This document shows, one piece after another, positions 1 through 64,000 of a stretch of DNA of 64,000 nt. Within the stretch, counting starts at the first letter, position 1, and the number at the start of each line of letters is the position of its first letter. The DNA comes from Chloracidobacterium validum (GTDB lineage: Bacteria > Acidobacteriota > Blastocatellia > Chloracidobacteriales > Chloracidobacteriaceae). The notes beneath the pieces are model-generated. The model was not told the origin of the DNA. It saw only the letters and a list, made by a program, of their open reading frames with translations, and searched no databases. The stretch covers positions 496,001 to 560,000 of the forward strand of contig NZ_CP072649.1 of assembly GCF_018304825.1 (NCBI RefSeq), given 5' to 3'. The translations under genes were made by a program, and so were the position numbers.

Positions 1-56
1 AACGAGAGATTTTCCGAAGAAACGCATAAGAGCTCCTGTAAAGTCTTCCGAAGATT

Positions 57-95
57 ACGATATGGAATAAGTCTCTAGTTGCTTTTCCATATCGT
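57..95. repeat. Inverted repeat at window start
   Basis: ACGATATGGAA at 57-67 is followed after 17 bases by its exact reverse complement TTCCATATCGT at 85-95. A weaker outer pair (GATTACG near 53, CGTAATC near 106) extends the symmetry. No gene is visible from 1 to 174. The element lies beyond the 3' end of the ATPase gene that ends at 175 and could be a hairpin or a protein-binding site. There is no T-tract to make it a convincing terminator. Confidence 0.35.
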
Positions 96-174
96 TGTCT
101 TGCGACGTAATCCGTAACGATACAGGGCTGCTTGAGGTTCAAAAAATTCCGAAATTTTTGCCGGCTGTCACCTG

Positions 175-1731
175 TCAGGCCCGGACGACCGTCACCGTTC
201 GCCCGCCCGGCGTCACCGCCCGGTACGCCCGCGTCCGCTCCGCCACCGGCGGCTGCCCAGCCCGCCGGTCAAAGATCACCAGCCACCCCACCGCCCCAGC
301 CGCAAGCCCCGCCAGGTACCTCTCCAACTGCTCCAGCCCTTCCGCCTCCGGGTCGCCCGCCCCCTCCCGCCACACCTTCAGCTCAATCCCCACCGTCACC
401 CCACCGTACCGCAAACACACATCCATCCGCCCAGACCCAATCGCGTACTCCCGCGTCACCCGCCCCCCGCCGTTCTCCACCCGCTGCAAGTACGCCATCA
501 GCACGATGTGCGGCGCAATCTCGTGATACGCTACCCCGCGCAGCAATGGCTCCCCGTGCTGCCGCCAAAACCCTAAAAATGCCTCCAGCAACTTCTCCGG
601 CACCAGCCGCCCTTCGCCATCCAGCCATACCGGCTCAAGGCGTGGCAGCGCATCCTGTACCCCGCCCGACAGCACCCGCGGCAGCACCTCCCGGTACACC
701 GGGTTGGCGACTTCCAACACGCCGGTGTCTGGGTTGCGGCGCACCAGCCCTAAGTCCAGCACGTACCGCCGGTCATCGTCCGGCAGGTCGCCCGGCAAAT
801 CACCCGCCAGCATCGGCGCGATGAGGTTGCGGACGCGCGGCTCACGCAACCGCTCCGCCAGGCTGTCCAAATGCGTGTCCTGCCGCTCGATCAGCACCCA
901 CTTCGCCGCCTCGATGTCGTCACGGGTGATGGTCTGGCCCGTGTCCTCGACCAGTTCCTCGACGCACACCTTGGCCAGGGCGTTGACCAGCCAGGGCTGC
1001 CCGGCGGTCAGGTCGTAGGCGTAAGCCACCGCCTCGTCGGTAAACACCTGTCCGGTCTCGGTCGTGTGCTGGCGATAGAGCTGGGCGACTTCGTCCTGGG
1101 TGAAGTTCCCCAGGGTCAGGGAGCGCATCTTGATGTTGAAGGGGCTGGCGGTGTGCAGTCGGTCGCTGCCGCCCGCCGCTACCTTGTAATCCCGCACGTC
1201 CCGCATCCCAATCAACGCCAGCGACCACGGAAACGCCTGCGGCCGATTCCGATACCCATGCCGCAACTGCCGCAACACCGACACCAGTGTTTCGTTCTCT
1301 AATGAATCAATCTCATCCAGAAAAAGCACCAATGGACGTGGACAGGTCTGCGCCCAAGTTGTCAATGCCGACAACAACCGCTGTCCGGCCGGCGCGTTGG
1401 CCTCCAGGGCAGGCAAGCCCAACGCCGGCGGCAGCCACACCCGACTGTCCACCTGCCACGCGCCCAGAATCGCCACTTCTGCCCGGTCAGGGTCAGTATT
1501 GAACGCCGCGCCGACTTCGAGTGAGAGCAGGACCGCCGCATAGCGCCCTTCTTCCGTCAACTGCCGCGCCAGCGTCAGCATCAGGGTCGTCTTCCCAACT
1601 TGGCGCGGCGCATGCACCACGAAGTATGCCTTCTGGTCAATCAGCCGCCGCAGCTCTGGCAGCCGCTCCACCGGCGACAGCATGTAGTGGTCTTGAGCAT
1701 TGCACGGCCCGGCCGTGTTGAAGTACCGCAT
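175..1731 (-). CDS. AAA-like ATPase with C-terminal PD-(D/E)XK-like domain
   Basis: A 518-aa single-domain P-loop ATPase of the AAA_14-like kind found widely in bacteria next to defence or mobile genes. The P-loop APRQVGKTT is at residues 41-49 and Walker B LVLFLDEID at about 134-142. A winged-helix-like stretch follows. Near the C-terminus GSGRMDV and, about 12 residues later, IELKVWR look like the D...ExK core of a restriction-type nuclease fold. The start was moved to the ATG at 1731: a longer reading would run into the neighbouring gene, and an AAGGTG ribosome site lies just upstream of this ATG. The family's substrate is not known, and neither the nuclease activity nor a DNA role is proven. 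It may be monocistronic or read through from the DUF1446 gene upstream. Confidence 0.72.
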   Translation of the reverse strand: MRYFNTAGPCNAQDHYMLSPVERLPELRRLIDQKAYFVVHAPRQVGKTTLMLTLARQLTEEGRYAAVLLSLEVGAAFNTDPDRAEVAILGAWQVDSRVWLPPALGLPALEANAPAGQRLLSALTTWAQTCPRPLVLFLDEIDSLENETLVSVLRQLRHGYRNRPQAFPWSLALIGMRDVRDYKVAAGGSDRLHTASPFNIKMRSLTLGNFTQDEVAQLYRQHTTETGQVFTDEAVAYAYDLTAGQPWLVNALAKVCVEELVEDTGQTITRDDIEAAKWVLIERQDTHLDSLAERLREPRVRNLIAPMLAGDLPGDLPDDDRRYVLDLGLVRRNPDTGVLEVANPVYREVLPRVLSGGVQDALPRLEPVWLDGEGRLVPEKLLEAFLGFWRQHGEPLLRGVAYHEIAPHIVLMAYLQRVENGGGRVTREYAIGSGRMDVCLRYGGVTVGIELKVWREGAGDPEAEGLEQLERYLAGLAAGAVGWLVIFDRRAGQPPVAERTRAYRAVTPGGRTVTVVRA

Positions 1732-1753
1732 GGGGATGCACCTTGGCGTGACA

Positions 1754-3118
1754 TCAAGCCAGGAGCGAAACCTGGGGCGTGACCACCGACTTAGGAATGA
1801 GCGCTGGGAAGTACGCCACGACTTCCTCGACCTTGGGACGCCCTGACCCAAAGCCGGTCACGGTTGGCGGACCGTTGAGGGCTAGTGGCGCGAGTTCTTT
1901 GGTAAAGCGTTCGACACTGGCTTGGTCGCTTGATCGGACGGCAACCCGCAGGACGACTTCCGGGATGTCACGCGATGGTTCTCCGGCCAGTTGTAAGCCA
2001 TGACAGGCCCCAGCGCCGACATACTCGGTCCAAATTTCATCGAAGCGCAATCCGAGATCGTGCAACCGCTGGCGCAGCATGGCGTCGGCGCGGCGAGCCT
2101 TGGCGTAGGCGTCCGGCCAGGCATAGATGAGACTGCCGACGGCTTTGTAGCCGGCAAAGTAGCTGGCCGAGACTTTGTAAAACGCCGTTGCCGGCCGTCC
2201 CGCGATTCCCCACACGCGGACGCGATCATCTCCATCCGGCGCCAGCCGAATGGTCGTGAAATCGGCAATACAGTCCGGCGTAATATAGGTGGTTGGATCG
2301 CCCATTTCGTAAACGAGCTGCTCTTTGACCGAGGCAACCGATACCCGCCCGCCGGTGTTGGGATGCTTGGTAACGACGAACGTTCCATCTTCGTGCATTT
2401 CGACGATTGGGAAGCCGATGTTGGCAAAGTCGGACATGGTTTCCCAGTCCACCAAACAGTTCCCTCCGGTACACTGCGCCCCACACTCAATGATGTGACC
2501 TGCTACCGTTCCGGCGGCTAGGCGATGCCAGTCATCAGCGGCCCATCCAAACTCATACATGCAAGGCGCCAGGGCCAGCCCGGTATCCGTGCAGCGTCCG
2601 GTGATAATCACCTGGGCCCCCTGCTGGAGGGCTTCGACGATAGGTTGGGCGCCGAAATAGACATTGACGCTCTGGATATGCGCGCGGACATCGGCCAGGG
2701 GTTGGCCAGTGTCTAAGTTTTCAAGTCGGTGACCATCGGCCAGAAGCGCATCCAGTCGGGGGAGGATGTCGTCGCCCGCGACGATGCCAATGCGAAGCTG
2801 ATCGGCCAGACCGTGCTTGACGGCCACCAGGCGGACCGCCTCGGCACAGGCCTGTGGGTTGACGCCGCCGGCATTGGCAATGACCCGCGTGTTTTTCGCC
2901 AGCACCTGAGGCAGGATGCGATCCATGAGGGCAACAAAGTCGGTGGCGAATCCGGCTTTCGGGTTACGCGCCTTTTGTTTCTGCATGATGGACATCGTGA
3001 CTTCGGCCAGGTAGTCGAGCACGAGATAATCTATTGGGCCGCCTTCGATGAGGCGCACCGGGGCTTCGAGCCAGTCGCCCCAGAAGCCTTGCCCGCAGGC
3101 AATACGAATCGTTTTCAT
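1754..3118 (-). CDS. AtuA/DUF1446 family protein
   Basis: A 454-aa protein matching the DUF1446 family, which includes AtuA, a protein needed for acyclic terpene (citronellol/geraniol) catabolism in Pseudomonas; the biochemical reaction is unknown. The N-terminus [12 protein letters not shown] is typical, as are [15 protein letters not shown] in the middle and [10 protein letters not shown] a little later. The start is the ATG at 3118, preceded by an AGGAAA ribosome site; the reading frame stays open further upstream without a better site. Only 22 bases separate its stop from the ATPase start, so the two may be co-transcribed. No other terpene-utilisation gene (atuC, atuF) is visible nearby, so the pathway role is inference only. 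Confidence 0.8.
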
Positions 3119-3367
3119 GGCAGTGGTTTCCTGATCCTGAGTGCGCGCGTCAGCGTGAAGTGCCGGGTGACCGCGCAGGGTGAGATGCTGGGCAAACGAT
3201 ACCCAACTGCCCTGCCGAGCGGAAGCGGGGAATCGGACGGTCGTTGGTTGCCAGAGGCGTGATATAACACCCTGTCGCTCGGTCAACCGGGTGGCGGCCG
3301 GCGGCTTGGTCGTCAATGTTTGGTCTCGACGCCCCCTCACCTTCACTTTCCATCAGTTGGCTACGTC

Positions 3368-4549
3368 ATGATGCAATCACTTGGCTATTTTGGCCCGTTT
3401 GGCGGTGTCTATGCGCCGGAAACACTCATCCCGGCGCTTGAAGAACTGGAAGCCGCGTTTCTGGCTGCCCGGTCAGACGCCACGTTTCAGGCCACGTTTC
3501 AGCGCCTTTCGTCCGAGTTTTCGGGCCGTCCAACCCCGTTGTTTTACGCCGGCAATTTGTCGCGCGAGCTTGGCATCAAGCTCTACCTCAAGCGCGAAGA
3601 CCTCCTGCATGGTGGCGCGCATAAAACCAACAATGCCCTTGGGCAGGCGCTCTTGGCGAAGCAAATGGGCAAGACCCGCTTGATTGCCGAAACCGGCGCT
3701 GGGCAGCACGGCGTGGCGACGGCCATGGCCGGGGCGCTGCTCGGTCTCGAAACCGAGGTCTATATGGGCGAGGTGGACATGGCCCGCCAGCAGCCAAATG
3801 TCTTTCGCATGCGGTTGCTGGGCGCAACGGTGCATCCGGTCAAAACGGGTGGGCGGACGCTCAAAGACGCCATCAATGACGCGCTACGCGATTGGATGAC
3901 CAACCTGCGGACGACCCACTACGTACTCGGAACGGCTGCCGGTCCGCATCCCTTTCCCACGATCGTCAAGTCCTTCCAGCGCATTATCGGCGACGAGGCA
4001 CGGGCGCAAATGTTGGCGCTGGCCGGACGTTTACCGGATGTGGTGGTGGCTTGTGTCGGCGGCGGCTCGAACGCGATTGGGATGTTTACGGCTTTCCTAG
4101 AGGACGCGTCGGTACGGCTCATCGGCGTCGAACCGGGCGGCCAGGGGCTTGATACCCAGGCGCATGGCGCGGTGCTGGCCAAGGGAACGCCTGGCACGTT
4201 GCACGGCATGCGAAGCTACGTCCTGCAGGATGCCGATGGTCAGATTCAGGCAACCCACAGCATATCGGCCGGGCTAGACTATCCTTCGGTTGGTCCTGAA
4301 CATGCTTATCTGAAAAGCATCGGGCGGGTGCAGTATGAGGCCGTGACGGATGATGCGGCCGTGGCAGCTTTTCACAAGCTGTCCCGGAGCGAGGGGATCA
4401 TCCCGGCGCTCGAACCGGCCCATGCGGTGGCCTACGTGTTGCGCGCGGCCGCGGCGTGGCCGCCGGATACGGTGGTCTTGCTCAACCTCTGTGGCCGGGG
4501 TGACAAGGACCTTCAAACCGTCCTGGCGTATGGCGACGCTTCCGCCTAG
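3368..4549 (+). CDS. trpB: Tryptophan synthase beta chain
   Basis: A 393-aa PLP enzyme that condenses indole with L-serine to make tryptophan, normally as an alpha2-beta2 cytoplasmic complex with TrpA. The PLP lysine is K86 in [17 protein letters not shown], the phosphate-cup GGGSNAIG and the C-terminal LCGRGDKD are all present. The N-terminal YFGPFGGVY is that of the classical TrpB1 group rather than the TrpB2 salvage group. The start is the tandem ATG at 3368/3371; the upstream TTG at 3320 has no homologous sequence after it. No trpA follows, so the subunit genes are split in this genome. It reads divergently from the DUF1446 gene, with a 249-base gap holding the promoters. The next gene, an ABC ATPase, begins 32 bases later. 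Confidence 0.96.
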
Positions 4550-4581
4550 CGCCGCAGCTTTTTACCCGAGAGAACTGTCCG

Positions 4582-5316
4582 GTGAGTCGGTTTCAACTGG
4601 AGCTACGCGAGGTTTGCCTGGCCTATGACCGCGCCATCGTGCTCGATGGGATCAGTCTCCGGGTTGGTGCTGGTGAGCTGGTCATGCTGCTGGGCGCGTC
4701 GGGGAGCGGCAAGACATCCTTGCTCAAGCTCATGAATCGGTTGCTTGAACCGACCGCTGGTGAGGTATGGGTCGAGGGGCGTCCAGCGGTGGACTGGAAC
4801 CCGGTTCATCTGCGGCGGCGGATGGGCTATGTCATGCAGGACGCTGGACTCTTTCCCCACATGACGGTTGCCCGCAACGTTGGTTTGCTGTTGGAGCTTG
4901 AACGGTGGCCGGCGGCGCAGCGGCGGGCGCGCGTCGAGACGCTTTTGGAGCGGGTTGGGTTGCCGGCCAGCCAGTACGCCGACCGCTTCCCGGCGGAACT
5001 CTCCGGCGGCGAGCGGCAGCGCGTCGGGATTGCGCGGGCGCTGGCGCTTGACCCACCCCTACTCCTGCTGGATGAGCCGTTTGGGGCGCTCGATCCGGTC
5101 GCGCGCGCCCGGTTGCAGCAGGCCTTTGCCACGCTCGTTGCCGACCTGGGGAAAACCGCTTTGTTTGTGACCCATGACTTGCAGGAAGCCCTCCGCATTG
5201 GCACCCGCATTTGCTTGCTGTCCCACGGACGGTTGGTGGCCGACGCGCCACCGGCCAAGTTTCTGGAACTGGATGTTCCGGCCGCGCGCGAGTATGTGCA
5301 GGCGGCCGGTCTCTGA
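4582..5316 (+). CDS. Osmoprotectant/glycine betaine ABC importer ATPase
   Basis: A 244-aa ATP-binding subunit of an OpuC/ProV-type importer for quaternary ammonium osmoprotectants (betaine, choline, carnitine). Walker A GASGSGKTS lies near residues 37-45, Q-loop in YVMQDAGL, signature LSGGERQRVGIARAL and Walker B LLLLDEPFGALDP. The subunit is short and lacks the C-terminal CBS domains that sense ionic strength in OpuA/OpuCA proteins. The start is GTG 4582 with a GAGAGA-like site upstream. The stop lies 9 bases from the permease fusion start, so the two form an operon. The substrate is inferred from the partner's binding domain. Confidence 0.88.
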   Translation: MSRFQLELREVCLAYDRAIVLDGISLRVGAGELVMLLGASGSGKTSLLKLMNRLLEPTAGEVWVEGRPAVDWNPVHLRRRMGYVMQDAGLFPHMTVARNVGLLLELERWPAAQRRARVETLLERVGLPASQYADRFPAELSGGERQRVGIARALALDPPLLLLDEPFGALDPVARARLQQAFATLVADLGKTALFVTHDLQEALRIGTRICLLSHGRLVADAPPAKFLELDVPAAREYVQAAGL

Positions 5317-5325
5317 CGCTTGCCT

Positions 5326-6885
5326 ATGACGCCCTGGCTTGAGGTTCTCGCGGAACAACACACGGCACTGCTTGTGGCCTGGCGTGAGCACGTCTTGCTT
5401 GTCGTCGTGGCAACCTTGCTGGCCTGTGGGTTGGGGATTCCGTTGGGTATCGTTGCGGCGCGTCATCCGGCGGTGCGCCGGGTCGTGTTCCTGCTGGTCA
5501 ATGTGACGCAAACGATTCCGAGTCTGGCTTTATTCGGGTTGTTGTTGCCGCTGCCGTGGTTGGGCGGCATTGGGGCGCGGACGGCGATTGTTGCACTGAC
5601 GCTTTATGCCCTGTTGCCAATTGTGCGGAATACGGCCACCGGCTTGCTGGGTGTTGCGCCGAATCTCCGGGAGGCGGCCGAGGCGCTCGGGTTGACGAGT
5701 TGGCAGCGCTTGCTCTACGTCGAACTGCCGCTGGCCGCCAACGTCATGTTTGCCGGGGCGCGGGTGGCGGTGGTTCTCTCGGTCGGGACCGCCACGATTG
5801 CCGCCGCGATTGGCGCGGGTGGATTGGGGACGTTCATTTTTCGCGGGCTACGGCAAAACGACAATCGGCTGCTCCTGATCGGTGGCGCCTTGGCCGCGTT
5901 GCTGGCGCTGCTGGCGGACGCCGTCTTCGCGGCCTTCGAGCGTGCGCCACAGGCCCAGCGCCGGACGCCTTGGCGCTGGCTGGTTGCCTTTGGCGGGTTG
6001 GCCGGCATTCTTTTGCCGGTCGCCTGGAGCTACTGGGTGGAGTTACCTGCGGCTGATAACGTTCGTTCGCGCGTCGTGGTCGGCTCGAAGGATTTCACCG
6101 AATCGGTGATCCTGGCCGAGATTCTGGCGCAGCAGCTCGAAGCCCAGGGCGTTGCCGTCGAGCGGCGCTTCGAGCTGGGCGGCAACCTAGCGCACGAGTC
6201 ACTGCTGGCCGGTGCCGTTGACGTGTATCCCGAATACACCGGCACGGCTTGGACGGCGATCCTGGGCAAGCGCCCGCTGTCCGATCCGCAGGAAGTCTAT
6301 GCGCAAGTCCGGCAGGACTACGCCCGGCGCTTTGGTTTGGTGGTTGGCCCACCGTTGGGTTTTCGGAATGACTTTGCCATCCTGGTGCGTCGCCAGACGG
6401 CAGTCGAGTATCACCTGAAAACCATTTCGGACGCCGCCCGGTCGCCACTTCAGTGGCGGGCCGGTTTTGGTCAGGATTTCATGTCGCGCGCGGACGGCTA
6501 TGCGGGCTTCCGCGCGACCTATGGTTTTCGCTTCGTCTCCCCGCGTGAAATGGATTTGTCGTTGACCTACCGCGCGCTGGCGGCCGGCGAAGTGGACATT
6601 ATCGCCGGCAATGCCACCGACGGGTTGATTGCCGCGCTCGATTTGGTTGCGCTCGACGACGACCGGCGCTACTTCCCGCCTTACCAGGCGGTCTATGTGG
6701 TCCGGCAAGCCGCGTGGGATGCGGCGCCGGCGCTGCCAAGCGTCGTGCGCGGGCTTGGCAATGTGATTGACACCGACACCATGCGCCGGATGAACCATGC
6801 CGTGGATGGGCAACGGCAGACGCCCCGCGAGGTGGCGGCCGCGTTTCTCCTTGCCTCTCATTCGAGTCGCTCATCCGCGCCCTGA
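5326..6885 (+). CDS. Osmoprotectant ABC permease fused to substrate-binding domain
   Basis: A 519-aa fusion. Residues about 1-225 are a BPD-type permease with five or six membrane segments (for example LLVVVATLLACGLGIPLGI) and the EAA loop EAAEALGLTSWQRLLYVELP that docks onto the ATPase. After a short linker, from residue about 247, VVVGSKDFTESVILAEIL opens an OpuAC/ProX-like periplasmic binding domain. PEYTGTAW marks the betaine-type pocket region. This permease-binding fusion is known in OpuF/OpuAB-type systems, so the ATPase and this protein suffice for an importer. ATG 5326 was chosen over TTG 5320. The linker between the two domains carries a copy of the dispersed CTGATAAC motif (6053). 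Family confidence is high; the exact substrate is uncertain. Confidence 0.88.
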   Translation: MTPWLEVLAEQHTALLVAWREHVLLVVVATLLACGLGIPLGIVAARHPAVRRVVFLLVNVTQTIPSLALFGLLLPLPWLGGIGARTAIVALTLYALLPIVRNTATGLLGVAPNLREAAEALGLTSWQRLLYVELPLAANVMFAGARVAVVLSVGTATIAAAIGAGGLGTFIFRGLRQNDNRLLLIGGALAALLALLADAVFAAFERAPQAQRRTPWRWLVAFGGLAGILLPVAWSYWVELPAADNVRSRVVVGSKDFTESVILAEILAQQLEAQGVAVERRFELGGNLAHESLLAGAVDVYPEYTGTAWTAILGKRPLSDPQEVYAQVRQDYARRFGLVVGPPLGFRNDFAILVRRQTAVEYHLKTISDAARSPLQWRAGFGQDFMSRADGYAGFRATYGFRFVSPREMDLSLTYRALAAGEVDIIAGNATDGLIAALDLVALDDDRRYFPPYQAVYVVRQAAWDAAPALPSVVRGLGNVIDTDTMRRMNHAVDGQRQTPREVAAAFLLASHSSRSSAP

Positions 6886-7122
6886 CGTTTGGCTCAGGCT
6901 AGCTGTATTGCCACTTTTTACCCAGACCAAGGCGATTCAGCCTGGATTGTCGTGGTATGCGCCTGAAGAACCAACTGAACACGAACCCGGCGCGGGGTCT
7001 CCTGGCCTGACAAACGCCTGGCCGCCGGTTACGCACGTTGAATGAGTACTTGTCGTTGCCGTTATTCCTGATTAGGCTGTTGGCGTGCGCTTGATCACAA
7101 TCTTTCTGAAAGGGCGTCGTTT

Positions 7123-8364
7123 GTGCACGTCAGCCAATTTCTCTCGTTGGCCCGGCAACGTCGCTTCGACTTGCAGCAAGCCCTGGCTGCCCTGCCGGCT
7201 GAATTTGCCCGCCATGACGCGCGTCGGCAGGAGCTTCAACAACTGCGCGAACAAACGCTTGACGAACTGGCGCAGGTCAACCTCCCAACCCTTGATCAAC
7301 CAGCACTCAACGCCGTTGAAGCGTGGACCGGCTATGGCCGCTTCCGAGGCCTCAACCTGACCGACTACCTCGCGCGTGAGCAGAACCGCCTAACCCAACG
7401 TGCTGCCGAAATCAGGGCCGATGCGCGTTTCATCCGGCGACAGGAACTCCTCGACCCAACCGCTGGAGAACTGACGCTGCGGGCCAAACAAGCGGGTGAT
7501 GAGCTGACGCTGATTGAGAGTGGCTTGCAACGCTATGAGCAGGAACCGGATTTCGTGAGCCTGTACCGGCGTGGCTACCGCACGCCCAGCTACCGGCAAA
7601 GTATCCTCACCTTGCAGTACTACAAAGACTGGAAGCGCGGCGACGAGATTACAGAAAAGTTTGGCTGCAAGGCGTTTTCCGAGGTGCGCGCCGCGTATGA
7701 GCATCTGTTGCGCGGGCGTGAGGTCTGCCAGAAGACGCTCCAGGGCATTGAAGGCGAAATCCAGGACGTGCGTCGGTTGATCGCCGAACTCAATGAAACT
7801 CAGCGCCGGTTGGCCGACCTGCCGGCATTTGTGCTGGCAGACTTCCGCCGGATGCTGCGCGAGCATCTCGCTTTCGCCAATCGGGAGCAACTGTTTCAGT
7901 GGGCAGGTGGTGATCGCGTGCGCGAGTCACTGATCAAGCGGCTTGACGGCATTGAAAAGCAACTCGAGTACACGACAGCCCTGGCCGGACGGCAACTGAA
8001 TGAAGAGCGGCAGTACTTGACAACCGAGATTGGCAAGCTGGAGCGGAAGCTGACCAAGTTTTCGCGCCCGAAGTATGCGGGAACACAGCTTCGTCCGGCG
8101 GATGCGCAGTCCTGGTTGCGCGACCCGCGTGAACGATTGGCGGCACGGCGCCAGCGATTCTGGCGGGACTACGACCGGGTGGCCTATTACGACCGTTACG
8201 ACCGCTACGATTTTGCTTCCGATCTGTTGTGGTGGGATGTCATGACCGACGGACGCCTGGACGGCGACTTTATTCCCGAAGTGTATCAGTATCGGCAAAT
8301 GCATCCGGGCTATACGTATCAGTCTCCGACCGAACCTTATCGTTACGGAGTGGACGTGTCATGA
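7123..8364 (+). CDS. Unrecognised 413-aa coiled-coil protein
   Basis: I do not recognise this family. The protein is rich in Q, R, E and L with long helical stretches (residues about 10-75, 80-120, 180-320) that look like coiled coils; no signal peptide or membrane segment is seen. The last 70 residues change character and are tyrosine- and aspartate-rich (YDRVAYYDRYDRYD, then LLWWDV). The GTG start at 7123 is preceded by AAAGGG. It is the first gene of a compact operon with a MurG-like glycosyltransferase and three radical SAM proteins: its TGA overlaps the next ATG (ATGA at 8361-8364), implying translational coupling. A scaffold or partner role for the operon's product is inference only. 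Confidence 0.7.
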   Translation: MHVSQFLSLARQRRFDLQQALAALPAEFARHDARRQELQQLREQTLDELAQVNLPTLDQPALNAVEAWTGYGRFRGLNLTDYLAREQNRLTQRAAEIRADARFIRRQELLDPTAGELTLRAKQAGDELTLIESGLQRYEQEPDFVSLYRRGYRTPSYRQSILTLQYYKDWKRGDEITEKFGCKAFSEVRAAYEHLLRGREVCQKTLQGIEGEIQDVRRLIAELNETQRRLADLPAFVLADFRRMLREHLAFANREQLFQWAGGDRVRESLIKRLDGIEKQLEYTTALAGRQLNEERQYLTTEIGKLERKLTKFSRPKYAGTQLRPADAQSWLRDPRERLAARRQRFWRDYDRVAYYDRYDRYDFASDLLWWDVMTDGRLDGDFIPEVYQYRQMHPGYTYQSPTEPYRYGVDVS

Positions 8365-10172
8365 CGCGGGCGCTGACGGTCGTGGCTTATGCCGTCAATG
8401 GGGCCGGCGTCGGACATCTGACGCGGACGCTGGCCGTGTTGCGCTGGATGCGCCGGTTGGCGTTGTGCGCCGGCCGGCGGCTGGATGCCTACGTGCTGAC
8501 GACGTCTGAGGCGGGTCAACTTGCGCTGCGTGAAGGTTTCGCAACGTTCAAGTTGCCGAGCAAAACGGTCGTGCGAACGGCTGGTCTGCCAAAGGACGAT
8601 TACCTGCGTCTGGCGCGCCAGTGGGTCTGGCACAGCCTGGGGTTACTCAATCCTGACCTCCTGCTGGTGGATACCTTTCCGGGCGGCACGTTTGGGGAAC
8701 TTGGCCCGGCGCTGGATATGCCGGGCCGCAAGATGTTCATTCACCGGGCCGTGCGAGAGGGGTTTGACGCGGCCGGATTTGCCGCTTGGCTGCCGTACTA
8801 CGATCGAATCCTGAGCATCGTCGAGCCAGGGCTGGTGGAACAAGCATCTGATAACGATATTGATCTCGACGATTTTGAGACGGATGCCGCCGCGTGGCAG
8901 GCCGGCGCCGGGCAAGTTGGTGAGCAAGCCGACGACATGCAAGGCACGGATGGCGCGCCTCCACCATCCGTGTGCGCCCCGGTATTCCCGGCAGTCGTTC
9001 GGTCACGGGTACGTTGCGTGCCGCCCATCCTGCTCCGCGAGCCAGATGAGCGACATGACCGGGCAACGGCGCGACGGCGACTGGGGGTGCCCGATGATGC
9101 TTTTGCGCTGTGGTTGAGCGCCGGGGGCGGAGGCGATGCTACCGCCGAGCGTACCCTCACGACGCTCATGGATGCGCTGCTGCCGGAACAGGATATCCAT
9201 CTGGTGGTTGGGGCAGGTCCGTTGTTTACCGGCAGTCCGCGCCGGGGGGCACGAATCACTTGGCTGACCGAGCCGTTGGCGGCCGAGGATTTCGCCGGAC
9301 TGGATGCGGCCATTTCGGCCGCCGGGTTCAATACTACCTACGAGCTGCTTTCCATGGGCGTCCCGACGGCACTCTTTGCCCAGGAAAAAATAGCTGATGA
9401 CCAAGCGGCCCGTCTGGCACGGGCCGTTGCGGCCGGAGCCGCGCTCCAGTTACCGGCGCGCGCCACCGGTGAGCCGGATACGTCCGCATTGTCCGGACTG
9501 CTCGCGCGCCTCCGTGACGAGTTCACGCGGGAGCGCCTGGCGGCGCGGGCGGCGGCGTTCGTGCTGCCGGATGGGGCGCGGCAGGCCGCCACGTACGCCC
9601 TACAACTCCTGCTCGACCAGTCCGAACTCCAGGCGGCGGCGGCCCGCGCCACACCCCGCCTGTGTCGCTGGCTGGAAAGCCACCGTCCCGATGCGGGTTT
9701 GCTGGCGCGGCTGTGGGCAGTGACGTCGGCTGTGACCGATGGCGATGATCTGGCTGAGTGGCTTGCCACTGTCCCCGATAGCTTCACCGTGGATGAGGCG
9801 CTGACATTTTTACGCCGCCTGCCGCCGCCGACTGATGCGGCTGACCTGGAAGCCGCTCTGACACTGTGGGGGCGGCTGGCAACTGCCCTAGAGGCGTTTG
9901 TAGATGACCGCGCGCGGGCGGCTTTTCTGCGGCATCTGCCATGGTCGCGGCGGGTAGCGCCCGATGATCAAGTCCGGGTGCTGACGCGCTTGTTGGTGGC
10001 GGCACACGGGACGGGTGACAGCCTCTACCGGGTGCTGGGCGTCGTGGAGCGGCACACGGCCGGGGCCGAACAGGATCCATTTCGCTGGCTGGCCGGGTTG
10101 GTGGCCGCCGCTGAGGAGGTGCAGCATGGGGTTGCCCTGGGCGCGTCAACAACGCTGGCAGGGGATTGCTGA
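8361..10172 (+). CDS. MurG-like glycosyltransferase with C-terminal extension
   Basis: A 603-aa protein. Residues 1-110 form a GT-B N-terminal half (YAVNGAGVGHLTRTLAV, then DLLLVDTFPGG) and about residues 230-420 a GT28-like C-terminal half with LWLSAGGGGDA, a variant of the donor-phosphate loop, and AAISAAGFNTTYELLSMGVPTALFA, the conserved nucleotide-sugar-binding turn. The last 180 residues are helical and unrecognised. Between the halves lies a low-complexity Asp/Gln/Gly stretch (residues about 160-200) that contains a copy of the 19-base dispersed repeat at 8839. The start overlaps the preceding stop by four bases. It probably transfers a sugar from a nucleotide donor to an unknown acceptor made or modified by the following radical SAM enzymes. 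Confidence 0.72.
   Translation: MTRALTVVAYAVNGAGVGHLTRTLAVLRWMRRLALCAGRRLDAYVLTTSEAGQLALREGFATFKLPSKTVVRTAGLPKDDYLRLARQWVWHSLGLLNPDLLLVDTFPGGTFGELGPALDMPGRKMFIHRAVREGFDAAGFAAWLPYYDRILSIVEPGLVEQASDNDIDLDDFETDAAAWQAGAGQVGEQADDMQGTDGAPPPSVCAPVFPAVVRSRVRCVPPILLREPDERHDRATARRRLGVPDDAFALWLSAGGGGDATAERTLTTLMDALLPEQDIHLVVGAGPLFTGSPRRGARITWLTEPLAAEDFAGLDAAISAAGFNTTYELLSMGVPTALFAQEKIADDQAARLARAVAAGAALQLPARATGEPDTSALSGLLARLRDEFTRERLAARAAAFVLPDGARQAATYALQLLLDQSELQAAAARATPRLCRWLESHRPDAGLLARLWAVTSAVTDGDDLAEWLATVPDSFTVDEALTFLRRLPPPTDAADLEAALTLWGRLATALEAFVDDRARAAFLRHLPWSRRVAPDDQVRVLTRLLVAAHGTGDSLYRVLGVVERHTAGAEQDPFRWLAGLVAAAEEVQHGVALGASTTLAGDC
8839..8857 (+). repeat. Copy 1 of 19-nt dispersed repeat
   Basis: AACAAGCATCTGATAACGA, identical over 19 bases to 11198-11216. 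Here it encodes part of QASDND in the low-complexity linker of the glycosyltransferase. It belongs to a looser family centred on CTGATAAC found at least ten times in the window. Confidence 0.6.
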
Positions 10173-11259
10173 AGGACGGACGCTCGTTGGGCCACAAACC
10201 GTTCATGTGGACCTAGCCAACGGCTGTAACACGAACTGCACGACCTGCTGGGATCACTCGCCGCTGCTGTCTCAGCCACGCTCAGTGGACTGGAAGCGGA
10301 AGCTTTTTAGCCTAGAGCGGTTCAGGACACTGGCTGCCGACCTCGCTGGACTGCGTTCAGTTGAAGCCGTGATTTTATCGGGCATGGGCGATCCGTTTGT
10401 TAATCCGGCAATCTACGACATCATTGCCGAGTGCAAGCGGCAGGGGTGGCATGTGACCGTTTTGACGAATGCGCTGTTGGCCGATGCCGACCGGATTGCC
10501 GCCCTGGGGGTGGACGCAATGCTGGTGTCGGTCAACGGCGTGAGTCCGGCGTCCTACGTGGCGTTTCATCCAAACTTGCGTCCTGCTGATTTTGAACGGT
10601 TGAAAGCGTTGCTGGCACGGTGGCAAGCGCTCGGCGTGCCGGTCAAGCACGTCCAGGTCATCAACCGTGACACGGCGCCGGAGCTGGTGGACATGGTGCG
10701 CTTTGCCGCGCGGTATGGCGCACGGCAGGTGACCTTCAAGTTGGCCAGCCTAGGCCAGGGCACCGAGGCGTGCGCCATCACGGAAGCGCAGCGCCGGGAT
10801 TTACAGACGCGGCTCGTCCCGGCTGCACAGTCGCTGGCAGCACGGTTGGGTGTGGCAACCAATCTGGAGGTTTTTGCCCATCAGCTCACGGCGGACGGGT
10901 TGGCAACGACGCCGATTGAAGCCGTAGGGTGTTTCATGGGTTGGCACTACGCTCGGATCACGGTTGAAGGTGAGCTGCTGTATTGCTGCGCGGCCACGCT
11001 CAGGGTCGGGCATTTGGATTGGGGAACGTTTTCGTCCCAGTGGTTTGGAGCGCAGTGGGAGGCGATGCGGGCGCGTTTGATGGCGGGGCAGTATGCGGAA
11101 GCCTGCCACCAGTGCGGGAAATTCAACCAGAACGTGAAGGTGGCGCGGAAGGTACGGGCGCAGTTGGGGGAGGGGGTCTATCGAGCGCGGACGGGACAAC
11201 AAGCATCTGATAACGAAAATTCTTCGCCTTACCCGGCACTGCCGGTTCCGGTTGCGTAA
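10126..11259 (+). CDS. Radical SAM protein 1 with SPASM-like C-terminus
   Basis: A 377-aa radical SAM enzyme: the [4Fe-4S]/SAM motif is C34-x3-C38-x2-C41 (CNTNCTTC), and ILSGMGDPFVNP is the GGE-like SAM-binding strand. A C-terminal cluster region contains GCFMGW, LLYCCAAT and ACHQCGKF, resembling a SPASM/twitch auxiliary iron-sulfur domain. The start at ATG 10126 has a perfect GAGGAGGT site and lies inside the end of the glycosyltransferase gene (47-base overlap), so the two are translationally linked. The tail after VYRARTG is encoded by a copy of the dispersed repeat (11198) and looks like an added, non-conserved extension. The substrate is unknown; SPASM enzymes often modify peptides. Confidence 0.82.
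   Translation: MGLPWARQQRWQGIAEGRTLVGPQTVHVDLANGCNTNCTTCWDHSPLLSQPRSVDWKRKLFSLERFRTLAADLAGLRSVEAVILSGMGDPFVNPAIYDIIAECKRQGWHVTVLTNALLADADRIAALGVDAMLVSVNGVSPASYVAFHPNLRPADFERLKALLARWQALGVPVKHVQVINRDTAPELVDMVRFAARYGARQVTFKLASLGQGTEACAITEAQRRDLQTRLVPAAQSLAARLGVATNLEVFAHQLTADGLATTPIEAVGCFMGWHYARITVEGELLYCCAATLRVGHLDWGTFSSQWFGAQWEAMRARLMAGQYAEACHQCGKFNQNVKVARKVRAQLGEGVYRARTGQQASDNENSSPYPALPVPVA
11198..11216 (+). repeat. Copy 2 of 19-nt dispersed repeat
   Basis: Identical over 19 bases to 8839-8857 in the same operon. It encodes QASDNE in the C-terminal tail of radical SAM protein 1, in the same reading phase as copy 1. Outside the 19 bases the two copies diverge. Confidence 0.6.
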
Positions 11260-11269
11260 GGGAGGCGCT

Positions 11270-12112
11270 ATGCCACCACGTCCGACAATTGAATGGCAGA
11301 CCAACGGCGTCTGTAACTACGACTGCTCGTACTGCATTCAGTCCCGGAAATACCGGCAGGGTCATCCGTCGGATGCTGACATTGACCGTTTTTTGGCGTT
11401 CTTTGCCGACTTGCCGGGCGTGTGGGAAATCAAGATGTCGGGTGGCGAGCCATTTGCTTTCCGGGGCTTTATGGAGCGCATCATCCCTGGGTTGGCCACG
11501 CTCCCGCATCGGGTTTCGGTGCTGACGAATTTCTCCGCGCCGCTCGGCGTGCTGCGGCGGTTCGTGGCGCTGGTGGGCGACCGGCTGGAGGTCGTCTCGG
11601 TGAGTTTGCACCGGGAATATGTTGATGTTGGGGCTTTTGTGGCCAAGGCCCGGACGTTCCGGTCCTGGCTGCGGCCGGAAACTGCCTTTGTTGTCAACAA
11701 TGTGCTGGTTCCCGGGACGGTCGCCGAGTTGGCCGCCGTCAAGGCCGAAGTCGAAGCTGCCGGCCTGAAGTACTTTCCGCAGGTCATGAAGACCAAGCAT
11801 GGTGTCCATGCCTATGACGCGGAGGAGTTGCCACTCGTCCAAGCGATCACCGGGGCGTGTCCGACGGCGCGCGAGGCAAACGTTGCGCCATCCTATCGTG
11901 GGCGGCGCTGTTGGGCCGGGACGGCCTATTTCGTTCTAGACCAATTTGGTCGGGCTTTTGCGTGTCGCACGGCAAAGCGGTTTGGTGAAGGGTACTTGGG
12001 GAACGTGCTGGATGGCACATTCCGTTTGGCGCCAGGGCCGGCGGTTTGCCGGTATGACATTTGTCCCTGCACCGTGCCGGCCAACCGTGGGATCGTTGAG
12101 CTTGGAGCGTAA
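11270..12112 (+). CDS. Radical SAM protein 2
   Basis: A 280-aa radical SAM enzyme with C15-x3-C19-x2-C22 (CNYDCSYC) and EIKMSGGEPF as the GGE motif. It is a paralogue of the next gene: both share HREY at mid-length, a CWAG motif and a C-terminal C-x4-C-x-C (CRYDICPC here), which probably ligate an auxiliary cluster. ATG 11270 follows GGGAGG and sits 10 bases after the previous stop. Because radical SAM enzymes 2 and 3 are side by side and similar, they may act as a heteromeric pair or in successive steps on one substrate. No precursor peptide gene was recognised. Confidence 0.82.
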   Translation: MPPRPTIEWQTNGVCNYDCSYCIQSRKYRQGHPSDADIDRFLAFFADLPGVWEIKMSGGEPFAFRGFMERIIPGLATLPHRVSVLTNFSAPLGVLRRFVALVGDRLEVVSVSLHREYVDVGAFVAKARTFRSWLRPETAFVVNNVLVPGTVAELAAVKAEVEAAGLKYFPQVMKTKHGVHAYDAEELPLVQAITGACPTAREANVAPSYRGRRCWAGTAYFVLDQFGRAFACRTAKRFGEGYLGNVLDGTFRLAPGPAVCRYDICPCTVPANRGIVELGA

Positions 12113-12133
12113 CCTGTGGAAGGAGACGATGCG

Positions 12134-13006
12134 ATGACGACCCAGTTGCCGCCGCGTCCGCCGGAAGGCGTTGTCATGTGGAACTTGAACACGACGTGCA
12201 ACTACCGGTGTTCGTACTGCACGCAGCGGTTTCTGGACGACCGGACGCGCTGGGCCCGCGATACACCGCGCTTTCTGGAGGGGTTTCGCCGGTTGCCGGG
12301 GCGGTGGGAAATCAAGCTGTCCGGTGGCGAGCCGTTCCTGCATCCGACGTTGATGGAAGTGGTCGCTGCCCTGGCCAAGATGGGCCACCGGGTCAGTGTC
12401 GTGACCAACTTTTCGGCTTCGGTGGACAAGCTCGACCACTTCCTGGCAGCGGCGGGAAGCGCACTGCGCGTCTTTTCCGCCAGCTTGCACCGTGAATACG
12501 TCAGCACGGATGAAGCCTTGGCGCAGTTTCTTGAGAAAGCCCGGTACGTCTTGTCCCGCTTGCCGGCCGGCGCAACATTCAATGTGACCTGTGTGGCCAC
12601 ACGGGCTAACCTGCCAGAGCTTCCGGCGCTGGCGCAGCACTTTGCGGCTGCCGGCATTCGCTTCAAAGTTCAGCCCGAAAAACAGAACCGCGATGTCATT
12701 CCTTACACTGTTGAGGAGCAGGCCCAGCTTGTGACGCTTGGCGGCCACAATGACCTAGGTGTGATTGCGCCGTCGTTTGAGGGGCAACCCTGTTGGGCGG
12801 GTGCATTGGCGTTCACACTGGACGACCGCGGCGCGGCCTGGCGGTGCTACCCGGCCCGGCGCTACCGCCGCGAATATCTGGGTAACTTTTTGGATAGTAC
12901 GTTTCAGCTCTACGACCTTGCCCGTCCGTGCCAGTATGCCTACTGCAACTGCACTGTTCCCATTGAACGCGGCATGATGGCAAGTCTGGGCCGGCGGGGA
13001 GGCTAG
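12134..13006 (+). CDS. Radical SAM protein 3
   Basis: A 290-aa paralogue of the preceding protein, with C22-x3-C26-x2-C29 (CNYRCSYC), EIKLSGGEPFLHP, a CWAG motif and the C-terminal CQYAYCNC matching the C-x4-C-x-C of its neighbour. The start was set at ATG 12134 after AAGGAGA; an in-frame GTG at 12116 would add six residues but leave a poorer site. Twenty-one bases separate it from the previous gene, and its TAG ends one base before the next ATG. As for its partners, the substrate is unknown. The pairing of two twitch-like enzymes with one SPASM-like enzyme and a glycosyltransferase suggests a sugar- or peptide-tailoring pathway. Confidence 0.82.
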   Translation: MTTQLPPRPPEGVVMWNLNTTCNYRCSYCTQRFLDDRTRWARDTPRFLEGFRRLPGRWEIKLSGGEPFLHPTLMEVVAALAKMGHRVSVVTNFSASVDKLDHFLAAAGSALRVFSASLHREYVSTDEALAQFLEKARYVLSRLPAGATFNVTCVATRANLPELPALAQHFAAAGIRFKVQPEKQNRDVIPYTVEEQAQLVTLGGHNDLGVIAPSFEGQPCWAGALAFTLDDRGAAWRCYPARRYRREYLGNFLDSTFQLYDLARPCQYAYCNCTVPIERGMMASLGRRGG

Positions 13007-13007
13007 T

Positions 13008-13469
13008 ATGAAGTTCAGAACATTTTTGGCGTTGGTCATTACTGGTGGCTTCGTTTTGTTTGCTGGAATCGTTGGTTCGTGCGTGTGGTTGGTCAACCGG
13101 GAGTCAGTGACGTCACCGGCGGCCCAGCCGCCGACGCCATCGGCTGCGCCGCAGTCGCCGCCTCTCCCGGCAAGCGACGGCAAGCTGCGTCCGGTGGATC
13201 GTGACCTCCTGGAAGCGCTGCGCCGACCGGCGACCACCGACCGCATCAAGGATGCCTTTCCCGGTCGTCCGTACAAAATCAGCCTGTACTGCGATACGCC
13301 GGGGCAGGGTTGGAATCGAGCCAAAATTGACCTCAACCGGAACAACAAGTGGGATGAAAAAGTTACCATCGTCAACGGCGAGCCAACCAAGCGAGCCGTG
13401 GCGTCGCGGGATGATGAAAACTACGATGTGGAGTATCGCTGGCGTGGCGGCCAGTGGGTTGCGAAGTGA
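13008..13469 (+). CDS. Small membrane-anchored protein of the radical SAM operon
   Basis: A 153-aa protein with an N-terminal hydrophobic segment (residues about 5-30, FLALVITGGFVLFAGIVGSCVWLV), a Pro/Ala/Ser-rich spacer to about residue 55 and a folded C-terminal part with KIDLNRNNKWDEK. That last motif resembles a calcium-binding dockerin or EF-hand-like Asp loop (DLNRNNKWD). It starts one base after the stop of radical SAM protein 3, after GGGAGG. I do not recognise the family. Its anchored, outward-facing topology makes it a candidate substrate, acceptor or carrier for the operon's chemistry, but that is inference. Confidence 0.7.
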   Translation: MKFRTFLALVITGGFVLFAGIVGSCVWLVNRESVTSPAAQPPTPSAAPQSPPLPASDGKLRPVDRDLLEALRRPATTDRIKDAFPGRPYKISLYCDTPGQGWNRAKIDLNRNNKWDEKVTIVNGEPTKRAVASRDDENYDVEYRWRGGQWVAK

Positions 13470-13616
13470 AGGATTGTGCGTGATGACAGGGATGGTTGGG
13501 TTCTCTTGTGGTGGATGCCAACGGTATAGACCTTACGTTAACCGCCGATGAATCGCTCGGCACAGGTCCCTGAAAACCACGACCGATGGCAAGCGGTCAA
13601 AACCAATGGGCACGTA

Positions 13617-13645
13617 CCCCGTCCGCAAGGGCGGGGTTTGTTTTT
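13617..13645 (+). terminator. Rho-independent terminator of the radical SAM operon
   Basis: CCCCGTCC (13617-13624), tetraloop GCAA, then GGGCGGGG (13629-13636), followed by a T-rich run TTTGTTTTT. An eight-pair GC stem with one G-T pair and the T-tract on the plus strand fits an intrinsic terminator for the operon ending at 13469. The rest of the 13470-13865 gap holds no gene I can support. Confidence 0.8.
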
Positions 13646-13865
13646 CCCGACCGATCCCGAAGCCCCGCCAGCGACTGGTCAAGAGCTGGTCAGGAGGATG
13701 TTGCGGACGCGCGCGGACGAGGGATTTCAACTGAATGACCGGACAGCCAGCGCCAGAAAGCAAAAACTTGCTGGACAAGCCAGGCAAAGTAGATTGCCTA
13801 ATTGATGTGCCTTCGTAATAGTAGGTTTAGAAAAAGCAAGATACCTTCATCAAAGGGGTATGGCT

Positions 13866-16127
13866 ATGCTGCTGCCGTCACGCCGTCTGTCTGTCGCCAA
13901 TCTACTTGCCGTCCAGGTGGTTGCCGCTCGCGTTGCCGCTGGCGTTGTTCTGTGCCTGGGCATGGCGGGCGTCTGGGGGTGGGCGGTCATCCAGCGTGGG
14001 TTGACGTCTGCTCACGCCCAGACTCAGGCGCCCCAGCCACCACCGAGGGGCTGCGCTATGCCTGGCGGTTCGACTCAGGTGTTGACCTCGTCTTACTACT
14101 GGGTGGCGTCAGACGTGGAAACCACCTTGCTGCTCAACAACAAGAGTCCGCAGCCGTTGACCGTGCAGCCGACGCTGTTTGCGCTGGATGGGCGGCGGCA
14201 TCGCGCCCCACCGCTGACCATCGCGGGGCAGTCGTTTCGGGTCGTGCCGTTGGCGGAGCTTGGAGCGCGGGAAGGGACGGCATTTGGGAGCGGGAGCGTG
14301 GCGTTGGCGTTTGAAGGGGCGCCATTGGTGCTTGGGGCGCAAGTGGAGATGAAGGATCGGCGTGGACGGTTGGTGAGCGACCGGCTGTCGGATGCGCGGG
14401 TGAGTTTGGCGACGACTTGGTTGGCCGGGGTGTATCGGCTGCCGCGGGGTGGGGCGCTGAAGGTGGCGGTGACGAACGTGACAGAGCGGCCGGTGGGGGT
14501 GCGGGTACGTGTGGATGGGAAAGATGGGAAAGGCGTCCGGTTTGAACTTGGGGGGCGGGCGACACGGTTGGTAGATGTTGGGTTGGCGTTGGGGGAGGTG
14601 CCGCGGTCTGGAGGCGTGGTGGTGGAGAGTGATGAGGTGGGTGCGGTGCGAGCGAATGGGTGGGTGTGGAACGCGGCTGGGTATGTGAGTGTGGTGTCGT
14701 TCATGGATTTAGGGCGTGCCAGGGATGGGGTCTGGCATGCGAATGGGGTCCGGGTGCGACCGCTGGTGAAAGGGAAGGTGACGCCATACGTGACAGTTCA
14801 CAACTTTGGCGCTCGGGAGAGCGAGGTGAGGGGGTGGTTGGTTGGACGGGTTGGGGAGGCGATGGCGCGGCGGGAGTTGGAGACGGTGCGGTTAGGGGCG
14901 GGCGAGACGCGGACGCTGGCGGTGGTTCTGAGTGAGGAGGAGCGGCGTGGGATGCAGATAGCCGGGATCGAGTTGGCGTATGGGAGTGGGGCTGGGACGA
15001 TTGGGGCTGCGGTAGATGTGGAGCGGGAAGATGGGGCGCGAGGGTATCGGGTGCCGGTGGTGGATCGGGAGATGATTCCGAGCGCGACGGGGAGTTATCC
15101 GGTGCGGTTGGGGATGGATGAGAACACGGTGGTGTATTTGAAGAACACGACGGACAAGGAAGTGCGGTATCACGCTTCGGTGCGGTTTGAGCGTGGGGAG
15201 GACTATGGGTTTGGGCAGGCGAAGCTGGGGCCTGGGGAAACGGTGATGATTGACTTGAGGAGGGTGGAATTGATGGAGCAGCCGGACGCGCGTGGGGAAC
15301 GGATGCCGTCGTGGTGTGAGCGGGGGCAGTTTTTCTGGTCGGTGCAGGGTGTGGAGACGAAAGGGATGGTAGGGCGGGCGGAGTATCTAGACTCCAGGAC
15401 GGAGGCGAGCAGCACGTATGCTTGCTACAACTGCTGTGGGGATTTGTTTGGGAGTGGGTGGATTACCGGTCCTGGGGCGCTTGGGGTGACGCAGGTACGT
15501 CCCTACCGGGCTTTTGAGCAGTACCTGACGTGTTATGGTGGGCTTCACGTTCCGCAACTGGCGTGGGTACAGACGTGGGAGTACAGTTCGGCGAATGGGG
15601 CTGGCGCGGTGGTGCAAGCTGGACAGTCGGAAGCAGAAGTCTCAGGAAACCACATTGGCGAGATGGCCTTGTTGGCGAGATGGACGGCGTATGACTGCAA
15701 TCTAGGCAGTTTCTGGCACACTGCGTGGTTTCCGGTGCAAGTAAAACCGTTGGTGACACTTCAAAGTGTCGGTCCCTTCAATCCGGCCACCATCACAGCA
15801 GGCAATACCTCGAAGTGTCGTGTCACGGTCAGTGTCGATGGCTTCACAGCGAACTTAACATCACTCAGTGTCAGTGTTAACGTTGTCAAGCAAAATATGA
15901 TTGGATTCGGACAGGTAAGTGTTCCTCAACCGCACCGCACAATTAAGGTCTTCGCGAGTCAGGCCACGAAGTCTGAGGAGGTTGAGTTTGTAAGCCAATT
16001 TGACATCAACATGACCGATGTAGTGACGGTACGGGGGCAGGCCAGGATTGTGCCAAGCCCTGATTACGTTATCGAGCCGCCAGACGTAAAAGTCAGTCCT
16101 GATCGTCTCACCGTCAACAAGCCGTAA
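13866..16127 (+). CDS. Unrecognised 753-aa secreted protein
   Basis: Begins with basic residues and a long hydrophobic segment (about residues 10-45, ending AHAQ), read as a signal peptide. Residues about 60-480 are rich in Val, Gly, Arg and Glu with beta-strand-like alternation (for example GALKVAVTNVTERPVGVRV). A Cys cluster, YACYNCCGD, lies near residue 520 and a Thr/Ser-rich beta C-terminus follows. No catalytic motif was found. The ATG at 13866 sits better behind AAAGGGGT than the ATG at 13860. From about 14270 to 15420 the coding strand is very G-rich with GTG, GGG, TTG and GCG codons, unlike its neighbours. The role is unknown; surface or adhesin-like is a guess. Confidence 0.72.
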   Translation: MLLPSRRLSVANLLAVQVVAARVAAGVVLCLGMAGVWGWAVIQRGLTSAHAQTQAPQPPPRGCAMPGGSTQVLTSSYYWVASDVETTLLLNNKSPQPLTVQPTLFALDGRRHRAPPLTIAGQSFRVVPLAELGAREGTAFGSGSVALAFEGAPLVLGAQVEMKDRRGRLVSDRLSDARVSLATTWLAGVYRLPRGGALKVAVTNVTERPVGVRVRVDGKDGKGVRFELGGRATRLVDVGLALGEVPRSGGVVVESDEVGAVRANGWVWNAAGYVSVVSFMDLGRARDGVWHANGVRVRPLVKGKVTPYVTVHNFGARESEVRGWLVGRVGEAMARRELETVRLGAGETRTLAVVLSEEERRGMQIAGIELAYGSGAGTIGAAVDVEREDGARGYRVPVVDREMIPSATGSYPVRLGMDENTVVYLKNTTDKEVRYHASVRFERGEDYGFGQAKLGPGETVMIDLRRVELMEQPDARGERMPSWCERGQFFWSVQGVETKGMVGRAEYLDSRTEASSTYACYNCCGDLFGSGWITGPGALGVTQVRPYRAFEQYLTCYGGLHVPQLAWVQTWEYSSANGAGAVVQAGQSEAEVSGNHIGEMALLARWTAYDCNLGSFWHTAWFPVQVKPLVTLQSVGPFNPATITAGNTSKCRVTVSVDGFTANLTSLSVSVNVVKQNMIGFGQVSVPQPHRTIKVFASQATKSEEVEFVSQFDINMTDVVTVRGQARIVPSPDYVIEPPDVKVSPDRLTVNKP

Positions 16128-16347
16128 AAATTCATTGGCAACGCTTAGCTCCGGTGCCTGAATCTGACGGTGCTTCGCGCTGAACTATCGCGCTTGGAAT
16201 GCAACCGGCAGGTGCGACGGCGCGCAAGGCAAGTGTGGCTAGCTGGCGATGGTTTTCACTTGAATGCCGGCTATCAACCACATCACAGCCGGTAGGAGGG
16301 TGCGCGCGCACACTGAGACAGGGCTCGAACAGTTTGATTGAATCCTT

Positions 16348-16388
16348 TTAAGTGTATGCAATACTCTATTAAGTGTATGCAATACTCT
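16348..16388 (+). repeat. Tandem 20-nt repeat at IS607 left end
   Basis: ttaagtgtatgcaatactct occurs at 16348-16367 and again at 16369-16388, a 21-base period, about two helical turns. In IS607 elements short subterminal repeats bind the serine transposase, so this is the probable TnpA site. It also overlaps the tnpA promoter region, which begins six bases before the start codon. Confidence 0.7.
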
Positions 16389-16393
16389 GCAAT

Positions 16394-17021
16394 ATGGAGA
16401 GATTCGTAAGCATAGGTAAAGCTGCTTCGGCGCTGGGCGTGTCCAGCACGACTCTGCGCCGCTGGGAGGCGTCGGGCAGGCTGGCCGCAGAACACACGGC
16501 GGGCGGCCATCGCCGCTCCGACCTCGCCAAGCTCAAGCCCGAACTGTTCCGCGCTGCGGTGGACCCGCAGCGCCGCACCGTGGCCTATGCCCGTGTCTCA
16601 AGCCACGACCAGACGGATGATCTGGAGCGGCAGAAACAGGTGCTGGAAACTGTACTGCGCCCGCCAAGGCTGGACATTCGAGGTCATCGCTGATCTTGGC
16701 TCCGGCATGAACTACCACAAGAAAGGCTTGAAGAAGCGGCTGGAGGCCATCATCGATGGTCAGATCGGGCGCTTGGTGATCACGCCCAAAGACCGGCGGC
16801 TGCGGTTTGGCGCGGAACTGGTGTTCGCCATCGGCGAAGCCAAGCAGGTCGCGGTCGTCATCCTGAATCAAGGCGAAGACACGACGTTCGAGGAAGATTT
16901 GGCCAAGGACGTGCTGGAAATCATCACGGTCTTCTCGGCCAGGCGGTACGGCTCGCGCAGCCGCAAGAACCAGAAGCTGCTCGATGGCGTGCGGCAGGCG
17001 GTGGAGGCATCGCAATGCTGA
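16394..17021 (+). pseudogene. tnpA: IS607 serine transposase, frameshifted
   Basis: Residues 1-85 in the first frame give a MerR-like helix-turn-helix (FVSIGKAASALGVSSTTLRRW) and the serine-recombinase active site YARVSSHDQTDDLERQ. After QKQVLE the frame breaks. The downstream frame resumes with YCARQGWTFEVIADLGSGMNY and runs through the rest of the catalytic domain to 17021. The break coincides with an A-run at 16647-16649; removing one A restores one continuous protein of about 209 aa. The element is therefore likely unable to transpose alone, unless slippage on the A-run makes some full-length protein. The last codons overlap the tnpB start. Confidence 0.85.
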
Positions 17022-18217
17022 TCGCCCACAAGGTCGCGCTCGATCCGAACAACGTGCAGGCAACGTATCTGGCACGGGCGGCGGGCACGGCGCGTTTTGC
17101 CTATAACTGGGCGCTGGCCGAGTGGCAGCGGCAGTACGAGACATGGAAGGCTGACAACGGCCAGCCCAAGCCATCGCAGGCTGCGTTGCGCCGCCAGTTG
17201 AACGCCATCAAGCGCAAGCAATTCCCCTGGATGCTGGAGGTCACGAAGAACGCGCCGCAGATGGCGATCATCCAGTTGGGGCAGGCGTTCCAGAACTTTT
17301 TCGCAGGCCGCGCCCGCTATCCGCAGTTCCGCAAGAAGGGCGTGGATGACCGTTTCACGCTCACCAATGACCAGTTCAGCATCGAAGACTCGCGCATACG
17401 CATCCCCAACCTAGGCTGGGTGCGCATGCGCGAGTCGTTGCGCTTCGCTGGCAAGATTATGTCGGCCACGGTCTCCCGGGTGGCCGACCGCTGGTTTGTC
17501 AGCATCACCGTGGATACCAAAGACCATTCGCACCTGCCCAAAGCCGAAAACCAAGGCGCGGTGGGCGTGGATTTGGGTGTTGCGGCGCTGGCAACGCTCT
17601 CGACGGGAGAGGTCAGCGACGGCCCGAAGCCGCACAAGGCGCGGCTGGCCCGGTTGCAACGGCTCTCGCGCAGTCTGAGCCGCAAGCAAAAAGGATCAGC
17701 CAATCGCAAGAAGGCAAAGGCAAAGCTGGCGAGACTGCACGCCCGCATTGCCGCGATCCGCTTTGACGCCTTGCACCAGCTCACGACAAATCTCACGCGC
17801 CGGTTTCATACCATTGGCATCGAGGATTTGAACGTGCGCGGGATGGCAAAGAACCGCCATCTGGCCCGCTCCATCGCCGATGTGGGCTTCTTCGAGTTCC
17901 GGCGGCAACTGGAGTACAAGTCGGCGATGCGTGGCGGCGTGGTGGTGGTCGCCGACCGCTTCTATGCCAGCAGCAAGACGTGTTCGGACTGCGGACACAA
18001 GCTCGCAGCCCTGCCGCTGGCCGTGCGGGAGTGGACGTGCCCGGCCTGCGGAATGCGCCACGACCGCGACGTGAACGCTGCGATCAATCTGAAGAACTTG
18101 GCCGTGAGTTCCACGGTGTCAGCCTGTGGAGAGGAAGGCTCTGGCTCCGGTCGCAAGACCGGAGTGAAACCGGCCGCGGTGAAGCAGGAAGCAAGCCGCA
18201 GATTTAGTCAGAAATGA
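17015..18217 (+). CDS. tnpB: TnpB RNA-guided nuclease (IS607-associated)
   Basis: A 400-aa protein, full length for the family. TnpB is an omega-RNA-guided DNA nuclease, the ancestor group of Cas12, that favours retention of its element. RuvC residues are all present: D in GVDLGVAAL (about residue 185), E270 in GIEDLNV and D352 in HDRDVNAAINL. Between them are the zinc-finger pairs CSDC and CPAC. The N-terminal AGTARFAYNWAL is the usual opening. ATG 17015 overlaps the tnpA stop by seven bases. Its coding integrity contrasts with the frameshifted tnpA. Intact catalytic residues suggest selection or recent arrival. Confidence 0.92.
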   Translation: MLIAHKVALDPNNVQATYLARAAGTARFAYNWALAEWQRQYETWKADNGQPKPSQAALRRQLNAIKRKQFPWMLEVTKNAPQMAIIQLGQAFQNFFAGRARYPQFRKKGVDDRFTLTNDQFSIEDSRIRIPNLGWVRMRESLRFAGKIMSATVSRVADRWFVSITVDTKDHSHLPKAENQGAVGVDLGVAALATLSTGEVSDGPKPHKARLARLQRLSRSLSRKQKGSANRKKAKAKLARLHARIAAIRFDALHQLTTNLTRRFHTIGIEDLNVRGMAKNRHLARSIADVGFFEFRRQLEYKSAMRGGVVVVADRFYASSKTCSDCGHKLAALPLAVREWTCPACGMRHDRDVNAAINLKNLAVSSTVSACGEEGSGSGRKTGVKPAAVKQEASRRFSQK

Positions 18218-18240
18218 CTAGATTTGTGTAGGTATTGCAG
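18130..18240 (+). ncRNA. Candidate omega-RNA of TnpB
   Basis: TnpB guide RNAs usually derive from the 3' end of tnpB and the element's right end. Here TAGTCA (18205-18210), loop GAAA, TGACTA (18215-18220) form a perfect six-pair hairpin that contains the tnpB stop codon itself, and further GC-rich complementarity (CTCCGGTCGCAAGACCGGAG, 18147-18166) gives a second perfect stem-loop. The guide would start near 18240, where the right end is placed. Position and structure fit; transcription is not shown. Confidence 0.45.
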
Positions 18241-18245
18241 AACGG

Positions 18246-19010
18246 CTAGGGAAGTTGATTGCGGATGGCATACACCATTTCCTGAAACTCCTCGGCTGAC
18301 TGTCCGGCAAACGACTCCAGGTTGGCGCGGGCTTGCTGCCGAATCCGTTCGCGCTCGCGCCCACCGGCAAACTCATATTGCGAATAGGTCGCGGTGGCGA
18401 GAATGGCCAGCGACTCGGCCAGGATTTGGCGCTCGCGGTCGTCCGAAGCCAAGAAATCTTCGTCGGTGAGGAGGATTTCCTGGAACTGCTCGTAAAGCGC
18501 ATAGGGGACGCCCGGTGGCATCGGGGTGCCGAAGACGATGGTGTAGTGGTTGTTGAGGTAGAGCACCATAGCGGCGGCGACGTCCTCGACGGGCCAGCCC
18601 TGCTCAATCATGCCGCGCCGATACTCACGCAGGGCATCTTCATAGAACCGACGCGCGGCAACTGAGTCGCCATCCACCGATTGGGCCAGGATGCCCGGCG
18701 CCAGCATGTCGGACACCGGACGGTAGGCCGTTGTTCTGCGCTGGGGTCCGCGCCGGGGGGCGTCCGCCGGACGGACTCGGCGGCGCGTCACCGGCTGGTC
18801 GGAGAAAACGGCCCCAGCGCGGTTTTCATAGGCGCGGATTTTATCCCGCGCCGAACGGCCATTGATGGTGGGTTGACGACCGACTTGTTCGTAGTCGTAC
18901 CAGTCAGGATCGGCTGATTGACGGTCAGCCGGCCGATCTTGACCAAGGGCCGGCGCGGCAATGCTAACTATGAGCCAAATACCCAAGAGGGCGCGGAAGG
19001 CATTGAGCAT
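18246..19010 (-). CDS. Small exported protein, possibly DUF6683-like
   Basis: A 254-aa protein with a clear signal peptide (residues 1-24, LLGIWLIVSIAAPALGQ). Residues about 25-95 are basic and disordered-looking. From about 110 a helical domain follows with RFYEDALREYRRGM, EDVAAAMVLYLNNHYTIV and FQEILLTDEDFL. The AAAMVLYLNN region reminds me of DUF6683 proteins, but only weakly. The start ATG 19010 has TGAGG upstream; a longer frame exists but would bury the signal peptide. The stop is 6 bases past the inferred IS607 right end, so the insertion happened just downstream of this gene. Function unknown. Confidence 0.7.
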   Translation of the reverse strand: MLNAFRALLGIWLIVSIAAPALGQDRPADRQSADPDWYDYEQVGRQPTINGRSARDKIRAYENRAGAVFSDQPVTRRRVRPADAPRRGPQRRTTAYRPVSDMLAPGILAQSVDGDSVAARRFYEDALREYRRGMIEQGWPVEDVAAAMVLYLNNHYTIVFGTPMPPGVPYALYEQFQEILLTDEDFLASDDRERQILAESLAILATATYSQYEFAGGRERERIRQQARANLESFAGQSAEEFQEMVYAIRNQLP

Positions 19011-19038
19011 GACGACTACCTCACAAGGCGACTGAAGT

Positions 19039-19737
19039 TCAAGCCAAGTCGAAGAGCATGATTTCACTTTCGGCGGCGGCGTCAAAGGCAAGGTCGCGCT
19101 CCGCACAAACGGCCAGACCATCGCCGGCCTGGAGCGCGTGTCCGTTGACCGTGACCATTCCGCGCAGGACTTGTACCCAAGCGTATCGTTCGGGAGCAAG
19201 GCTGTGGTTGGTCGTTTCACCGGGTGCGAGCGTTGCCAGCCAGATGGACGCATCCTGGTGAATGGTGAGTTCGTCCGGTTGGGCCTTGCGGGCCGCGATG
19301 CGTTGAAACGCTCCGCGGGGCGGGTTGTCGCGCAGTGACGTTTCTTCGTAGCTTGGCGTCAGTCCCGCGCGTTCGGGCAGAATCCAGATTTGGACGAGAT
19401 GGATGGGTTCGGTGGCCGAGGCGTTCATCTCGCTGTGGCGGACGCCGGTTCCGGCTGTCATGCGCTGGAGTCCGCCGCGCTCCAGAACGGACGTATTGCC
19501 CATGGAGTCGGTGTGCCGCAGCGCGCCATCGAGGACATAGGTGATGATTTCCATGTCGCGGTGGCCGTGCATGCCGAAGCCGGCGCCGGGCGCGATGCGG
19601 TCTTCGTTGAAGACGCGCAGGGCGCGGAAGCCCCGCCAGCGTGGGTCGTCATAGTTGGCGAAGGAAAAGGTATGGCTTGCAGCGAGCCAGCCGTGGTTGG
19701 CGTGGCCCCGTTCCCAAGCTCTGCGAACGGTCAACAT
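19039..19737 (-). CDS. Pirin-family bicupin
   Basis: A 232-aa pirin (YhhW-like), close to the usual length of about 230. The metal-binding set of the N-terminal cupin is present: HGHRDMEI supplies two histidines and RHSEMN the third histidine and the glutamate. Some pirins have quercetin 2,3-dioxygenase activity; others act as redox or transcription cofactors, so the reaction is not fixed. ATG 19737 follows AAAGGAGAC. It lies 64 bases downstream of a MarR regulator on the same strand; MarR-pirin pairing is common and suggests control by that regulator. A palindrome TCGTT-CA-AACGA sits in the gap. Confidence 0.92.
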   Translation of the reverse strand: MLTVRRAWERGHANHGWLAASHTFSFANYDDPRWRGFRALRVFNEDRIAPGAGFGMHGHRDMEIITYVLDGALRHTDSMGNTSVLERGGLQRMTAGTGVRHSEMNASATEPIHLVQIWILPERAGLTPSYEETSLRDNPPRGAFQRIAARKAQPDELTIHQDASIWLATLAPGETTNHSLAPERYAWVQVLRGMVTVNGHALQAGDGLAVCAERDLAFDAAAESEIMLFDLA

Positions 19738-19768
19738 GGGGTGGTCTCCTTTCAGGTTTAGACGATTT

Positions 19769-19780
19769 TCGTTCAAACGA
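19769..19780 (-). promoter_or_regulatory. Possible MarR operator between marR and pirin
   Basis: TCGTTCAAACGA is a perfect inverted repeat (five-base arms, two-base centre), 32 bases ahead of the pirin start. The half-site AACGA recurs in the two direct repeats over the marR promoter (20264-20288), which suggests one protein binds both places. Confidence 0.35.
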
Positions 19781-19801
19781 CTATAGGGGCAAAAAACAGG
19801 C

Positions 19802-20245
19802 TTACGTCCGCATCCGCTCGAGCAGGGCGAGCAGGGACTGGCATTCGGCCGGCGAGAGGCGGCCAAGCCGTTCCGCGTGCCAAGCTTGCACCGGTTGGTC
19901 GAGGCGGTTGACGAGATCAAGGCCGTCCGGCGTCAGGATGGCTTTGACGACGCGCCGGTCCATGGCCTCCCGGCGGCGGATGACGAGTTGTTTGTGTTCG
20001 AGGCGATCGAGCAGGCGGGTCACGTCGGGGTCGCGGGTGATGAGGCGCTCGGCGATGGTTTGGCAGGTGGCGCCGTCCGGTCCGGCGCCACGCAGGATGC
20101 GCAGCGCATTGTACTGAACCGGTGTGAGGTCATAGGTTTTGAGAAAGTTCCCCAGGTCCGTCGTCAGGGCTTCGGCGGACTGAAGCACGGCCAGACAGAG
20201 CTTCTCGTAGAGATTGGCATTTGGGGTGGTTCGACGGCTCGGCAT
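19802..20245 (-). CDS. MarR-family transcriptional regulator
   Basis: A 147-aa winged-helix regulator of normal MarR length: recognition region CQTIAERLITRDPDVTRLLDRLEHKQLVIRR and the beta-wing RRREAMDRRVVKAILT are typical. It binds DNA as a dimer and usually releases it on sensing phenolics or oxidants. ATG 20245 has AAGGA upstream; a longer frame reaches 20365 but crosses the promoter described at 20270-20298. It is followed on the same strand by the pirin gene and probably controls it and itself. The ligand cannot be deduced. Confidence 0.9.
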   Translation of the reverse strand: MPSRRTTPNANLYEKLCLAVLQSAEALTTDLGNFLKTYDLTPVQYNALRILRGAGPDGATCQTIAERLITRDPDVTRLLDRLEHKQLVIRRREAMDRRVVKAILTPDGLDLVNRLDQPVQAWHAERLGRLSPAECQSLLALLERMRT

Positions 20246-20263
20246 GGGGCTGGTCCTTTCGTA

Positions 20264-20298
20264 GTTGCGACGATAGATGTTGTAACGAGTAATGTCAA
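20264..20298 (-). promoter_or_regulatory. Sigma70-type promoter of the marR-pirin operon
   Basis: On the minus strand TTGACA (20293-20298) and TATCGT (20270-20275) are 17 bases apart, 25 bases from the start codon. Two similar direct repeats, GTTGCGACGA (20264) and GTTGTAACGA (20279), overlap the -10 and spacer and may be autorepressor sites. The remaining gap up to 20574 holds nothing I recognise besides the ribosome site of the next gene. Confidence 0.6.
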
Positions 20299-20574
20299 GC
20301 GCGACCGCCGAACTGCCAGAGAATATGCCAGAAGCTCGCGCCTTCCGAGCGACTGAAAACCTCAATTCAGTACTTCAGTTAGCCGTCGCGCTTGCCATCT
20401 ATTGCTTTCATTCCTGCTCACTGGTAGCGTCGCCGCGCATTGGTCATCACAATCTGTTTGTAAAGCTCCTTGAGGCTCATTTGGGTAGAGCGGCTTCCCC
20501 GGCGGCTTGGGTAGGGATGACTGTTTTCTGCGGTGGATGGTCTTCAGACAGCCTTGCAAAGAGGAGGTTCACTC

Positions 20575-23500
20575 GTGGGAAGCCCGAAACGACGACTTAT
20601 TTTCACTGTTCTGCTTGCCGTACTGTGCGGCGGTCCCTGGTTGGCCGCCAGCTATGTGAGTTCAAACTCGGAACGCCGTGCGCCCGCCTCGGCAAAACCG
20701 GCCACCACCTCAGGAGCGGCCGTACCTTCTTCAAAGCCCAACGGCTCGCAGGCGCGGGATGGTTCAGGCGATATTTGGCGCGATACCGAAGAAACCGCCA
20801 TTCCACGGCGCGGTATGGCCCGCTGGGTTGAGCCTCAGTCCTATCGAACCCTTGCGCTCGATGTCCCGGCGCTCAAAGCGCGCTTGGCGGCGGCGCCGGT
20901 CGAAGGCAGTGTTCGCACGCAAGCGAGTCCGGTGACGATTTCGCTTCCGTTGCCTGACAGAGGTTTCGGCGCGTTCCGTATCGTCGAGTCCTCAATCATG
21001 GAGCCGGAACTAGCCCGTAAGTTTCCTGACATCAAGACTTATCTCGGTCAAGGCGTGGACGATCCCGCGGCGACGGTCCGCTTTGACTGGACGCCGCAGG
21101 GCTTTCATGCGCAGGTGCTGACGCCTCGTGGGAACTACTACATCGATCCTTACCAACGCGGCGATCAAGGACACTACATTGCTTATTTCCGCCGTGACTA
21201 TCGCAATGTGACAAAGCAGTTGCTCTGTGGTGTGACCGACCGCGCGGATGCCGACCATCTCGATACGGCGGCCGTGACTCCGCTCAATCCCTCTGGGGCG
21301 ACCTTGCGTACGTATCGGCTGGCCTGCGCGGCGACGGGTGAGTACACCGCAACCTATGGGGGCACGGTCACCGGTGGCCTGGGTGGCATCGTCACGACCA
21401 TCAACCGTTGCAACGGCATCTATGAACGCGATTTGGCGATCCGCTTCGTGCTGGTGGCGAACAATGATCTCATCGTTTACACCAATGCCGCATCTGACCC
21501 TTACAGCAACAACGATGGTGTGGCCATGCTGGGACAGAACCAAACCAATCTGGATAACGTCATCGGCAATGCCAACTACGACATTGGTCATGTGTTCAGC
21601 ACCGGCGGTGGAGGGGTGGCCGGCCTGGGTGTCGTGTGCACGACCGGGCAGAAGGCCCGCGGGGTAACCGGGCTATCGACGCCAACCGGGGATATTTATG
21701 ACGTGGACTATGTGGCTCACGAGATCGGTCATCAATATGGTGCAAGACACCCTTTCAATGGCAACCAAGGCGCTTGTTCTGGCAATCGCAGCGCCGTGGC
21801 CGCCTATGAAGTCGGCAGCGGTAACACGATTATGGCGTATGCCGGCATCTGTGCCGCCGACAATCTCCAGCCCAATAGTGACGACTATTTTCACACCATC
21901 AGCTTTCAGGAAATTTTCAACTACACCAACAGTGGCGGTGGGAGTGGCTGTCCGGTTGCGACGGCAACCGGCAACACGCCTCCAACGATAACACCACTGA
22001 CGGGCTTCACGATTCCGCGCCAGACGCCGTTTACGCTGACCGTCGCGGCCAGCGATCCCGATGGCGATCCGCTGACCTACTGCTGGGAGCAGTTTGATCT
22101 CGGCCCGGCACAGAGCGCCGCGCGGCCGTTCAGCGATAACGGCTCATCTCCGATTTTCCGCAGTTTTGATCCGGTCACGAGCCCCTCGCGCACGTTTCCA
22201 TCCCTACGTTACATCCTCAACAATCAGAATGATCCCAACAACGCCACCGGCGTGCCGGGCGAAACACTGCCCAACACGAACCGGACGCTGACCTTTCGGG
22301 TGACCGCCCGTGATAACCGGGCTGGCGGTGGCGGTGTCCGCCACGCCACGGTGGGCGTGACGGTCACAACGGCGGCTGGACCCTTTACCGTGACCGCGCC
22401 CAATACCGCTGTGACGTGGGCGGCGGGTTCGAGCCAGACGGTGACATGGAACGTCAACGGCACCGACGTCGCGCCGGTCAACGCGACCAATGTGAATATC
22501 CTGCTGTCGGTGGATGGCGGCAACACCTATCCGGTGACACTCGCGTCAAACGTTCCCAACAATGGCACGGCCAGCGTGACCGTGCCGAGTAGCACGCAGG
22601 CGACGGCGCAGGCGCGCGTGCGCGTCGAAGCCGTTCTTCCAAGCGGGAGTGGCACCTTTTTTGACGTTTCGGACGTGGGCTTTTCCATCACCAATGGACC
22701 AACTGCGGCCCCGACACTGACCTTGGGCGGACCGATCGTCACCCGTCAGGGTTCGCCTACGACGGCCCCCGTGACCGTGGCGACGATTGCCGGCGGCACC
22801 GCCCCGTACACCTTTACCCTGGATCAGGAATCGCCCACGCCGGACCTGACGGTAGCAGGGTTCATTTCGGGTAACATCATCACGGCGACGGCCACGGCCA
22901 GTTGCAACCTCGTCGCTCCCAATCCGCCCAGCGTGCGTTCATATCCCGTGCGCGTGACGGTGACCGACGCGGTGGGGCGAGTCGTGTCGGGTAACTTCAA
23001 CGTCAACGTGTCAAATAACGCGATTCCGACGCTCGGTGCGTTTTCAAATCAAACCGTTCCGGTTGGTGCATCGGTTGACGTGTCACCTAGCCAGGGACCG
23101 GCAGATGCCAACAACAACCTGGCCGGGCTAACGGTTTCTCCGACAACCTTGCCGGGTGGCGGCACGGTGTCGGTCAATCAAACGACCGGTGTCGTCACCG
23201 TGTCCACGGTTGGCACAACGACGCCGGGAAGCTACGTCATCGAGGTGCGCACTGCCGATACCTGTGGAGCCACGGACATCGAGCGGTTCACCGTGACCGT
23301 GCAGCCATCCCAGGCGAATCTCGCGTTGGGGACCCGCACCATCACAACCGGTGATGGGCAGATTGACCCGAATGAGTGCAATGCGCTGAGTATCCAACTA
23401 ATCAATGACGGCGTCTTGGATGCGACGGCGATTTCGGCCACGTTGTCAACGACGACGTCAGGCGTGACGGTGACGCAGGCGACGTCGGCGTATCCGAATC

Positions 23501-24813
23501 TTCTGGCGGGTGGTGGCGCAGGCGTCAACACCACGCCTTTCCAAGTCAGCACGACCGGGTCCATTGCCTGCGGCACAACCATCAACTTCACACTGACCGT
23601 GACGTATTCAGGCGGGCCTTCGCCGGCGACATTCAACTTCACGCTGCCGGTGGGACAGGACGTAAACAACTATCAGTTCACGTCAACACCGACCGGGGCG
23701 GTGATCCCGCCGGGCGGAACGTTTGTTCCGGGCAGCGCGGCCGACGACGTCGTTGTGACCACGACGACGCCGTTTGCGTTCTTGGTGTACGGCACGCCGG
23801 TGGCGGCCGGACAAACCATCACGGTGAGCACGAACGGAAACGTTCAGTTCGTGGCTTCCGGCGGCAGCACGAGTTTGACCAATGTCTCCCTGCCGGCGGC
23901 GGTTTTCCCCAATGTGCCGGTCGTCTGCCCCTACTGGGATGACCTCATTTTGACGACGACGGGCGGCGGGATATACACCAACACGGTGGGAACGGCGCCG
24001 AACCGTCAGTTCATCATTGAGTGGCGCGGACGGCGATTTGGCGATGGAGGCGGTCCCACGCAGAACCTCAACTTCGCGGTGGTCTTCAACGAAGGATCGA
24101 GCCAATTCCAGTTCCGCTACGTGCAAACCGGTATTGGCGCCACCGCCAACGGCGCCAGCGCGACGGTCGGCGTGCAGGCCGGAAACACGGCGATGTCAAA
24201 CTTCACCCAGTTTTCGTTCAATCAGTCTGTCATCACGCCGGGATTGCAGTTGGCGGCGGCGTTGGGGCAGTGCACACCGGGCAGTGGTCCGTGTGGCACG
24301 TGCCTGCCTGGGGTGATCAATTCGCAGGTTTCGCTGGTGATCACGGGGTCTGTCCTGGAAGCGCCAACGTGTGGAGCGCAAGGGTACGCCAATGACTTTG
24401 TCATGAGCGGGACGTTGACGAATGTTTCGGCAACGCCACTGTCGAATTTGGCCTTTGAGGTCGTGGAGCTGCAAGCGGCAAACGGTCCGGCGCCGACGGT
24501 GCCTTTCCGGCTGATTTCAGCGGATGGGGCAACGTGTGCGAGTGGTGGCTTGGTGGGTGCGATTCAGACGCCGAGCGTGACGACACTAGCGCCAGGGGCA
24601 TCAACGACGGTGACATTTCGGGTAGCCCTGCCGTCGGTGCGGCGCTTCCGGTTCTTCGTGAATGTTTTAGGCTGTACCGGTGGCGGAAGCGTGACGGGTC
24701 GGGAGAGCCGTGGGCTGGCGGTTGCGCCGATAGAGGTCAAGACGGACGTGCCGCCGGTGCGTCGTTGGGGAGGTTCGTCCCCCGGTGACGGGTTGGCGAC
24801 GAAACGACGCTGA
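20575..24813 (+). CDS. Secreted metzincin metalloprotease with repeat domains
   Basis: A 1412-aa exported protein. The signal peptide is at residues 1-30 (RLIFTVLLAVLCGGPWLAA), a propeptide-like region reaches about 230, and a reprolysin-like catalytic domain spans about 245-460. The zinc motif HEIGHQYGARH is at residues 382-392 and the metzincin Met-turn NTIMAYAG at about 418-425. Downstream are beta-rich Ig/cadherin-like modules (PDGDPLTYCWEQ, a WxVNGTDVAPVN module, two PASTA-like or CARDB-like repeats) and a C-terminal domain with GTCLPGVIN and VLGCTGGG. GTG 20575 was chosen because GAGGAGG lies just before it. It probably degrades extracellular protein. A strong terminator follows at 24883. 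Confidence 0.85.
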   Translation: MGSPKRRLIFTVLLAVLCGGPWLAASYVSSNSERRAPASAKPATTSGAAVPSSKPNGSQARDGSGDIWRDTEETAIPRRGMARWVEPQSYRTLALDVPALKARLAAAPVEGSVRTQASPVTISLPLPDRGFGAFRIVESSIMEPELARKFPDIKTYLGQGVDDPAATVRFDWTPQGFHAQVLTPRGNYYIDPYQRGDQGHYIAYFRRDYRNVTKQLLCGVTDRADADHLDTAAVTPLNPSGATLRTYRLACAATGEYTATYGGTVTGGLGGIVTTINRCNGIYERDLAIRFVLVANNDLIVYTNAASDPYSNNDGVAMLGQNQTNLDNVIGNANYDIGHVFSTGGGGVAGLGVVCTTGQKARGVTGLSTPTGDIYDVDYVAHEIGHQYGARHPFNGNQGACSGNRSAVAAYEVGSGNTIMAYAGICAADNLQPNSDDYFHTISFQEIFNYTNSGGGSGCPVATATGNTPPTITPLTGFTIPRQTPFTLTVAASDPDGDPLTYCWEQFDLGPAQSAARPFSDNGSSPIFRSFDPVTSPSRTFPSLRYILNNQNDPNNATGVPGETLPNTNRTLTFRVTARDNRAGGGGVRHATVGVTVTTAAGPFTVTAPNTAVTWAAGSSQTVTWNVNGTDVAPVNATNVNILLSVDGGNTYPVTLASNVPNNGTASVTVPSSTQATAQARVRVEAVLPSGSGTFFDVSDVGFSITNGPTAAPTLTLGGPIVTRQGSPTTAPVTVATIAGGTAPYTFTLDQESPTPDLTVAGFISGNIITATATASCNLVAPNPPSVRSYPVRVTVTDAVGRVVSGNFNVNVSNNAIPTLGAFSNQTVPVGASVDVSPSQGPADANNNLAGLTVSPTTLPGGGTVSVNQTTGVVTVSTVGTTTPGSYVIEVRTADTCGATDIERFTVTVQPSQANLALGTRTITTGDGQIDPNECNALSIQLINDGVLDATAISATLSTTTSGVTVTQATSAYPNLLAGGGAGVNTTPFQVSTTGSIACGTTINFTLTVTYSGGPSPATFNFTLPVGQDVNNYQFTSTPTGAVIPPGGTFVPGSAADDVVVTTTTPFAFLVYGTPVAAGQTITVSTNGNVQFVASGGSTSLTNVSLPAAVFPNVPVVCPYWDDLILTTTGGGIYTNTVGTAPNRQFIIEWRGRRFGDGGGPTQNLNFAVVFNEGSSQFQFRYVQTGIGATANGASATVGVQAGNTAMSNFTQFSFNQSVITPGLQLAAALGQCTPGSGPCGTCLPGVINSQVSLVITGSVLEAPTCGAQGYANDFVMSGTLTNVSATPLSNLAFEVVELQAANGPAPTVPFRLISADGATCASGGLVGAIQTPSVTTLAPGASTTVTFRVALPSVRRFRFFVNVLGCTGGGSVTGRESRGLAVAPIEVKTDVPPVRRWGGSSPGDGLATKRR

Positions 24814-24882
24814 CGGAAAGGGCGAGGGCGCATGCCGGATGGTGTTGGGATGCGCTCTCGTTGTCGTCGCTCAACGTTGATG

Positions 24883-24916
24883 ACGGCGCGTGGTGGATTG
24901 GCCACGCGCCGTTTTT
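24883..24916 (+). terminator. Intrinsic terminator after the metalloprotease
   Basis: ACGGCGCGTGG (24883-24893) pairs perfectly with CCACGCGCCGT (24902-24912) around an eight-base loop, followed by TTTT. The eleven-pair stem isolates the protease gene from cobN. Confidence 0.88.
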
Positions 24917-24983
24917 GTGGTTATGGTTGGAATACCGCGTGTTGATACATCCGTCTGATAACGTAAAAACATAAACTGACACC

Positions 24984-27900
24984 ATGGGGCTTTACCACCC
25001 GACAAACAATGAAGCTGATAACGTCATAGGCAAGCCCACCCAACGCCAATACATCGTTACAACCAACCACCAGGAAACCACCAACGGTTGCCGTGACGAT
25101 CATAGCGGTCTGCTGTACCGTCCGCGCCCGGACATCATCTTTATTTCTGCTTCGGATACCGAACTAGAGACGCTCACCGCCGCTCAGTCGCAGCTTCCGC
25201 CCGGCTTTCCACGGTTGCAGGCGCAAAGCAGCGGCACCCTCCAGACGCCGACCGATGTGGCGGCTTTCGCCAAGGAGATTGCGCCGACCGCGCAGCTGGT
25301 GATCGTTCGTATCCTGGGTGGTCTGGCGTATTTCCGTGAAGGACTGACCCAGCTCCGTATCCTGTGTGACCAAACCGGCGCGGCCCTGGTTGCGCTACCG
25401 GGGGACAATCGCCCCGACGCCGAACTAGCCGGCTACACGACTGTTGACCCGGAGATTGCCGCGATCTTCCTTACTTATTGTGTCGCTGGCGGGGCAGCGA
25501 ACTATGCGCAGGGGCTGCGTTACCTAGCCGATGGCATCCTGGGCACGTCCTTTGGTTTTGCGCCACCGGTAGCCGTGCCAATGTATGGGTTGTACCACCC
25601 CGACGCGGCTGACCATGAAGCCACGGCCCGGCTGGATGTGGCGACCTTTGCGCGGACCTACTGGCGTGAAGCGGTCGGTCCGGTGGTGGGTCTCCTGTTT
25701 TACCGGGCTTACTGGCAAAGTAACGACCTTGCCGTCGTGGATGCCCTCGTCCGGGCGCTTGAAGCCCGTGGGTGCCGCCCGCTGCCGGTTTTTTGCTACA
25801 GCCTGCGGGACACACCGCCAGAGACGCTGCTTGCCTACCTTGGCCATCAGGCGCGGGCCGATGTCATCATCAGCCTGCTGAGTTATGCGTTGGCCGACAT
25901 CGTTCACGGGCAACGTTTGACACGGGCTGCCGGCCCTGGGCTTGATGTGCTCGCGCAACTGGGGGTTCCGGTCATTCAGGGCCTGACGGTACGCGCTTCA
26001 CAGGCCGAATGGGCGGCCAGTTCGAGCGGGCTGTCTCCGTTGGATGCCGCCATGAAAGTCGTCATGGCGGAGTTTGACGGGCGCATCATCTCAACCGTCA
26101 TTGGCGCACAGGAGCTGACGCCGGCCGGAGCAAGTCGCCAGGTGGCGATTCCGGCCCAGATCGAAGCCTTGGCCGCACTGACGGCCCGCTGGGGACGGCT
26201 GCGCCGGCTCCCCAATCGGGAAAAACGCCTAGCTATTGTCCTGACCAACTTTGCCAACCGCAACGGCCGGGTCGGCAGCGCCGTGGGCCTGGACACGCCG
26301 GCGTCGGTGCTACGCATTCTTCAGGCGCTGCGCGAGGAAGGCTATGTCGTGGGGGACCTGCCGCCAGATGGTGATGCGCTCATGGAAGAACTGCTGGCGC
26401 TCGGTGGCTACGAAGTCGAGTGGCTTTCGGAAGAGCAGGCCCGCCAGTCCGCCCATTATCGGGTAGCGGATTACACAGACTGGTTTGCCCGGCTTCCCGA
26501 ACCGGCGCAAGCGGCGCTGCGGGCGACGTGGGGGGAGCCACCGGGGCAGGTCATGACGGTCGGAGACCTTGGGTACATCCCGGCACGCCGTTACGGCAAT
26601 GTGGTGGTTCTCATCCAACCGCCACGTGGTTACGGAGAAAACCGACAGGCGCTATACCATAGTGGCGAACTCGCGCCTTCGCACCATTACTTGGCGGTGT
26701 ATCACTGGTTGCGCACCGTCTTTGGTGTGGATGCCGTCATTCACTGCGGCAAGCACGGGACGGTCGAATGGCTGCCGGGCAAGTCGCTGGGTTTGTCGGC
26801 GCAGTGTTATCCGCAACTTGTGCTCGGTGACACGCCAGTTTTTTATCCGTTTCTCGTCGGTGATCCGGGCGAAGGCCTCCAGGCGAAACGGCGCTGGCAT
26901 GCCGCGCTGGTCAGCCACCTGCCACCACCGATGACCCAAGCCGAGGTCGAACAGGAATGTGAACTGGCGCCGCTTCAGGCGCTGTTGACCGAGCTGGGGC
27001 GCGCCGACCAACTCGACCCGGAGAAACGGCCGCTCATTGTCGCGGCCATCTGGGAAGCCGTCGTTGCGGCAAATCTCCACCGCGATCTGGGCTACACGGC
27101 CCGGCCAGACGAAGACGAGTGGCCGGCGTTTCTGAAAAAGCTCGACGGGTACTTGTGCGAGTTGGGCGAAATCCAGATTCGGAACGGATTACATGTCTTT
27201 GGTGAAGCCCCGCAGGGCGAGCGGCTGGTGGACTTTCTCTGCGCCCTGGCGCGGCAGGGGACACCGGAGCGTCCGGGACTGCCGACAGCGCTGGCGCAGG
27301 ACCTGGGTTTACCGCCGAACTTGGACGACCTGCCGGCCGAAACGGCGTGGCTGCCGGAAGCTGTCCCGTCAGGGCTGGCGGCTTGCGACCCCTCAGCCAT
27401 CACCAGCGTTGGACGCCTGCGCCGGGCGCTGGATGCAGCGGTTCGTGAGCTGGTCGCCACGGCGGTGGCGCATGACTTCGATCTCACCCACCCCTTTGCT
27501 GCAAAGCTTGGCAGCGCAACCAGGACCGGGCTTGCGTACCTTGGGCAGGACATCCTCCCGCGGGTGCGACGCGCGCCGGACGAAATCCGTCACCTCCTGG
27601 ATGGCTTGGCCGGACGGGCCATTCCGCCTGGGCCGAGCGGCGCGCCGACCCGCGGTATGCCGGACATCCTCCCGACAGGGCGCAACATGTACGCGGTTGA
27701 CGTGCGGGCCGTTCCATCACCGTTTGCCTGGGAGGTCGGGCGGCAGTTGGGTGACGCGCTGGTGGCCAGCTACGTCGCGCAAAAGCAGGCGTTCCCGGAG
27801 GTGGTCGGGTTGACACTCTGGGGAACGTCCAACATGCGTACCCAGGGGGATGATGTGGCCCAGGTGTTGTGGCTGTTGGGGGTTGAGCCGTGCTGGCAGC

Positions 27901-28895
27901 CGGCCAGTCGGCGCGTCATAGGTCTGCGACGGCTCCCGCTGGAGACACTTCGGCGGCCGCGCATTGATGTCGTCCTGCGGGTTTCCGGTTTCTTCCGTGA
28001 TGCGTTCCCAAATGTCATCGCTCTGCTCGATGAGGCTGTCAGGCTCGCTGCGGCTGCGGATGAGCCGGATGAGTGGAACTATGTGCGCAAGCGCACACGT
28101 GTGGCTGAGGCCCACTACGTGGCAGCCGGCGACTCACCTGACGCGGCACACCGGCGAGCACGGTTTCGTATTTTCTCCAATCAGCCAGGCGTCTATGGGG
28201 TCGGGATTCTGGCTGCGTTGTCGGAGAAGGCGTGGACGGAGCGCGCTGATCTGGCCGACATCTACCTGCGCTGGAGTGGTTATGCCTACACGGCGGACGA
28301 GTACGGCACGCCGGCCGGCGAGGTATTTGCGCGCCAGTTGGCAGCCTGCGACGTTGCCGTTCAGAACCAGGACAACCGCGAGCATGACATTCTCGACAGT
28401 GACGATTACATGCAGTTTCACGGTGGCATGGCGGCGGCGATCGAGAATCTGCGCGGGCAGGCCCCGACGACGCTCTTTGGCGACACTTCAGACCCGGCGC
28501 GGCCACGGGTGCGGACACTACGGGAAGAACTGCGCCGGGTGATTCGGGCCCGGGTGACAAATCCCAAGTGGTTGCGGGCTATCCGGGAACATGGCTACAA
28601 GGGGGCGCTTGAAATGGCCGCCACGGTGGACTACCTGTTTGGGTATGCGGCGTTGACCGACTTGGTTGACGATTGGGTTTATGAGCGGGTGGCGGAGGCG
28701 TACCTTTTTGATGAGGAGATGGCTAGTTTTCTCGGCCAGAGCAATCCCTGGACCCAGCGCGACATCGCCGGCCGCCTGCTTGAAGCCGTGGAGCGTGGCC
28801 TGTGGCGACATCCGCCGGAGACGGTGACGACCCGCTTGCGGGACATCCAGGCCGGCGCTGAGGCGCGTATCATGGCCGCGGGGAAGCGAGGGTGA
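24984..28895 (+). CDS. cobN: Cobaltochelatase CobN subunit
   Basis: A 1303-aa large subunit of the CobNST cobalt chelatase, which inserts Co2+ into hydrogenobyrinate a,c-diamide in the aerobic B12 route, or of the related chelatases used with ChlID-like ATPases. Family signatures: IIFISASDTELETL near the start, QLVIVRILGGLAYFREG, VPMYGLYHPD, VDAVIHCGKHGTVEWLPGK, and the C-terminal YGTPAGEVF and DSDDYMQFHGG. The N-terminal reading is CobN-like rather than BchH-like. ATG 24984 has no strong ribosome site and the first 40 residues look non-homologous; a later start is possible but no in-frame ATG was found. A copy of the CTGATAAC motif is in this extension and another lies just upstream. No B12 riboswitch was seen. 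Confidence 0.9.
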   Translation: MGLYHPTNNEADNVIGKPTQRQYIVTTNHQETTNGCRDDHSGLLYRPRPDIIFISASDTELETLTAAQSQLPPGFPRLQAQSSGTLQTPTDVAAFAKEIAPTAQLVIVRILGGLAYFREGLTQLRILCDQTGAALVALPGDNRPDAELAGYTTVDPEIAAIFLTYCVAGGAANYAQGLRYLADGILGTSFGFAPPVAVPMYGLYHPDAADHEATARLDVATFARTYWREAVGPVVGLLFYRAYWQSNDLAVVDALVRALEARGCRPLPVFCYSLRDTPPETLLAYLGHQARADVIISLLSYALADIVHGQRLTRAAGPGLDVLAQLGVPVIQGLTVRASQAEWAASSSGLSPLDAAMKVVMAEFDGRIISTVIGAQELTPAGASRQVAIPAQIEALAALTARWGRLRRLPNREKRLAIVLTNFANRNGRVGSAVGLDTPASVLRILQALREEGYVVGDLPPDGDALMEELLALGGYEVEWLSEEQARQSAHYRVADYTDWFARLPEPAQAALRATWGEPPGQVMTVGDLGYIPARRYGNVVVLIQPPRGYGENRQALYHSGELAPSHHYLAVYHWLRTVFGVDAVIHCGKHGTVEWLPGKSLGLSAQCYPQLVLGDTPVFYPFLVGDPGEGLQAKRRWHAALVSHLPPPMTQAEVEQECELAPLQALLTELGRADQLDPEKRPLIVAAIWEAVVAANLHRDLGYTARPDEDEWPAFLKKLDGYLCELGEIQIRNGLHVFGEAPQGERLVDFLCALARQGTPERPGLPTALAQDLGLPPNLDDLPAETAWLPEAVPSGLAACDPSAITSVGRLRRALDAAVRELVATAVAHDFDLTHPFAAKLGSATRTGLAYLGQDILPRVRRAPDEIRHLLDGLAGRAIPPGPSGAPTRGMPDILPTGRNMYAVDVRAVPSPFAWEVGRQLGDALVASYVAQKQAFPEVVGLTLWGTSNMRTQGDDVAQVLWLLGVEPCWQPASRRVIGLRRLPLETLRRPRIDVVLRVSGFFRDAFPNVIALLDEAVRLAAAADEPDEWNYVRKRTRVAEAHYVAAGDSPDAAHRRARFRIFSNQPGVYGVGILAALSEKAWTERADLADIYLRWSGYAYTADEYGTPAGEVFARQLAACDVAVQNQDNREHDILDSDDYMQFHGGMAAAIENLRGQAPTTLFGDTSDPARPRVRTLREELRRVIRARVTNPKWLRAIREHGYKGALEMAATVDYLFGYAALTDLVDDWVYERVAEAYLFDEEMASFLGQSNPWTQRDIAGRLLEAVERGLWRHPPETVTTRLRDIQAGAEARIMAAGKRG

Positions 28896-29827
28896 TGAGC
28901 GGACGCATGGGGCGACGCAGGTGGCCAAGTGAGGTTATCTACCAACTGACGGTCGTTGGGCTGGCGACTGTGGTCGCCTGTCCGGCTGGTGGCTGCCAAG
29001 TTGGCGTCTCGCGCCCGTCCGGTGAGCCGGCGACGGCTACGACTCCGGCTGCCAAACGACAGCGGGTGGCATCACTTTCCATCGGGACCGATGAAATCCT
29101 GTGTGCGCTTGTGCCGCCGGAGCGGATCGTGGCGCTGTCGAAGTACGCCGCCGACCCTGAAGTAAGCTATGTGGCGGACGTTGCGCGCCAGGTCGGGGTT
29201 TTCGTGGAGCGTGAGCCGGAGCGAATGTTGTCACTGCGGGCCGATCTGGTCTTGCTGGCGCGCTACACCAGGGCCGAGCTGCGGCAGGCGGTTGAGCAAA
29301 CCGGGACGCCAACGCTGCTCGTCGAAGACTTCCGTTCGCTGGACGATATTGAAAACAATGTGCGTCGGATTGGGCGCGCGCTCGGCGAGGAAGCGCGGGC
29401 CGAGACGGTCATTGCCGCCATGCATGCTCGGTTGAAGGAAGCGCGCGCGGCACTGCGGCCGGACCGCGTTGGCTGGCGGGTACTGTATGTCATGCCGCCG
29501 CTCATGGTTGCCGGAAGGGATACGATGACCCACGTCAAGCTCACGTCCGCCGGGTTGCAAAACGCGGCATCTGACGTAGTCGGGCATACGGCGATCTCGG
29601 CCGAAGCGTTGCTGAAGCTCAACCCGGATGTGATCTTGGTCGCCACGGGCTTTGCTTCTGATGTAGGTTTCCGTGAACGTTTACTGTCCGACCCGCAGTT
29701 AGTGGCGCTGGAGGCGGTTCGCCGCAAGCGTGTCCTGGCGCTGCCGTCGCGGTCGCTACGGACGGTTTCACACCATACGGCCGATGCTGTCATGACGATT
29801 GTCGAGGCAGTGAATGCACTACCGTAA
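28895..29827 (+). CDS. BtuF-like ABC transporter substrate-binding protein
   Basis: A 310-aa periplasmic binding protein of the cobalamin/iron-siderophore class (BtuF/FepB fold, two lobes and a long helix). It has an N-terminal hydrophobic segment with a candidate lipobox VVAC, the family strand RVASLSIGTDEILCALVPPERIVALS, and KLNPDVILVATG in the second lobe. Its ATG shares a base with the cobN stop (TGATG), so translation is coupled and the ligand is probably a corrinoid or cobalt-related. No permease (BtuC) or ATPase (BtuD) gene is visible here, so it must pair with components elsewhere. A terminator-like hairpin follows. Confidence 0.8.
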   Translation: MSGRMGRRRWPSEVIYQLTVVGLATVVACPAGGCQVGVSRPSGEPATATTPAAKRQRVASLSIGTDEILCALVPPERIVALSKYAADPEVSYVADVARQVGVFVEREPERMLSLRADLVLLARYTRAELRQAVEQTGTPTLLVEDFRSLDDIENNVRRIGRALGEEARAETVIAAMHARLKEARAALRPDRVGWRVLYVMPPLMVAGRDTMTHVKLTSAGLQNAASDVVGHTAISAEALLKLNPDVILVATGFASDVGFRERLLSDPQLVALEAVRRKRVLALPSRSLRTVSHHTADAVMTIVEAVNALP

Positions 29828-29841
29828 TGCCTGTTCGGCAA

Positions 29842-29871
29842 AGCCAGGCTCGCCGGTGAGGGGCTTTTTTT
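29842..29871 (+). terminator. Terminator-like hairpin abutting the cobO start
   Basis: AGCC (29842-29845) pairs with GGCT (29862-29865), with CTC/GAG inside, then seven T end one base before the cobO ATG. It may end the cobN-btuF transcript or partly attenuate cobO. The GAGGGG inside the hairpin is also the only ribosome site cobO has. Confidence 0.5.
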
Positions 29872-30507
29872 ATGACCGAAGTTGCCGCTGTCACACCATC
29901 TGAGCCGTCCGAGTCATCCGACCGCCACCGTGAGCGGATGGCTCGCAAGAAAGCCATCCAGGATGAGCGGATTGCGCAGGCTACCCAGGAAAAAGGTCTC
30001 ATTATCGTTCACACCGGAGCCGGGAAGGGCAAAACCACGGCGGCGCTCGGCTTGATCTTTCGGGCGCTGGGCCACGGGCTGCGGGTCGGCGTCGTCCAGT
30101 TTACCAAGGGCGCGCGGACAAGTGGTGAAGCCGCGTTTGCCCGCGAGTTACCGGGACGGGTGGATTTCTTTGCCATGGGTGAGGGTTTTACCTGGGAAAC
30201 CCAGGATCGTGACCGTGACCGCGCCGCCGCCGAACGCGCTTGGTCCAAGGCCTGTGAACTGATGGCCGACCCCAGCTACCACTTGCTTGTGTTTGATGAA
30301 ATCAACATTGTGCTCCGCGACGAGACCCTGCCGGTGGCGGCGGTTCTCGCTGCGCTGCGCAGTAAGCCCGACCAACTTCACGTTGTCCTGACCGGCCGCA
30401 GCGCTCACCCGGACATCGTCGAACTGGCCGATCTCGTTACCGAAATGAAACTGGTCAAGCACCCCTTCCGGGCCGGCATCAAAGCCCAACGCGGCATTGA
30501 GTTTTGA
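29872..30507 (+). CDS. cobO: Cob(I)yrinic acid a,c-diamide adenosyltransferase
   Basis: A 211-aa ATP:corrinoid adenosyltransferase of the CobA/CobO/BtuR type. It attaches the 5'-deoxyadenosyl group of ATP to the reduced cobalt of corrinoids. The P-loop TGAGKGKTTAALG is at residues about 48-60, VGVVQFTKG follows, and YHLLVFDEINIVLRD is the Walker-B-like strand. VVLTGRSAHPDIVELADLVTEMK and the C-terminal HPFRAGIKAQRGIEF are family signatures. The N-terminal 40 residues are charged (DRHRERMARKKA) as is usual. It is 44 bases after the binding-protein gene and may be in the same operon despite the hairpin between them. Confidence 0.94.
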   Translation: MTEVAAVTPSEPSESSDRHRERMARKKAIQDERIAQATQEKGLIIVHTGAGKGKTTAALGLIFRALGHGLRVGVVQFTKGARTSGEAAFARELPGRVDFFAMGEGFTWETQDRDRDRAAAERAWSKACELMADPSYHLLVFDEINIVLRDETLPVAAVLAALRSKPDQLHVVLTGRSAHPDIVELADLVTEMKLVKHPFRAGIKAQRGIEF

Positions 30508-30594
30508 CAATGTGGCCGTCAAGCTCGACCGGTACGTTTCCCACACGGGTGTGGAACAACTCAGCACGACACCTTACTGACCTTGATGACGCTT

Positions 30595-30990
30595 ATGTCT
30601 ACCCAGGCTCTGTTCGATTCGCGCGGTTCACACAAGCGACTTTTGTTGATCAATTCCAGTATTCTCACGGCTTACGGACTCTACCGGTATGAACCGTTGA
30701 CGGCCGAGGCTGCGCGTTGCCTTGTTGCAGAAGCGCAGCGCGCCGGCGATGACATTTGTTCTGCGGTTGGGCATCACTCGACGGCGGTCCTGATGAGCCG
30801 TCTGCTCGGCATTGTTGTTCCCGCCAGCCGGATTGCTGTCGAGCAAGCCGTTGGGGAACGGGCGATCGTATTCCGTCTGAACCGGCGCCCACCGGAAGGT
30901 GCTATTCTATCTGAGGCACAGTTGGAGGCCATCGGCTACGAACTTGGGCTGTTGACCCGCCTGGCCGACGAAGGAGCCGAGCCCGGTTAG
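30595..30990 (+). CDS. DUF1874 (AcrIII-1/Crn2-like) ring nuclease candidate
   Basis: A 131-aa protein matching the DUF1874 (STIV B116-like) family, in which viral AcrIII-1 and bacterial Crn2 rapidly cleave cyclic tetra-adenylate, the second messenger of type III CRISPR. SAVGHHST (H60) aligns with the SIGHDST motif that holds catalytic His47 of SIRV1 gp29; R79 and the RRPPEG stretch (R98, E101) match the conserved basic and acidic pocket positions. LLLINSSILTAYGL is the usual first strand. The ribosome site is weak, so starts at 30583, 30586 or 30595 are all possible. Its neighbours are cobalamin genes; the type III-B operon is about 20-27 kb away. Family assignment is firm; activity on cA4 is inference. 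Confidence 0.82.
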   Translation: MSTQALFDSRGSHKRLLLINSSILTAYGLYRYEPLTAEAARCLVAEAQRAGDDICSAVGHHSTAVLMSRLLGIVVPASRIAVEQAVGERAIVFRLNRRPPEGAILSEAQLEAIGYELGLLTRLADEGAEPG

Positions 30991-31063
30991 GCGGCAGCCG
31001 TCCAGACCAACTGCCTGCCGTCATCGCCCGGGACAGACTCACCTTTTGATCCCGGTTGTGACT

Positions 31064-32188
31064 TTAGTTCTGTTTATTTTTCTTTTCTTCCTCTTTCCGA
31101 GCGCGTTCGGCCTCTTTTTTAGCCCGTTCGGCCTCCTTTTTGGTACGCTCAGCCTCCTTTTTGGCACGCTCATTCTCTGCTTTGTAGACGTGGCCGATGA
31201 TCTGGTACACCTCATCGGGTAATACCACCGGATAAAACTCATGGTAAGACTGGCGGACCGGCATCGTAACCTGGATTTTGTCGGGAAGCGGGGTTTTATC
31301 TGAAAAGGTTCGGATGACTTCACACCAGGCGAGCTTGTCTTCCACGTCAACGACTTTCAGAAAGCCGACCGGGACTTCAGTCATGCCGACCTTTTGTCCC
31401 GAGGCTGGGTCGTTGATAACCCGCCCGTCAGTGTAGACTAAGAACTCATGGTCTTTTCTGCAGCCTGAGATAGCGCCGATATTGATGGCTACTCGGCCAT
31501 CTTTGTTGGCCACGACGTATCCCGTCAGCGGCGACATTTGGTTGATCTTTTCGGCAAACTTCCGGGTGATGGCCGGCATAGCGGCCTGGTACATCGTGAG
31601 CGCTTGCGATTCGTCCAAATGGGGAAGAGACGGTTTAGCGGCCGATAACACTGATGCCACTCGGCTTGCTTTGCTTGACGGTATCAGGTCTAGGTCACCG
31701 GCCACGGTTGAGAGAATTGCGCCCACGGTCCGGCTCGTCGAAGTGTTGAGGCTGACTTCATTCCGAGAGATCATCGACAAGATGATGTTCCCGCTCGCCA
31801 CCTCAACGAGTTGGATATGTGCGCCAATGCGGGCTCGATCGGATACCGCGCCGCGGGCAGCACCGTAGTCGAGAATCTCCCCCAACACCAGGTAGTCAGC
31901 CGCGATGATTTTGCCAACTTTCTGAGCAGCTTTGGGGTCGACCAGCTCGGAGTTACTCAACTTGAGCTCACTCAGGACCTGGCCGAGTTGCTGTCGCTCG
32001 ACCAACTTGAGATTGCAGTAGGTGGCAAGAGCATTCGCCAGTTCAGATTCAAGTACGGCGACGATCTTGGCATCTACCGTCTGGCTGAACGGAGCAACGG
32101 CGACCCGCTTCGGTTCATTCGCAGGTTTTTGAGCAAGAGCCGTCTGGACGGCCACCATCAGACACAGCCAAACAAAAATCAGCCTCAT
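31064..32188 (-). CDS. CsgG-like exported protein with charged C-terminal repeats
   Basis: A 374-aa protein with a signal peptide (residues 1-19, LIFVWLCLMVAVQTALAQ). KRVAVAPFSQ, LEVELANALA-type helices and AAQKVGKIIAADYLVLGEIL are the signature of the CsgG/curli-assembly-like (TolB-N-like) fold. From about residue 205 a second domain with GYVVANKDGRVAINIGAISGC resembles the C-terminal beta domain of flagellar FlgT-like proteins. The last 45 residues repeat (K/R)KEAER and end KKNKQN, a charged helix. It is downstream, by 17 bases, of a paralogue with the same domains. Probably periplasmic or outer-membrane-associated; no curli gene is near, so the exported substrate is unknown. Confidence 0.75.
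   Translation of the reverse strand: MRLIFVWLCLMVAVQTALAQKPANEPKRVAVAPFSQTVDAKIVAVLESELANALATYCNLKLVERQQLGQVLSELKLSNSELVDPKAAQKVGKIIAADYLVLGEILDYGAARGAVSDRARIGAHIQLVEVASGNIILSMISRNEVSLNTSTSRTVGAILSTVAGDLDLIPSSKASRVASVLSAAKPSLPHLDESQALTMYQAAMPAITRKFAEKINQMSPLTGYVVANKDGRVAINIGAISGCRKDHEFLVYTDGRVINDPASGQKVGMTEVPVGFLKVVDVEDKLAWCEVIRTFSDKTPLPDKIQVTMPVRQSYHEFYPVVLPDEVYQIIGHVYKAENERAKKEAERTKKEAERAKKEAERARKEEEKKNKQN
31102..31172 (-). repeat. 21-nt tandem repeats in the CsgG-like gene
   Basis: About three copies of a 21-base unit encode (A/T)KKEAER heptads at the C-terminus. The units differ at a few positions. Such heptads form a single charged helix or coiled coil. Confidence 0.7.
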
Positions 32189-32205
32189 ATGAATACCTAC
32201 TGTAG

Positions 32206-33327
32206 CTATTTGTTTTTCTTTTTGGCAGCTTTTTTGAGATCTTCGAGCAAAGCGAGACCTCTGCGCTCAACCTCAATCAGAGACATTTGCGACTGGACAA
32301 CTGAAAATACTGGGGATGGGTCGTATTTGACTCCTCCTAACAGCACACTGGCCTGCGGGGAGTTGGTGGCGAAAATAAAACCGATGGAAAACTGTTCAAA
32401 TGCGCCGATGATGACAATCCGGGCAATCGGTTGTTTTTCGGTCGAGAGTATTTCCCCAGTAATTGGGTCTTTGATGGTGTTGCCATCGGCAAAGATCATA
32501 AACTCTTGCCCAGCCCGGACACCGTCTTTGTAGCTCAGGTTGATGTATACCTCCGGGCCGACGACGTTCACGACATATCCCTTGAGTGGATTGATGATAT
32601 TGATCTTATCAATGAACTTGCGCACGAGCTCTGCAGCGTTGGACCGGTAAGCTTGCAGCATTAATTCCTCGGCCAGAGACGATAATGCATATTCCTCAGG
32701 CAGCTTGAAGAGACCAGAAGTGGTGACAGAGAAGGTATCGGCAACTTTGACTGTGCCTGTTTCCACCTCAATAAGCTGGAATTGGGCCTTGATCTCAAGC
32801 TGGTCGGGCATAAACAGCGCGCCGGGGGTCAGATTCTTGCCCAAAAACCGGCCAACGACGATGTAGTTGGCTCCAACAAGCTTCCCGACTTTTTGGGCCG
32901 TGTCCGGATTCACAAAGTCAGTGTTACTGAGCTTCTGCTCGCCGAGGATTTCTCTCAACTGATTCCGGGCAACGACGACCTGAAACCGGCTGTAGTTGAC
33001 GAGGTTATCAGTTAGGGCAGTTTCCAACACTCGGTCGCCGAACCCGATTGGAGCAATGGCAATGCGGGGACGGGTATCTTTGGGAAGGCTATCGGTGTCC
33101 GCTGTATCTGCCGAAGCGGCAGAGGTTGCCTCGGCAGGCGGAGTTGCCGCAGCCGGGGCAGCGCTTGTTTCCGGGGCGCTGTCTGGTTTCGGAGTGACGG
33201 CCGGTGCCGGAGCCTTTCTTCGGGGTGCCTTTTTGCGACCTTGGGCATCCGACTCAGATGTGAACATCACTCCGCTCAACAAGAGCGTCAAGCCAAAGGT
33301 GAGAACTTTAGGCCATTGAGACAGCAT
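32206..33327 (-). CDS. CsgG-like exported protein, paralogue
   Basis: A 373-aa paralogue of the next gene. The signal peptide is at about residues 1-28 (LTFGLTLLLSGVMFTSESDA), then a Lys/Pro/Ala-rich linker to about 95. RIAIAPIGFG, DTAQKVGKLVGANYIVVGRFL and IEVETGTVKVADTF define the CsgG-like domain. GYVVNVVGPEVYINLSYKDGVRAGQEFMIF is the second domain shared with its partner, and the C-terminus ends KKAAKKKNK. The start ATG 33327 lacks a strong ribosome site; a longer frame reaches 33534 but its upstream part looks random and crosses the promoter at 33459. It forms a two-gene operon with the protein at 31064-32188. One of its codons pairs lies in a CTGATAAC motif copy (33004). Confidence 0.75.
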   Translation of the reverse strand: MLSQWPKVLTFGLTLLLSGVMFTSESDAQGRKKAPRRKAPAPAVTPKPDSAPETSAAPAAATPPAEATSAASADTADTDSLPKDTRPRIAIAPIGFGDRVLETALTDNLVNYSRFQVVVARNQLREILGEQKLSNTDFVNPDTAQKVGKLVGANYIVVGRFLGKNLTPGALFMPDQLEIKAQFQLIEVETGTVKVADTFSVTTSGLFKLPEEYALSSLAEELMLQAYRSNAAELVRKFIDKINIINPLKGYVVNVVGPEVYINLSYKDGVRAGQEFMIFADGNTIKDPITGEILSTEKQPIARIVIIGAFEQFSIGFIFATNSPQASVLLGGVKYDPSPVFSVVQSQMSLIEVERRGLALLEDLKKAAKKKNK

Positions 33328-33458
33328 AGCGTCATGATAAGCTTGCCTCTTGACATCGGGACACGGGGCAACCGTGCTCTCTTTCAGCGTGCCAAGAGGG
33401 AAAGTCCCGCAGAAGCGGATACACCCGTCCAACGTTTTTCGCAAAACGACCGAGCAAA

Positions 33459-33504
33459 AGTATATCACCATCATAACACAAAAAACAGACAGAATAACAC
33501 AAAA
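33459..33504 (-). promoter_or_regulatory. Extended -10 promoter and direct repeats of the CsgG-like operon
   Basis: On the minus strand TGATATACT (33459-33467) is an extended -10. Upstream, ATAACACAAAA (plus-strand reading) occurs at 33473-33483 and 33494-33504, exactly 21 bases apart, a spacing suited to a dimeric activator binding one DNA face. The implied 5' leader is about 130 bases. Confidence 0.45.
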
Positions 33505-33597
33505 GACAGGCGGAGTGCGCCAGAAAGGGTACAAAGCTTGCTCCTGACCTATTCGTGCAGCTTTGTGCGGTAAGCTCTGCTTTTTATCCAGGAAATT

Positions 33598-35120
33598 TTG
33601 ACGGTGTCACCCCCGAACAGCGAGACACTACCGCCACATCCAGTACACAATACCAACCACGAGTGCCCTCTGGCGCTCTTTCCGACCGACAAAGCCTTGG
33701 CTGATGCTGCGCCCGTGACAACCAGACCTGTGCCACGGCTGATCGTGGCCGCGCCGTCTAGTGGAAGCGGCAAGAGCACCGTTGCGACCGGACTCATGGC
33801 CGCGCTGGCAGCGACCCGGCAGGTGCAAGGCTTCAAGGTCGGCCCAGACTACCTTGACCCGATGTACCACACCGCCGCGACGGGCCGTCCCTCCCGCAAC
33901 CTCGACACCTGGATGCTGCCCCCGGAAACCGTCCGGCAAAACTTTTGGCGGGCGGCGGCCACAGCCGACATCAGTGTGATTGAAGGCGTCATGGGCCTCT
34001 TTGATGGAGCGGGCGCCGATCCGCTCGATGGCAGCACGGCGCAGATGGCGCACTTGCTTGAAGCCCCCGTGGTGCTGGTCATTGATTGCAGCCGGATGTC
34101 GGCCAGCGCGGCAGCCATTGCCCATGGCTTCCACACCTTTATGCCAAAGGTCAATATCGCCGGCGTGATCTGCAATCGCGTGGGGAGTGACCGCCACGCC
34201 ACTTGGTTGCGCGAAGCCATAGGCCGGTACGGGCTGCCGGTCCTGGGCTGTCTTCCCCACATGGCCGACCTCACCGTGCCGGAGCGGCATCTAGGTCTCT
34301 TCACCACGGCCGAGCGTCCGCAGGCGGTGCGGGCATTTCTGGCGGCGGCCCGCGCGGCCCTGGCGCGCCACATTGACTTGGATGCCGTGGTCACGTTAGC
34401 CGCGGCGGCGCCACTATGGCCGGTCAAGGCCGACTCATTGCCGGCTGCGGCCACACCGCCGAACATCCGAATTGCCGTTGCTCAGGACGAAGCCTTCTGC
34501 TTCTACTACGAAGATAACCTTGACGCGCTGCGCCAGTGCGGGGCCGAGATCGTCTTCTTCAGTCCGTTGCGCGCCGCGCCACCGGCGGATGTCGCCGGGC
34601 TGTACCTCGGCGGTGGATACCCAGAGCTGTATGCTGCCGCCCTGAGCGCCAACCGGGACTGCCGTCTAGCCCTCCAGTCCATGGCCGGGCAGGGAATGCC
34701 CATCTACGCCGAATGTGGCGGGCTGATGTACCTCACCGAAGCCATCCACCTGCCCGACGGAACGAGCTACCCGATGGTGGGTATCCTCCCCGGTCGGTGC
34801 CGCATGCAAGAGCGGTTGACGATGGGCTACCGCGAAGTCGAACTGGCCCAGGACGGGTTGCTCGGACGGGCCGGAGAGCGGTTGCGCGGCCACGAGTTTC
34901 ACTACTCGCAGTGGGAAAACGCCCCGACCGACCGACCGGCCTACCGCATCCTAGCGCGTCAGCCGGCAGAAATGCCCGCCTGGAAGGATTGGCGTCACAG
35001 AACGTCCACGCCAGCTACATCCATGTTCACTTTGGGCAGCGTCCTGGTCTGGCGCTGGCTTTGGTTGACCGCTGCCGGGCCTGGGCCGCATCAACCATGC
35101 GCTGCATCACTCGCCGATGA
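33598..35120 (+). CDS. cobB: Cobyrinate a,c-diamide synthase, frameshifted near the 3' end
   Basis: An amidase/synthase that amidates carboxylates a and c of (hydrogeno)cobyrinate using glutamine and ATP. P-loop [29 protein letters not shown] and the glutaminase nucleophile region [10 protein letters not shown] (Cys) are all in one frame, followed by HEFHYS. At about 34975-34995, after AEMPAW, homology moves to another frame, [22 protein letters not shown], which carries the family's last motif and ends at 35120. One base appears missing. Without correction the protein has an unrelated 150-residue tail and lacks the C-terminal His motif. TTG 33598 or GTG 33604 follows AGGAAA. The corrected stop overlaps the end of convergent yjbQ by 14 bases. 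Confidence 0.82.
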
Positions 35121-35529
35121 CTTTGACGAGCACCCGCTTGGGGCGCTGGCCGTCAAACTCGCCGTAGAAAATCTGCTCCCACGGTCCGAAATCAAGCCGC
35201 CCGTTGGTAATCGCCACGACGACCTCACGGCCCATGATCTGGCGCTTGAGATGCGCATCGGCGTTGTCTTCACCCGTGCGGTTGTGGTGGTAGTGGTTGG
35301 GGTCGGGGTTGAACGGCGCCAGCTTTTCCAGCCAAACGCTAAAGTCGTGGTGGAGTCCGGCTTCATCGTCGTTGATGAAAACACTCGACGTAATGTGCAT
35401 GCTGTTGCACAGGACAAGCCCTTCCTTGACACCGCTGCGCCGGACGACCGACTCGACCTGGGGCGTTATGTTGATAAAACCCACCCTGGAAGGTAGGTGA
35501 AAGGTGAGGTATTCCGTCAGTGATCTCAT
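35107..35529 (-). CDS. YjbQ/UPF0047 family protein
   Basis: A 140-aa protein of the UPF0047 family, with proposed thiamine-phosphate synthase activity for E. coli YjbQ. Signatures: [41 protein letters not shown] and [16 protein letters not shown], including the conserved His and Asp residues that bind a metal. The start is ATG 35529; TTG 35535 is also possible and neither has a strong ribosome site. It converges on cobB. There is no evidence for a functional link with cobalamin. Confidence 0.92.
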
Positions 35530-35555
35530 GTCCAACTGCCAAGTTTGCTCGTAGG

Positions 35556-35867
35556 CTAAGGCTTGGAAAGCTGGGGCGCCTTTGCGCTACGCTGAACTGG
35601 TTTGGTTATTGTCTTTTTGACAGTCATCGTTTCGGTTATCGTCTTTCCGTTGGTTGTCTGTTCAAGGGTCACGGTGGCATCGCCTAATTGGGCGACAAGT
35701 TCAGCATGGTTTCCACCGAGACCTACTTCCAGGCCGGACAAAACCTTGCCTGTTTGTTCGTCTTTGACCTGAATGCCATGGCCGAAAATGTCATTGCCGA
35801 ACGATAGCACCTTGCCGTTATTCCCTTTGATGCAGAAAGAGCCGTCTTTTGTCACCATTACCTTCAC
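35556..35867 (-). CDS. Unrecognised 103-aa beta-rich protein
   Basis: Short protein of alternating polar and hydrophobic residues ([57 protein letters not shown]) ending with a Lys/Pro-rich tail. No signal peptide, membrane segment or known motif. GTG 35867 follows GGGGGCG; an ATG four codons later is an alternative. Lies 26 bases upstream of the yjbQ frame on the same strand and might share its transcript. The coding pattern looks real but the family is unknown. Confidence 0.5.
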
Positions 35868-36022
35868 GCTCGTCGCCCCCCTATCAAGTTGAGTGCTTTA
35901 GTTTGCTCCATACTGAAGACGTTTTCAGCATAAACCACCTGAAAGCGGTTGTCTTTGCTTGCAAGCTTGCCGTCGGGACTCCTTCACTCGTTTCACCCAT
36001 GACTTTGCGCTTGGCTTTGGGT

Positions 36023-37105
36023 TTACCGTGTCGGGGCTTGCGCCACCGTGCTTGATGCCACTACCGTCCGCAAGCTTGCCAGTCCACCTTTGACCGTACT
36101 GGTCAACTTGGCCTGCGCAAACTTCTTTTTTAGGAAGCCGAGTTGTCCGCCAAGCAGGTCGGTTTGGACCCGGATGCTGTAGGCAACGAGTGTCCGCATC
36201 TGGCCGTTGGTGTCAGCCCAGGGAAGCAGCTCGGCAACGACCAGCGCTGCTTCTGTGTAGTGGTTCGCGTACACCAAGCTTGACGCAACGTAGTCGCGCC
36301 CGTCGTCATGCCAGATGACGACGTGGACCAGGGTTGTGACGGGCTTCAAGTCGCCGTATTTCTGGACAGCCCAGTATAAAAACGACTCCGCGCGGTTGGC
36401 GTCCAGGTTTGGGAAGTGCCGCAGCGCCGCGCAAACCGCGGCCTGTCCGGGGCGTAACCGGGACTGTTCGGCCAAGAGGGACGTCGTGGCGCGGCGCGCG
36501 TCAATGGGTTCTTTTTTGTCGGCGTAGGCCGGAAGTCCGGCCAGCCCGTGAGCCGCATACGCTTGAGCGCGCTCGACGAGCATCTGGCGGTACGTGGCCG
36601 CCAACTGACGACGGAACACCAGGGGCGCATCGGCCTGCCGCAAGCGGCTCAGTTGCTCGATTTCAGCAGCACAAAGCTTGACGCCGGCATCGCTTTGGCG
36701 GACGCCGGCCAAGCTCGTCACGAGATCGTCACTAACCGGCAGGGTCGCTACGTCAGCAGGCGTCGGGGTTGGGCTGAAGCGTCCGCAGGCAATGACGCTG
36801 CCACCGTGACGAATGACCTCCAGCGAGCGGTAAGCTTGGAGAAAGGCTTCCGGCGAGGTATCGAGGATGGCCAACGCCTGGGCCGCAATGGTTTTGGGTT
36901 GGGCCGTGGGGAGCGCCTGACTGACGATGCCGCCGCCATGTAAGGTTTCGATTTCACTTGGTTGAAGCTGAAAATCCGCTAACCGATGGTTGGGCTGGGT
37001 ACGCGACAGGACGCTGCGCGGTGGCTGACCGCCGATGAGGCACAATCCGACCAGCAGACTGACCGACCAGTTGGCCAGTCGGCGTGGGGTTGGGTTCGGC
37101 TGCAT
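36023..37105 (-). CDS. Unrecognised 360-aa exported protein
   Basis: N-terminal signal-like segment (residues about 8-32, LANWSVSLLVGLCLIGG). The rest is mainly helical, with Gln/Ala/Leu-rich stretches (ETLHGGGIVSQALP, LRPGQAAVCAALRHFPNLDANRAESFLYWAVQKYG) and a C-terminus rich in Val/Ala. Conserved-looking Cys are at ACGRF and KLCAAEIEQL. No family recognised. ATG 37105 follows AGAGGA. It is isolated: the following minus-strand gene is 155 bases away and the 3' side of the window upstream holds a CRISPR-associated scar. Confidence 0.65.
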   Translation of the reverse strand: MQPNPTPRRLANWSVSLLVGLCLIGGQPPRSVLSRTQPNHRLADFQLQPSEIETLHGGGIVSQALPTAQPKTIAAQALAILDTSPEAFLQAYRSLEVIRHGGSVIACGRFSPTPTPADVATLPVSDDLVTSLAGVRQSDAGVKLCAAEIEQLSRLRQADAPLVFRRQLAATYRQMLVERAQAYAAHGLAGLPAYADKKEPIDARRATTSLLAEQSRLRPGQAAVCAALRHFPNLDANRAESFLYWAVQKYGDLKPVTTLVHVVIWHDDGRDYVASSLVYANHYTEAALVVAELLPWADTNGQMRTLVAYSIRVQTDLLGGQLGFLKKKFAQAKLTSTVKGGLASLRTVVASSTVAQAPTR

Positions 37106-37274
37106 GGTTTGGTTCCTCTCAGGGGGTAGGCCGGCCAAATCAACGTTGAGTTTGTTTATGTGCTTTGCATAGCTAATTCGTTGAGGCTACATCCGTTGAA
37201 CATCGAGGCAACATCGGGTGCAATTTGGTGTAAATCACTGGTTGAATGATGGCTTAGACGGCAGCTAATCTACA

Positions 37275-37565
37275 TAATACACATTATCAGACTCTCCGCA
37301 CCAACACCTCCCCTTGAAAGTAACTGGTGCAAGGCCAAACCAGTGTCTCGCCCAGCGTCTCCGGTGGCAGCTCCATCCCGGCGTCCGCGCTGGCCCAACC
37401 ACTTCATTGTCCAACGCCGCACAGTTGCTCACCACGGCGTATCCCGTAGGTCGTACACGCGACGCCTCGTTTGCTTGGCCTGGCTGCAGAGAGGCGTTGA
37501 CCAGGTCGAAATGCCGGAAACACATCGTTACGGGCAGCGCTGTTCCGCGTAGACTGGTCAGGCAC
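37275..37565 (-). pseudogene. Scar of a second cas10/cmr module
   Basis: Two blocks match the live cas10 (55810-57615) on the minus strand: 37337-37376 resembles 56798-56838, and 37377-37452 resembles 56956-57036 with only a few mismatches in about 76 positions, including TCCAACGCCGCACAGTTGCT exactly. About 120 bases of cas10 are missing between them, and a small deletion shifts the frame (GGACTGATGAAG became GGACAATGAAG). Left of it, 37283-37320 (ATTATCAGACTCT then ACACCTCCCC) resembles the sequence after cmr6 at 50967-51005. The match fades after 37520. It looks like a collapsed duplicate of the cmr operon beside the type I-E array. No function expected. Confidence 0.72.
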
Positions 37566-37824
37566 TCAGTTGCCGTGTTTCGGCGTCCCCGGCTGCCACC
37601 CAGTAACCTGCCGTCCAACGCACTGGACCGATGCTCCCGTAATAACTCAGGGTCAGTAGCCAGCGATGAATGACCCGTGATCTCAGCTAGTGCTGGCACC
37701 CGGATACCAGTCACTGAACACCAGTCACCATACACTGAAGCGCTTTGCGGAAGGTGAGCGATCCCGGCGACCTTTGGCAGCCAGGGACTGCCCTTCCCTC
37801 CCTCCCGATGTTCGCGCCAGTGAC

Positions 37825-40553
37825 GGCTCACCCCCTTGTGTGTGGGGAACAGAAAACTAGTGTAGCGCAGGTTACACCTTGCTCCAGCTCCAGTTCCTCC
37901 AGTTCATCCCCACGTGCGTGGGGAACGGGATCGTCCGGCAAGGGCGCCGGGCCTCGCCGCCGGTTCATCCCCACGTGCGTGGGGAACGGTTGACAGCTCA
38001 TCAGCCATGGCAGCAATTGGTCGGTTCATCCCCACGTGCGTGGGGAACGGTGGTGAGCGCGGAGAGCGAATAGCCGTATATGCGGTTCATCCCCACGTGC
38101 GTGGGGAACGGCCTCGCAAACTCACAAGTTTGCAGTTTGGCGTTGGTTCATCCCCACGTGCGTGGGGAACGGCTTTGTAGCCGTAGATAACGACAATGAG
38201 GGAACGGTTCATCCCCACGTGCGTGGGGAACGGCCGTGTGTCCATAAGTTGTTCTCCTAGTTAGACGGTTCATCCCCACGTGCGTGGGGAACGGGTTTCC
38301 GCCTCAGTCGGCGGCTTCCTCACCGTCGGTTCATCCCCACGTGCGTGGGGAACGGCCGGCGGCGCGTGCCTGTTGAAGGGCGGCAAGCGGTTCATCCCCA
38401 CGTGCGTGGGGAACGGCCTAGATTCACGAAGCGCGGGCGAGTGTTTTACGGTTCATCCCCACGTGCGTGGGGAACGGCCAACCTCAAATTCCTCAGATAC
38501 AATCAAAACCGGTTCATCCCCACGTGCGTGGGGAACGGTTGAGTTAGGAAGGGCATACCAAGCCAAACACCGGTTCATCCCCACGTGCGTGGGGAACGGC
38601 CATGCGGCGCATGGAAGCCTGGAAGATGCGTCGGTTCATCCCCACGTGCGTGGGGAACGGCGTTAGCTCCCGTATCTGGTCGAGGCTGAATCCGGTTCAT
38701 CCCCACGTGCGTGGGGAACGGCACATTTGGCGGCGGAGACTCCCCGGGCGCTACGGTTCATCCCCACGTGCGTGGGGAACGGTCGTTCGGCGGCCCTCCC
38801 ACCAGGTCGTTTTTCGGTTCATCCCCACGTGCGTGGGGAACGGTTTCTCGAGAGGCTGGAAGACGCGGGATTCCCGGTTCATCCCCACGTGCGTGGGGAA
38901 CGGCCCTACCATATTAAGTTACCAGACGAAGCGAACCGGTTCATCCCCACGTGCGTGGGGAACGGGAGCCACGATTCGCTCTCCGCGCCGCACGACGCGG
39001 TTCATCCCCACGTGCGTGGGGAACGGGGCTTCCTTCCGCAACTATCTCAAAGTCAACGACGGTTCATCCCCACGTGCGTGGGGAACGGTGCGGCAACTGA
39101 AAATCGGGCATTCCCAGCAGCGGTTCATCCCCACGTGCGTGGGGAACGGCGCCAAAACCCGGAACCGACCTGCTGGCAGCGCGGTTCATCCCCACGTGCG
39201 TGGGGAACGGGCAGACCGGCGTCGCGGAGGGCATCAAACTGACGGTTCATCCCCACGTGCGTGGGGAACGGAACGTGCCCTTCGTGGCCAGCGCCAGATT
39301 CCGCGGTTCATCCCCACGTGCGTGGGGAACGGCACGACGAGTCTGGGCGGCAGCCATGACGCACCGGTTCATCCCCACGTGCGTGGGGAACGGACCCTTA
39401 CCCATACTACGCTCCTTGACAGTCGCGGTTCATCCCCACGTGCGTGGGGAACGGGCAGGCGTTCCAAGAGGAACCGCCACAACTAGAGGTTCATCCCCAC
39501 GTGCGTGGGGAACGGTTTGTCGCAATCCCTGTCGAAGACAATAAACACGGTTCATCCCCACGTGCGTGGGGAACGGCTCCTGTGCAGCCCGCCAAAACCG
39601 GCGGGCTTCGGTTCATCCCCACGTGCGTGGGGAACGGGGCTACTCAAAGAAAGCCCACACAAAGCAAGCCGGTTCATCCCCACGTGCGTGGGGAACGGAG
39701 CCGGAAGCCGCATTTCGCCACGCCCCTCGACGGTTCATCCCCACGTGCGTGGGGAACGGCCTGGTGCGCCTACTTTTGCGAACTCGTCTGGCGGTTCATC
39801 CCCACGTGCGTGGGGAACGGTGTGGGCGTACGGTGAGCGTGCGCCCGTTTCGCGGTTCATCCCCACGTGCGTGGGGAACGGCGCTGTATCTGGCGCTCAG
39901 TCAGCGCCAGTCGCGGTTCATCCCCACGTGCGTGGGGAACGGCAATTTGCGCGTGCGGAGACTGGCGCAATGAGCGGTTCATCCCCACGTGCGTGGGGAA
40001 CGGATTCGGGGGCGGCGTGGCGCGCGGTATCTCGTCGGTTCATCCCCACGTGCGTGGGGAACGGCGATTGCGCAACAGCTCGAGACGATGACGCAGCGGT
40101 TCATCCCCACGTGCGTGGGGAACGGCGGACTCGAGCCAAACACGCCCGCTGGACACGCGGTTCATCCCCACGTGCGTGGGGAACGGCTGCCTTGCCGACA
40201 CAGGAAAATGTTGAAACCCGGTTCATCCCCACGTGCGTGGGGAACGGCAGCTCGTCCAGTAAGCGCCGCCGCGCAGTCGCGGTTCATCCCCACGTGCGTG
40301 GGGAACGGCTACGCTCCCTAATGGTCGCTTCGTCTGGTAACGGTTCATCCCCACGTGCGTGGGGAACGGGGGCGGGTGGGAGATTGGCAGAAAACTGAAC
40401 ACCGGTTCATCCCCACGTGCGTGGGGAACGGCAGGAAGGCATCGGGACGGGGATGGCGCGCGGCGGTTCATCCCCACGTGCGTGGGGAACGGGGTTCTCA
40501 TCCCGCCGGGTTCACCGGGGGGGGCGGTTCATCCCCACGTGCGTGGGGAACGG
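37825..40553 (-). CRISPR. Type I-E CRISPR array, 44 repeats
   Basis: Forty-four 28-nt repeats start at 37901 and end at 40553 with 61-base period, giving 43 spacers of 32-34 nt; a 45th, decayed repeat is at 37825-37852 after a 48-nt gap. The repeat reads ggttcatccc/cacgtgcgtg/gggaacgg on the plus strand. Its reverse complement begins with GTTCCCCACG and ends GGGGATGAACC, the type I-E pattern, so transcription is on the minus strand and the leader is at the high-coordinate side next to cas2. The decayed copy and the variant first repeat (AGTT instead of GGTT) are at the old, leader-distal end. Cas6e processes such palindromic repeats. Any open frames across the array are artefacts of the repeat. 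Confidence 0.98.
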
Positions 40554-40654
40554 ACTTCTTGGAACCTACAGTAAAGACGTTGGTTGTGGCAACACACAAA
40601 TGCTACCGATTTTTTGACCCAACATCACTAGAAACAATATGCGATTGTCAAAGA
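40554..40654 (-). promoter_or_regulatory. Type I-E leader
   Basis: About 100 AT-rich bases between the newest repeat and the cas2e stop. On the minus strand TTTGACAATC gives a -35-like TTGACA at 40647-40652; a convincing -10 is not evident 17 bases on. Function assigned by position beside the last repeat and cas1/cas2. Confidence 0.55.
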
Positions 40655-41867
<1,213 letters not shown>

Positions 41868-41971
41868 AACGCCATCCGTCTCCGTCAGGTTCACCTAGCG
41901 GTGGTATTCAGTTCAGGTCGTTGCCAGCGGTCCACGGTCCCGGCTGAAGCCGCGCGTCCGTCCGCGGCCCG

Positions 41972-42718
41972 TTACCTGCGAGCCAGCGACAGCAATCCAC
42001 AGCCAAAACCCTTGGCGGAGCCAATGCCAAACTTCAGGGTTTCCACGAAGGCGTCGGGTTGGGTGACGGTCAACCGGCCCTCGAACAACACCGTATGGAT
42101 CGTGAGCGACTGGCCGGTCTTTTCAAGTTTCTTTGCTCCGCCATCCGCTTGAAAAGGGTCGGCTTCAGTCAGGGCCGGAGGCGCTTCACGCCACGCCGTC
42201 CAGTGGCCTTCGTCCACCATCCAAAGCTCACCCTTCGCGACCGAAAATCCGCCCCGGTTGCTTCCGCCAGGAGGATTTCCCTTCCGCACCAGCCACTTGA
42301 ATAACGGTTCCTCACCGTAAATACCGTACCGCTGCCCAGGTTTTCGGTTGCCCTCTGCCTTGTGACAACGGACGGTCGGATTGGCGCGCAATCTGAATCG
42401 GAATTGTTGACCGACGCGAAACTTCGGTTCGAGGGAGCGTTGTTCCACGTGGAGGCTGGCGCCGAGTTCGGCGCGCAGCGGTTCCCAGTTGGGCGCCGTC
42501 AGACTCTGGACGAGCACCGTCACCCACGGGCCGGTCGCGGGTCGCGCCGGTTCGACCCGAAAAAGAACGCGCCCGTTCCCAGCGTGGCGGCCTTCGGCCG
42601 GTCGGTCGCCGGGCGGGAACGCACGCATGATCGCGGCATGCGTATGGTACGGCGTTCTCAGCAACCGAAACACATGGCGATTGGTTGGGTTGAGCGTCAA
42701 TTGGCTGAGGTAGATCAT
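41972..42718 (-). CDS. cas6e: Cas6e (CasE/Cse3), pre-crRNA endonuclease
   Basis: A 248-aa RAMP protein that cuts the type I-E repeat and stays bound to the 3' hairpin of the crRNA in Cascade. PYHTHAAIMRAFPPGD contains the conserved catalytic-region His, and FGIGSAKGFGCGLLSLA is the glycine-rich C-terminal loop. Start ATG 42718 follows GGAGGA and overlaps the cas5e stop as ATGA, so the two are translationally coupled. Length fits the family. Confidence 0.95.
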   Translation of the reverse strand: MIYLSQLTLNPTNRHVFRLLRTPYHTHAAIMRAFPPGDRPAEGRHAGNGRVLFRVEPARPATGPWVTVLVQSLTAPNWEPLRAELGASLHVEQRSLEPKFRVGQQFRFRLRANPTVRCHKAEGNRKPGQRYGIYGEEPLFKWLVRKGNPPGGSNRGGFSVAKGELWMVDEGHWTAWREAPPALTEADPFQADGGAKKLEKTGQSLTIHTVLFEGRLTVTQPDAFVETLKFGIGSAKGFGCGLLSLARR

Positions 42719-43395
42719 GCCGATGCGTCCTCCACTGGCTTGGTCGGTGGACGTGGAATCCATTCCGTGGTGACGAAGCGGGTCATGAAGTGCCGCGCGC
42801 CATGGGCGAAACTGACCGGCACATCGCGCCTCGGCTCACCGTCGCCGGGCGGGCACTCCACCACCAGTCGAACCCGTTCCGGATGGATGACCCGCTTCCC
42901 TCCCGGTGGAACGACCGAAGGGTAGGTCTCCACCACGGTTCTGAGTGGTTCTTCCTTCAATCCGTCAGGGAGATAGAGCGGGAGTCCAGGAGGAAACGAT
43001 TTCCTTCCCAAAAACAGCGGCCACACTGGATTGGCCAGCGCCGCGTGGATGCGGCCAAGCAAGCCAGCATCTCCCTCCAGGCCGACCAGAAAGGCCGCAT
43101 CAGCGAGATAGGCGCGCCGTGAAAGCTCAGTCTTCGTCGCGTAGCGTCCGTTCGGATCGATGTCCTGAATGGTGTGGAAATCAGTTTGAAGCACCCCTTC
43201 GGCATCCACCCGGACGGCCATGGTGAGGGCGGCCAGATCGGCGACTGACGCCGTTCGATCCCGGCCGAGCGCCGCGCCAATCAGACCGATCATGCCGCTT
43301 TTGGTCGGCTCGCGTTCGGTATCGCGTTCCTGGAACCGGCTCCGCGACCCCCAGGACTGCAGCGGGGCGACACACCGGATGAGCAAACACGTCAT
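42715..43395 (-). CDS. cas5e: Cas5e (CasD), Cascade subunit
   Basis: A 226-aa RAMP protein that caps the 5' handle of the crRNA in type I-E Cascade. LIRCVAPLQSWGSRSRFQERDTEREPTKSGMIGLIGAALGR is the family's opening (a long conserved run, with LQSWG and the PTKSG motif as key residues). HTIQDIDPNGRYATKTELSRRAYL and SRRAYLADAAFLVGLEG follow. ATG 43395 overlaps the cas7e stop by four bases. Complete and of normal length. Confidence 0.95.
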   Translation of the reverse strand: MTCLLIRCVAPLQSWGSRSRFQERDTEREPTKSGMIGLIGAALGRDRTASVADLAALTMAVRVDAEGVLQTDFHTIQDIDPNGRYATKTELSRRAYLADAAFLVGLEGDAGLLGRIHAALANPVWPLFLGRKSFPPGLPLYLPDGLKEEPLRTVVETYPSVVPPGGKRVIHPERVRLVVECPPGDGEPRRDVPVSFAHGARHFMTRFVTTEWIPRPPTKPVEDASA

Positions 43396-44618
43396 GCCGC
43401 CTCCTGTGCTGTCAGTCGAGATTGGACCGTCTCGACAACCTGGGTGATCAAGTCCTGCAGGCCAACCGGGTTTTCAACCATGTCCAACGTGGTGCAGGTC
43501 AGATCCTGGAGGATGCCGGCGCTCCCGTACGCTCGTTTGAGCTTCTCGAAGTAGGCCCCCAGATTGGCTGCCGAACGAGTCAGCAAATCTTCGCCATCCT
43601 TTCGACCGGGTCGGACGGGGGTCAGAAAAGCGTTCGCCAGCGACCACGGCGCGCCACCTTCCCGCGCGAGAACCCGGATGTAGGCCGGAGGATTGTGGGC
43701 CGCCATCGAATTCTGTTTTCCGCTGGGAATCGCCAGCGCCGATGCCTCGAGAAAGCCCCCGATCGCTCCCACGACTTGTTCCACGTCATGGGCAAGGTTT
43801 TCGGCGAGCTTATCCACGTTGACTAGGGCGTAGCGATAATAGGTCGCGCTGTTGTACTCGACCGTTCCTAACATGCCCGATCCGGCGTCTTCGTCCCGAT
43901 CCTCGGCCTTGAGATCGTCAACCGCCGTGTAAAAATCCATTTCCATCTCGACTTCATTGGTCGAGATGGCGTGGGCCACCTGACAGGCGGCGTCAACATT
44001 GAGGTTTTTTCCGTCGGCGACCATGCGCCCAAACATGGCCACGTCGGCGGCATAAGCCGGTCCAAACACCCCGGCCAAATCTTTCTGAATGGGTTCCGGA
44101 ATCGCGGCCCTTTGCTCGCGCTTGGCTTTCGCCCCACTTGACTTTTTTTCGGTTTCGGTGGTCGGTGTTTCTTCGGTAGGGATGCTGGCTAACGCCTGGG
44201 CATGGTTATCGGCAACGTCAATCAGTTTTTTAATCTCGCGCTCCCCCAAAAACAGGAGGTATTGCGTGAGCTTCATCGTCTGCCCCGTTTGCTTGCTTTC
44301 CTTGCTGTCGAGTTTGAAACTCAGCCCTCTGAGCGCGTTTTGGGCAATGTGTGCGGCGACCTGACCAGCGTGTCCCCTGGTTGTCAAACCGTCCACCAGG
44401 CGATCAAACAGGCGTTTTGTTCTGACCCCGACCGAACCCTGGTGGGACTCAACCGCTGCCTTGAAGGCTGGATGACGGCGGATGCTCCGCTTGAGGCACT
44501 GGCTGGAAATCCGGGCGCGCCGGTAGCCACCGAACACACAGGTTTTGGGCGTGTTCGTGTCGTCGCGGTTGAGATTCGAGGGAGCAAAGTTTTGCAGCAT
44601 GTGAATTTCAATGAACAT
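43392..44618 (-). CDS. cas7e: Cas7e (CasC/Cse4), Cascade backbone
   Basis: A 408-aa RAMP protein, six copies of which form the Cascade backbone along the spacer. The N-terminus EIHMLQNFAPSNLNRDDTN, followed by CVFGGYRRARISSQCLKRSIR, is the family signature. YRYALVNVDKLAENL and AFLTPVRPGRKDGEDLL are further conserved. The start is ATG 44618 after AAAGGA, as a longer frame upstream lacks homology. A Lys/Glu/Thr-rich insertion (residues about 150-185, ETPTTETEKKSSGAKAKR) is an unusual disordered loop. Confidence 0.95.
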   Translation of the reverse strand: MFIEIHMLQNFAPSNLNRDDTNTPKTCVFGGYRRARISSQCLKRSIRRHPAFKAAVESHQGSVGVRTKRLFDRLVDGLTTRGHAGQVAAHIAQNALRGLSFKLDSKESKQTGQTMKLTQYLLFLGEREIKKLIDVADNHAQALASIPTEETPTTETEKKSSGAKAKREQRAAIPEPIQKDLAGVFGPAYAADVAMFGRMVADGKNLNVDAACQVAHAISTNEVEMEMDFYTAVDDLKAEDRDEDAGSGMLGTVEYNSATYYRYALVNVDKLAENLAHDVEQVVGAIGGFLEASALAIPSGKQNSMAAHNPPAYIRVLAREGGAPWSLANAFLTPVRPGRKDGEDLLTRSAANLGAYFEKLKRAYGSAGILQDLTCTTLDMVENPVGLQDLITQVVETVQSRLTAQEAA

Positions 44619-44634
44619 GGCAGGTATCGTCCTT

Positions 44635-45183
44635 TCATGGATGGTCTTGGAACAGGATGGGTCTGGTGGACGCGGTGACGGACTCGGTAGCCTCCGGTTC
44701 AGGTTCGTCCAGCGGCGACCAGAAATCCTTCGCCCACCGGAGCTGTACCCTTTTTTCCGGGTGATGCCACCCCGTGAGGTCAAGTAGCAATTTTTTGTAA
44801 TCCACGCCAATTTCCCGACTTTTCAGCAGGGAAACGGCGTGCCGCAGGTGGCTTCCAAGGTCGTCCTCGTGAGCGTTGAGCAGGGCTTGAAAGCGCTTGG
44901 CCGTGCTTTCCGTTTCGCGTTTTGGGTCAAGCCGAAGAAAGGTTTTCCCAAACGACTCACCGGCTCGTGGTGGAAGATGGTTCAAGCCAAACAATGCCGC
45001 GATGAGGAAATACCACCGCGCCTCATACGCCTTGTCCGGCAGGAACGGCACGACGTACGGGTACATCTCCACCACCCCATGGTCGTGTCCCAGCCCGCGT
45101 CTGAGCCGAGCCAGCGCGGCGCGGTCTTCACGCAGGGATTCAAGCTTGTCAACGAATCTGTGAATTTGGTCGGTCATCATCAT
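44635..45183 (-). CDS. cse2: Cse2 (CasB), Cascade small subunit
   Basis: A 182-aa helical small subunit, two copies of which bind the displaced strand in Cascade. ALARLRRGLGHDHGVVEMYPYVVPFLP and ESFGKTFLRL are typical, with HLRHAVSLLKSREIGVDY and WAKDFW near the end. Three tandem ATGs (45183, 45180, 45177) follow GGAG; the third has the best spacing. It lies 34 bases after cas8e and 16 before cas7e. Confidence 0.93.
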   Translation of the reverse strand: MMMTDQIHRFVDKLESLREDRAALARLRRGLGHDHGVVEMYPYVVPFLPDKAYEARWYFLIAALFGLNHLPPRAGESFGKTFLRLDPKRETESTAKRFQALLNAHEDDLGSHLRHAVSLLKSREIGVDYKKLLLDLTGWHHPEKRVQLRWAKDFWSPLDEPEPEATESVTASTRPILFQDHP

Positions 45184-45217
45184 GGGCTCCGTATGGCAGT
45201 CGGTCTGGTGGGGACGG

Positions 45218-46807
45218 TCACCGCGTTGTTTCCGTCATGGTTTTGCGCAACCGTTTCAGCATGGCTTCGCCTTCGGCGCGCCCTTTCAGTTCCCGGGCCG
45301 TGCGTCCCAGGCAGTTATCCATGGACGCCGAAAAGGTTGCTTCACAGATGGCAAAGACTTCTTTGCGCCAGCCTTTGGCGAGCGCATCGAGGTCGGCGTC
45401 AGGCGGATCTTCGGGCAAGTCTTGGAGCGCCTGGAGAAACCGACGGAATGGAATGTCCAGACGTGACCAATAAAGCGGAGCAACGCCAAGCGCCGTGACG
45501 AACTGCGTGACGGCTTTCCCATCGGCCTTGCGCGTTCCATCGGTCAGGCAAACTTCAGCGACTTTGCGGGAGGCGCGAATCAGGTTCTGCTCGACCGATT
45601 CGGTAAGCTCAACGGCGTCACGTAGTTCGCGGACAGCTTCAATTTTGGTCAGAAGCGACCGGGGAACGGGCATGGTCTCCTGCCGCCACACCAGTGGGTT
45701 GCCCTGGTCATAGGCCAGCCCAAACAACATGCACTCGAACTTCTTTTCGGTGGGAATGAACGCTTTCCTGGCAAGGTTGGCGGCAAAGTCGAAAGCTTGT
45801 GGTCGTTTGCTGGACGTTTCCTGCCCTCCCTCGACGAAGCCAAACAGTGCGGCACTGTCCCGCCACAAAGCCCGGTCAGGACTCAACTGAACGGGAACAA
45901 AACGCATGCCGTCCTTTTCCTTGCGGCGGACGTAGGCAAACATCGGCTCCGTGACGATGTCTGCCACCGTGCACGCTTGCCCAAAGTACATATCCCGAAC
46001 AAACACCCGGTTTCCCTGCTCGACGGGGATCAGCCGGATGTGCCGGGACATCCAGGTCAGGTAGTCCAGGTAACCGTCTGGAACGAGAGATTCCTTGTGA
46101 GGCCAGAACTTCTTTCGGTTATTTGCGCTGCCACGTTCCCAAATCGGCAGGTCGTCACCTAACCTTGGGATGGGATGGTTATCCCGGTAAATCAACAGGT
46201 TGAGCAGCAAGGTCTCGAACACGGTGTCTCCACGGAGCAGGGTGACCACGCCGGGAGCCAATGGCGCGCCCGAAAGATATGGATGCTCGCCGAACAGGTT
46301 ACTGGTGACGCCTTTCCCCCCAGCGAGCGCAAACGCCTGGGCGGCCAACAGTCCGCGGGCTGCCTCGGCCGGCGTGAACCAACGCTCGCCATCTTCCGCG
46401 GGGTGGTTGAAGAACATCCGCAAATGCTGGATGAATAGACGCGATAGGGGCGTGGGTTCCTTCACCTCAAATCCCGCCGTCTGAAAAAACGGTTCGGTCT
46501 CGGAAAACAGGTCAAAGCGGTCTTGCCACGTGGTTAGGTAGTTATCCATCGGCGTTTGGTGAAAGTTTCGGTGCTGCCAGCCTGTGTGCCAGTCACGCTC
46601 GCTCTGCGGCCCGTCAATGGCGCGGTGAACGATGGCGAGCAGCAGGCGGTACAGTGCCGCGTTGACCAGGGGGCTTTCGTCCTCGATGGCGCGAAGTTCA
46701 TGTGCTCGCTGAAACACCTCCCGCAGGGATAGCTCAACTTGCGTGCCATTCAGCAACGAACAAGGAATCCAAGGTTGAATAACAAGGTTGAATGAAGGCA
46801 TGAACAT
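45218..46807 (-). CDS. cas8e: Cas8e (Cse1/CasA), Cascade large subunit
   Basis: A 529-aa large subunit that reads the PAM and recruits Cas3. NLVIQPWIPC opens the protein as in all Cse1 proteins; REVFQRAHELRAIEDESPLVNAALYRLLLAIVHRA is the conserved first helices, and GWLGGPGVTSN-like AGGKGVTSNLFGEHPYLSG follows in the zinc-less L1 region. The C-terminal four-helix bundle runs from about residue 390 (LLTKIEAVRELRDAVEL). Start 46807 or 46801. Ninety-one bases separate it from cas3 upstream. Confidence 0.94.
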   Translation of the reverse strand: MFMPSFNLVIQPWIPCSLLNGTQVELSLREVFQRAHELRAIEDESPLVNAALYRLLLAIVHRAIDGPQSERDWHTGWQHRNFHQTPMDNYLTTWQDRFDLFSETEPFFQTAGFEVKEPTPLSRLFIQHLRMFFNHPAEDGERWFTPAEAARGLLAAQAFALAGGKGVTSNLFGEHPYLSGAPLAPGVVTLLRGDTVFETLLLNLLIYRDNHPIPRLGDDLPIWERGSANNRKKFWPHKESLVPDGYLDYLTWMSRHIRLIPVEQGNRVFVRDMYFGQACTVADIVTEPMFAYVRRKEKDGMRFVPVQLSPDRALWRDSAALFGFVEGGQETSSKRPQAFDFAANLARKAFIPTEKKFECMLFGLAYDQGNPLVWRQETMPVPRSLLTKIEAVRELRDAVELTESVEQNLIRASRKVAEVCLTDGTRKADGKAVTQFVTALGVAPLYWSRLDIPFRRFLQALQDLPEDPPDADLDALAKGWRKEVFAICEATFSASMDNCLGRTARELKGRAEGEAMLKRLRKTMTETTR

Positions 46808-46898
46808 ACCTCTGGCTGGAGGCTACCGGTTACCGGCAGCCAGGAAAAATGGTTACGCTTCTTCAGGGCGTGATCATTAATTTTTGCAACATAAAGAT

Positions 46899-49640
46899 TT
46901 AGCGCGCTGGTTGCCCCGACGGTGACAGATAACTAAAAACTACCCCAAGCTCGGGGTTCAAACTCAGCGTTAGACCCTGTTGCGACAGTGATCCATCCTC
47001 AAGCTCAGCTACCCGACAGTGCTTGAGCAACGGCGACTTTGCCCAACCGGACGGCACCGGCTGGCTTTGGAAGTACTTGACCCAGTGGGGATGGCTGATC
47101 GTGACACCTTGCCGGAGGATTGCCTGCGCCTGGGCTCGATCCGGTGTCTCGTTCAGGTCGACTGTCCGGCGGTCCGGCGCGGCAAGGTAAAGGTGACCTT
47201 GTTCTCGGTGTAACGGAACGAATGTTATCGTGGGGCGCGCCAGGCGGGTTCGCGCCGGGGCGAGGAGTTCGTCATCATCCATCACATGGGCGAGTTCCCT
47301 GAGAACGCATTCATCTCCGTTGTCGTGGGGTGCCGGGATGCTTGCGGCTTTGCCAAGGTACGATTCCGCCCGTTCCTGACCTTCGGCGAGATGTTTCCAC
47401 GCTTGCAAAGTGTCCCTGAGACAGTCCGGGCACGCCAAGTCATCTGGTCCATAAACCTTCGCTATCAATCCCTCGACATCGGTGGGAAGCTGGACCGTGG
47501 TGACTTGCCGGAGGGCCAAAGCGCTCTTGAGAAGAATGTACGGCTCATAAACGAAGGCCGAGTTGCCAAAATCTGGCGTGGGGTCTGACAACTCAGGCGA
47601 AAGGCAGTACAGCACCGCTTCCTCGGTGAACCGCTCGGGGCGGTCGCGGTCATGCCGCTGAAGCCGCCCGCCGCGCTGCAAGACGAGATCAACCGGCGCC
47701 AGTTCTGTCACCATCACGTCAAAATCCACATCCAGGCTTTGCTCGATGACTTGTGTGGCCACAAGAATCGCCTTCCTGGGGCGGCAGCGCGACCCTTTGC
47801 CGAACCAGGTTTCAACTTGGTTTTCGATCTCCATTCGCTGCCCAAGCGGAAACCGCGCATGAAAGAGTAGAACGTGGGTATCGGCCAGACCGGCGCGGTT
47901 CTTGAGATAGGTGTATAAGGCTTGCGCATCGCCGACGGTATTGACGATACAGGCCGCGCATCCGCCACCTGCCAAATCCCTTTCGAGATGATCGGCCACG
48001 GTTGACCACCAATCCCGCCTCGCCTTCTGCAAAACATGGAGCGTGAACGCCCGCCCTGGAAGATCCCTGACTTGTTCGGCGGTGGTGTCTCCGTTCGCGC
48101 TCACGCCAATGACACAGGGATAGGTGACCGAAGCAACTCGATGACATGATGAACCATACGCTCTGAGCAATTCAGTCCGGCGCTTTTGCGGTAAGGTTGC
48201 CGAAAGCAGAATGACCGACGTGTTCAGGGCACGGAGCCAGCTCAAGAGGCGGTCGAGAACCGTGGATGAATAGGTGTCATAAGCATGAACTTCATCAATC
48301 ACAACGACTTTTCCCGCCAGCCCGAACAGCCGGACGAACATGTGCCGCGACTGGAGCACGGACAACAGGCACTGATCCACGGTGCCGACGGCAAACGGCG
48401 CGATGAGACCGCGTTTTCTTGCCGTGAACCAGTGCGAGGCCGTGATACCTGCGTTTTCCTCGGCTCCGAACACCGCCGTCGCTTTGAGTTCCTGATAGGC
48501 ATGCTCGAAGTCGGCATTGCCGTGCAGCAGGTGAAGTTCGGTCTGGGTGCCCGTTCGCGCGGGGTGCCGCTCAAGGAACGTCTTTACCCGTTTGAACATT
48601 TGGTTGCCGGTTGCCTGTGTGGGCAGCGCATAGTACAGCCCGCGCATCCCGCGCTGACGCATCCACATATCCGCGACACCCAGCGCGGCTTCGGTTTTTC
48701 CCGACCCCATCGGGGTTTCAATGATCAGCAAGGACGGTCCGGTGAGCTGTCCGGCAACCGAACGTGCCGTTTGCTGGCACTGATTCGGAGCGAAATTCGG
48801 GATATGCGCAAACAGGGATGCGAATTCGATGTCATCCGAACGGAACAGCGCTTCCCCCAGGTGCAGCGCCATGACGGCTTGCTGGGCAACCTCCCGGCGC
48901 TCCGCAACGTAGGCTTTCAAACCAGCCATATCGGTGATTTGATCGCCGGTGTACGGGAACCACCGCTCGTCCGAACCGATCCAGTCGGCGACCGTCGTCA
49001 AGCCGGCGAGCGTCATCAGAAACGAACCCGTGAGCGTTTCCGGCGTAAATGGAACCTCGTCCCACGCAAGCTCAAAAACCTCCGCCAGGACCTGGACGAG
49101 TTCCTTCCGCGCGGTTTCCCACGGCTGCTTCCCTACTTCGTCGGGTAGTGAAGGATGCGCGGGAAAGCTTCCGTGATGGCCGCCCACGGCGCGCGCCAGC
49201 GGTTCGGCGACTTCATCTTCAATCTGACCGAGGCAAGATAAAATGTTGGGTAAGGTCAGTAGCGTAACGAGACCATGGTCAGGTTCATCCTGGCGACTGT
49301 AAGGGAAATGATCCTTTGGCAGGAATTGGTTGACGAGATCGGGACGCTTCTTTTGAAAACCAGGCGAAATTTTCCCGACATCGTGGAGTGAGACGATGAA
49401 CGCGACCCAGCGAATGACCTTCAGTAAAGGGCTAGAACAGCGAGAACCGGTGAGGGATTCAAGGAAACCCGGCGGCCGCGTGGCCGGTGACAACAACAGC
49501 GCTTCGGCAACCAAGGCGACGTCAATGACGTGACAAAGAACGGAATGGTATGGCGGAGCCTTCTTTTCTTCTTCTTTTTCTTCTTCTTTTCCTGCCTTGC
49601 CCCAGAATTTGATGAGTTGTTCAATCCGTTGTTCACCCAT
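46899..49640 (-). CDS. cas3: Cas3 nuclease-helicase, type I-E
   Basis: A 913-aa effector nuclease that degrades target DNA after Cascade binding. N-terminal HD domain with HDVGKISPGF (about residue 90) and GGHHGSFP; superfamily 2 helicase with Walker A TPMGSGKTEAA, DEVH box VVVIDEVHAYD, SATLP and motif VI QRGGRLQRHDR. All key residues are present. An odd Lys/Glu tract (KEEEKEEEKK) at residues about 16-28 is encoded by a purine-rich run. ATG 49640 begins the operon, divergent from a WYL regulator with 219 bases between. Confidence 0.96.
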   Translation of the reverse strand: MGEQRIEQLIKFWGKAGKEEEKEEEKKAPPYHSVLCHVIDVALVAEALLLSPATRPPGFLESLTGSRCSSPLLKVIRWVAFIVSLHDVGKISPGFQKKRPDLVNQFLPKDHFPYSRQDEPDHGLVTLLTLPNILSCLGQIEDEVAEPLARAVGGHHGSFPAHPSLPDEVGKQPWETARKELVQVLAEVFELAWDEVPFTPETLTGSFLMTLAGLTTVADWIGSDERWFPYTGDQITDMAGLKAYVAERREVAQQAVMALHLGEALFRSDDIEFASLFAHIPNFAPNQCQQTARSVAGQLTGPSLLIIETPMGSGKTEAALGVADMWMRQRGMRGLYYALPTQATGNQMFKRVKTFLERHPARTGTQTELHLLHGNADFEHAYQELKATAVFGAEENAGITASHWFTARKRGLIAPFAVGTVDQCLLSVLQSRHMFVRLFGLAGKVVVIDEVHAYDTYSSTVLDRLLSWLRALNTSVILLSATLPQKRRTELLRAYGSSCHRVASVTYPCVIGVSANGDTTAEQVRDLPGRAFTLHVLQKARRDWWSTVADHLERDLAGGGCAACIVNTVGDAQALYTYLKNRAGLADTHVLLFHARFPLGQRMEIENQVETWFGKGSRCRPRKAILVATQVIEQSLDVDFDVMVTELAPVDLVLQRGGRLQRHDRDRPERFTEEAVLYCLSPELSDPTPDFGNSAFVYEPYILLKSALALRQVTTVQLPTDVEGLIAKVYGPDDLACPDCLRDTLQAWKHLAEGQERAESYLGKAASIPAPHDNGDECVLRELAHVMDDDELLAPARTRLARPTITFVPLHREQGHLYLAAPDRRTVDLNETPDRAQAQAILRQGVTISHPHWVKYFQSQPVPSGWAKSPLLKHCRVAELEDGSLSQQGLTLSLNPELGVVFSYLSPSGQPAR

Positions 49641-49696
49641 TCCATCAATCCGAAGCTTGGAGTATTGCTTGTGTGGGTGGAATCATACATCCGACA

Positions 49697-49731
49697 ATTG
49701 ACAAGTACGGGCACATATTGCGCTTGCCGAT
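49697..49731. promoter_or_regulatory. Imperfect inverted repeat in the cas3-WYL intergenic region
   Basis: ATTGACAAG (49697-49705) and CTTGCCGAT (49723-49731) pair at seven of nine positions around 17 bases, midway between the divergent starts. A TTGACA is inside the left arm. A possible operator for the WYL regulator; weak evidence. Confidence 0.25.
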
Positions 49732-49859
49732 GAAAAAATTCCGGGTTTACGCAGGCAGGCGCTGATGCTCTGGAGTGGAAAGCGCCTGGCTTACCGGACA
49801 AGGGTTCCGGGAGAGCCACGCCACTTGGTCTCAACCTTGCTGAAACTCAGATACTTACC

Positions 49860-50909
49860 TTGCCGATACCTTCCAGGAAATTCAAACCATCCGCCAAACC
49901 TGCCAACTATACCGGCGATAAGCGTGGGAATCTGACCGCAATGCTGGTCGGTATCCCCCTGCTTTTGGCGCAACGACCTCACAGCCTTTCGGAACTTGCC
50001 AGGCATTTCAACGTCAAGCCGATCACGATCAACCGCGCTGTTGACCAGTTGGGTGATTTCTACCCAATCACCGAGGAAAAGCATGGTCGAAACAAGGTGT
50101 TCTTGTTCCGGGATGGGTACACGTTCAAGCCACCGAAGTTGACGGTGGAGGAAATTGCGACCCTGCTGCTGTCGCAAAAAGTCATTGGAGCGTTAGAGGG
50201 AACTGCCTTCCGAATGCCCTTTGCCAGGCATGGCGAGTCGCTGCTGAAGAAGGTGCGAGCGACCCTCCCGGAAGAACTGCGCGCGATGCTGGATAGTTTT
50301 AGTGAGATTTACGGCACGTCACTGGTGGCCGTGAAGGATTATTCAGCCCATGCCCAAACGATTGAAACGCTGGCGTACGCCGCGTATCGGCGGCTGAAAG
50401 TGGCGCTTGTGTACCGCTCGCTGACCGATGGGCAACCGAAAGCGCGGGTGTTTGCGCCCTACGCGGTGTACTTCGACCCAGACGGCGGCACGCTCAAGAC
50501 CCTTGGCGTTGATTCGCGCCGGTCCGGTATCATCCCCCTCTCCATCGATCACATCGAACAGATTGAACTTACCGACGAGACCTTTGACCGGCCGGCGGAC
50601 TTTTCACTCAAGCAGCATCTGGATGCCAACTGCTTCAACGGCATTCATGGCGCACCGGTAACCGTTCGGCTGCGCGCGTTTGGGGTGACGGCGCGCATTT
50701 TCACGGAACGGACGTTCCATCCGACCCAACGGGTGATTGAACGCTTCCCAAAAACAGCGCACCAGGACGAATCGGTGACGATTGAGCTGACCGTCGCCGG
50801 CGGACGGGGGCTGGAGCGGTTCGTGCTCAGTTGGCTGCCGGAAATCGAGGTACTCGCGCCGGATTCGCTTCGGGAAGCCATCCGCGCAGTCTGCGCTCGT
50901 GTGCGATGA
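49860..50909 (+). CDS. WYL-domain transcriptional regulator of the cas island
   Basis: A 349-aa regulator. A helix-turn-helix (residues about 42-75, HSLSELARHFNVKPITINRAVDQL) is followed by a WYL domain (residues about 170-245, with AYRRLKVALVYRSLTDG, APYAVYFDP and RRSGIIPLSIDHIEQIELTDETFDRP), a ligand-binding SH3-like fold often tied to CRISPR and defence control. TTG 49860 is the assumed start; ATG 49941 would cut into the DNA-binding part. It is the only plus-strand gene between the type I-E operon, from which it diverges, and the type III-B operon, toward which it converges. It may repress or activate one or both. Confidence 0.85.
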   Translation: MPIPSRKFKPSAKPANYTGDKRGNLTAMLVGIPLLLAQRPHSLSELARHFNVKPITINRAVDQLGDFYPITEEKHGRNKVFLFRDGYTFKPPKLTVEEIATLLLSQKVIGALEGTAFRMPFARHGESLLKKVRATLPEELRAMLDSFSEIYGTSLVAVKDYSAHAQTIETLAYAAYRRLKVALVYRSLTDGQPKARVFAPYAVYFDPDGGTLKTLGVDSRRSGIIPLSIDHIEQIELTDETFDRPADFSLKQHLDANCFNGIHGAPVTVRLRAFGVTARIFTERTFHPTQRVIERFPKTAHQDESVTIELTVAGGRGLERFVLSWLPEIEVLAPDSLREAIRAVCARVR

Positions 50910-51022
50910 CGGACGCACGCTCCCGGCAGGTAGTCCGGAACAGGTCGGTCACTCGACATAGGCAATGTTATCAGACTCTAAGTCACCACCCTCTGCCCCT
51001 GTAAAGAATACGGCAGCGGCAG

Positions 51023-52096
51023 CTACTCGGTCGGGTCTAGATAACGCTTCACTTCTTGAAACCAGGGCTTATCCTTCGCCCCTTTCCACACCCGTGACTG
51101 GTCAACGATGGCTTCCGCAACCCGGCGCTTCCCTGGCACACCATCTGGCAAGTTCTGCCACCGCTTGGCAAAGTCTCCCAATCGGGCAGCAACTTCATTC
51201 GAGCGCAGTCCCTTGATCTGCGCCACCAACTGGTCAGCTTCGACCTCGGACGGATCAGGCGGCAGCACGGCCTTTGCCTCCAGCCGCAGGCGTCCGTACC
51301 CGGCCGCCGTCTTGGCCCCAACCCCCAGCTTGGCCAGCGCCGCGTCCAGCAAGTCAAATGCCGCATCCACCCAGTCCGGCGGCCCGGCCAAAGCCAGCAA
51401 AAACTTCCCGGTTGCCGTCAAGAACGGCACGACCGTCGGCGAGTCCCAGTCCGCCGGCCAATCCGCCCGTCCCTGGTAATAATCGGCGTGATGCACCGCC
51501 ATGACATCCGCCGCCAACGGATGCTCCGCGCTGCCCGGCACCCAGAGCGCGTCAAAAAAGATGACATACCCGGCTTCGGGGTCCGTGTCCTGCGCAGACC
51601 CAAACAGCGTTCGGTGGGCCGAACCCTGCGGGCACCGGGGCGTCAACTTGCGCCACGCCGTCTCCTCCACATACCGGTGCGCGTAGGCCGCGGCCAACCC
51701 CTTGAGCGCACTGCCGGGAATCACCGGCACGCCGTAGGTCCGGTGCAGCGAAATCGCCGTTTCACTGACACTGTCCGCGCCAAGCCCAACCACAAGCCGC
51801 CCCACGACCTCAGCTTCCCGCATCTGCGCCCCGAAAACGCTCAAGTGATGTTTCCAGCGCGCATACCACGCCGCATAAAGCGACGCCGGGCGCAGTCCAG
51901 CAACGGCCTTGACCAGCGCCGTCCGGGGCGGCTCGCCCGGCTGTACCGCCCCGGACTTCCCCACATCCGGCGCTTTCGCGTCGCCTTTGTCGGTAAGCTG
52001 AGCCAGCAAAAACCGCTCAAACCCCAACCCCGGATGGGCACAGTCACGCCATGCCACGTTGTTCAGCGCCGCCCGCCGCGCCCCGATCTCACCCAT
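51023..52096 (-). CDS. cmr6: Cmr6, type III-B complex subunit
   Basis: A 357-aa RAMP (Cas7-like) protein at the crRNA 3' end of the Cmr complex. GADSVSETAISLHRTYGVPVIPGSALKGLAAAYA carries the RAMP glycine-serine signature PGSALKG. GYVIFFDALWVPG and GVGAKTAAGYGRL, the glycine-rich loop, follow. ATG 52096 follows GGAGGAA and overlaps cmr5 by eight bases; a longer frame upstream lacks homology. Final gene of the operon; 113 bases further on is the WYL gene's end. Confidence 0.94.
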   Translation of the reverse strand: MGEIGARRAALNNVAWRDCAHPGLGFERFLLAQLTDKGDAKAPDVGKSGAVQPGEPPRTALVKAVAGLRPASLYAAWYARWKHHLSVFGAQMREAEVVGRLVVGLGADSVSETAISLHRTYGVPVIPGSALKGLAAAYAHRYVEETAWRKLTPRCPQGSAHRTLFGSAQDTDPEAGYVIFFDALWVPGSAEHPLAADVMAVHHADYYQGRADWPADWDSPTVVPFLTATGKFLLALAGPPDWVDAAFDLLDAALAKLGVGAKTAAGYGRLRLEAKAVLPPDPSEVEADQLVAQIKGLRSNEVAARLGDFAKRWQNLPDGVPGKRRVAEAIVDQSRVWKGAKDKPWFQEVKRYLDPTE

Positions 52097-52454
52097 CGGT
52101 TTCCTCCGTCCCACTCACCTTGAAGAGCGACTGGGCAAAACGCTTGTACCACACCAGCGCCGCCAGCGTCCGGCGCGTCAGACTTAGATAGACCATGACC
52201 GGCGCTTCCCGTACCGTTGCCCCCAAATGACTCCGCCCGCTAAAACCCAGTGTCTGCGCCAGATGCTCAAGCAGGAGTTCCCCCTCCCGCTTGCCGCGCG
52301 CTTCGACGAAAGCTACTGCCTGCGCCAACCCGGCCGTCCGAATGAGCACCGGCAGCTTGAGCGCCAGCGCGCCATACCGCGCACGGTCACCTTCCGGCAA
52401 CGCCGTCATCTGCTCGTACGCCCGCCGCGCATAGCGTTGGTCACGAGTCTGCAT
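52089..52454 (-). CDS. cmr5: Cmr5, type III-B small subunit
   Basis: A 121-aa helical small subunit (Cas11) that fills the Cmr complex interior next to the target RNA. DQRYARRAYEQMTALP at the N-terminus, ALALKLPVLIRTAGLAQAVAFVEARG and the C-terminal RRTLAALVWYKRFAQSLF match the family. ATG 52454 lies 49 bases after the end of cmr4. The stop overlaps the cmr6 start, so the two are coupled. Confidence 0.94.
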   Translation of the reverse strand: MQTRDQRYARRAYEQMTALPEGDRARYGALALKLPVLIRTAGLAQAVAFVEARGKREGELLLEHLAQTLGFSGRSHLGATVREAPVMVYLSLTRRTLAALVWYKRFAQSLFKVSGTEETDG

Positions 52455-52503
52455 GCTGATGCCCTCCTCTGGGATGTGGATTCACCGCCCGCCAGGCCTG
52501 CCT

Positions 52504-53397
52504 TCACAGTGTCGCGCCGCCATCGGCAACCCGCACTTGGCATAGCCCACGCCCAACCGAGGCCTTGCCTCCAAATTGCAGTGGCTTCTCAAGTAGCCTT
52601 GCCAGAAGTGTGAAGATGAAATCGGCTTCGAGTTCGGCTTTTTTCACCGGGACGGCAACCGCCAGGCCGTACAGGACGCTCTCGGCCGGAAGGGCTTCCT
52701 CGTACCACAGCGCCCCCTCCGCAACAGTCTTGGTTTCATCGTCCAACCGGATGCGGGCCGTCGTTTCCGTTGCCGTCTCGGCCAGAAAGTTAAAGACATC
52801 ATCCCCAACCACACAGAGCCGCTCACGCAACCATGCCTGCCAGTCGGCGCTCTCCGGAAAGAGCGCCCGACCGAGCCAGTCCGCCCAGGCGTTGACAGCC
52901 GCCTGGGGCTGGGCAACAAGGTCAAGGTCTTCCAGAATGACGGTTTTTTCCTGGGCGCACAGCTTGGTTGCCTCGGTTGTCCAGGCCTGGTCGCTGTTGG
53001 CCGGCAGGGATGGAATGAAACCCGGCAACGCACCCCCAACTGCCGTCAGGTCCCGCGCAAATCGCGCCAGCCCGTACGGCGAGGTAGTCCAGGCAAAGGT
53101 GCCGGCAAAACTGCGCACCGGCAACAACAGTAACCGCTGATCACTGATGTGGAGCGTGCCGGCATGGTCGCTCGCCTGCTCACTTTCCGGGCCAAACACC
53201 TGTGACACGTGGTGACGACCTTTGTCGTCCGCCATGCACGCTTCGCGCAGGACGCCTTTGACCGATGAGCCGGGCACATAGGGCAGTCCCGTCGCTTTTT
53301 CGCGCGCAATCGGCAAGTCAATCACCCCGACACCCTGCCCGGTGCCCGCATGGAGCGGCGAGAGCGCATGCATAAGCAACAATCGTGAAAAGTTCAT
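52504..53397 (-). CDS. cmr4: Cmr4, type III-B backbone and target RNase
   Basis: A 297-aa Cas7-like backbone subunit; its loop Asp cuts the target RNA every six bases. MHALSPLHAGTGQGVGVIDLPIAREKATGLPYVPGSSVKGVLRE is the family opening (key parts HAGTG, DLPI, PGSSVKG), with D28-type acidic residue in GVGVIDLPI. GKASVGRGLCQV is the C-terminal G-rich loop. ATG 53397 follows GGGAGGCGG and overlaps the cmr1 stop as ATGA. Confidence 0.95.
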   Translation of the reverse strand: MNFSRLLLMHALSPLHAGTGQGVGVIDLPIAREKATGLPYVPGSSVKGVLREACMADDKGRHHVSQVFGPESEQASDHAGTLHISDQRLLLLPVRSFAGTFAWTTSPYGLARFARDLTAVGGALPGFIPSLPANSDQAWTTEATKLCAQEKTVILEDLDLVAQPQAAVNAWADWLGRALFPESADWQAWLRERLCVVGDDVFNFLAETATETTARIRLDDETKTVAEGALWYEEALPAESVLYGLAVAVPVKKAELEADFIFTLLARLLEKPLQFGGKASVGRGLCQVRVADGGATL

Positions 53398-54644
53398 AGC
53401 CGCCTCCCTACGTCCTGGGCTACCTTGCCCGGCGTCACCCAATCCAGAAATGCCGCCAGCACATCGGTCTTCCCCTGCAGAGGGATCACCTTCCGAGCTT
53501 CATCCGGCGTCAAGTCGCGGTCACTCACCGCCCCCCGGTAGCCCTCTCCCTTCAAATTCAGTCCGCCAGGCAGCCGGGTCGGGGCAGACAGCACCAGCGC
53601 CAACCCGAAGGCGTCACCACGAAAGACAACCGGACGCAGCAGCAACGGACTCGCCAGCCGTTCCGTCTCCCGACCGACCAGCATCGCATCAGGCGTTTGG
53701 TCCTGGGGAAAGTGAAACACGATGGGCAACCCCAATCTGGCGCGTGGAAACGGCGCCGGCGCTGCGGCGGACTGGCGCGCGGCTTGCCGGATGACCTGCG
53801 GCTCGGGCCACACCGAAGCCCCGTAGTTGTCCGGCTGCCTGGTTCGCCTGTTTATCCGGTACTGCCGAAAGGTTTGTAGCTTGCCGATAAGGGCCTTCCA
53901 GGCTGTGATGGCGTTCTGGTGCGCTTCGGTAAGCCGCCAATCGGCATGGCCCGGCGCCAGTCTGGGGAATCCGTCCAACCGCCCGTTCACCACATACTGG
54001 CGCAGACCTTCCCGGATATGCCGCTCAACCTCATCCCGGCTGCGCAGGTTGGGCGCTCCCTGGCCAACCCGCCCGATGGCGCCAAATCCACGGCGCGTCC
54101 GTCCACCGATGCCACCAAAGGTTTCCCAGGCCCAAAAAGCAGCTTCAATCTCGTCTTGCCATCGCTCTGCCGCTTGCTTCGACAGCCGATAGTTGACCCG
54201 AAACTTGACCCCCATCCGCACCGGCTTGGATGCCCACCCAGGACGCTGTTCTTCGGTCTTCGGCAGCAACGGAAAGGCCGCATACGGAGCGATGTGTTCT
54301 GACGGCTCCGGTTTTTTTGCCTTGATGGTGAAGGCGGTTTCTTCCCACCCCCGCTCGAGCACCACCACCTCGATGGCAACCGCCGATGGGGTTTGCGTAT
54401 CGCCCCAGAGTTGAGCTTCGGCAGCGCGGAGCGCCTGCGCATCGGCGTACTGCGCGCCGCGGGTTGCCCGCCACCAAAAGCGCAGGTGTCCGCGCACAGA
54501 CGACGCCCGCACCACCGTGATGGGGTCGGCCTGCTGTGGCTCAACCCCACCGCCGAACAGTGGCGTCACCAACGCATAGTCACGGTGCTGTTCCACGACC
54601 CTGATGGGCGTCATTGCCGGTGGCCGGCTTGGCGTAGGTCGCAT
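53394..54644 (-). CDS. cmr1: Cmr1, type III-B subunit
   Basis: A 416-aa RAMP protein that caps the Cmr complex at the crRNA 3' side. DYALVTPLFGGGVEPQQADP and SSVRGHLRFWWRATRGAQY are the Cmr1 signature; WAWETFGGIGGRTRRGFGAI is the glycine-rich loop. The start is ATG 54644 behind GGAG; GTG 54653 three codons up is possible. The C-terminal 200 residues are variable. It follows cmr3 after 15 bases, and overlaps cmr4. Confidence 0.95.
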   Translation of the reverse strand: MRPTPSRPPAMTPIRVVEQHRDYALVTPLFGGGVEPQQADPITVVRASSVRGHLRFWWRATRGAQYADAQALRAAEAQLWGDTQTPSAVAIEVVVLERGWEETAFTIKAKKPEPSEHIAPYAAFPLLPKTEEQRPGWASKPVRMGVKFRVNYRLSKQAAERWQDEIEAAFWAWETFGGIGGRTRRGFGAIGRVGQGAPNLRSRDEVERHIREGLRQYVVNGRLDGFPRLAPGHADWRLTEAHQNAITAWKALIGKLQTFRQYRINRRTRQPDNYGASVWPEPQVIRQAARQSAAAPAPFPRARLGLPIVFHFPQDQTPDAMLVGRETERLASPLLLRPVVFRGDAFGLALVLSAPTRLPGGLNLKGEGYRGAVSDRDLTPDEARKVIPLQGKTDVLAAFLDWVTPGKVAQDVGRRL

Positions 54645-54659
54645 GGTTTCCACTCCACA

Positions 54660-55829
54660 TCACTGCAAACTGCCCAACTGTCCGTCCCACGCTCCAACCA
54701 GAGCGCAGCCAAAGCCGTCCCGGCGGGACTGGTCATCGTCGCTGACCGGCTGGAGCCAAACCCGGTTCAGCCAGGCCGCGCGCGCGTCTTGACTGCCCTC
54801 GAGCTTGAGAAAGTACACGCTCCCGGCCGGGGCCAGCCGCCGGGTCGGTTTGGCCTGATTGGTTTCAAAGTCCCAGCCTGAAACCACCATGGCCCGCCCA
54901 ACGGCAGCCCCCACCAGGGTGACGGTCAGCCCGGACACGCCGGCCGCCAACGTCTCGGCGCCAGGTCGCCACCCGGCCGTGAAGTAACCCGGTGTCGCCA
55001 GGATGAGCCGACATGCTCCCTGCCGGCACACGGCCTGGTGGACGGCGGCAGGGCACGGCGGAAGGGCGGACTTCGACGGCCGCCACATGACCAGTCGCCG
55101 TTCACCACCCAGCGGGGCCAGTCCGGGCTGAAGTGGCGCGTCGTCCGCAACCCAGACGGCCAGCGCCAGTCGCCGGGGCGGCTCCCCGTCCACCCGACAG
55201 GTAAAAGCCAAGCCGCTTGTCTGAAACAACCGACCGTCTTCGGCCGTCAACGTGGCCGGGTCAAGAGCGACGTGCGTGCGCTGTTCGAGCACCGGCCCGC
55301 CGTGGCCAAGCGCCTTGGCTGTGGTTGTCCAGTCGTCGGAGCGCGTCAGCCAGCGTTCAACCACCGACCCGTACCAGTACGCCGGGGCATCGCCGGCCGG
55401 TTTGGCCTTGACCCGCACCGCCAGGCCAACCGGGCACAGCCCATCCACCGGCAGGCCGACCGTGACGCCTGGCGGCAACGCCAACGGCACCAGGCGCTTG
55501 ATGTCAAAATCGCCGGCCGCCAGGCCGCGCAGGACCAGCGCATCGAGCGGCGCCGGCCACAGCCACTGCTGGATAGCGTCTGATGCGTCCAGTTCGACCA
55601 AAAACGGCCCGCGTATGGACAGCGCCCGTGCCTCCGCCGGTGTTCGGCCAAAGGCAGATGGGTCAAAGACCCCCTGGGCGGTGCGGAAAGCGCGGGTTCG
55701 GACGCCTCCAGCGATGGTCGAGGGAAACGGAAACGGCAGCGACGTCGCCCGCGCGCCACCCCAGGCCCCAAACGGACGCCCATCGCGGAAGATGATTGGA
55801 TCGCGTGGCTCAATCATCCACAGCGCCAT
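54660..55829 (-). CDS. cmr3: Cmr3, type III-B Cas5-like subunit
   Basis: A 389-aa Cas5-group RAMP protein that holds the crRNA 5' handle. MIEPRDPIIFRDGRPFGAWGGARATSLPFPFPSTIAGGVRTRA is the hallmark opening (PRDPIIFRDGRPF, FPSTIAGGVR). GLAFTCRVDGEP and FETNQAKPTRRLAPAGSVYFLKLEG follow, with GWDF in the strand before. ATG 55829 overlaps the cas10 stop by 20 bases. Confidence 0.95.
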   Translation of the reverse strand: MALWMIEPRDPIIFRDGRPFGAWGGARATSLPFPFPSTIAGGVRTRAFRTAQGVFDPSAFGRTPAEARALSIRGPFLVELDASDAIQQWLWPAPLDALVLRGLAAGDFDIKRLVPLALPPGVTVGLPVDGLCPVGLAVRVKAKPAGDAPAYWYGSVVERWLTRSDDWTTTAKALGHGGPVLEQRTHVALDPATLTAEDGRLFQTSGLAFTCRVDGEPPRRLALAVWVADDAPLQPGLAPLGGERRLVMWRPSKSALPPCPAAVHQAVCRQGACRLILATPGYFTAGWRPGAETLAAGVSGLTVTLVGAAVGRAMVVSGWDFETNQAKPTRRLAPAGSVYFLKLEGSQDARAAWLNRVWLQPVSDDDQSRRDGFGCALVGAWDGQLGSLQ

Positions 55830-57615
55830 CGGCGCCTCCTTTGCCGATCACCAGTCTCCGGGTGGATACCGCCGTCGGCACGGCGCGGCTGACACGCTCG
55901 AACTCCCGCGCTACGACCAACGCATCAGCCAGTTGCCCCACGCTCTGACCACGCAACGCCGCCTCCACCACCCCCAGGGTCGCGTCGCTTATCGCGCGGC
56001 CCTGCCGGTCGCGCTTCCGCCTGAGGATTCGCAGGGACTCTTGACGCAGCGCCGCCTGAAAAGCTGGCTCGGCCTCGGCTTCGTTGAGTTGGAGGGCCAA
56101 CCGGCGCAGCTCATAGGCAGCGCCATGCGCCAGCGCGCCCTGCCGGTACAGGTCAATGAGGCTTTTCAACTGTTGGTCAAAGTCACCCCACCGGCCGCCG
56201 ACGACCGTCTCGCCGCCGCTCCGCTTGTCAAAGGCAATGACCAGTGCATTGCGCGTCCGTTTGGCAACCTGCTCTGCCCGCCGTGCCCGCCGGAGGGCAT
56301 CTTCCAGCGGGTCAAGGTGGTGCGAAACGGCCAGGCCCACCGAAAGCGTCGGCGACACCTCGGCCGGTCGAACCCCGGCCAGTCGCTGCTGAAAGGCTGT
56401 CGCCAGGTCTTTGGCGCAGTCCAGCGCCGTATGCAACGGCACATAGGCCAGCACATCATCCCCGCCGGCATACATCAGCGACCCGCGATGTTGTTCTTCG
56501 ACGAGTTGCCGCGCCTCGCTGGCAAAAGCCGCCAGAGCCTGTGACAGCTTCCGGTGCGCCTCCGGTGTCTGACAAGCGTCAATGGCAGCGCCCATGTGGT
56601 CGCCATCGGCAAGCAGCAGCCCATAGTAGGGATACGGACGGCCCAGCCCAGACTGGCGCAAGAAAGAACGCAGCACCTGTGCCGCCGTTTGCACCTTGGC
56701 CCGACGCTGCCCAACGTCCGGCTCGTCCTCGAAAAACTCACCGTAACGGCTTTCAAACAGTAACCGCCCGTCGTAGTTCTCAAAGACCGGATGCCGAACC
56801 GGTGTCTTGCCCAGCATCTCCGGCGACAGCTTGAGGTCGTCCCGCAAAACCTTGAAAAAAGTCCTCGCTGCCTGCCGCGTCATATCGTTATCAGACAGTT
56901 GTTCAAGCACCGGCAGCGCCGCCATGTGCGACGTGCTGCTGACCCGGTCGGACCCGTCCTGGCGTCCGCGCTGGCCCAACCGCTTCATCAGTCCAACGCC
57001 GCACAGTTGCTCACTACGGCGTATCCCGTAGGCCCGCAACAGCTCATCCGCCTGGCCTGGCCGCAGAACAGACTCCCGCAACCCGTCCAAGGACGACTTC
57101 GGACGCGCGCTCCCCCAGTCCACCGGCGCAAAATCACGCAGGGTTTTTCGCGCCGCCAGGGCCCGCTCGGCCAGGTCACGCGCTACCCCGTAGCCACCAT
57201 CGCCGACGACAGCCGTGGCCCAGGTCACTTCGGGCAAATCACGCGCCTGGCGAAGCGCCACGTCCCGATCAAAGCGCTCACCCAGACGCTGGAAGGCTTC
57301 CGTGGCCAGCGCTGCCACCCGCTCCCTGACCGCCTGGGCCGCTTTCCGCGCCAGTTCCGGCGCCTGCCCTGCCGGCACGAGCGCCACCACCTTGTTGGCG
57401 ACATTGAGTGATGAATCGGGCGCGACATCTTCAATGTTATCAGTCGCAGGGAAAATCAAGCACTCAACGCCACAGACCTCCGCCAGGGCCCGCGCGGCAG
57501 CCTTCGATAATTCGCTCAACAGCCATGACCCATACCACAGGTCACGACTGCGCCGCGCGGCGGCAATCCAGCCCTGGACCGGCCCAATCGCCACGATCAC
57601 GACCGCCTCGGTCAT
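55810..57615 (-). CDS. cmr2: Cas10 (Cmr2) lacking the HD domain, GGDD intact
   Basis: A 601-aa type III-B large subunit. It starts directly with VVIVAIGPVQGWIAAARRSRDLWYGSW, the first palm domain, so the N-terminal HD nuclease is absent. The palm/cyclase motifs are present: LLADGDHMGAAID (D337, D339) and YAGGDDVLAYVP (GGDD at 384-387), which convert ATP to cyclic oligoadenylate once target RNA is bound. A C-terminal helical domain follows. With no HD domain, DNA cleavage is not expected and signalling is the main output. It overlaps cas6 as ATGA. Parts of it recur as a scar at 37275-37565, and two copies of the CTGATAAC motif lie inside it. Confidence 0.95.
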   Translation of the reverse strand: MTEAVVIVAIGPVQGWIAAARRSRDLWYGSWLLSELSKAAARALAEVCGVECLIFPATDNIEDVAPDSSLNVANKVVALVPAGQAPELARKAAQAVRERVAALATEAFQRLGERFDRDVALRQARDLPEVTWATAVVGDGGYGVARDLAERALAARKTLRDFAPVDWGSARPKSSLDGLRESVLRPGQADELLRAYGIRRSEQLCGVGLMKRLGQRGRQDGSDRVSSTSHMAALPVLEQLSDNDMTRQAARTFFKVLRDDLKLSPEMLGKTPVRHPVFENYDGRLLFESRYGEFFEDEPDVGQRRAKVQTAAQVLRSFLRQSGLGRPYPYYGLLLADGDHMGAAIDACQTPEAHRKLSQALAAFASEARQLVEEQHRGSLMYAGGDDVLAYVPLHTALDCAKDLATAFQQRLAGVRPAEVSPTLSVGLAVSHHLDPLEDALRRARRAEQVAKRTRNALVIAFDKRSGGETVVGGRWGDFDQQLKSLIDLYRQGALAHGAAYELRRLALQLNEAEAEPAFQAALRQESLRILRRKRDRQGRAISDATLGVVEAALRGQSVGQLADALVVAREFERVSRAVPTAVSTRRLVIGKGGADGAVDD

Positions 57616-58598
57616 GCGCTTGCCTCCGTCGCGCTTCCCGCATCGAGCCGCTCAACCCGCATCCGCCCCAGCCCCATACTCGTGCCTGTGCCGATGTGCA
57701 GGTGCTCGCCAACCGCCAGCAGCGTGGCAAACCACCCCAGGTCGCCCCCGCCAAACACCACTTCCCCTAACAATCCACCCAATCGCAGGCGCTGCTGTTG
57801 GCGACTCGACCACCGCGCCCAATCCAGCCAGCGCAGCCGGCGGTGCTCGGTTTGCACGGCGTCGGCCGCAGCCAGCGCCAGGCGGACATCCCACGCCGGA
57901 TGCCCATCACCATGCACCTCACTCAACAGGACCAACCGCCGCAGCAGATTTCGCGCCAGCACGCCAAACGTGATGTCGGCTTGCAAATCACCCCGGACGC
58001 GAATGCGCGTCGGAGACTCAAACCTGACGCGGACGCGCCCCATCGGCGTCAGCGCCGCCACGCGCGCCGCCACCAGCTCAGCCAACGGCCGCACGCCGGC
58101 CGCGGGGCCTCCGGCGGCATCCAGGGGCTGAACTTCCGTCAGCCGAAAGCGTACCCGGTCGCGCCCAAGTCCGGCCCGAGCCATTTCAGAAACGGCCTCG
58201 ATGACATACTTCAGCCCCTGGTTGGCGCGTACCCCAATCACAGTCAGCCCGAACCGGAGCGGCGCGTCAGGGGTCGGACGCGGCGTATAGCTGGTCGGGC
58301 ACACATCCAGCACAAACGGCACCGGCGCATCGGTCAGCCCTGGGAGCGTTGGCAACGGCTTGGGCGGTGACGTTTCAAAAATGTAGGGATAATGGCAACG
58401 CGCCTGCACAATGCAGCGGGAGCAATCCCGGTGTTCCACCACGCAGACGACGCGCTTGAGCGCCTGTCCAAACGCTCCACGCAGCATAGGGCCGGGATAA
58501 TCGGGCAACACCGCCGGCCCCTGTGGACGCAGGGTAAAGCCATACCGCCCAATGGCTATCGCCGGTAGCGTCATTTGGGCCATCGTCGCCATGCGCAT
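57612..58598 (-). CDS. cas6: Cas6, crRNA-processing endonuclease of the type III-B module
   Basis: A 328-aa Cas6-like RAMP protein (CRISPR_Cas6/DUF2276 form). IGRYGFTLRPQGPAVLPDYPGPMLRGAFGQAL opens the protein (GPMLRGAFG loop), followed by a Cys cluster CVVEHRDCSRCIVQARCHYPYIFE that may bind zinc. C-terminal LHIGTGTSMGLGRMRVE is the glycine-rich loop typical of Cas6. ATG 58598 follows GAGAGG; the frame runs further upstream without homology. First gene of the operon; likely cuts the 37-nt repeats of the adjacent array. Confidence 0.9.
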   Translation of the reverse strand: MRMATMAQMTLPAIAIGRYGFTLRPQGPAVLPDYPGPMLRGAFGQALKRVVCVVEHRDCSRCIVQARCHYPYIFETSPPKPLPTLPGLTDAPVPFVLDVCPTSYTPRPTPDAPLRFGLTVIGVRANQGLKYVIEAVSEMARAGLGRDRVRFRLTEVQPLDAAGGPAAGVRPLAELVAARVAALTPMGRVRVRFESPTRIRVRGDLQADITFGVLARNLLRRLVLLSEVHGDGHPAWDVRLALAAADAVQTEHRRLRWLDWARWSSRQQQRLRLGGLLGEVVFGGGDLGWFATLLAVGEHLHIGTGTSMGLGRMRVERLDAGSATEASA

Positions 58599-59097
58599 CC
58601 AACCTCTCACGTTTGCCCCAAAACGGGACGTGCCCACGGAAAGCACCCTCGCCAACGGGTGACCGGACGGCCTCCAGACCAACCCGCGCAGCTCGATTGC
58701 CGGAGACTAGACATGCTGAAGTAGTTACATGACAACATACAATGCAATCTGGAGAACAAAAAGCTATTTTTAGAAAAACCAATGCAGGTCGGCTTGGGAC
58801 GTGGATGGGTCATAACCGCGTGGAGTTGATGAGCCAGCCAGCTTGCGGTAGGCAGGCGATGATGTGTTACATACCCGCCTACGGGAACAGCCCTACCACG
58901 CGCGTCACAGCGCGCAGCGTGGGCTAACCTCATCCAGACCGCGTGACAGGGGGGATTAGCCACATACGGATGACCTTGCGCACAAAAGACTTTGCCCGAC
59001 ACCGACCATTTGCCGACCCGCTTTTGTGGGCTGATTGCTCACCGTTAGCCAAAGCCGGTCACATCTTGATTGACAGCCAACGACTTAGCGGCGCGGC
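58599..59097. promoter_or_regulatory. Region between cas6 and the type III array, includes the leader
   Basis: About 500 bases without a gene; cas6 promoter on the minus strand and array leader on the plus strand must lie here. Two inverted repeats are visible: GTAGGCAGG (58848-58856) with CCCGCCTAC (58874-58882), and CCACGC (58896-58901) with GCGTGG (58917-58922). No clear -10/-35 pair was found. The first repeat follows directly at 59098. Confidence 0.5.
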
Positions 59098-60833
59098 CTG
59101 CGGATTGAAGACGCGATTTGAAGCGGATTGAAACCGGGGTCGTTGCCACAAGCACTCCGTCTTCGTTGAAGACGCGCCTGCGGATTGAAGACGCGATTTG
59201 AAGCGGATTGAAACAGCAAGCAGCGCTTGTTCGAAGTTTTCGTATACCATACTTCTGCGGATTGAAGACGCGATTTGAAGCGGATTGAAACACTTCAACC
59301 GGGCGCTCTAGGATTTTGCTGGCTATATCCCTGCGGATTGAAGACGCGATTTGAAGCGGATTGAAACCACGACTAAAACGAAGTGTTACATGGTCGTTAT
59401 TTGATTCTGCGGATTGAAGACGCGATTTGAAGCGGATTGAAACGGGAGAGGAAAAAAGTAAAAAAGAATCCGGCAGTGTGAACCTGCGGATTGAAGACGC
59501 GATTTGAAGCGGATTGAAACCTGCACTCAAACGATACGAAGTAGGTGAATTCTTTCTTTTTCTGCGGATTGAAGACGCGATTTGAAGCGGATTGAAACGT
59601 CCGTTACCGCTTGACAAGACGGTAACGAAAGTACATCTCTGCGGATTGAAGACGCGATTTGAAGCGGATTGAAACGCGCCCCACTTCGGGACGCAAACGA
59701 TACGAAATAGGTGAATCTGCGGATTGAAGACGCGATTTGAAGCGGATTGAAACGACGGTGACGACATCGCACACCGTCCGCCTGATTCGGCGCCCTGCGG
59801 ATTGAAGACGCGATTTGAAGCGGATTGAAACCTAACGACTGTCCAGGTCGTGACCCGCCAGTTTGTGGTTTTCTGCGGATTGAAGACGCGATTTGAAGCG
59901 GATTGAAACCATTGTGCGTTGATACTCAGCCCGGTCGTACGTGCCGGTCTCCTGCGGATTGAAGACGCGATTTGAAGCGGATTGAAACTCGAAATTAGGA
60001 TCACTAACGACTGTCCAGGTCGTGCTGCGGATTGAAGACGCGATTTGAAGCGGATTGAAACAGCGCCGCGTCGAACGCATTCTGGTCGCGAATCACCGTC
60101 CCTGCGGATTGAAGACGCGATTTGAAGCGGATTGAAACTCTCTCTAGCTTCTAACGTTTCCTTAGAAAATAAATCAGCTGCGGATTGAAGACGCGATTTG
60201 AAGCGGATTGAAACAGCGCGAATGTGCGATTGCAAACAGTCTTCGGACGTTTGGCTGCGGATTGAAGACGCGATTTGAAGCGGATTGAAACTTTTAACCC
60301 CCGGCTTGCGCCCATGGCGCACAAGGTCATTCCTGCGGATTGAAGACGCGATTTGAAGCGGATTGAAACCTTTCCGGCCTTGCTTCGCTTCCGTTACCGC
60401 TTGACAAGGCCTGCGGATTGAAGACGCGATTTGAAGCGGATTGAAACCTTTCCGGCCTTGCTTCCGTTACCGCTTGACAAGGCGATAACTGCGGATTGAA
60501 GACGCGATTTGAAGCGGATTGAAACATCGCGGTTCAGCAGAGCTTCACGAAACTGGTCGAGTGGACCTGCGGATTGAAGACGCGATTTGAAGCGGATTGA
60601 AACGGAAAAGTAGTCAAAACATACCCTTCGTTGTACTGAACTGCGGATTGAAGACGCGATTTGAAGCGGATTGAAACCATCCCAGAGAGGCGTCACATGA
60701 ATTACGGACGTGTGATGCTGCGGATTGAAGACGCGATTTGAAGCGGATTGAAACCCGTGTGACGGAACAACCGCCACGAGTATTCCGTTTTCGTCGCTGC
60801 GGATTGAAGACGCGATTTGAAGCGGATTGAAAC
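59098..60833 (+). CRISPR. Type III CRISPR array, 23 intact repeats
   Basis: Twenty-three 37-nt repeats, starting ctgcggattg, with gaagacgcga in the middle and ending agcggattgaaac, separated by 22 spacers of about 35-44 nt. Repeats are identical. The ATTGAAAC end is the usual 5'-handle of type III crRNAs, so transcription is on the plus strand, from the leader at 58599-59097. Several spacers overlap in sequence (see findings) and spacer 1 contains a partial repeat-like end. Decayed units continue to about 61047. Flanked by cas6-cmr genes on the left and cas1-cas2 on the right. Confidence 0.97.
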
Positions 60834-61047
60834 CAGAGAGAAAAGAGAGATTAGGAGTGAGGGATTAGAGATGGACTGCGGCTCGAAAATGTGAGTTGAA
60901 GCGGATTGAAACCAGAGAGAAGAGAGAGGTTAGGAGTGAGAGATTAGAGATGGAATGCGAATTGAAAATGCGAGTTGAAGCGGACTGAAATCAGAGAGAA
61001 GAGAGGGGTTAGGAGTGAGAGATTAGAGACGGAATGTGGATTGAAAC
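60834..61047 (+). repeat. Decayed tail of the type III array with tandem 79-nt units
   Basis: After the last intact repeat, two degenerate repeats (60876-60912, 60955-60991) and a truncated one (61034-61047) are separated by three near-identical 42-nt purine-rich spacers starting at 60834, 60913 and 60992, each beginning cagagag and ending near attagaga. The 79-base unit has been tandemly duplicated and then diverged. Purine-rich sequence continues to about 61125. Confidence 0.85.
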
Positions 61048-61265
61048 TCCCAGTGGTGAGAAGTTAGGAGAGAGAAGTGACGAGAGAAAGTGAGAAGAAG
61101 GGAAGAAGAAGTGCGGCTTGAAAGCTAAATTACGTTATCAGTCGCTTGTCCATCCCAACCAGGGCGACAACGGAATCAGGCAGCGGGTGGATTGAAACGG
61201 CTGAACGTCCCGCCTACCCAGTCCCACCACAGCGCAGGGGCAGTAAGAAAGCCTTCAGATGGAAA

Positions 61266-61378
61266 GCTCGGCGCGGGGTGGCAGGGACGAATCAACCTTC
61301 GCCGTCGTCACCAAGACAACCCACACATCCGTTGTATCAGGCTCGGCGCGGAGTGGCAGGGACGAATCAACCTTCGCC
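61266..61378. CRISPR. Two-copy 38-nt direct repeat, minimal array candidate
   Basis: A 38-nt sequence beginning gctcggcgcgg and ending caaccttcgcc occurs at 61266-61303 and 61341-61378 with one mismatch, separated by 37 bases of unique sequence. The spacing is that of a CRISPR repeat-spacer-repeat. It differs wholly from both other arrays and lies 168 bases ahead of cas1. The rest of 61048-61545 holds no gene I support. Confidence 0.5.
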
Positions 61379-61545
61379 CCTCCACCAAACCCGCTCTACG
61401 CTCCGCGCCCGGCAACGGACAGCACGCCGGCACCCCAGCCACCACAAGCTTGCCGTCCCAGCAGACGCTTCCCAACTTCGCTAAGGTCATCCCAACAACG
61501 CTCTGATTCACCTGCGCCAAGTGCGCGCCGAAAGGATGACCTGTC

Positions 61546-62544
61546 ATGGCGACGCTTTACCTCACCGAACAAAACACAACGCTGCACAAGCGCGACAACC
61601 GCCTTGCCTTGGAACGCCAAGGACGCATCGTGTCGGAAATCCACGACTTCCAGGTTGAACGGGTGGTGGTCTTTGGTCACGTTCAGCTTTCAACCGCGGT
61701 CATCAGCCACTTGCTGGCCCAGGGGATTGATACCGCATTCGTGACCCTCAACGGTCGCCTGAAGGGCCGGCTCGTGCCGCTTGAATCGAAGAATGCCCCC
61801 TTGCGGGCCCGCCACTTTGAGCGGATGACCGACCCGGTGTTCAAACTCACCCTGGCCAAGGCCTTTGTTCAAGCCAAGCTTGCCAACTGCGTCGAAAATC
61901 TCGCGCGGCAACAGCGCAACCACCCGGAACTGACCCTGGGCGACGCCATTGACTTTCTATCGGCGCTTGGGACGCGCCTGGAACGCGCGGCTGACCTCAA
62001 CGAGCTGCGTGGTCTCGAAGGCACCGCGGCGGCAGCCTACTTCAAGGCGCTGGGGAGTTTGTTCCGGCGCGGTTTCACCTTTGAAAAACGGACGCGCCGA
62101 CCACCGACCGACCCCGTGAATGCACTGCTGAGTTTTGGCTACGCGCTCCTGCTCAACGAAGCCATCGGGGCACTGGCCAGTGTTGGGTTCGATCCCTACT
62201 TCGGATGCTTGCACGAGGTCGTTTACGGTCGTTGCTCACTCGCGCTTGACCTCATCGAGGAGTTTCGCCCCATCACGGCTGACCGGCTGGCACTCAACTT
62301 GGTCAACCTTGGCATCGTTGAAGCCGATGACTTCGCCCCGACTGACGAAGGCGGCGTCCATCTGGACGACGATGCCCGCAAGCGTTTTCTTTACGAATAC
62401 GAACGCCTTTTGACCCGCGAGTTCACCAACGCCCGCACCAAAACTCGGACGACCCTGCGCCGCGCCCTGCACGAGCAAGCCGAGGCATTGCAAAAAACAA
62501 TCCTCGAAGGCACCCCCTACGCAGCCTTTCGCGGCTGGCACTGA
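61546..62544 (+). CDS. cas1: Cas1, type III-associated adaptation integrase
   Basis: A 332-aa Cas1 distinct from the type I-E copy. LYLTEQNTTLHKRDNRLALERQGR is the beta-domain; FGHVQLSTAVISHLL follows. LRGLEGTAAAAYF holds the catalytic Glu, GFDPYFGCLHEVVYGRCSLALDLIEEFRP the His and acidic residues. It starts at ATG 61546 (in GTCATGGCG) with GGATGACCTG ahead. Followed by cas2 after 41 bases. Likely serves the type III array upstream. Confidence 0.96.
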   Translation: MATLYLTEQNTTLHKRDNRLALERQGRIVSEIHDFQVERVVVFGHVQLSTAVISHLLAQGIDTAFVTLNGRLKGRLVPLESKNAPLRARHFERMTDPVFKLTLAKAFVQAKLANCVENLARQQRNHPELTLGDAIDFLSALGTRLERAADLNELRGLEGTAAAAYFKALGSLFRRGFTFEKRTRRPPTDPVNALLSFGYALLLNEAIGALASVGFDPYFGCLHEVVYGRCSLALDLIEEFRPITADRLALNLVNLGIVEADDFAPTDEGGVHLDDDARKRFLYEYERLLTREFTNARTKTRTTLRRALHEQAEALQKTILEGTPYAAFRGWH

Positions 62545-62585
62545 ACCACATCAACCTCGAACCACATCACTGCCGGGAGGCCGCT

Positions 62586-62864
62586 ATGCAGTTCCTGTTG
62601 CTGACCTACGACATCCGCGATCCGCGTCGTCTCCGGCGCGTCATGGACATTGCCGAACGCTACGGGCATCGGGTCCAGAAAAGTGTCTTTGAGTGCTGGC
62701 TGCGTGATGAACAGGTCGGCGAGTTGATTGAAGAACTGCGCCGGGCAATTCACCGGCGCGTAGATGCCGTCCGGCTCTACCGGCTGTGCGCTGCCTGTCG
62801 CGCCCGGCGGTGCGCTTGCGGGGACATGCGCTGGCGCGAAGACCTCGACCCCATCCTCTGGTAA
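62586..62864 (+). CDS. cas2: Cas2, type III-associated
   Basis: A 92-aa Cas2 with the ferredoxin-like start FLLLTYDIRDPRRLRRVMDIAERYGHRVQKSVFEC, including the conserved Asp of TYDI. RRAIHRRVDAVRLYRLCAAC leads to an unusual Cys-rich end, CAACRARRCACG, four Cys in twelve residues that could bind zinc. ATG 62586 follows GGGAGG. Pairs with the preceding Cas1. Confidence 0.94.
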   Translation: MQFLLLTYDIRDPRRLRRVMDIAERYGHRVQKSVFECWLRDEQVGELIEELRRAIHRRVDAVRLYRLCAACRARRCACGDMRWREDLDPILW

Positions 62865-62943
62865 CACCGGCTTACGCATCGGGCAGGCCCCAGGAAAGTC
62901 AAGGTTGCAAGGCGCGCCGGTCGGGTGTTGTCAGACACACCGT

Positions 62944-64000
62944 TCAGGGCTGCATCAACGTGTCAAATAGCGCATAGCCCGACTTGACAATCTCATCAAA
63001 GCGCGCCTGCGCGGCTTTTGGATTCAAGGCATCAAGTGGAGCCTTTAGATCCTGGTCCTCGGGATCTGTGCCGTGCACAACGGCATTGCGGAGATTGGCG
63101 ATGTTCTTGAAGTGAGAAGCGTAGTCTGACCCAAGCTCTTCCTTGATCTTTTTGCCGGCCTCCCGGCGCGAATCGTAGGAGAGCGGCTCGTCGATTTCAA
63201 ACTTCTGGCAGCCCGCCACACAAAGCGCCTCATAGAGCAGGACGATGCCCTTGAGCCGCTGGTTGGCCGCAAACGCCGTCTCTGCCTTGCGGCGCAGCCG
63301 TTGCGCCAAGGTATCTCCGGCAATCCAACTCAAAGGTTCGTCCAGCGCCTCGGCCAACGCGCGGTCAAGCGCCGCCACTTCACCCACGGCGCTCAACTGC
63401 GCTCTAGCTTTATTCACAGCCTTCTTCGTCACCCGATTGACGTTATCGGCATAGGCTGCCTGTTCGAGCTTGTCGAGCAAATCGGCTTCTGGCGCAGCCA
63501 ACCGCCCAAAGACATTGACCAGTTGGCCGAAATCATCGGTGTAGCGATAGGTCGCCAGAGCTTCGGTCACATCGAGCAAGTCTTGGCATAGCGGCAGTTC
63601 AATGACTTGGTTACCAAACTCAAACGCGCCGTAGTACATCTCCACGCTCGCCAGCCGCCGAAACCAGCGGAGTGTCGTTGCCATAAACGCCATGAGGACT
63701 GGCTGGTGACGCAAGCCGTGGGTAATGTCCAACGTCAGGTCGTCGCCCACCCCAACGTTGCGGTAAAGGGCTTTCCAAACGCGCATCTGTGAATCGCGGT
63801 CGTTTGCCGGGCCGACCAGCTCGCAAACCACCTTTACCCGACTTGTCTGGCTCAACGCCGCAGACCATTCGTCAAGCAGTGGCTGCGTCATGTCTTCTTG
63901 ACGCACGGCTCGGCTGACAGCGTCCCAAATCTTTTCAATCGAGCTGATTTGATCGTCAGGGACTAGCTCTACCAACGCATCCCAGATGGATGCAGCCGTT
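62944..64000 (-). CDS. CARF-HEPN (Csx1/DxTHG family) CRISPR RNase, 5' end outside window
   Basis: At least 351 aa, open through the window edge, so the N-terminus is missing. LTLDITHGLRHQPVLMAFM is the DxTHG motif that marks TIGR02221/Csx1-like CARF proteins, which bind cyclic oligoadenylate. A helical C-terminal half with NLRNAVVHGTDP supplies the R-x4-H of the HEPN RNase site. It is convergent with cas2 and 79 bases from it. It is the likely effector of the HD-less Cas10 in this island; cA4 is the common ligand for the family but is not proven here. Confidence 0.88.
   Translation of the reverse strand, partial: TAASIWDALVELVPDDQISSIEKIWDAVSRAVRQEDMTQPLLDEWSAALSQTSRVKVVCELVGPANDRDSQMRVWKALYRNVGVGDDLTLDITHGLRHQPVLMAFMATTLRWFRRLASVEMYYGAFEFGNQVIELPLCQDLLDVTEALATYRYTDDFGQLVNVFGRLAAPEADLLDKLEQAAYADNVNRVTKKAVNKARAQLSAVGEVAALDRALAEALDEPLSWIAGDTLAQRLRRKAETAFAANQRLKGIVLLYEALCVAGCQKFEIDEPLSYDSRREAGKKIKEELGSDYASHFKNIANLRNAVVHGTDPEDQDLKAPLDALNPKAAQARFDEIVKSGYALFDTLMQP

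Follow-up and report, generated by a model that had tools for sequence, protein, structure and literature searches.

Six genes of Chloracidobacterium validum, P1 to P6 (positions 7123 to 13469 on the forward strand of the analyzed 64,000-nucleotide window), form a functional unit and not a chance neighbourhood, with three radical SAM proteins, a predicted glycosyltransferase, a helical protein and a small, putatively exported protein encoded together. Their products probably build or mature a component destined for the cell surface, and the likeliest reading, which we put forward tentatively, is a radical-SAM/glycosyltransferase maturation system ending in exported P6.

Layout, distribution and inheritance of the unit

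The six ORFs, with their overlaps and gaps, were found where the first-pass annotation had placed them once all positions were checked. P1 (7123..8364; 413 aa, alpha-helical and coiled-coil-like) overlaps P2 (8361..10172) through an ATGA at 8361, and P2 overlaps P3 (radical SAM 1, rSAM1; 10126..11259) by 47 bases, while P4 (radical SAM 2, rSAM2; 11270..12112), P5 (radical SAM 3, rSAM3; 12134..13006) and P6 (13008..13469) follow on the same strand after gaps of 10, 21 and 1 bases, respectively. This overlapping or nearly touching arrangement, together with a gene order that recurred in several lineages, upheld the proposal of a single operon. The strong terminator also claimed downstream of P6 stood in part: a good intrinsic-terminator-like hairpin was present (13616..13637, forward strand; 9 pairs, 7 of them GC, with a T-rich tail), but terminator-like sites in the region showed no excess over shuffled sequence.

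A neighbourhood check showed that the order is conserved across Acidobacteriota and Cyanobacteriota. The full set was found in identical order in other Chloracidobacterium-like genomes, in an acidobacterial MAG, in an acidobacterium of another class and in three PsbA-bearing cyanobacterial genomes (relatives of the window and loci L091, L092, L110, L111 and L121), and about 130 other genomes of the class of C. validum were devoid of it. The genes co-occurred in an all-or-none fashion across the genomes compared. Relatives with a split cluster still kept all six at two or three loci, either as P1-P2-P3, P4 and P5-P6 or as P1-P2 and P3 to P6. P1 always adjoined P2, rSAM3 and P6 were adjacent in every genome in which both could be read, and P4 could sit far from P6. 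The dispersal over two or three loci in some relatives is what would be expected of unrelated genes that merely happen to be compactly packed, but this explanation is refuted by the identical order in the two phyla and by the all-or-none co-occurrence, and it retains practically no probability; several lineages repeat this order with genes that overlap or leave short gaps, a coupling far beyond chance.

Content and order were thus kept across two phyla, and the unit was apparently inherited horizontally at least once. In the rSAM1 and rSAM2 trees, a Gloeobacterales MAG grouped with two PsbA-bearing genomes that carry the operon on near-complete contigs, which makes contamination of the MAG less likely as a source of its copy; this grouping was absent from the glycosyltransferase and rSAM3 trees. 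Carriage by viruses or plasmids was rejected, since no rSAM3 relatives were found in viral contigs, no rSAM1 or P6 matches were found on plasmids, and the plasmid searches returned only remote STM4011 and remote glycosyltransferase relatives. Nor is the unit tied to phototrophy: BchN was present in the genome of the window, G001 and G008, and absent from G007, G009, G011, G148 and G788, all of which bear the six genes.

Three radical SAM proteins with Twitch-type cysteines

P3, P4 and P5 were assigned by sequence to the radical SAM superfamily, as PF04055 scored above its cut-off in each and the CxxxCxxC motif was kept in all orthologues (14/14 for rSAM1, 13/13 for rSAM2 and 13/13 for rSAM3); the core reads CNTNCTTC in rSAM1 and CNYDCSYC in rSAM2. 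None of the three belonged to a named single-step family, their best NCBIfam scores being 50-69 bits versus cut-offs of 200-380. The two outcomes that would have refuted the first-pass reading, a gene order that varies in relatives and well-known single-step families for the radical SAM proteins, were both checked, and neither was observed. The candidates rejected on these grounds were the tungsten-oxidoreductase maturase TIGR04317 (68.5 bits in the core only, cut-off 380), the viperin family NF038283 (48.6 bits in the core only, cut-off 180) and the STM4011 family NF038073 (49.6 bits for rSAM2 and 57.2 for rSAM3, cut-off 200). The latter gave rSAM2 and rSAM3 their best NCBIfam match over the full length, yet the partner genes differ: the radical SAM protein STM4012, the hydrolase STM4013, STM4014 and STM4015 of the STM4011-STM4015 operon have no counterpart in the unit.

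A defence-type system is a further reading, with viperin-like radical SAM enzymes that would convert a nucleotide into an altered form; it would fit the PADLOC pVip models that match rSAM1-3 at 4e-16 to 2e-8. These matches were limited to the radical SAM core, no nucleotide kinase was found nearby and no defence genes lay beside the copies read; viperins are not known to have the Twitch cysteines. We regard such a system as very improbable.

The complete SPASM motif, which holds two auxiliary clusters, comprises seven cysteines (CX9-15GX4C-gap-CX2CX5CX3C-gap-C; PMC6231123), and it was rejected for all three proteins. In rSAM1, which had been described as SPASM-like, the four-cysteine first half was indeed present (C-x12-G-x4-C-x39-C-x2-C, in 14/14 orthologues), but the rest was missing and the pattern is of the Twitch type, with one auxiliary cluster. 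Assignment to this type was based on that half of the motif plus similarity to a Twitch structure, here a weak profile match of the C-terminal part to the auxiliary region of BtrN (E = 0.004), and PF13186 matched at 24.9 versus 21.5 bits, as expected of a truncated SPASM. rSAM1 is accordingly predicted to carry a BtrN-type Twitch domain. It resembles this 2-deoxy-scyllo-inosamine dehydrogenase in the alignment of the auxiliary domain and in the four invariant, Twitch-arranged cysteines, whereas overall sequence similarity was weak and no aminocyclitol pathway lay beside rSAM1.

The claim that rSAM2 and rSAM3 are paralogues sharing C-x4-C-x-C held at 41% identity, and their duplication predates the spread of the unit. 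Both carry C-x12-G-x4-C-x27-C-x4-C-x-C in 13/13 orthologues each, a SkfB/PqqE-like auxiliary-cluster pattern which, by the requirement of Cx12Gx4C followed about 32 residues on by CXC, with CX4CXC, would make theirs SkfB-type Twitch domains. The sporulation killing factor sactisynthase SkfB is alike in the radical SAM core and in C-x4-C-x-C, with CX33CXC (PMC6231123) versus C-X32-C-X-C in rSAM2/3. Phmmer similarity between them was confined to the core (E = 0.024), rSAM2/3 are about 120 residues shorter and gave no match to an N-terminal RRE domain, and the unit has neither a short precursor peptide nor SKF-type export genes.

Predicted glycosyltransferase P2 and helical protein P1

P2 is predicted to adopt the two-Rossmann GT-B fold (GT1/GT28-like) over residues ~1-420, followed by an all-helical C-terminal domain. 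The predicted fold matched GtfD with Z = 21.1 and MurG with Z = 18.7 over ~300-330 residues (VIA-align), Foldseek matches reached E values down to 4e-6, and the motifs GHLTR, AGGGGD, SAAG..ELL and Q.K.AD.Q were kept in 12/12 orthologues; Pfam GT28_C matched at sub-threshold scores only. Its nearest folds were natural-product and nucleotide-sugar GT-B enzymes, the best matches including the glycopeptide-antibiotic glycosyltransferases GtfD and GtfA, which act on peptide aglycones. We infer that P2 would transfer a sugar from a nucleotide donor, an activity to be kept conditional because UDP-GlcNAc 2-epimerases have the same GT-B fold.

These nearest folds also suit a small-molecule pathway, a close rival that is quite possible, in which an intermediate (sugar, cyclitol, nucleotide or lipid) would be oxidised or rearranged by the Twitch enzymes and glycosylated by P2, P1 would serve as scaffold and P6, as an envelope protein, would bind or anchor the product. 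It is further favoured by the match of the rSAM1 auxiliary domain to the small-molecule dehydrogenase BtrN, which oxidises an aminocyclitol (PMC9012708), by the weak resemblance of the rSAM2/3 cores to viperins, which act on nucleotides, and by the failure to find an RRE domain match or a peptide precursor. All these core similarities are, however, generic to radical SAM barrels, the unit is without an exporter, a sugar-nucleotide enzyme or an amino-transfer enzyme, and such a pathway leaves the constant rSAM3-P6 adjacency unexplained.

P1 matched no family in Pfam or NCBIfam, and an LmuB coiled-coil match was judged compositional. It was the least conserved of the proteins across phyla (25-26% in the cyanobacterial G172/G216, whose orthologues bear an additional N-terminal membrane segment), with a conserved C-terminal segment (YDxYD...WWDVMTDGRxDGxFIPEV) in an otherwise divergent sequence. 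This aromatic/Asp segment (WWxxMT(D)GRxDG..IPEV), in the product of the first gene and always beside P2, could itself be the modified target in place of P6; P1 is nevertheless long, cytoplasmic by sequence and poorly conserved, and the ATG of P2, which overlaps its end, partly dictates its final Ser; this alternative is unlikely.

P6 as the candidate target

P6 (153 aa) consists of an N-terminal membrane segment or signal peptide, a Pro-rich linker and a beta-meander domain (residues 60-153), and its orthologues (145-175 aa) contain the folded domain as well. By sequence the topology is that of a signal anchor, cyanobacterial orthologues having an AYAQS/AYADS-type cleavage site, and P6 would be the sole exported product of the unit, which encodes no exporter. 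It matched no family in Pfam or NCBIfam; a homologue in G116 was dismissed as a chance match within a metallo-hydrolase-like ORF. The domain was predicted with pLDDT ~95, and its best fold match, to TarM/GtfA/SdgB-type beta-sheet domains, had Z = 6.9, a level at which a common arrangement may account for it; the similarity to OspA/TarM beta-sheets was left aside because Z was under 8. The Asp loop pointed out earlier was present (DLNRNNKWDE), but it resembles a Ca-binding-type metal loop: the conserved residues of P6 are those expected of a folded domain that bears such a loop, and N-to-D swaps occur in one cyanobacterial orthologue, so that they need not be sites of modification.

A conserved small ORF, sought in flanks and gaps, was not found other than P6: none was shared between lineages within the 2-kb flanks, and gene gaps of -17 to +3 bases in L092 and L110 leave no space for a hidden precursor. 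A RiPP with a short precursor peptide was consequently rejected, P6 being a folded domain. No PqqD-type or RRE Pfam match was obtained in the six proteins at E up to 1, a scan which divergent RREs escape.

P6 as the target is suggested by its never being separated from rSAM3, by its being the sole putatively exported component, by the lack of any further small ORF with conservation, and by the missing exporter, as expected if P6 is the product. The C-x4-C-x-C pattern of the peptide-modifying Twitch enzyme SkfB, the maturases TIGR04317 and TIGR04311 among the nearest named families of rSAM1 (families of protein or metalloenzyme maturases), and the P2 matches to GtfD and GtfA point in the same direction. 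Against it stand the lack of a scoring RRE/PqqD-like leader-binding domain, the absence of conserved Cys from mature P6, the usual action of GT1/GT28-type enzymes on small molecules or lipids, and the distance that can separate P4 from P6.

Under the maturation reading, P1-P5 would act in the cytoplasm, where the three radical SAM enzymes, each with a Twitch-type auxiliary Fe-S site by motif, and the GT-B enzyme, with helical P1 as the probable tether that keeps them together at the membrane, would carry out radical modification and glycosylation of a single target. This target would most likely be P6 itself, modified before or during Sec-type export and then acting at the cell envelope via its Ca-loop beta domain. 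By analogy, P6 may be modified prior to export as QhpC is by QhpD; QhpC is exported to the periplasm after that modification. QhpD is a radical SAM enzyme that modifies the small protein QhpC in quinohemoprotein amine dehydrogenase biogenesis (PMC7876137, in excerpt). QhpC is modified at cysteines, unlike mature P6 with no conserved one, and the quinoprotein subunits of that system are missing from the unit.

The pairing of a SPASM/Twitch radical SAM enzyme with a glycosyltransferase is shared with mycofactocin (mft). MftF belongs to family 2 and has the GT-A fold, in contrast to the predicted GT-B fold of P2; mycofactocin has one radical SAM enzyme versus three here, the MftC model match was marginal, and an MftA-like precursor, MftB and MftD were not seen in the unit. 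MftF oligo-glycosylates the mycofactocin product (PMC7491314, in excerpt). Among the libraries searched, none held a named system that corresponds to the set, and in the chiefly open-access literature no description was found for STM4011/4012, for three radical SAM enzymes with a glycosyltransferase or for Chloracidobacterium with radical SAM enzymes, which agrees with the first-pass annotation, to which no described pathway with this set was known.

It is possible, if doubtful, that P6 represents a new kind of radical-modified, glycosylated envelope protein with no described counterpart, common to Acidobacteriota and some Cyanobacteriota, in which an exported Ca-loop domain would receive a protein-derived group through the action of three Twitch radical SAM enzymes and a GT-B enzyme. 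It is unusual for one compact unit to contain three radical SAM enzymes, two families among the six (P1 and P6) are nameless in Pfam and NCBIfam, and new enzyme reactions regularly emerge from uncharted Twitch chemistry. Since the order has been kept across two phyla, a selected product must exist, and, as complete genomes carry the unit, it is open to direct search by deletion and mass spectrometry.

Layout and borders of the operon

The six genes proposed as an operon in the first-pass annotation (7123-13469: P1, a helical protein; P2, a glycosyltransferase; P3 to P5, the radical SAM proteins rSAM1 to rSAM3; and P6, a small anchored protein) were all found exactly where it had placed them, with successive spacings of -4, -47, +10, +21 and +1 bases as derived from start and stop positions, and with a terminator-like hairpin 3' of P6 (13616-13637). 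No sigma-70-type promoter was found for the operon, which says little for this phylum. The window (bases 496001-560000 of the second contig, 1.0 Mb, of a two-contig genome of 3.66 Mb) and the other genomes differ in the genes upstream of the operon. Four genomes of the same genus (G001, G003, G004 and G005) have, no more than a few kb beyond P6, a convergent gene whose homologue in the window lies at 18252-19064 (minus strand). Since the flanks vary on both sides, the borders of the operon were set at P1 and P6.

Between the end of P6 and this gene the window has ~4.8 kb (13470-18251), a stretch that is shorter or differently filled in those four genomes. It contains an orphan ORF for a 755-aa protein (13860-16127) with a signal-like N-terminus and no matching Pfam family, and an IS607/TnpB-type element (16373-18217), in which a serine recombinase, divided between two reading frames (16373-16693 and 16587-17021), adjoins an OrfB/TnpB-like gene (17015-18217) with matches to OrfB_IS605 and Cas12f1-like TNB.

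Distribution in Acidobacteriota and cyanobacteria

A search of 147 relatives, with P4 first and then with profiles of the other five proteins, detected P1 in 10 genomes. P2 accompanies it in every one of them and occurs in addition in G062, where the relative is shorter and stands alone. P3, P4, P5 and P6 were found in the P1-bearing genomes, except at contig ends (G002, G008, G013); the set was absent from the other ~130 genomes of the class, which gave weak generic radical SAM matches only. The order P1-P6 was kept in the same-genus genomes (n = 6) wherever the contig was whole. The cluster is broken up in three carriers: G007 has P1-P2-P3 together, with P4 beginning 3 kb farther downstream, and carries P5-P6 on another contig; G009 has the genes in three places (P1-P2-P3, P5-P6 and P4); and G011 has P1-P2 and P3-P6 on separate contigs. 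That all six genes are kept after such break-up is stronger support for joint function than adjacency, and it is nearly certain that they form a functional unit.

Scanning the rSAM1 alignment against 84,980 species genomes resulted in eight loci. Two of these, in an acidobacterial MAG (L091) and in a Gloeobacterales MAG (L092), had all six genes in order, and among the relatives of the latter MAG two more carriers were found (G172 and G216, where the operon lies within contigs of 2.84 and 3.16 Mb). Given that PsbA/PsbD-type reaction-centre genes occur in the Gloeobacterales MAG, G172 and G216 (3/3), these are cyanobacteria; a sample of 386 cyanobacterial genomes contained no further carrier, and the operon is therefore rare in this group. 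A sample of 396 Acidobacteriota added a single carrier from outside the class (G788), with the six genes in order and ~0.8 kb between P5 and P6; this extra stretch (L121, 13899-14713) might extend the C-terminus of P5 or code for a small protein of its own. Conservation of gene order, which had been suggested as a check, was thus confirmed in same-genus genomes and in distant copies. Spacings from P1 to P6 were -4, -11, -1, -17 and -14 in L092, -4, -8, 53, -4 and 16 in L091, and -1, -4, -4, -11 and 3 in locus L110. Identity to the window in L091, L092, L110 and L111 was 25-39% for P1, 41-47% for P2, 52-62% for P3, 55-70% for P4, 57-64% for P5 and 37-49% for P6.

In trees that, like the E-values below, rest on few sequences, the paralogues rSAM2 and rSAM3 formed two fully supported groups, each with Acidobacteria and cyanobacteria, so that their duplication predates the spread of the operon. 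The three cyanobacterial copies cluster in the rSAM1 (95/94 support) and rSAM2 (95/85) trees; this grouping was not shown in the rSAM3 and glycosyltransferase trees, and several branches are long.

The hosts had pointed to phototrophy, but this link does not hold: BchN is carried by the window's genome and absent from five carriers (G007, G009, G011, G148 and G788), some of them draft genomes. The record of G008 is titled Actinomycetota, yet its contig (L088, JAAFHI010000250.1) bears the acidobacterial operon, and a BchN-like gene is present in the genome; it is probably a mislabelled, possibly phototrophic acidobacterium. In G009, 2-5 kb upstream of P5-P6 (L029, 5424-7692), a protein ending in a Ser/Cys/Gly repeat (SSCGGGSSCGGG...) adjoins a DUF692 (MNIO-type)-looking gene, possibly a separate peptide-modification pair, the family being assigned by eye.

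Radical SAM enzymes and the probable glycosyltransferase

All three radical SAM proteins passed the Pfam Radical_SAM model (3/3). The possibility that each belongs to a well-known family was not borne out by NCBIfam, by which known or new status was mainly judged: no named family was approached by rSAM1 (68.5 bits vs. a cut-off of 380), rSAM2 or rSAM3 (49.6 and 57.2 bits vs. 200). The cysteines of rSAM1 follow C-x12-G-x4-C-x39-C-x2-C in 14/14 orthologues (x40 in G788). A complete SPASM domain has the motif CX9-15GX4C-gap-CX2CX5CX3C-gap-C; Twitch is a shortened SPASM with one cluster bound (PMC6231123, PMC9012708). In PDB the rSAM1 profile matches the auxiliary domain of BtrN (E = 0.004), and at motif level rSAM1 fits a BtrN-type Twitch domain. 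Both rSAM2 and rSAM3 have C-x12-G-x4-C-x27-C-x4-C-x-C in 13/13 orthologues (x29 in G788 for rSAM3), the shared C-x4-C-x-C already noted in the first-pass annotation being invariant. This motif is discussed for SkfB, and CXC is also used in PqqE, likenesses at motif level only; the SkfB cluster is held by CX33CXC, whereas rSAM2 and rSAM3 have CX32CXC.

For P2, Pfam gave only sub-threshold Glyco_tran_28_C matches (6/12 members, best E = 0.0024). Structure prediction (mean pLDDT 72.5) identifies the fold as GT-B, residues 2-421 matching GT-B enzymes with Z = 18-21 (GtfD, GtfA and CalG1 leading; MurG, 18.7). Four GT-B-like motifs are invariant in 12/12 members, among them GxGHLTR, whose His stands where GT1/GT28 enzymes keep a catalytic His. 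Sugar transfer is likely, not proved, because UDP-GlcNAc 2-epimerases have the same fold. The C-terminal 180 residues are predicted with high confidence as an all-helical domain. Two other cyanobacteria (L112, 6406-9357; L113, 6567-9481) have a shorter P2 relative (~30% identity, GT-B part only) directly 3' of a gene for a TPR-containing membrane protein; the two make up a different pair that seems to be conserved.

P1, P6 and the product of the unit

No family match was found for P1, and isolated low-E coiled-coil matches in single members were judged compositional. Its orthologues in G172 and G216 have at the N-terminus a membrane segment with arginines after it, which suggests a cytoplasmic helical protein able to sit at the membrane. 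P6 matched no family and no PDB sequence. Its N-terminal hydrophobic segment, preceded by basic residues, and the signal-peptide-like end AYAQS/AYADS in G172 and G216 point to an extracytoplasmic location of the C-terminal domain. This domain (60-153) was predicted, as were the other structures from six-sequence alignments, as a helix and six strands (pLDDT ~95), and its best PDB matches, to beta-sheets of TarM, GtfA, SdgB and OspA, do not exceed Z = 6.9 and were not relied on because of this weakness. The loop pointed out in the first-pass annotation reads WNRxKIDxNRNxxWDEK, and DLDKDNRWDE in G216; such Asp/Asn exchange is typical of Ca-binding loops and argues against its residues as radical SAM targets.

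The unit has no transporter or regulator, and the suggested check for a conserved small ORF resulted in no conserved peptide precursor. A small-molecule product, a possibility of only slightly lower standing, is favoured by the BtrN-like auxiliary domain of rSAM1, by the natural-product-type GT-B fold of P2 and by the failure to detect an RRE in a Pfam scan (no PqqD-type match at E up to 1), which divergent RREs can escape. Because of the missing transporter, regulator and precursor, and because P5 and P6 are never separated where both are readable (~0.8 kb apart in G788), we tentatively favour P6 itself as the end product of the unit, which would be exported on its own signal.

Follow-up and report, generated by a model that had tools for sequence, protein, structure and literature searches.

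Chromosome 2 of the hot-spring bacterium Chloracidobacterium validum carries a gene for a 131-residue protein of the DUF1874 family, most probably (at about 87% by our estimate) a cellular ring nuclease of the Crn2 type that degrades the cyclic tetra-adenylate (cA4) produced by two type III-B systems. Ring nucleases decide the outcome of a type III response, that is, whether the cell recovers or dies. The family itself (Crn2/AcrIII-1) is already characterised biochemically; what is unusual here is the placement of the gene, a fixed core locus that is unlinked from cas10 and, in two species of the genus, lies on the other chromosome. We regard the ring-nuclease reading as the best one because of that known biochemistry: both Crn2 (PMC7293037) and AcrIII-1 (PMC7213978) cleave cA4 using an equivalent histidine.

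The genome of strain BV2-C consists of two chromosomes (2,659,040 and 1,000,103 bp; PMC12816986) and contains a single PF08960 gene. The window, that is, the whole stretch of 64,000 nucleotides analysed, includes this gene, its cobalamin neighbours and one of the two type III-B loci (Table 1).

Table 1. Positions in the window of the predicted ring nuclease gene, its key residues and the associated loci
Feature	Position (strand)	Description
crn2-like gene	30595..30990 (+); ATG 30595, stop 30990	131-aa DUF1874/STIV_B116-like predicted cA4 ring nuclease; PF08960
SAVGHHST motif	30760..30783 (+)	codon 30772-30774 is the predicted catalytic His, H60 (AFV3-109 His45, AcrIII-1 His47)
Arg79 codon	30829..30831 (+)	invariant pocket residue, AFV3-109 Arg64
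R-P-P-E-G	30886..30900 (+)	Arg98 and Glu101, AFV3-109 Arg83/Glu86
cobN-like gene (CobN/Mg-chelatase)	24984..28895 (+)	PF02514; upstream neighbour, order conserved in genus
btuF-like periplasmic binding protein	28892..29827 (+)	PF01497
cobO/btuR cob(I)alamin adenosyltransferase	29872..30507 (+)	PF02572, E 5e-65; directly upstream, 87 bp gap
two CsgG/LpoB-like genes	31064..33534 (-)	between ring nuclease gene and cobB in the window
cobB/cbiA-like gene	33598..35000 (+)	PF07685, PF01656; open frame continues to 35496
cmr6, cmr5, cmr4, cmr1, cmr3	51023..55829 (-)	III-B complex
Cas10/Cmr2, 601 aa	55810..57615 (-)	GGDD present, no HD domain found; predicted cA4 source
Csx1-type CARF-HEPN effector	62944..64000 (-)	cut by window end; 420-aa open frame in genome; predicted cA4 target

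Family, fold and active-site residues

The first-pass annotation had proposed a DUF1874 open reading frame at this place, and its coordinates were right: the protein matches the whole Pfam profile PF08960 (positions 2-101 of 101) with an E-value of 1.5e-22 and 80.1 bits, above the curated cut-off of 26. PHROG 5063 also matches it (E 1.6e-16), and phmmer against the PDB returned AFV3-109 (2j6b; E 1.9e-14), STIV B116 and SIRV1 ORF114, with the AcrIII-1 structure 6scf as a weak match (E 0.07). The AlphaFold2 monomer model (pLDDT 89.1) was significantly matched by Foldseek to DUF1874 structures only: 16 PDB chains at E <0.001, including Marinitoga Csx1-Crn2 with bound cA4. Superposed on 2j6b (E 3e-10, TMt 0.85), the model has the beta-sheet and three-helix fold of AFV3-109.

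H60, R79 and the segment RRPPEG, which had been assigned to the catalytic and pocket places of AcrIII-1, hold up in alignment. H60, R79, R98 and E101 pair, without gaps between them, with His45, Arg64, Arg83 and Glu86 of AFV3-109, residues that are conserved and line the dimer cavity (PMC1796864); a gapless alignment to 6scf likewise places H60, R98 and E101 at positions 47, 85 and 88 of SIRV1 gp29, if a 24-residue tag is assumed from the difference between the 138-residue chain and the 114-residue protein. Across 45 aligned homologues N20, S56, A57, G59, H60, T63, R79 and R98 show no variation and E101 almost none, and the copy in the window and its four Chloracidobacterium orthologues all keep H60, R79, R98 and E101. 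The histidine is needed in both characterised relatives: SIRV1 gp29 (AcrIII-1) is inactive as H47A (PMC7213978) and Csx1-Crn2 as H495A (PMC7293037). Profile search, homology to solved structures and fold confirm that the protein belongs to DUF1874 and has the catalytic residue set.

Inheritance at the cobO-cobB locus

The neighbours are, by Pfam, cobN-, btuF-, cobO- and cobB-type genes, as expected from the cobalamin region first described. Five of the seven genus members carry the DUF1874 gene, in every case between cobO and cobB and on the same strand. In the remaining four carriers cobB is the next same-strand gene, after a gap of 6-122 bp (6 bp in genomes G001 and G005), and no CsgG/LpoB-like homologues were found between the two. 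The gene is apparently co-transcribed with the B12-salvage genes, judging by spacing and strand; no sigma-70 promoter was found at it. The cobB open frame of the window (33598-35496) is about 160 codons longer than its orthologues and runs antisense to a UPF0047 gene (35107-35535), possibly through a lost stop or a frame error. In another part of the window, at positions 14001-16000, the GC skew reaches 0.35 locally, much higher than in the remainder, across a 755-codon open frame.

The orthologues have diverged to an extent comparable with cobB (61-97% identity, against 67-98% for cobB). Between G004 and G006 the gene has a dN of 0.10 and a dS of 1.8, which is near saturation, giving a dN/dS of about 0.06; the gene is under purifying selection. 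Elsewhere the BV2-C genome has undergone heavy rearrangement (PMC8245765). In a tree of 83 rows and 112 columns the sequences of the genus form one clade (support 100/99), which is not placed inside a viral clade, although its attachment among viral and CRISPR-locus sequences is not settled. The two genus members that have no DUF1874 gene (G002 and G003) have no Cas10 either; their divergence is too great for a clean test of loss, the identity of cobO being just 45% and none of the neighbours matching. We conclude that the gene is a vertically inherited, fixed locus of the core genome.

This inheritance bears on the two origins that the first-pass annotation had left side by side, a host regulator or an anti-CRISPR left by a phage. 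An AcrIII-1 of a phage or archaeal virus that landed in the genome, and serves or once served the invader, would fit the fact that viruses (36 phage genomes) carry DUF1874 more often than type III loci do (seven loci; PMC12409355), the 64 relatives among 85 IMG/VR matches to the pattern SAxGHxSTA, and a best viral relative that is 52-54% identical. As an account of the present-day gene we consider it very unlikely: the gene is single-copy, shares one locus in five species and is monophyletic and selectively maintained, and the tree gives it no placement within a viral clade. The neighbourhood, with its cobalamin and CsgG-type genes, also lacks clear marks of a virus, provirus or mobile element; seven of eight neighbours have no PHROG match, the UPF0047 gene has a marginal one (E 5.5e-4), and no tRNA was found in the window. 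A remote viral origin is possible. Searches of viral DUF1874 loci with cas seeds gave no match. The host-regulator alternative is the one supported, by the cobO-cobB position in five species, by purifying selection, and by the association with Cas10 and the homologues in type III loci of other Acidobacteriota that are described below.

Type III systems and the proposed role

An HD-less Cas10 with GGDD and a CARF-HEPN effector had been reported from the window, and both are there; the same III-B locus also holds cas6, a CRISPR array and cas1. Chromosome 1 holds another III-B set (G000, 2177911-2186000; L034:4909-12735), which has a CARF-HEPN effector of its own. The best PADLOC model for that effector is a CARF-HEPN-'Csx16' fusion (9e-111) and its only PDB matches are Marinitoga Csx1-Crn2 chains; a relative of this effector therefore occurs elsewhere in natural fusion with a DUF1874 domain. 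Since its two III-B loci encode Cas10 of the GGDD type and effectors of the Csx1 type, the genome has a cOA-making system with a CARF effector. Searches of the genome for Csx3 and Csx16 gave no matches, but their controls were silent too.

Several other features of the region were observed. Inspection by eye points to a probable type I-E Cascade/cas3 cluster (40956-49640) in the interval that separates the ring nuclease gene from the III-B locus. The CRISPR array (60332-60464 and 60798-61046) contains two units that do not differ over 55 nt, and it ends with three repeat-spacer units that share 84-86% of 91 nt, including the spacer, and whose repeats are decaying. Upstream of cas1 (61266-61378), a 38-nt sequence occurs twice, 75 bp apart and 97% identical.

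The DUF1874 gene lies about 21 kb from cas10 in the window, outside a 6-kb limit of linkage, and G001 and G005 have the ring nuclease gene on chromosome 2 but all their Cas10 matches on chromosome 1; the functional link to Cas10 therefore rests on co-occurrence. A search of related genomes, suggested at the outset as a check, found the DUF1874 gene in 6 of 396 Acidobacteriota genomes, all six with Cas10 above the cut-off, compared with 82 of the 396 overall (hypergeometric p 7e-5, or 0.019 when counted by the four carrier genera, kinship being ignored). Homologues in four members of the class (G021, G025, G027 and G030) lie within about 10 kb of cas10, and in Pyrinomonas (G027) the homologue directly follows a CARF effector. 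The frame near the type III locus of G021 (L021, about 7983-8243; region G021:C6:171027) spans only about 80-88 aa and has no SAxGHxxT segment, hence no catalytic histidine; from its sequence it is probably a naturally inactivated copy.

More broadly, the pattern SA[IV]GH[PAE]STA occurred at 22 loci in 84,980 species genomes, a partial sample. Several of these loci carry cas10 or other type III genes (in Acidobacteria, Pyrinomonas, Tepidimonas, Tepidicella, Thioploca and a Burkholderiaceae MAG), and two Lokiarchaeota loci carry cas1. A contig binned as Parcubacteria (L109, RFKD01000004.1) has a type III locus with 90-94% protein identity to that of Pyrinomonas, and is probably either misbinned or the product of recent transfer. 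Within Chloracidobacterium the CARF effector beside Cas10 varies from species to species, being CARF2-HEPN in the window but CARF7-DUF2103/RelE-like in G001 and CARF1-HEPN in G006 (loci outside the window: L133:7059-8204, L134:15179-16327, L138:15129-16481), while the ring nuclease between cobO and cobB is constant.

We propose that the Cas10 proteins of both type III-B systems would respond to RNA recognition by making cA4, which would activate the Csx1-type CARF-HEPN ribonucleases; that a DUF1874 homodimer would hold cA4 in its cradle; and that His60, amid Arg79, Arg98 and Glu101, would cut the ring to A2>P/A2P independently of metal. The loss of cA4 would then switch Csx1 off and allow the cell to recover, or would damp accidental signalling. 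Expressed from the cobalamin-salvage operon, the protein may act in trans as a regulator, for whichever type III system and CARF effector is present. A separate enzyme need not be essential, since some Csx1 and CARF effectors are ring nucleases in their own right. Among the relatives, the Marinitoga Crn2 domain has a kcat of about 9 per min (PMC7293037), and AcrIII-1 reaches 5.4 per min at 50 C (PMC7213978).

It is not obvious why an immune off-switch should be expressed together with B12 genes, and this counts against the ring-nuclease reading. One speculative and rather doubtful idea is that a core ring nuclease, expressed with the B12-salvage operon, might form a standing cA4 sink that lets unrelated type III systems and CARF effectors come and go, its level perhaps tied to cobalamin or redox status. 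The neighbourhood could also be taken to mean that the protein serves cobalamin salvage, its CRISPR link lost and its DUF1874 fold binding a corrinoid precursor or a nucleotide; the cobO-cobB placement is constant in the genus, down to the 6-bp cobB spacing of two species. We give this very little credence: the cA4-pocket residues are all retained, in other Acidobacteriota the homologues are close to cas genes and, where examined, not to cob genes, family members such as G007 and G009 have cobO without DUF1874, and no Rfam match to a cobalamin riboswitch was found in the window or in four relatives. Least probable of all is a degenerate copy or cA4-binding sponge that does not catalyse, for which the decayed G021 relative and the cyclic-nucleotide sponges cited in PMC12409355 offer precedents, since the window copy and its four orthologues have the residue set intact.

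Comparison with known systems

A Crn2-type enzyme at this position would affect how ring nucleases are counted. In a recent census ring nucleases were sought within 6 kb of Cas10 and seven Crn2 loci were counted (PMC12409355); the limit of about 6 kb is a convention of that census, not a property of the enzyme, and because of it the C. validum gene would be missed. The Cas10 loci and CARF effectors vary between species, but the predicted Crn2 stays at one remote place, and such censuses would therefore miss some unlinked off-switches; some type III loci scored as lacking a ring nuclease may be served in trans. The gene also offers a bacterial counterpart of a viral anti-CRISPR, apparently domesticated, in a culturable genus.

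One database label needed to be set aside. The PADLOC model PDLC01147, labelled Csx16, matches the protein (2.6e-25), and Csx16 (VVA1548, PF09652) and DUF1874 proteins both degrade cA4 (PMC12409355). Sequence and fold are those of DUF1874, and a Pfam scan gave no match of the protein to PF09652 at E up to 1, so we reject a Csx16 identity; the label looks like a matter of naming.

Among bacterial relatives, B. subtilis YddF shares the PF08960 family, but yddF belongs to an integrase-led mobile gene cluster (PMC1796864) and the C. validum gene apparently does not. AcrIII-1 (SIRV1 gp29, 6scf), AFV3-109 and STIV B116 share the fold (TM 0.64-0.85), the dimer-cavity residues and the invariant SAxGHxxT; they are viral, whereas the C. 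validum gene is chromosomal, vertically inherited and without clear phage neighbours. Marinitoga Csx1-Crn2 is similar in its DUF1874 fold, catalytic histidine and Arg/Glu pocket, and its host too is a bacterial cell that has both type III-B and Csx1. In contrast to that fusion, the C. validum protein stands alone, outside the type III locus, at a cobO-cobB position that is fixed in five Chloracidobacterium species.
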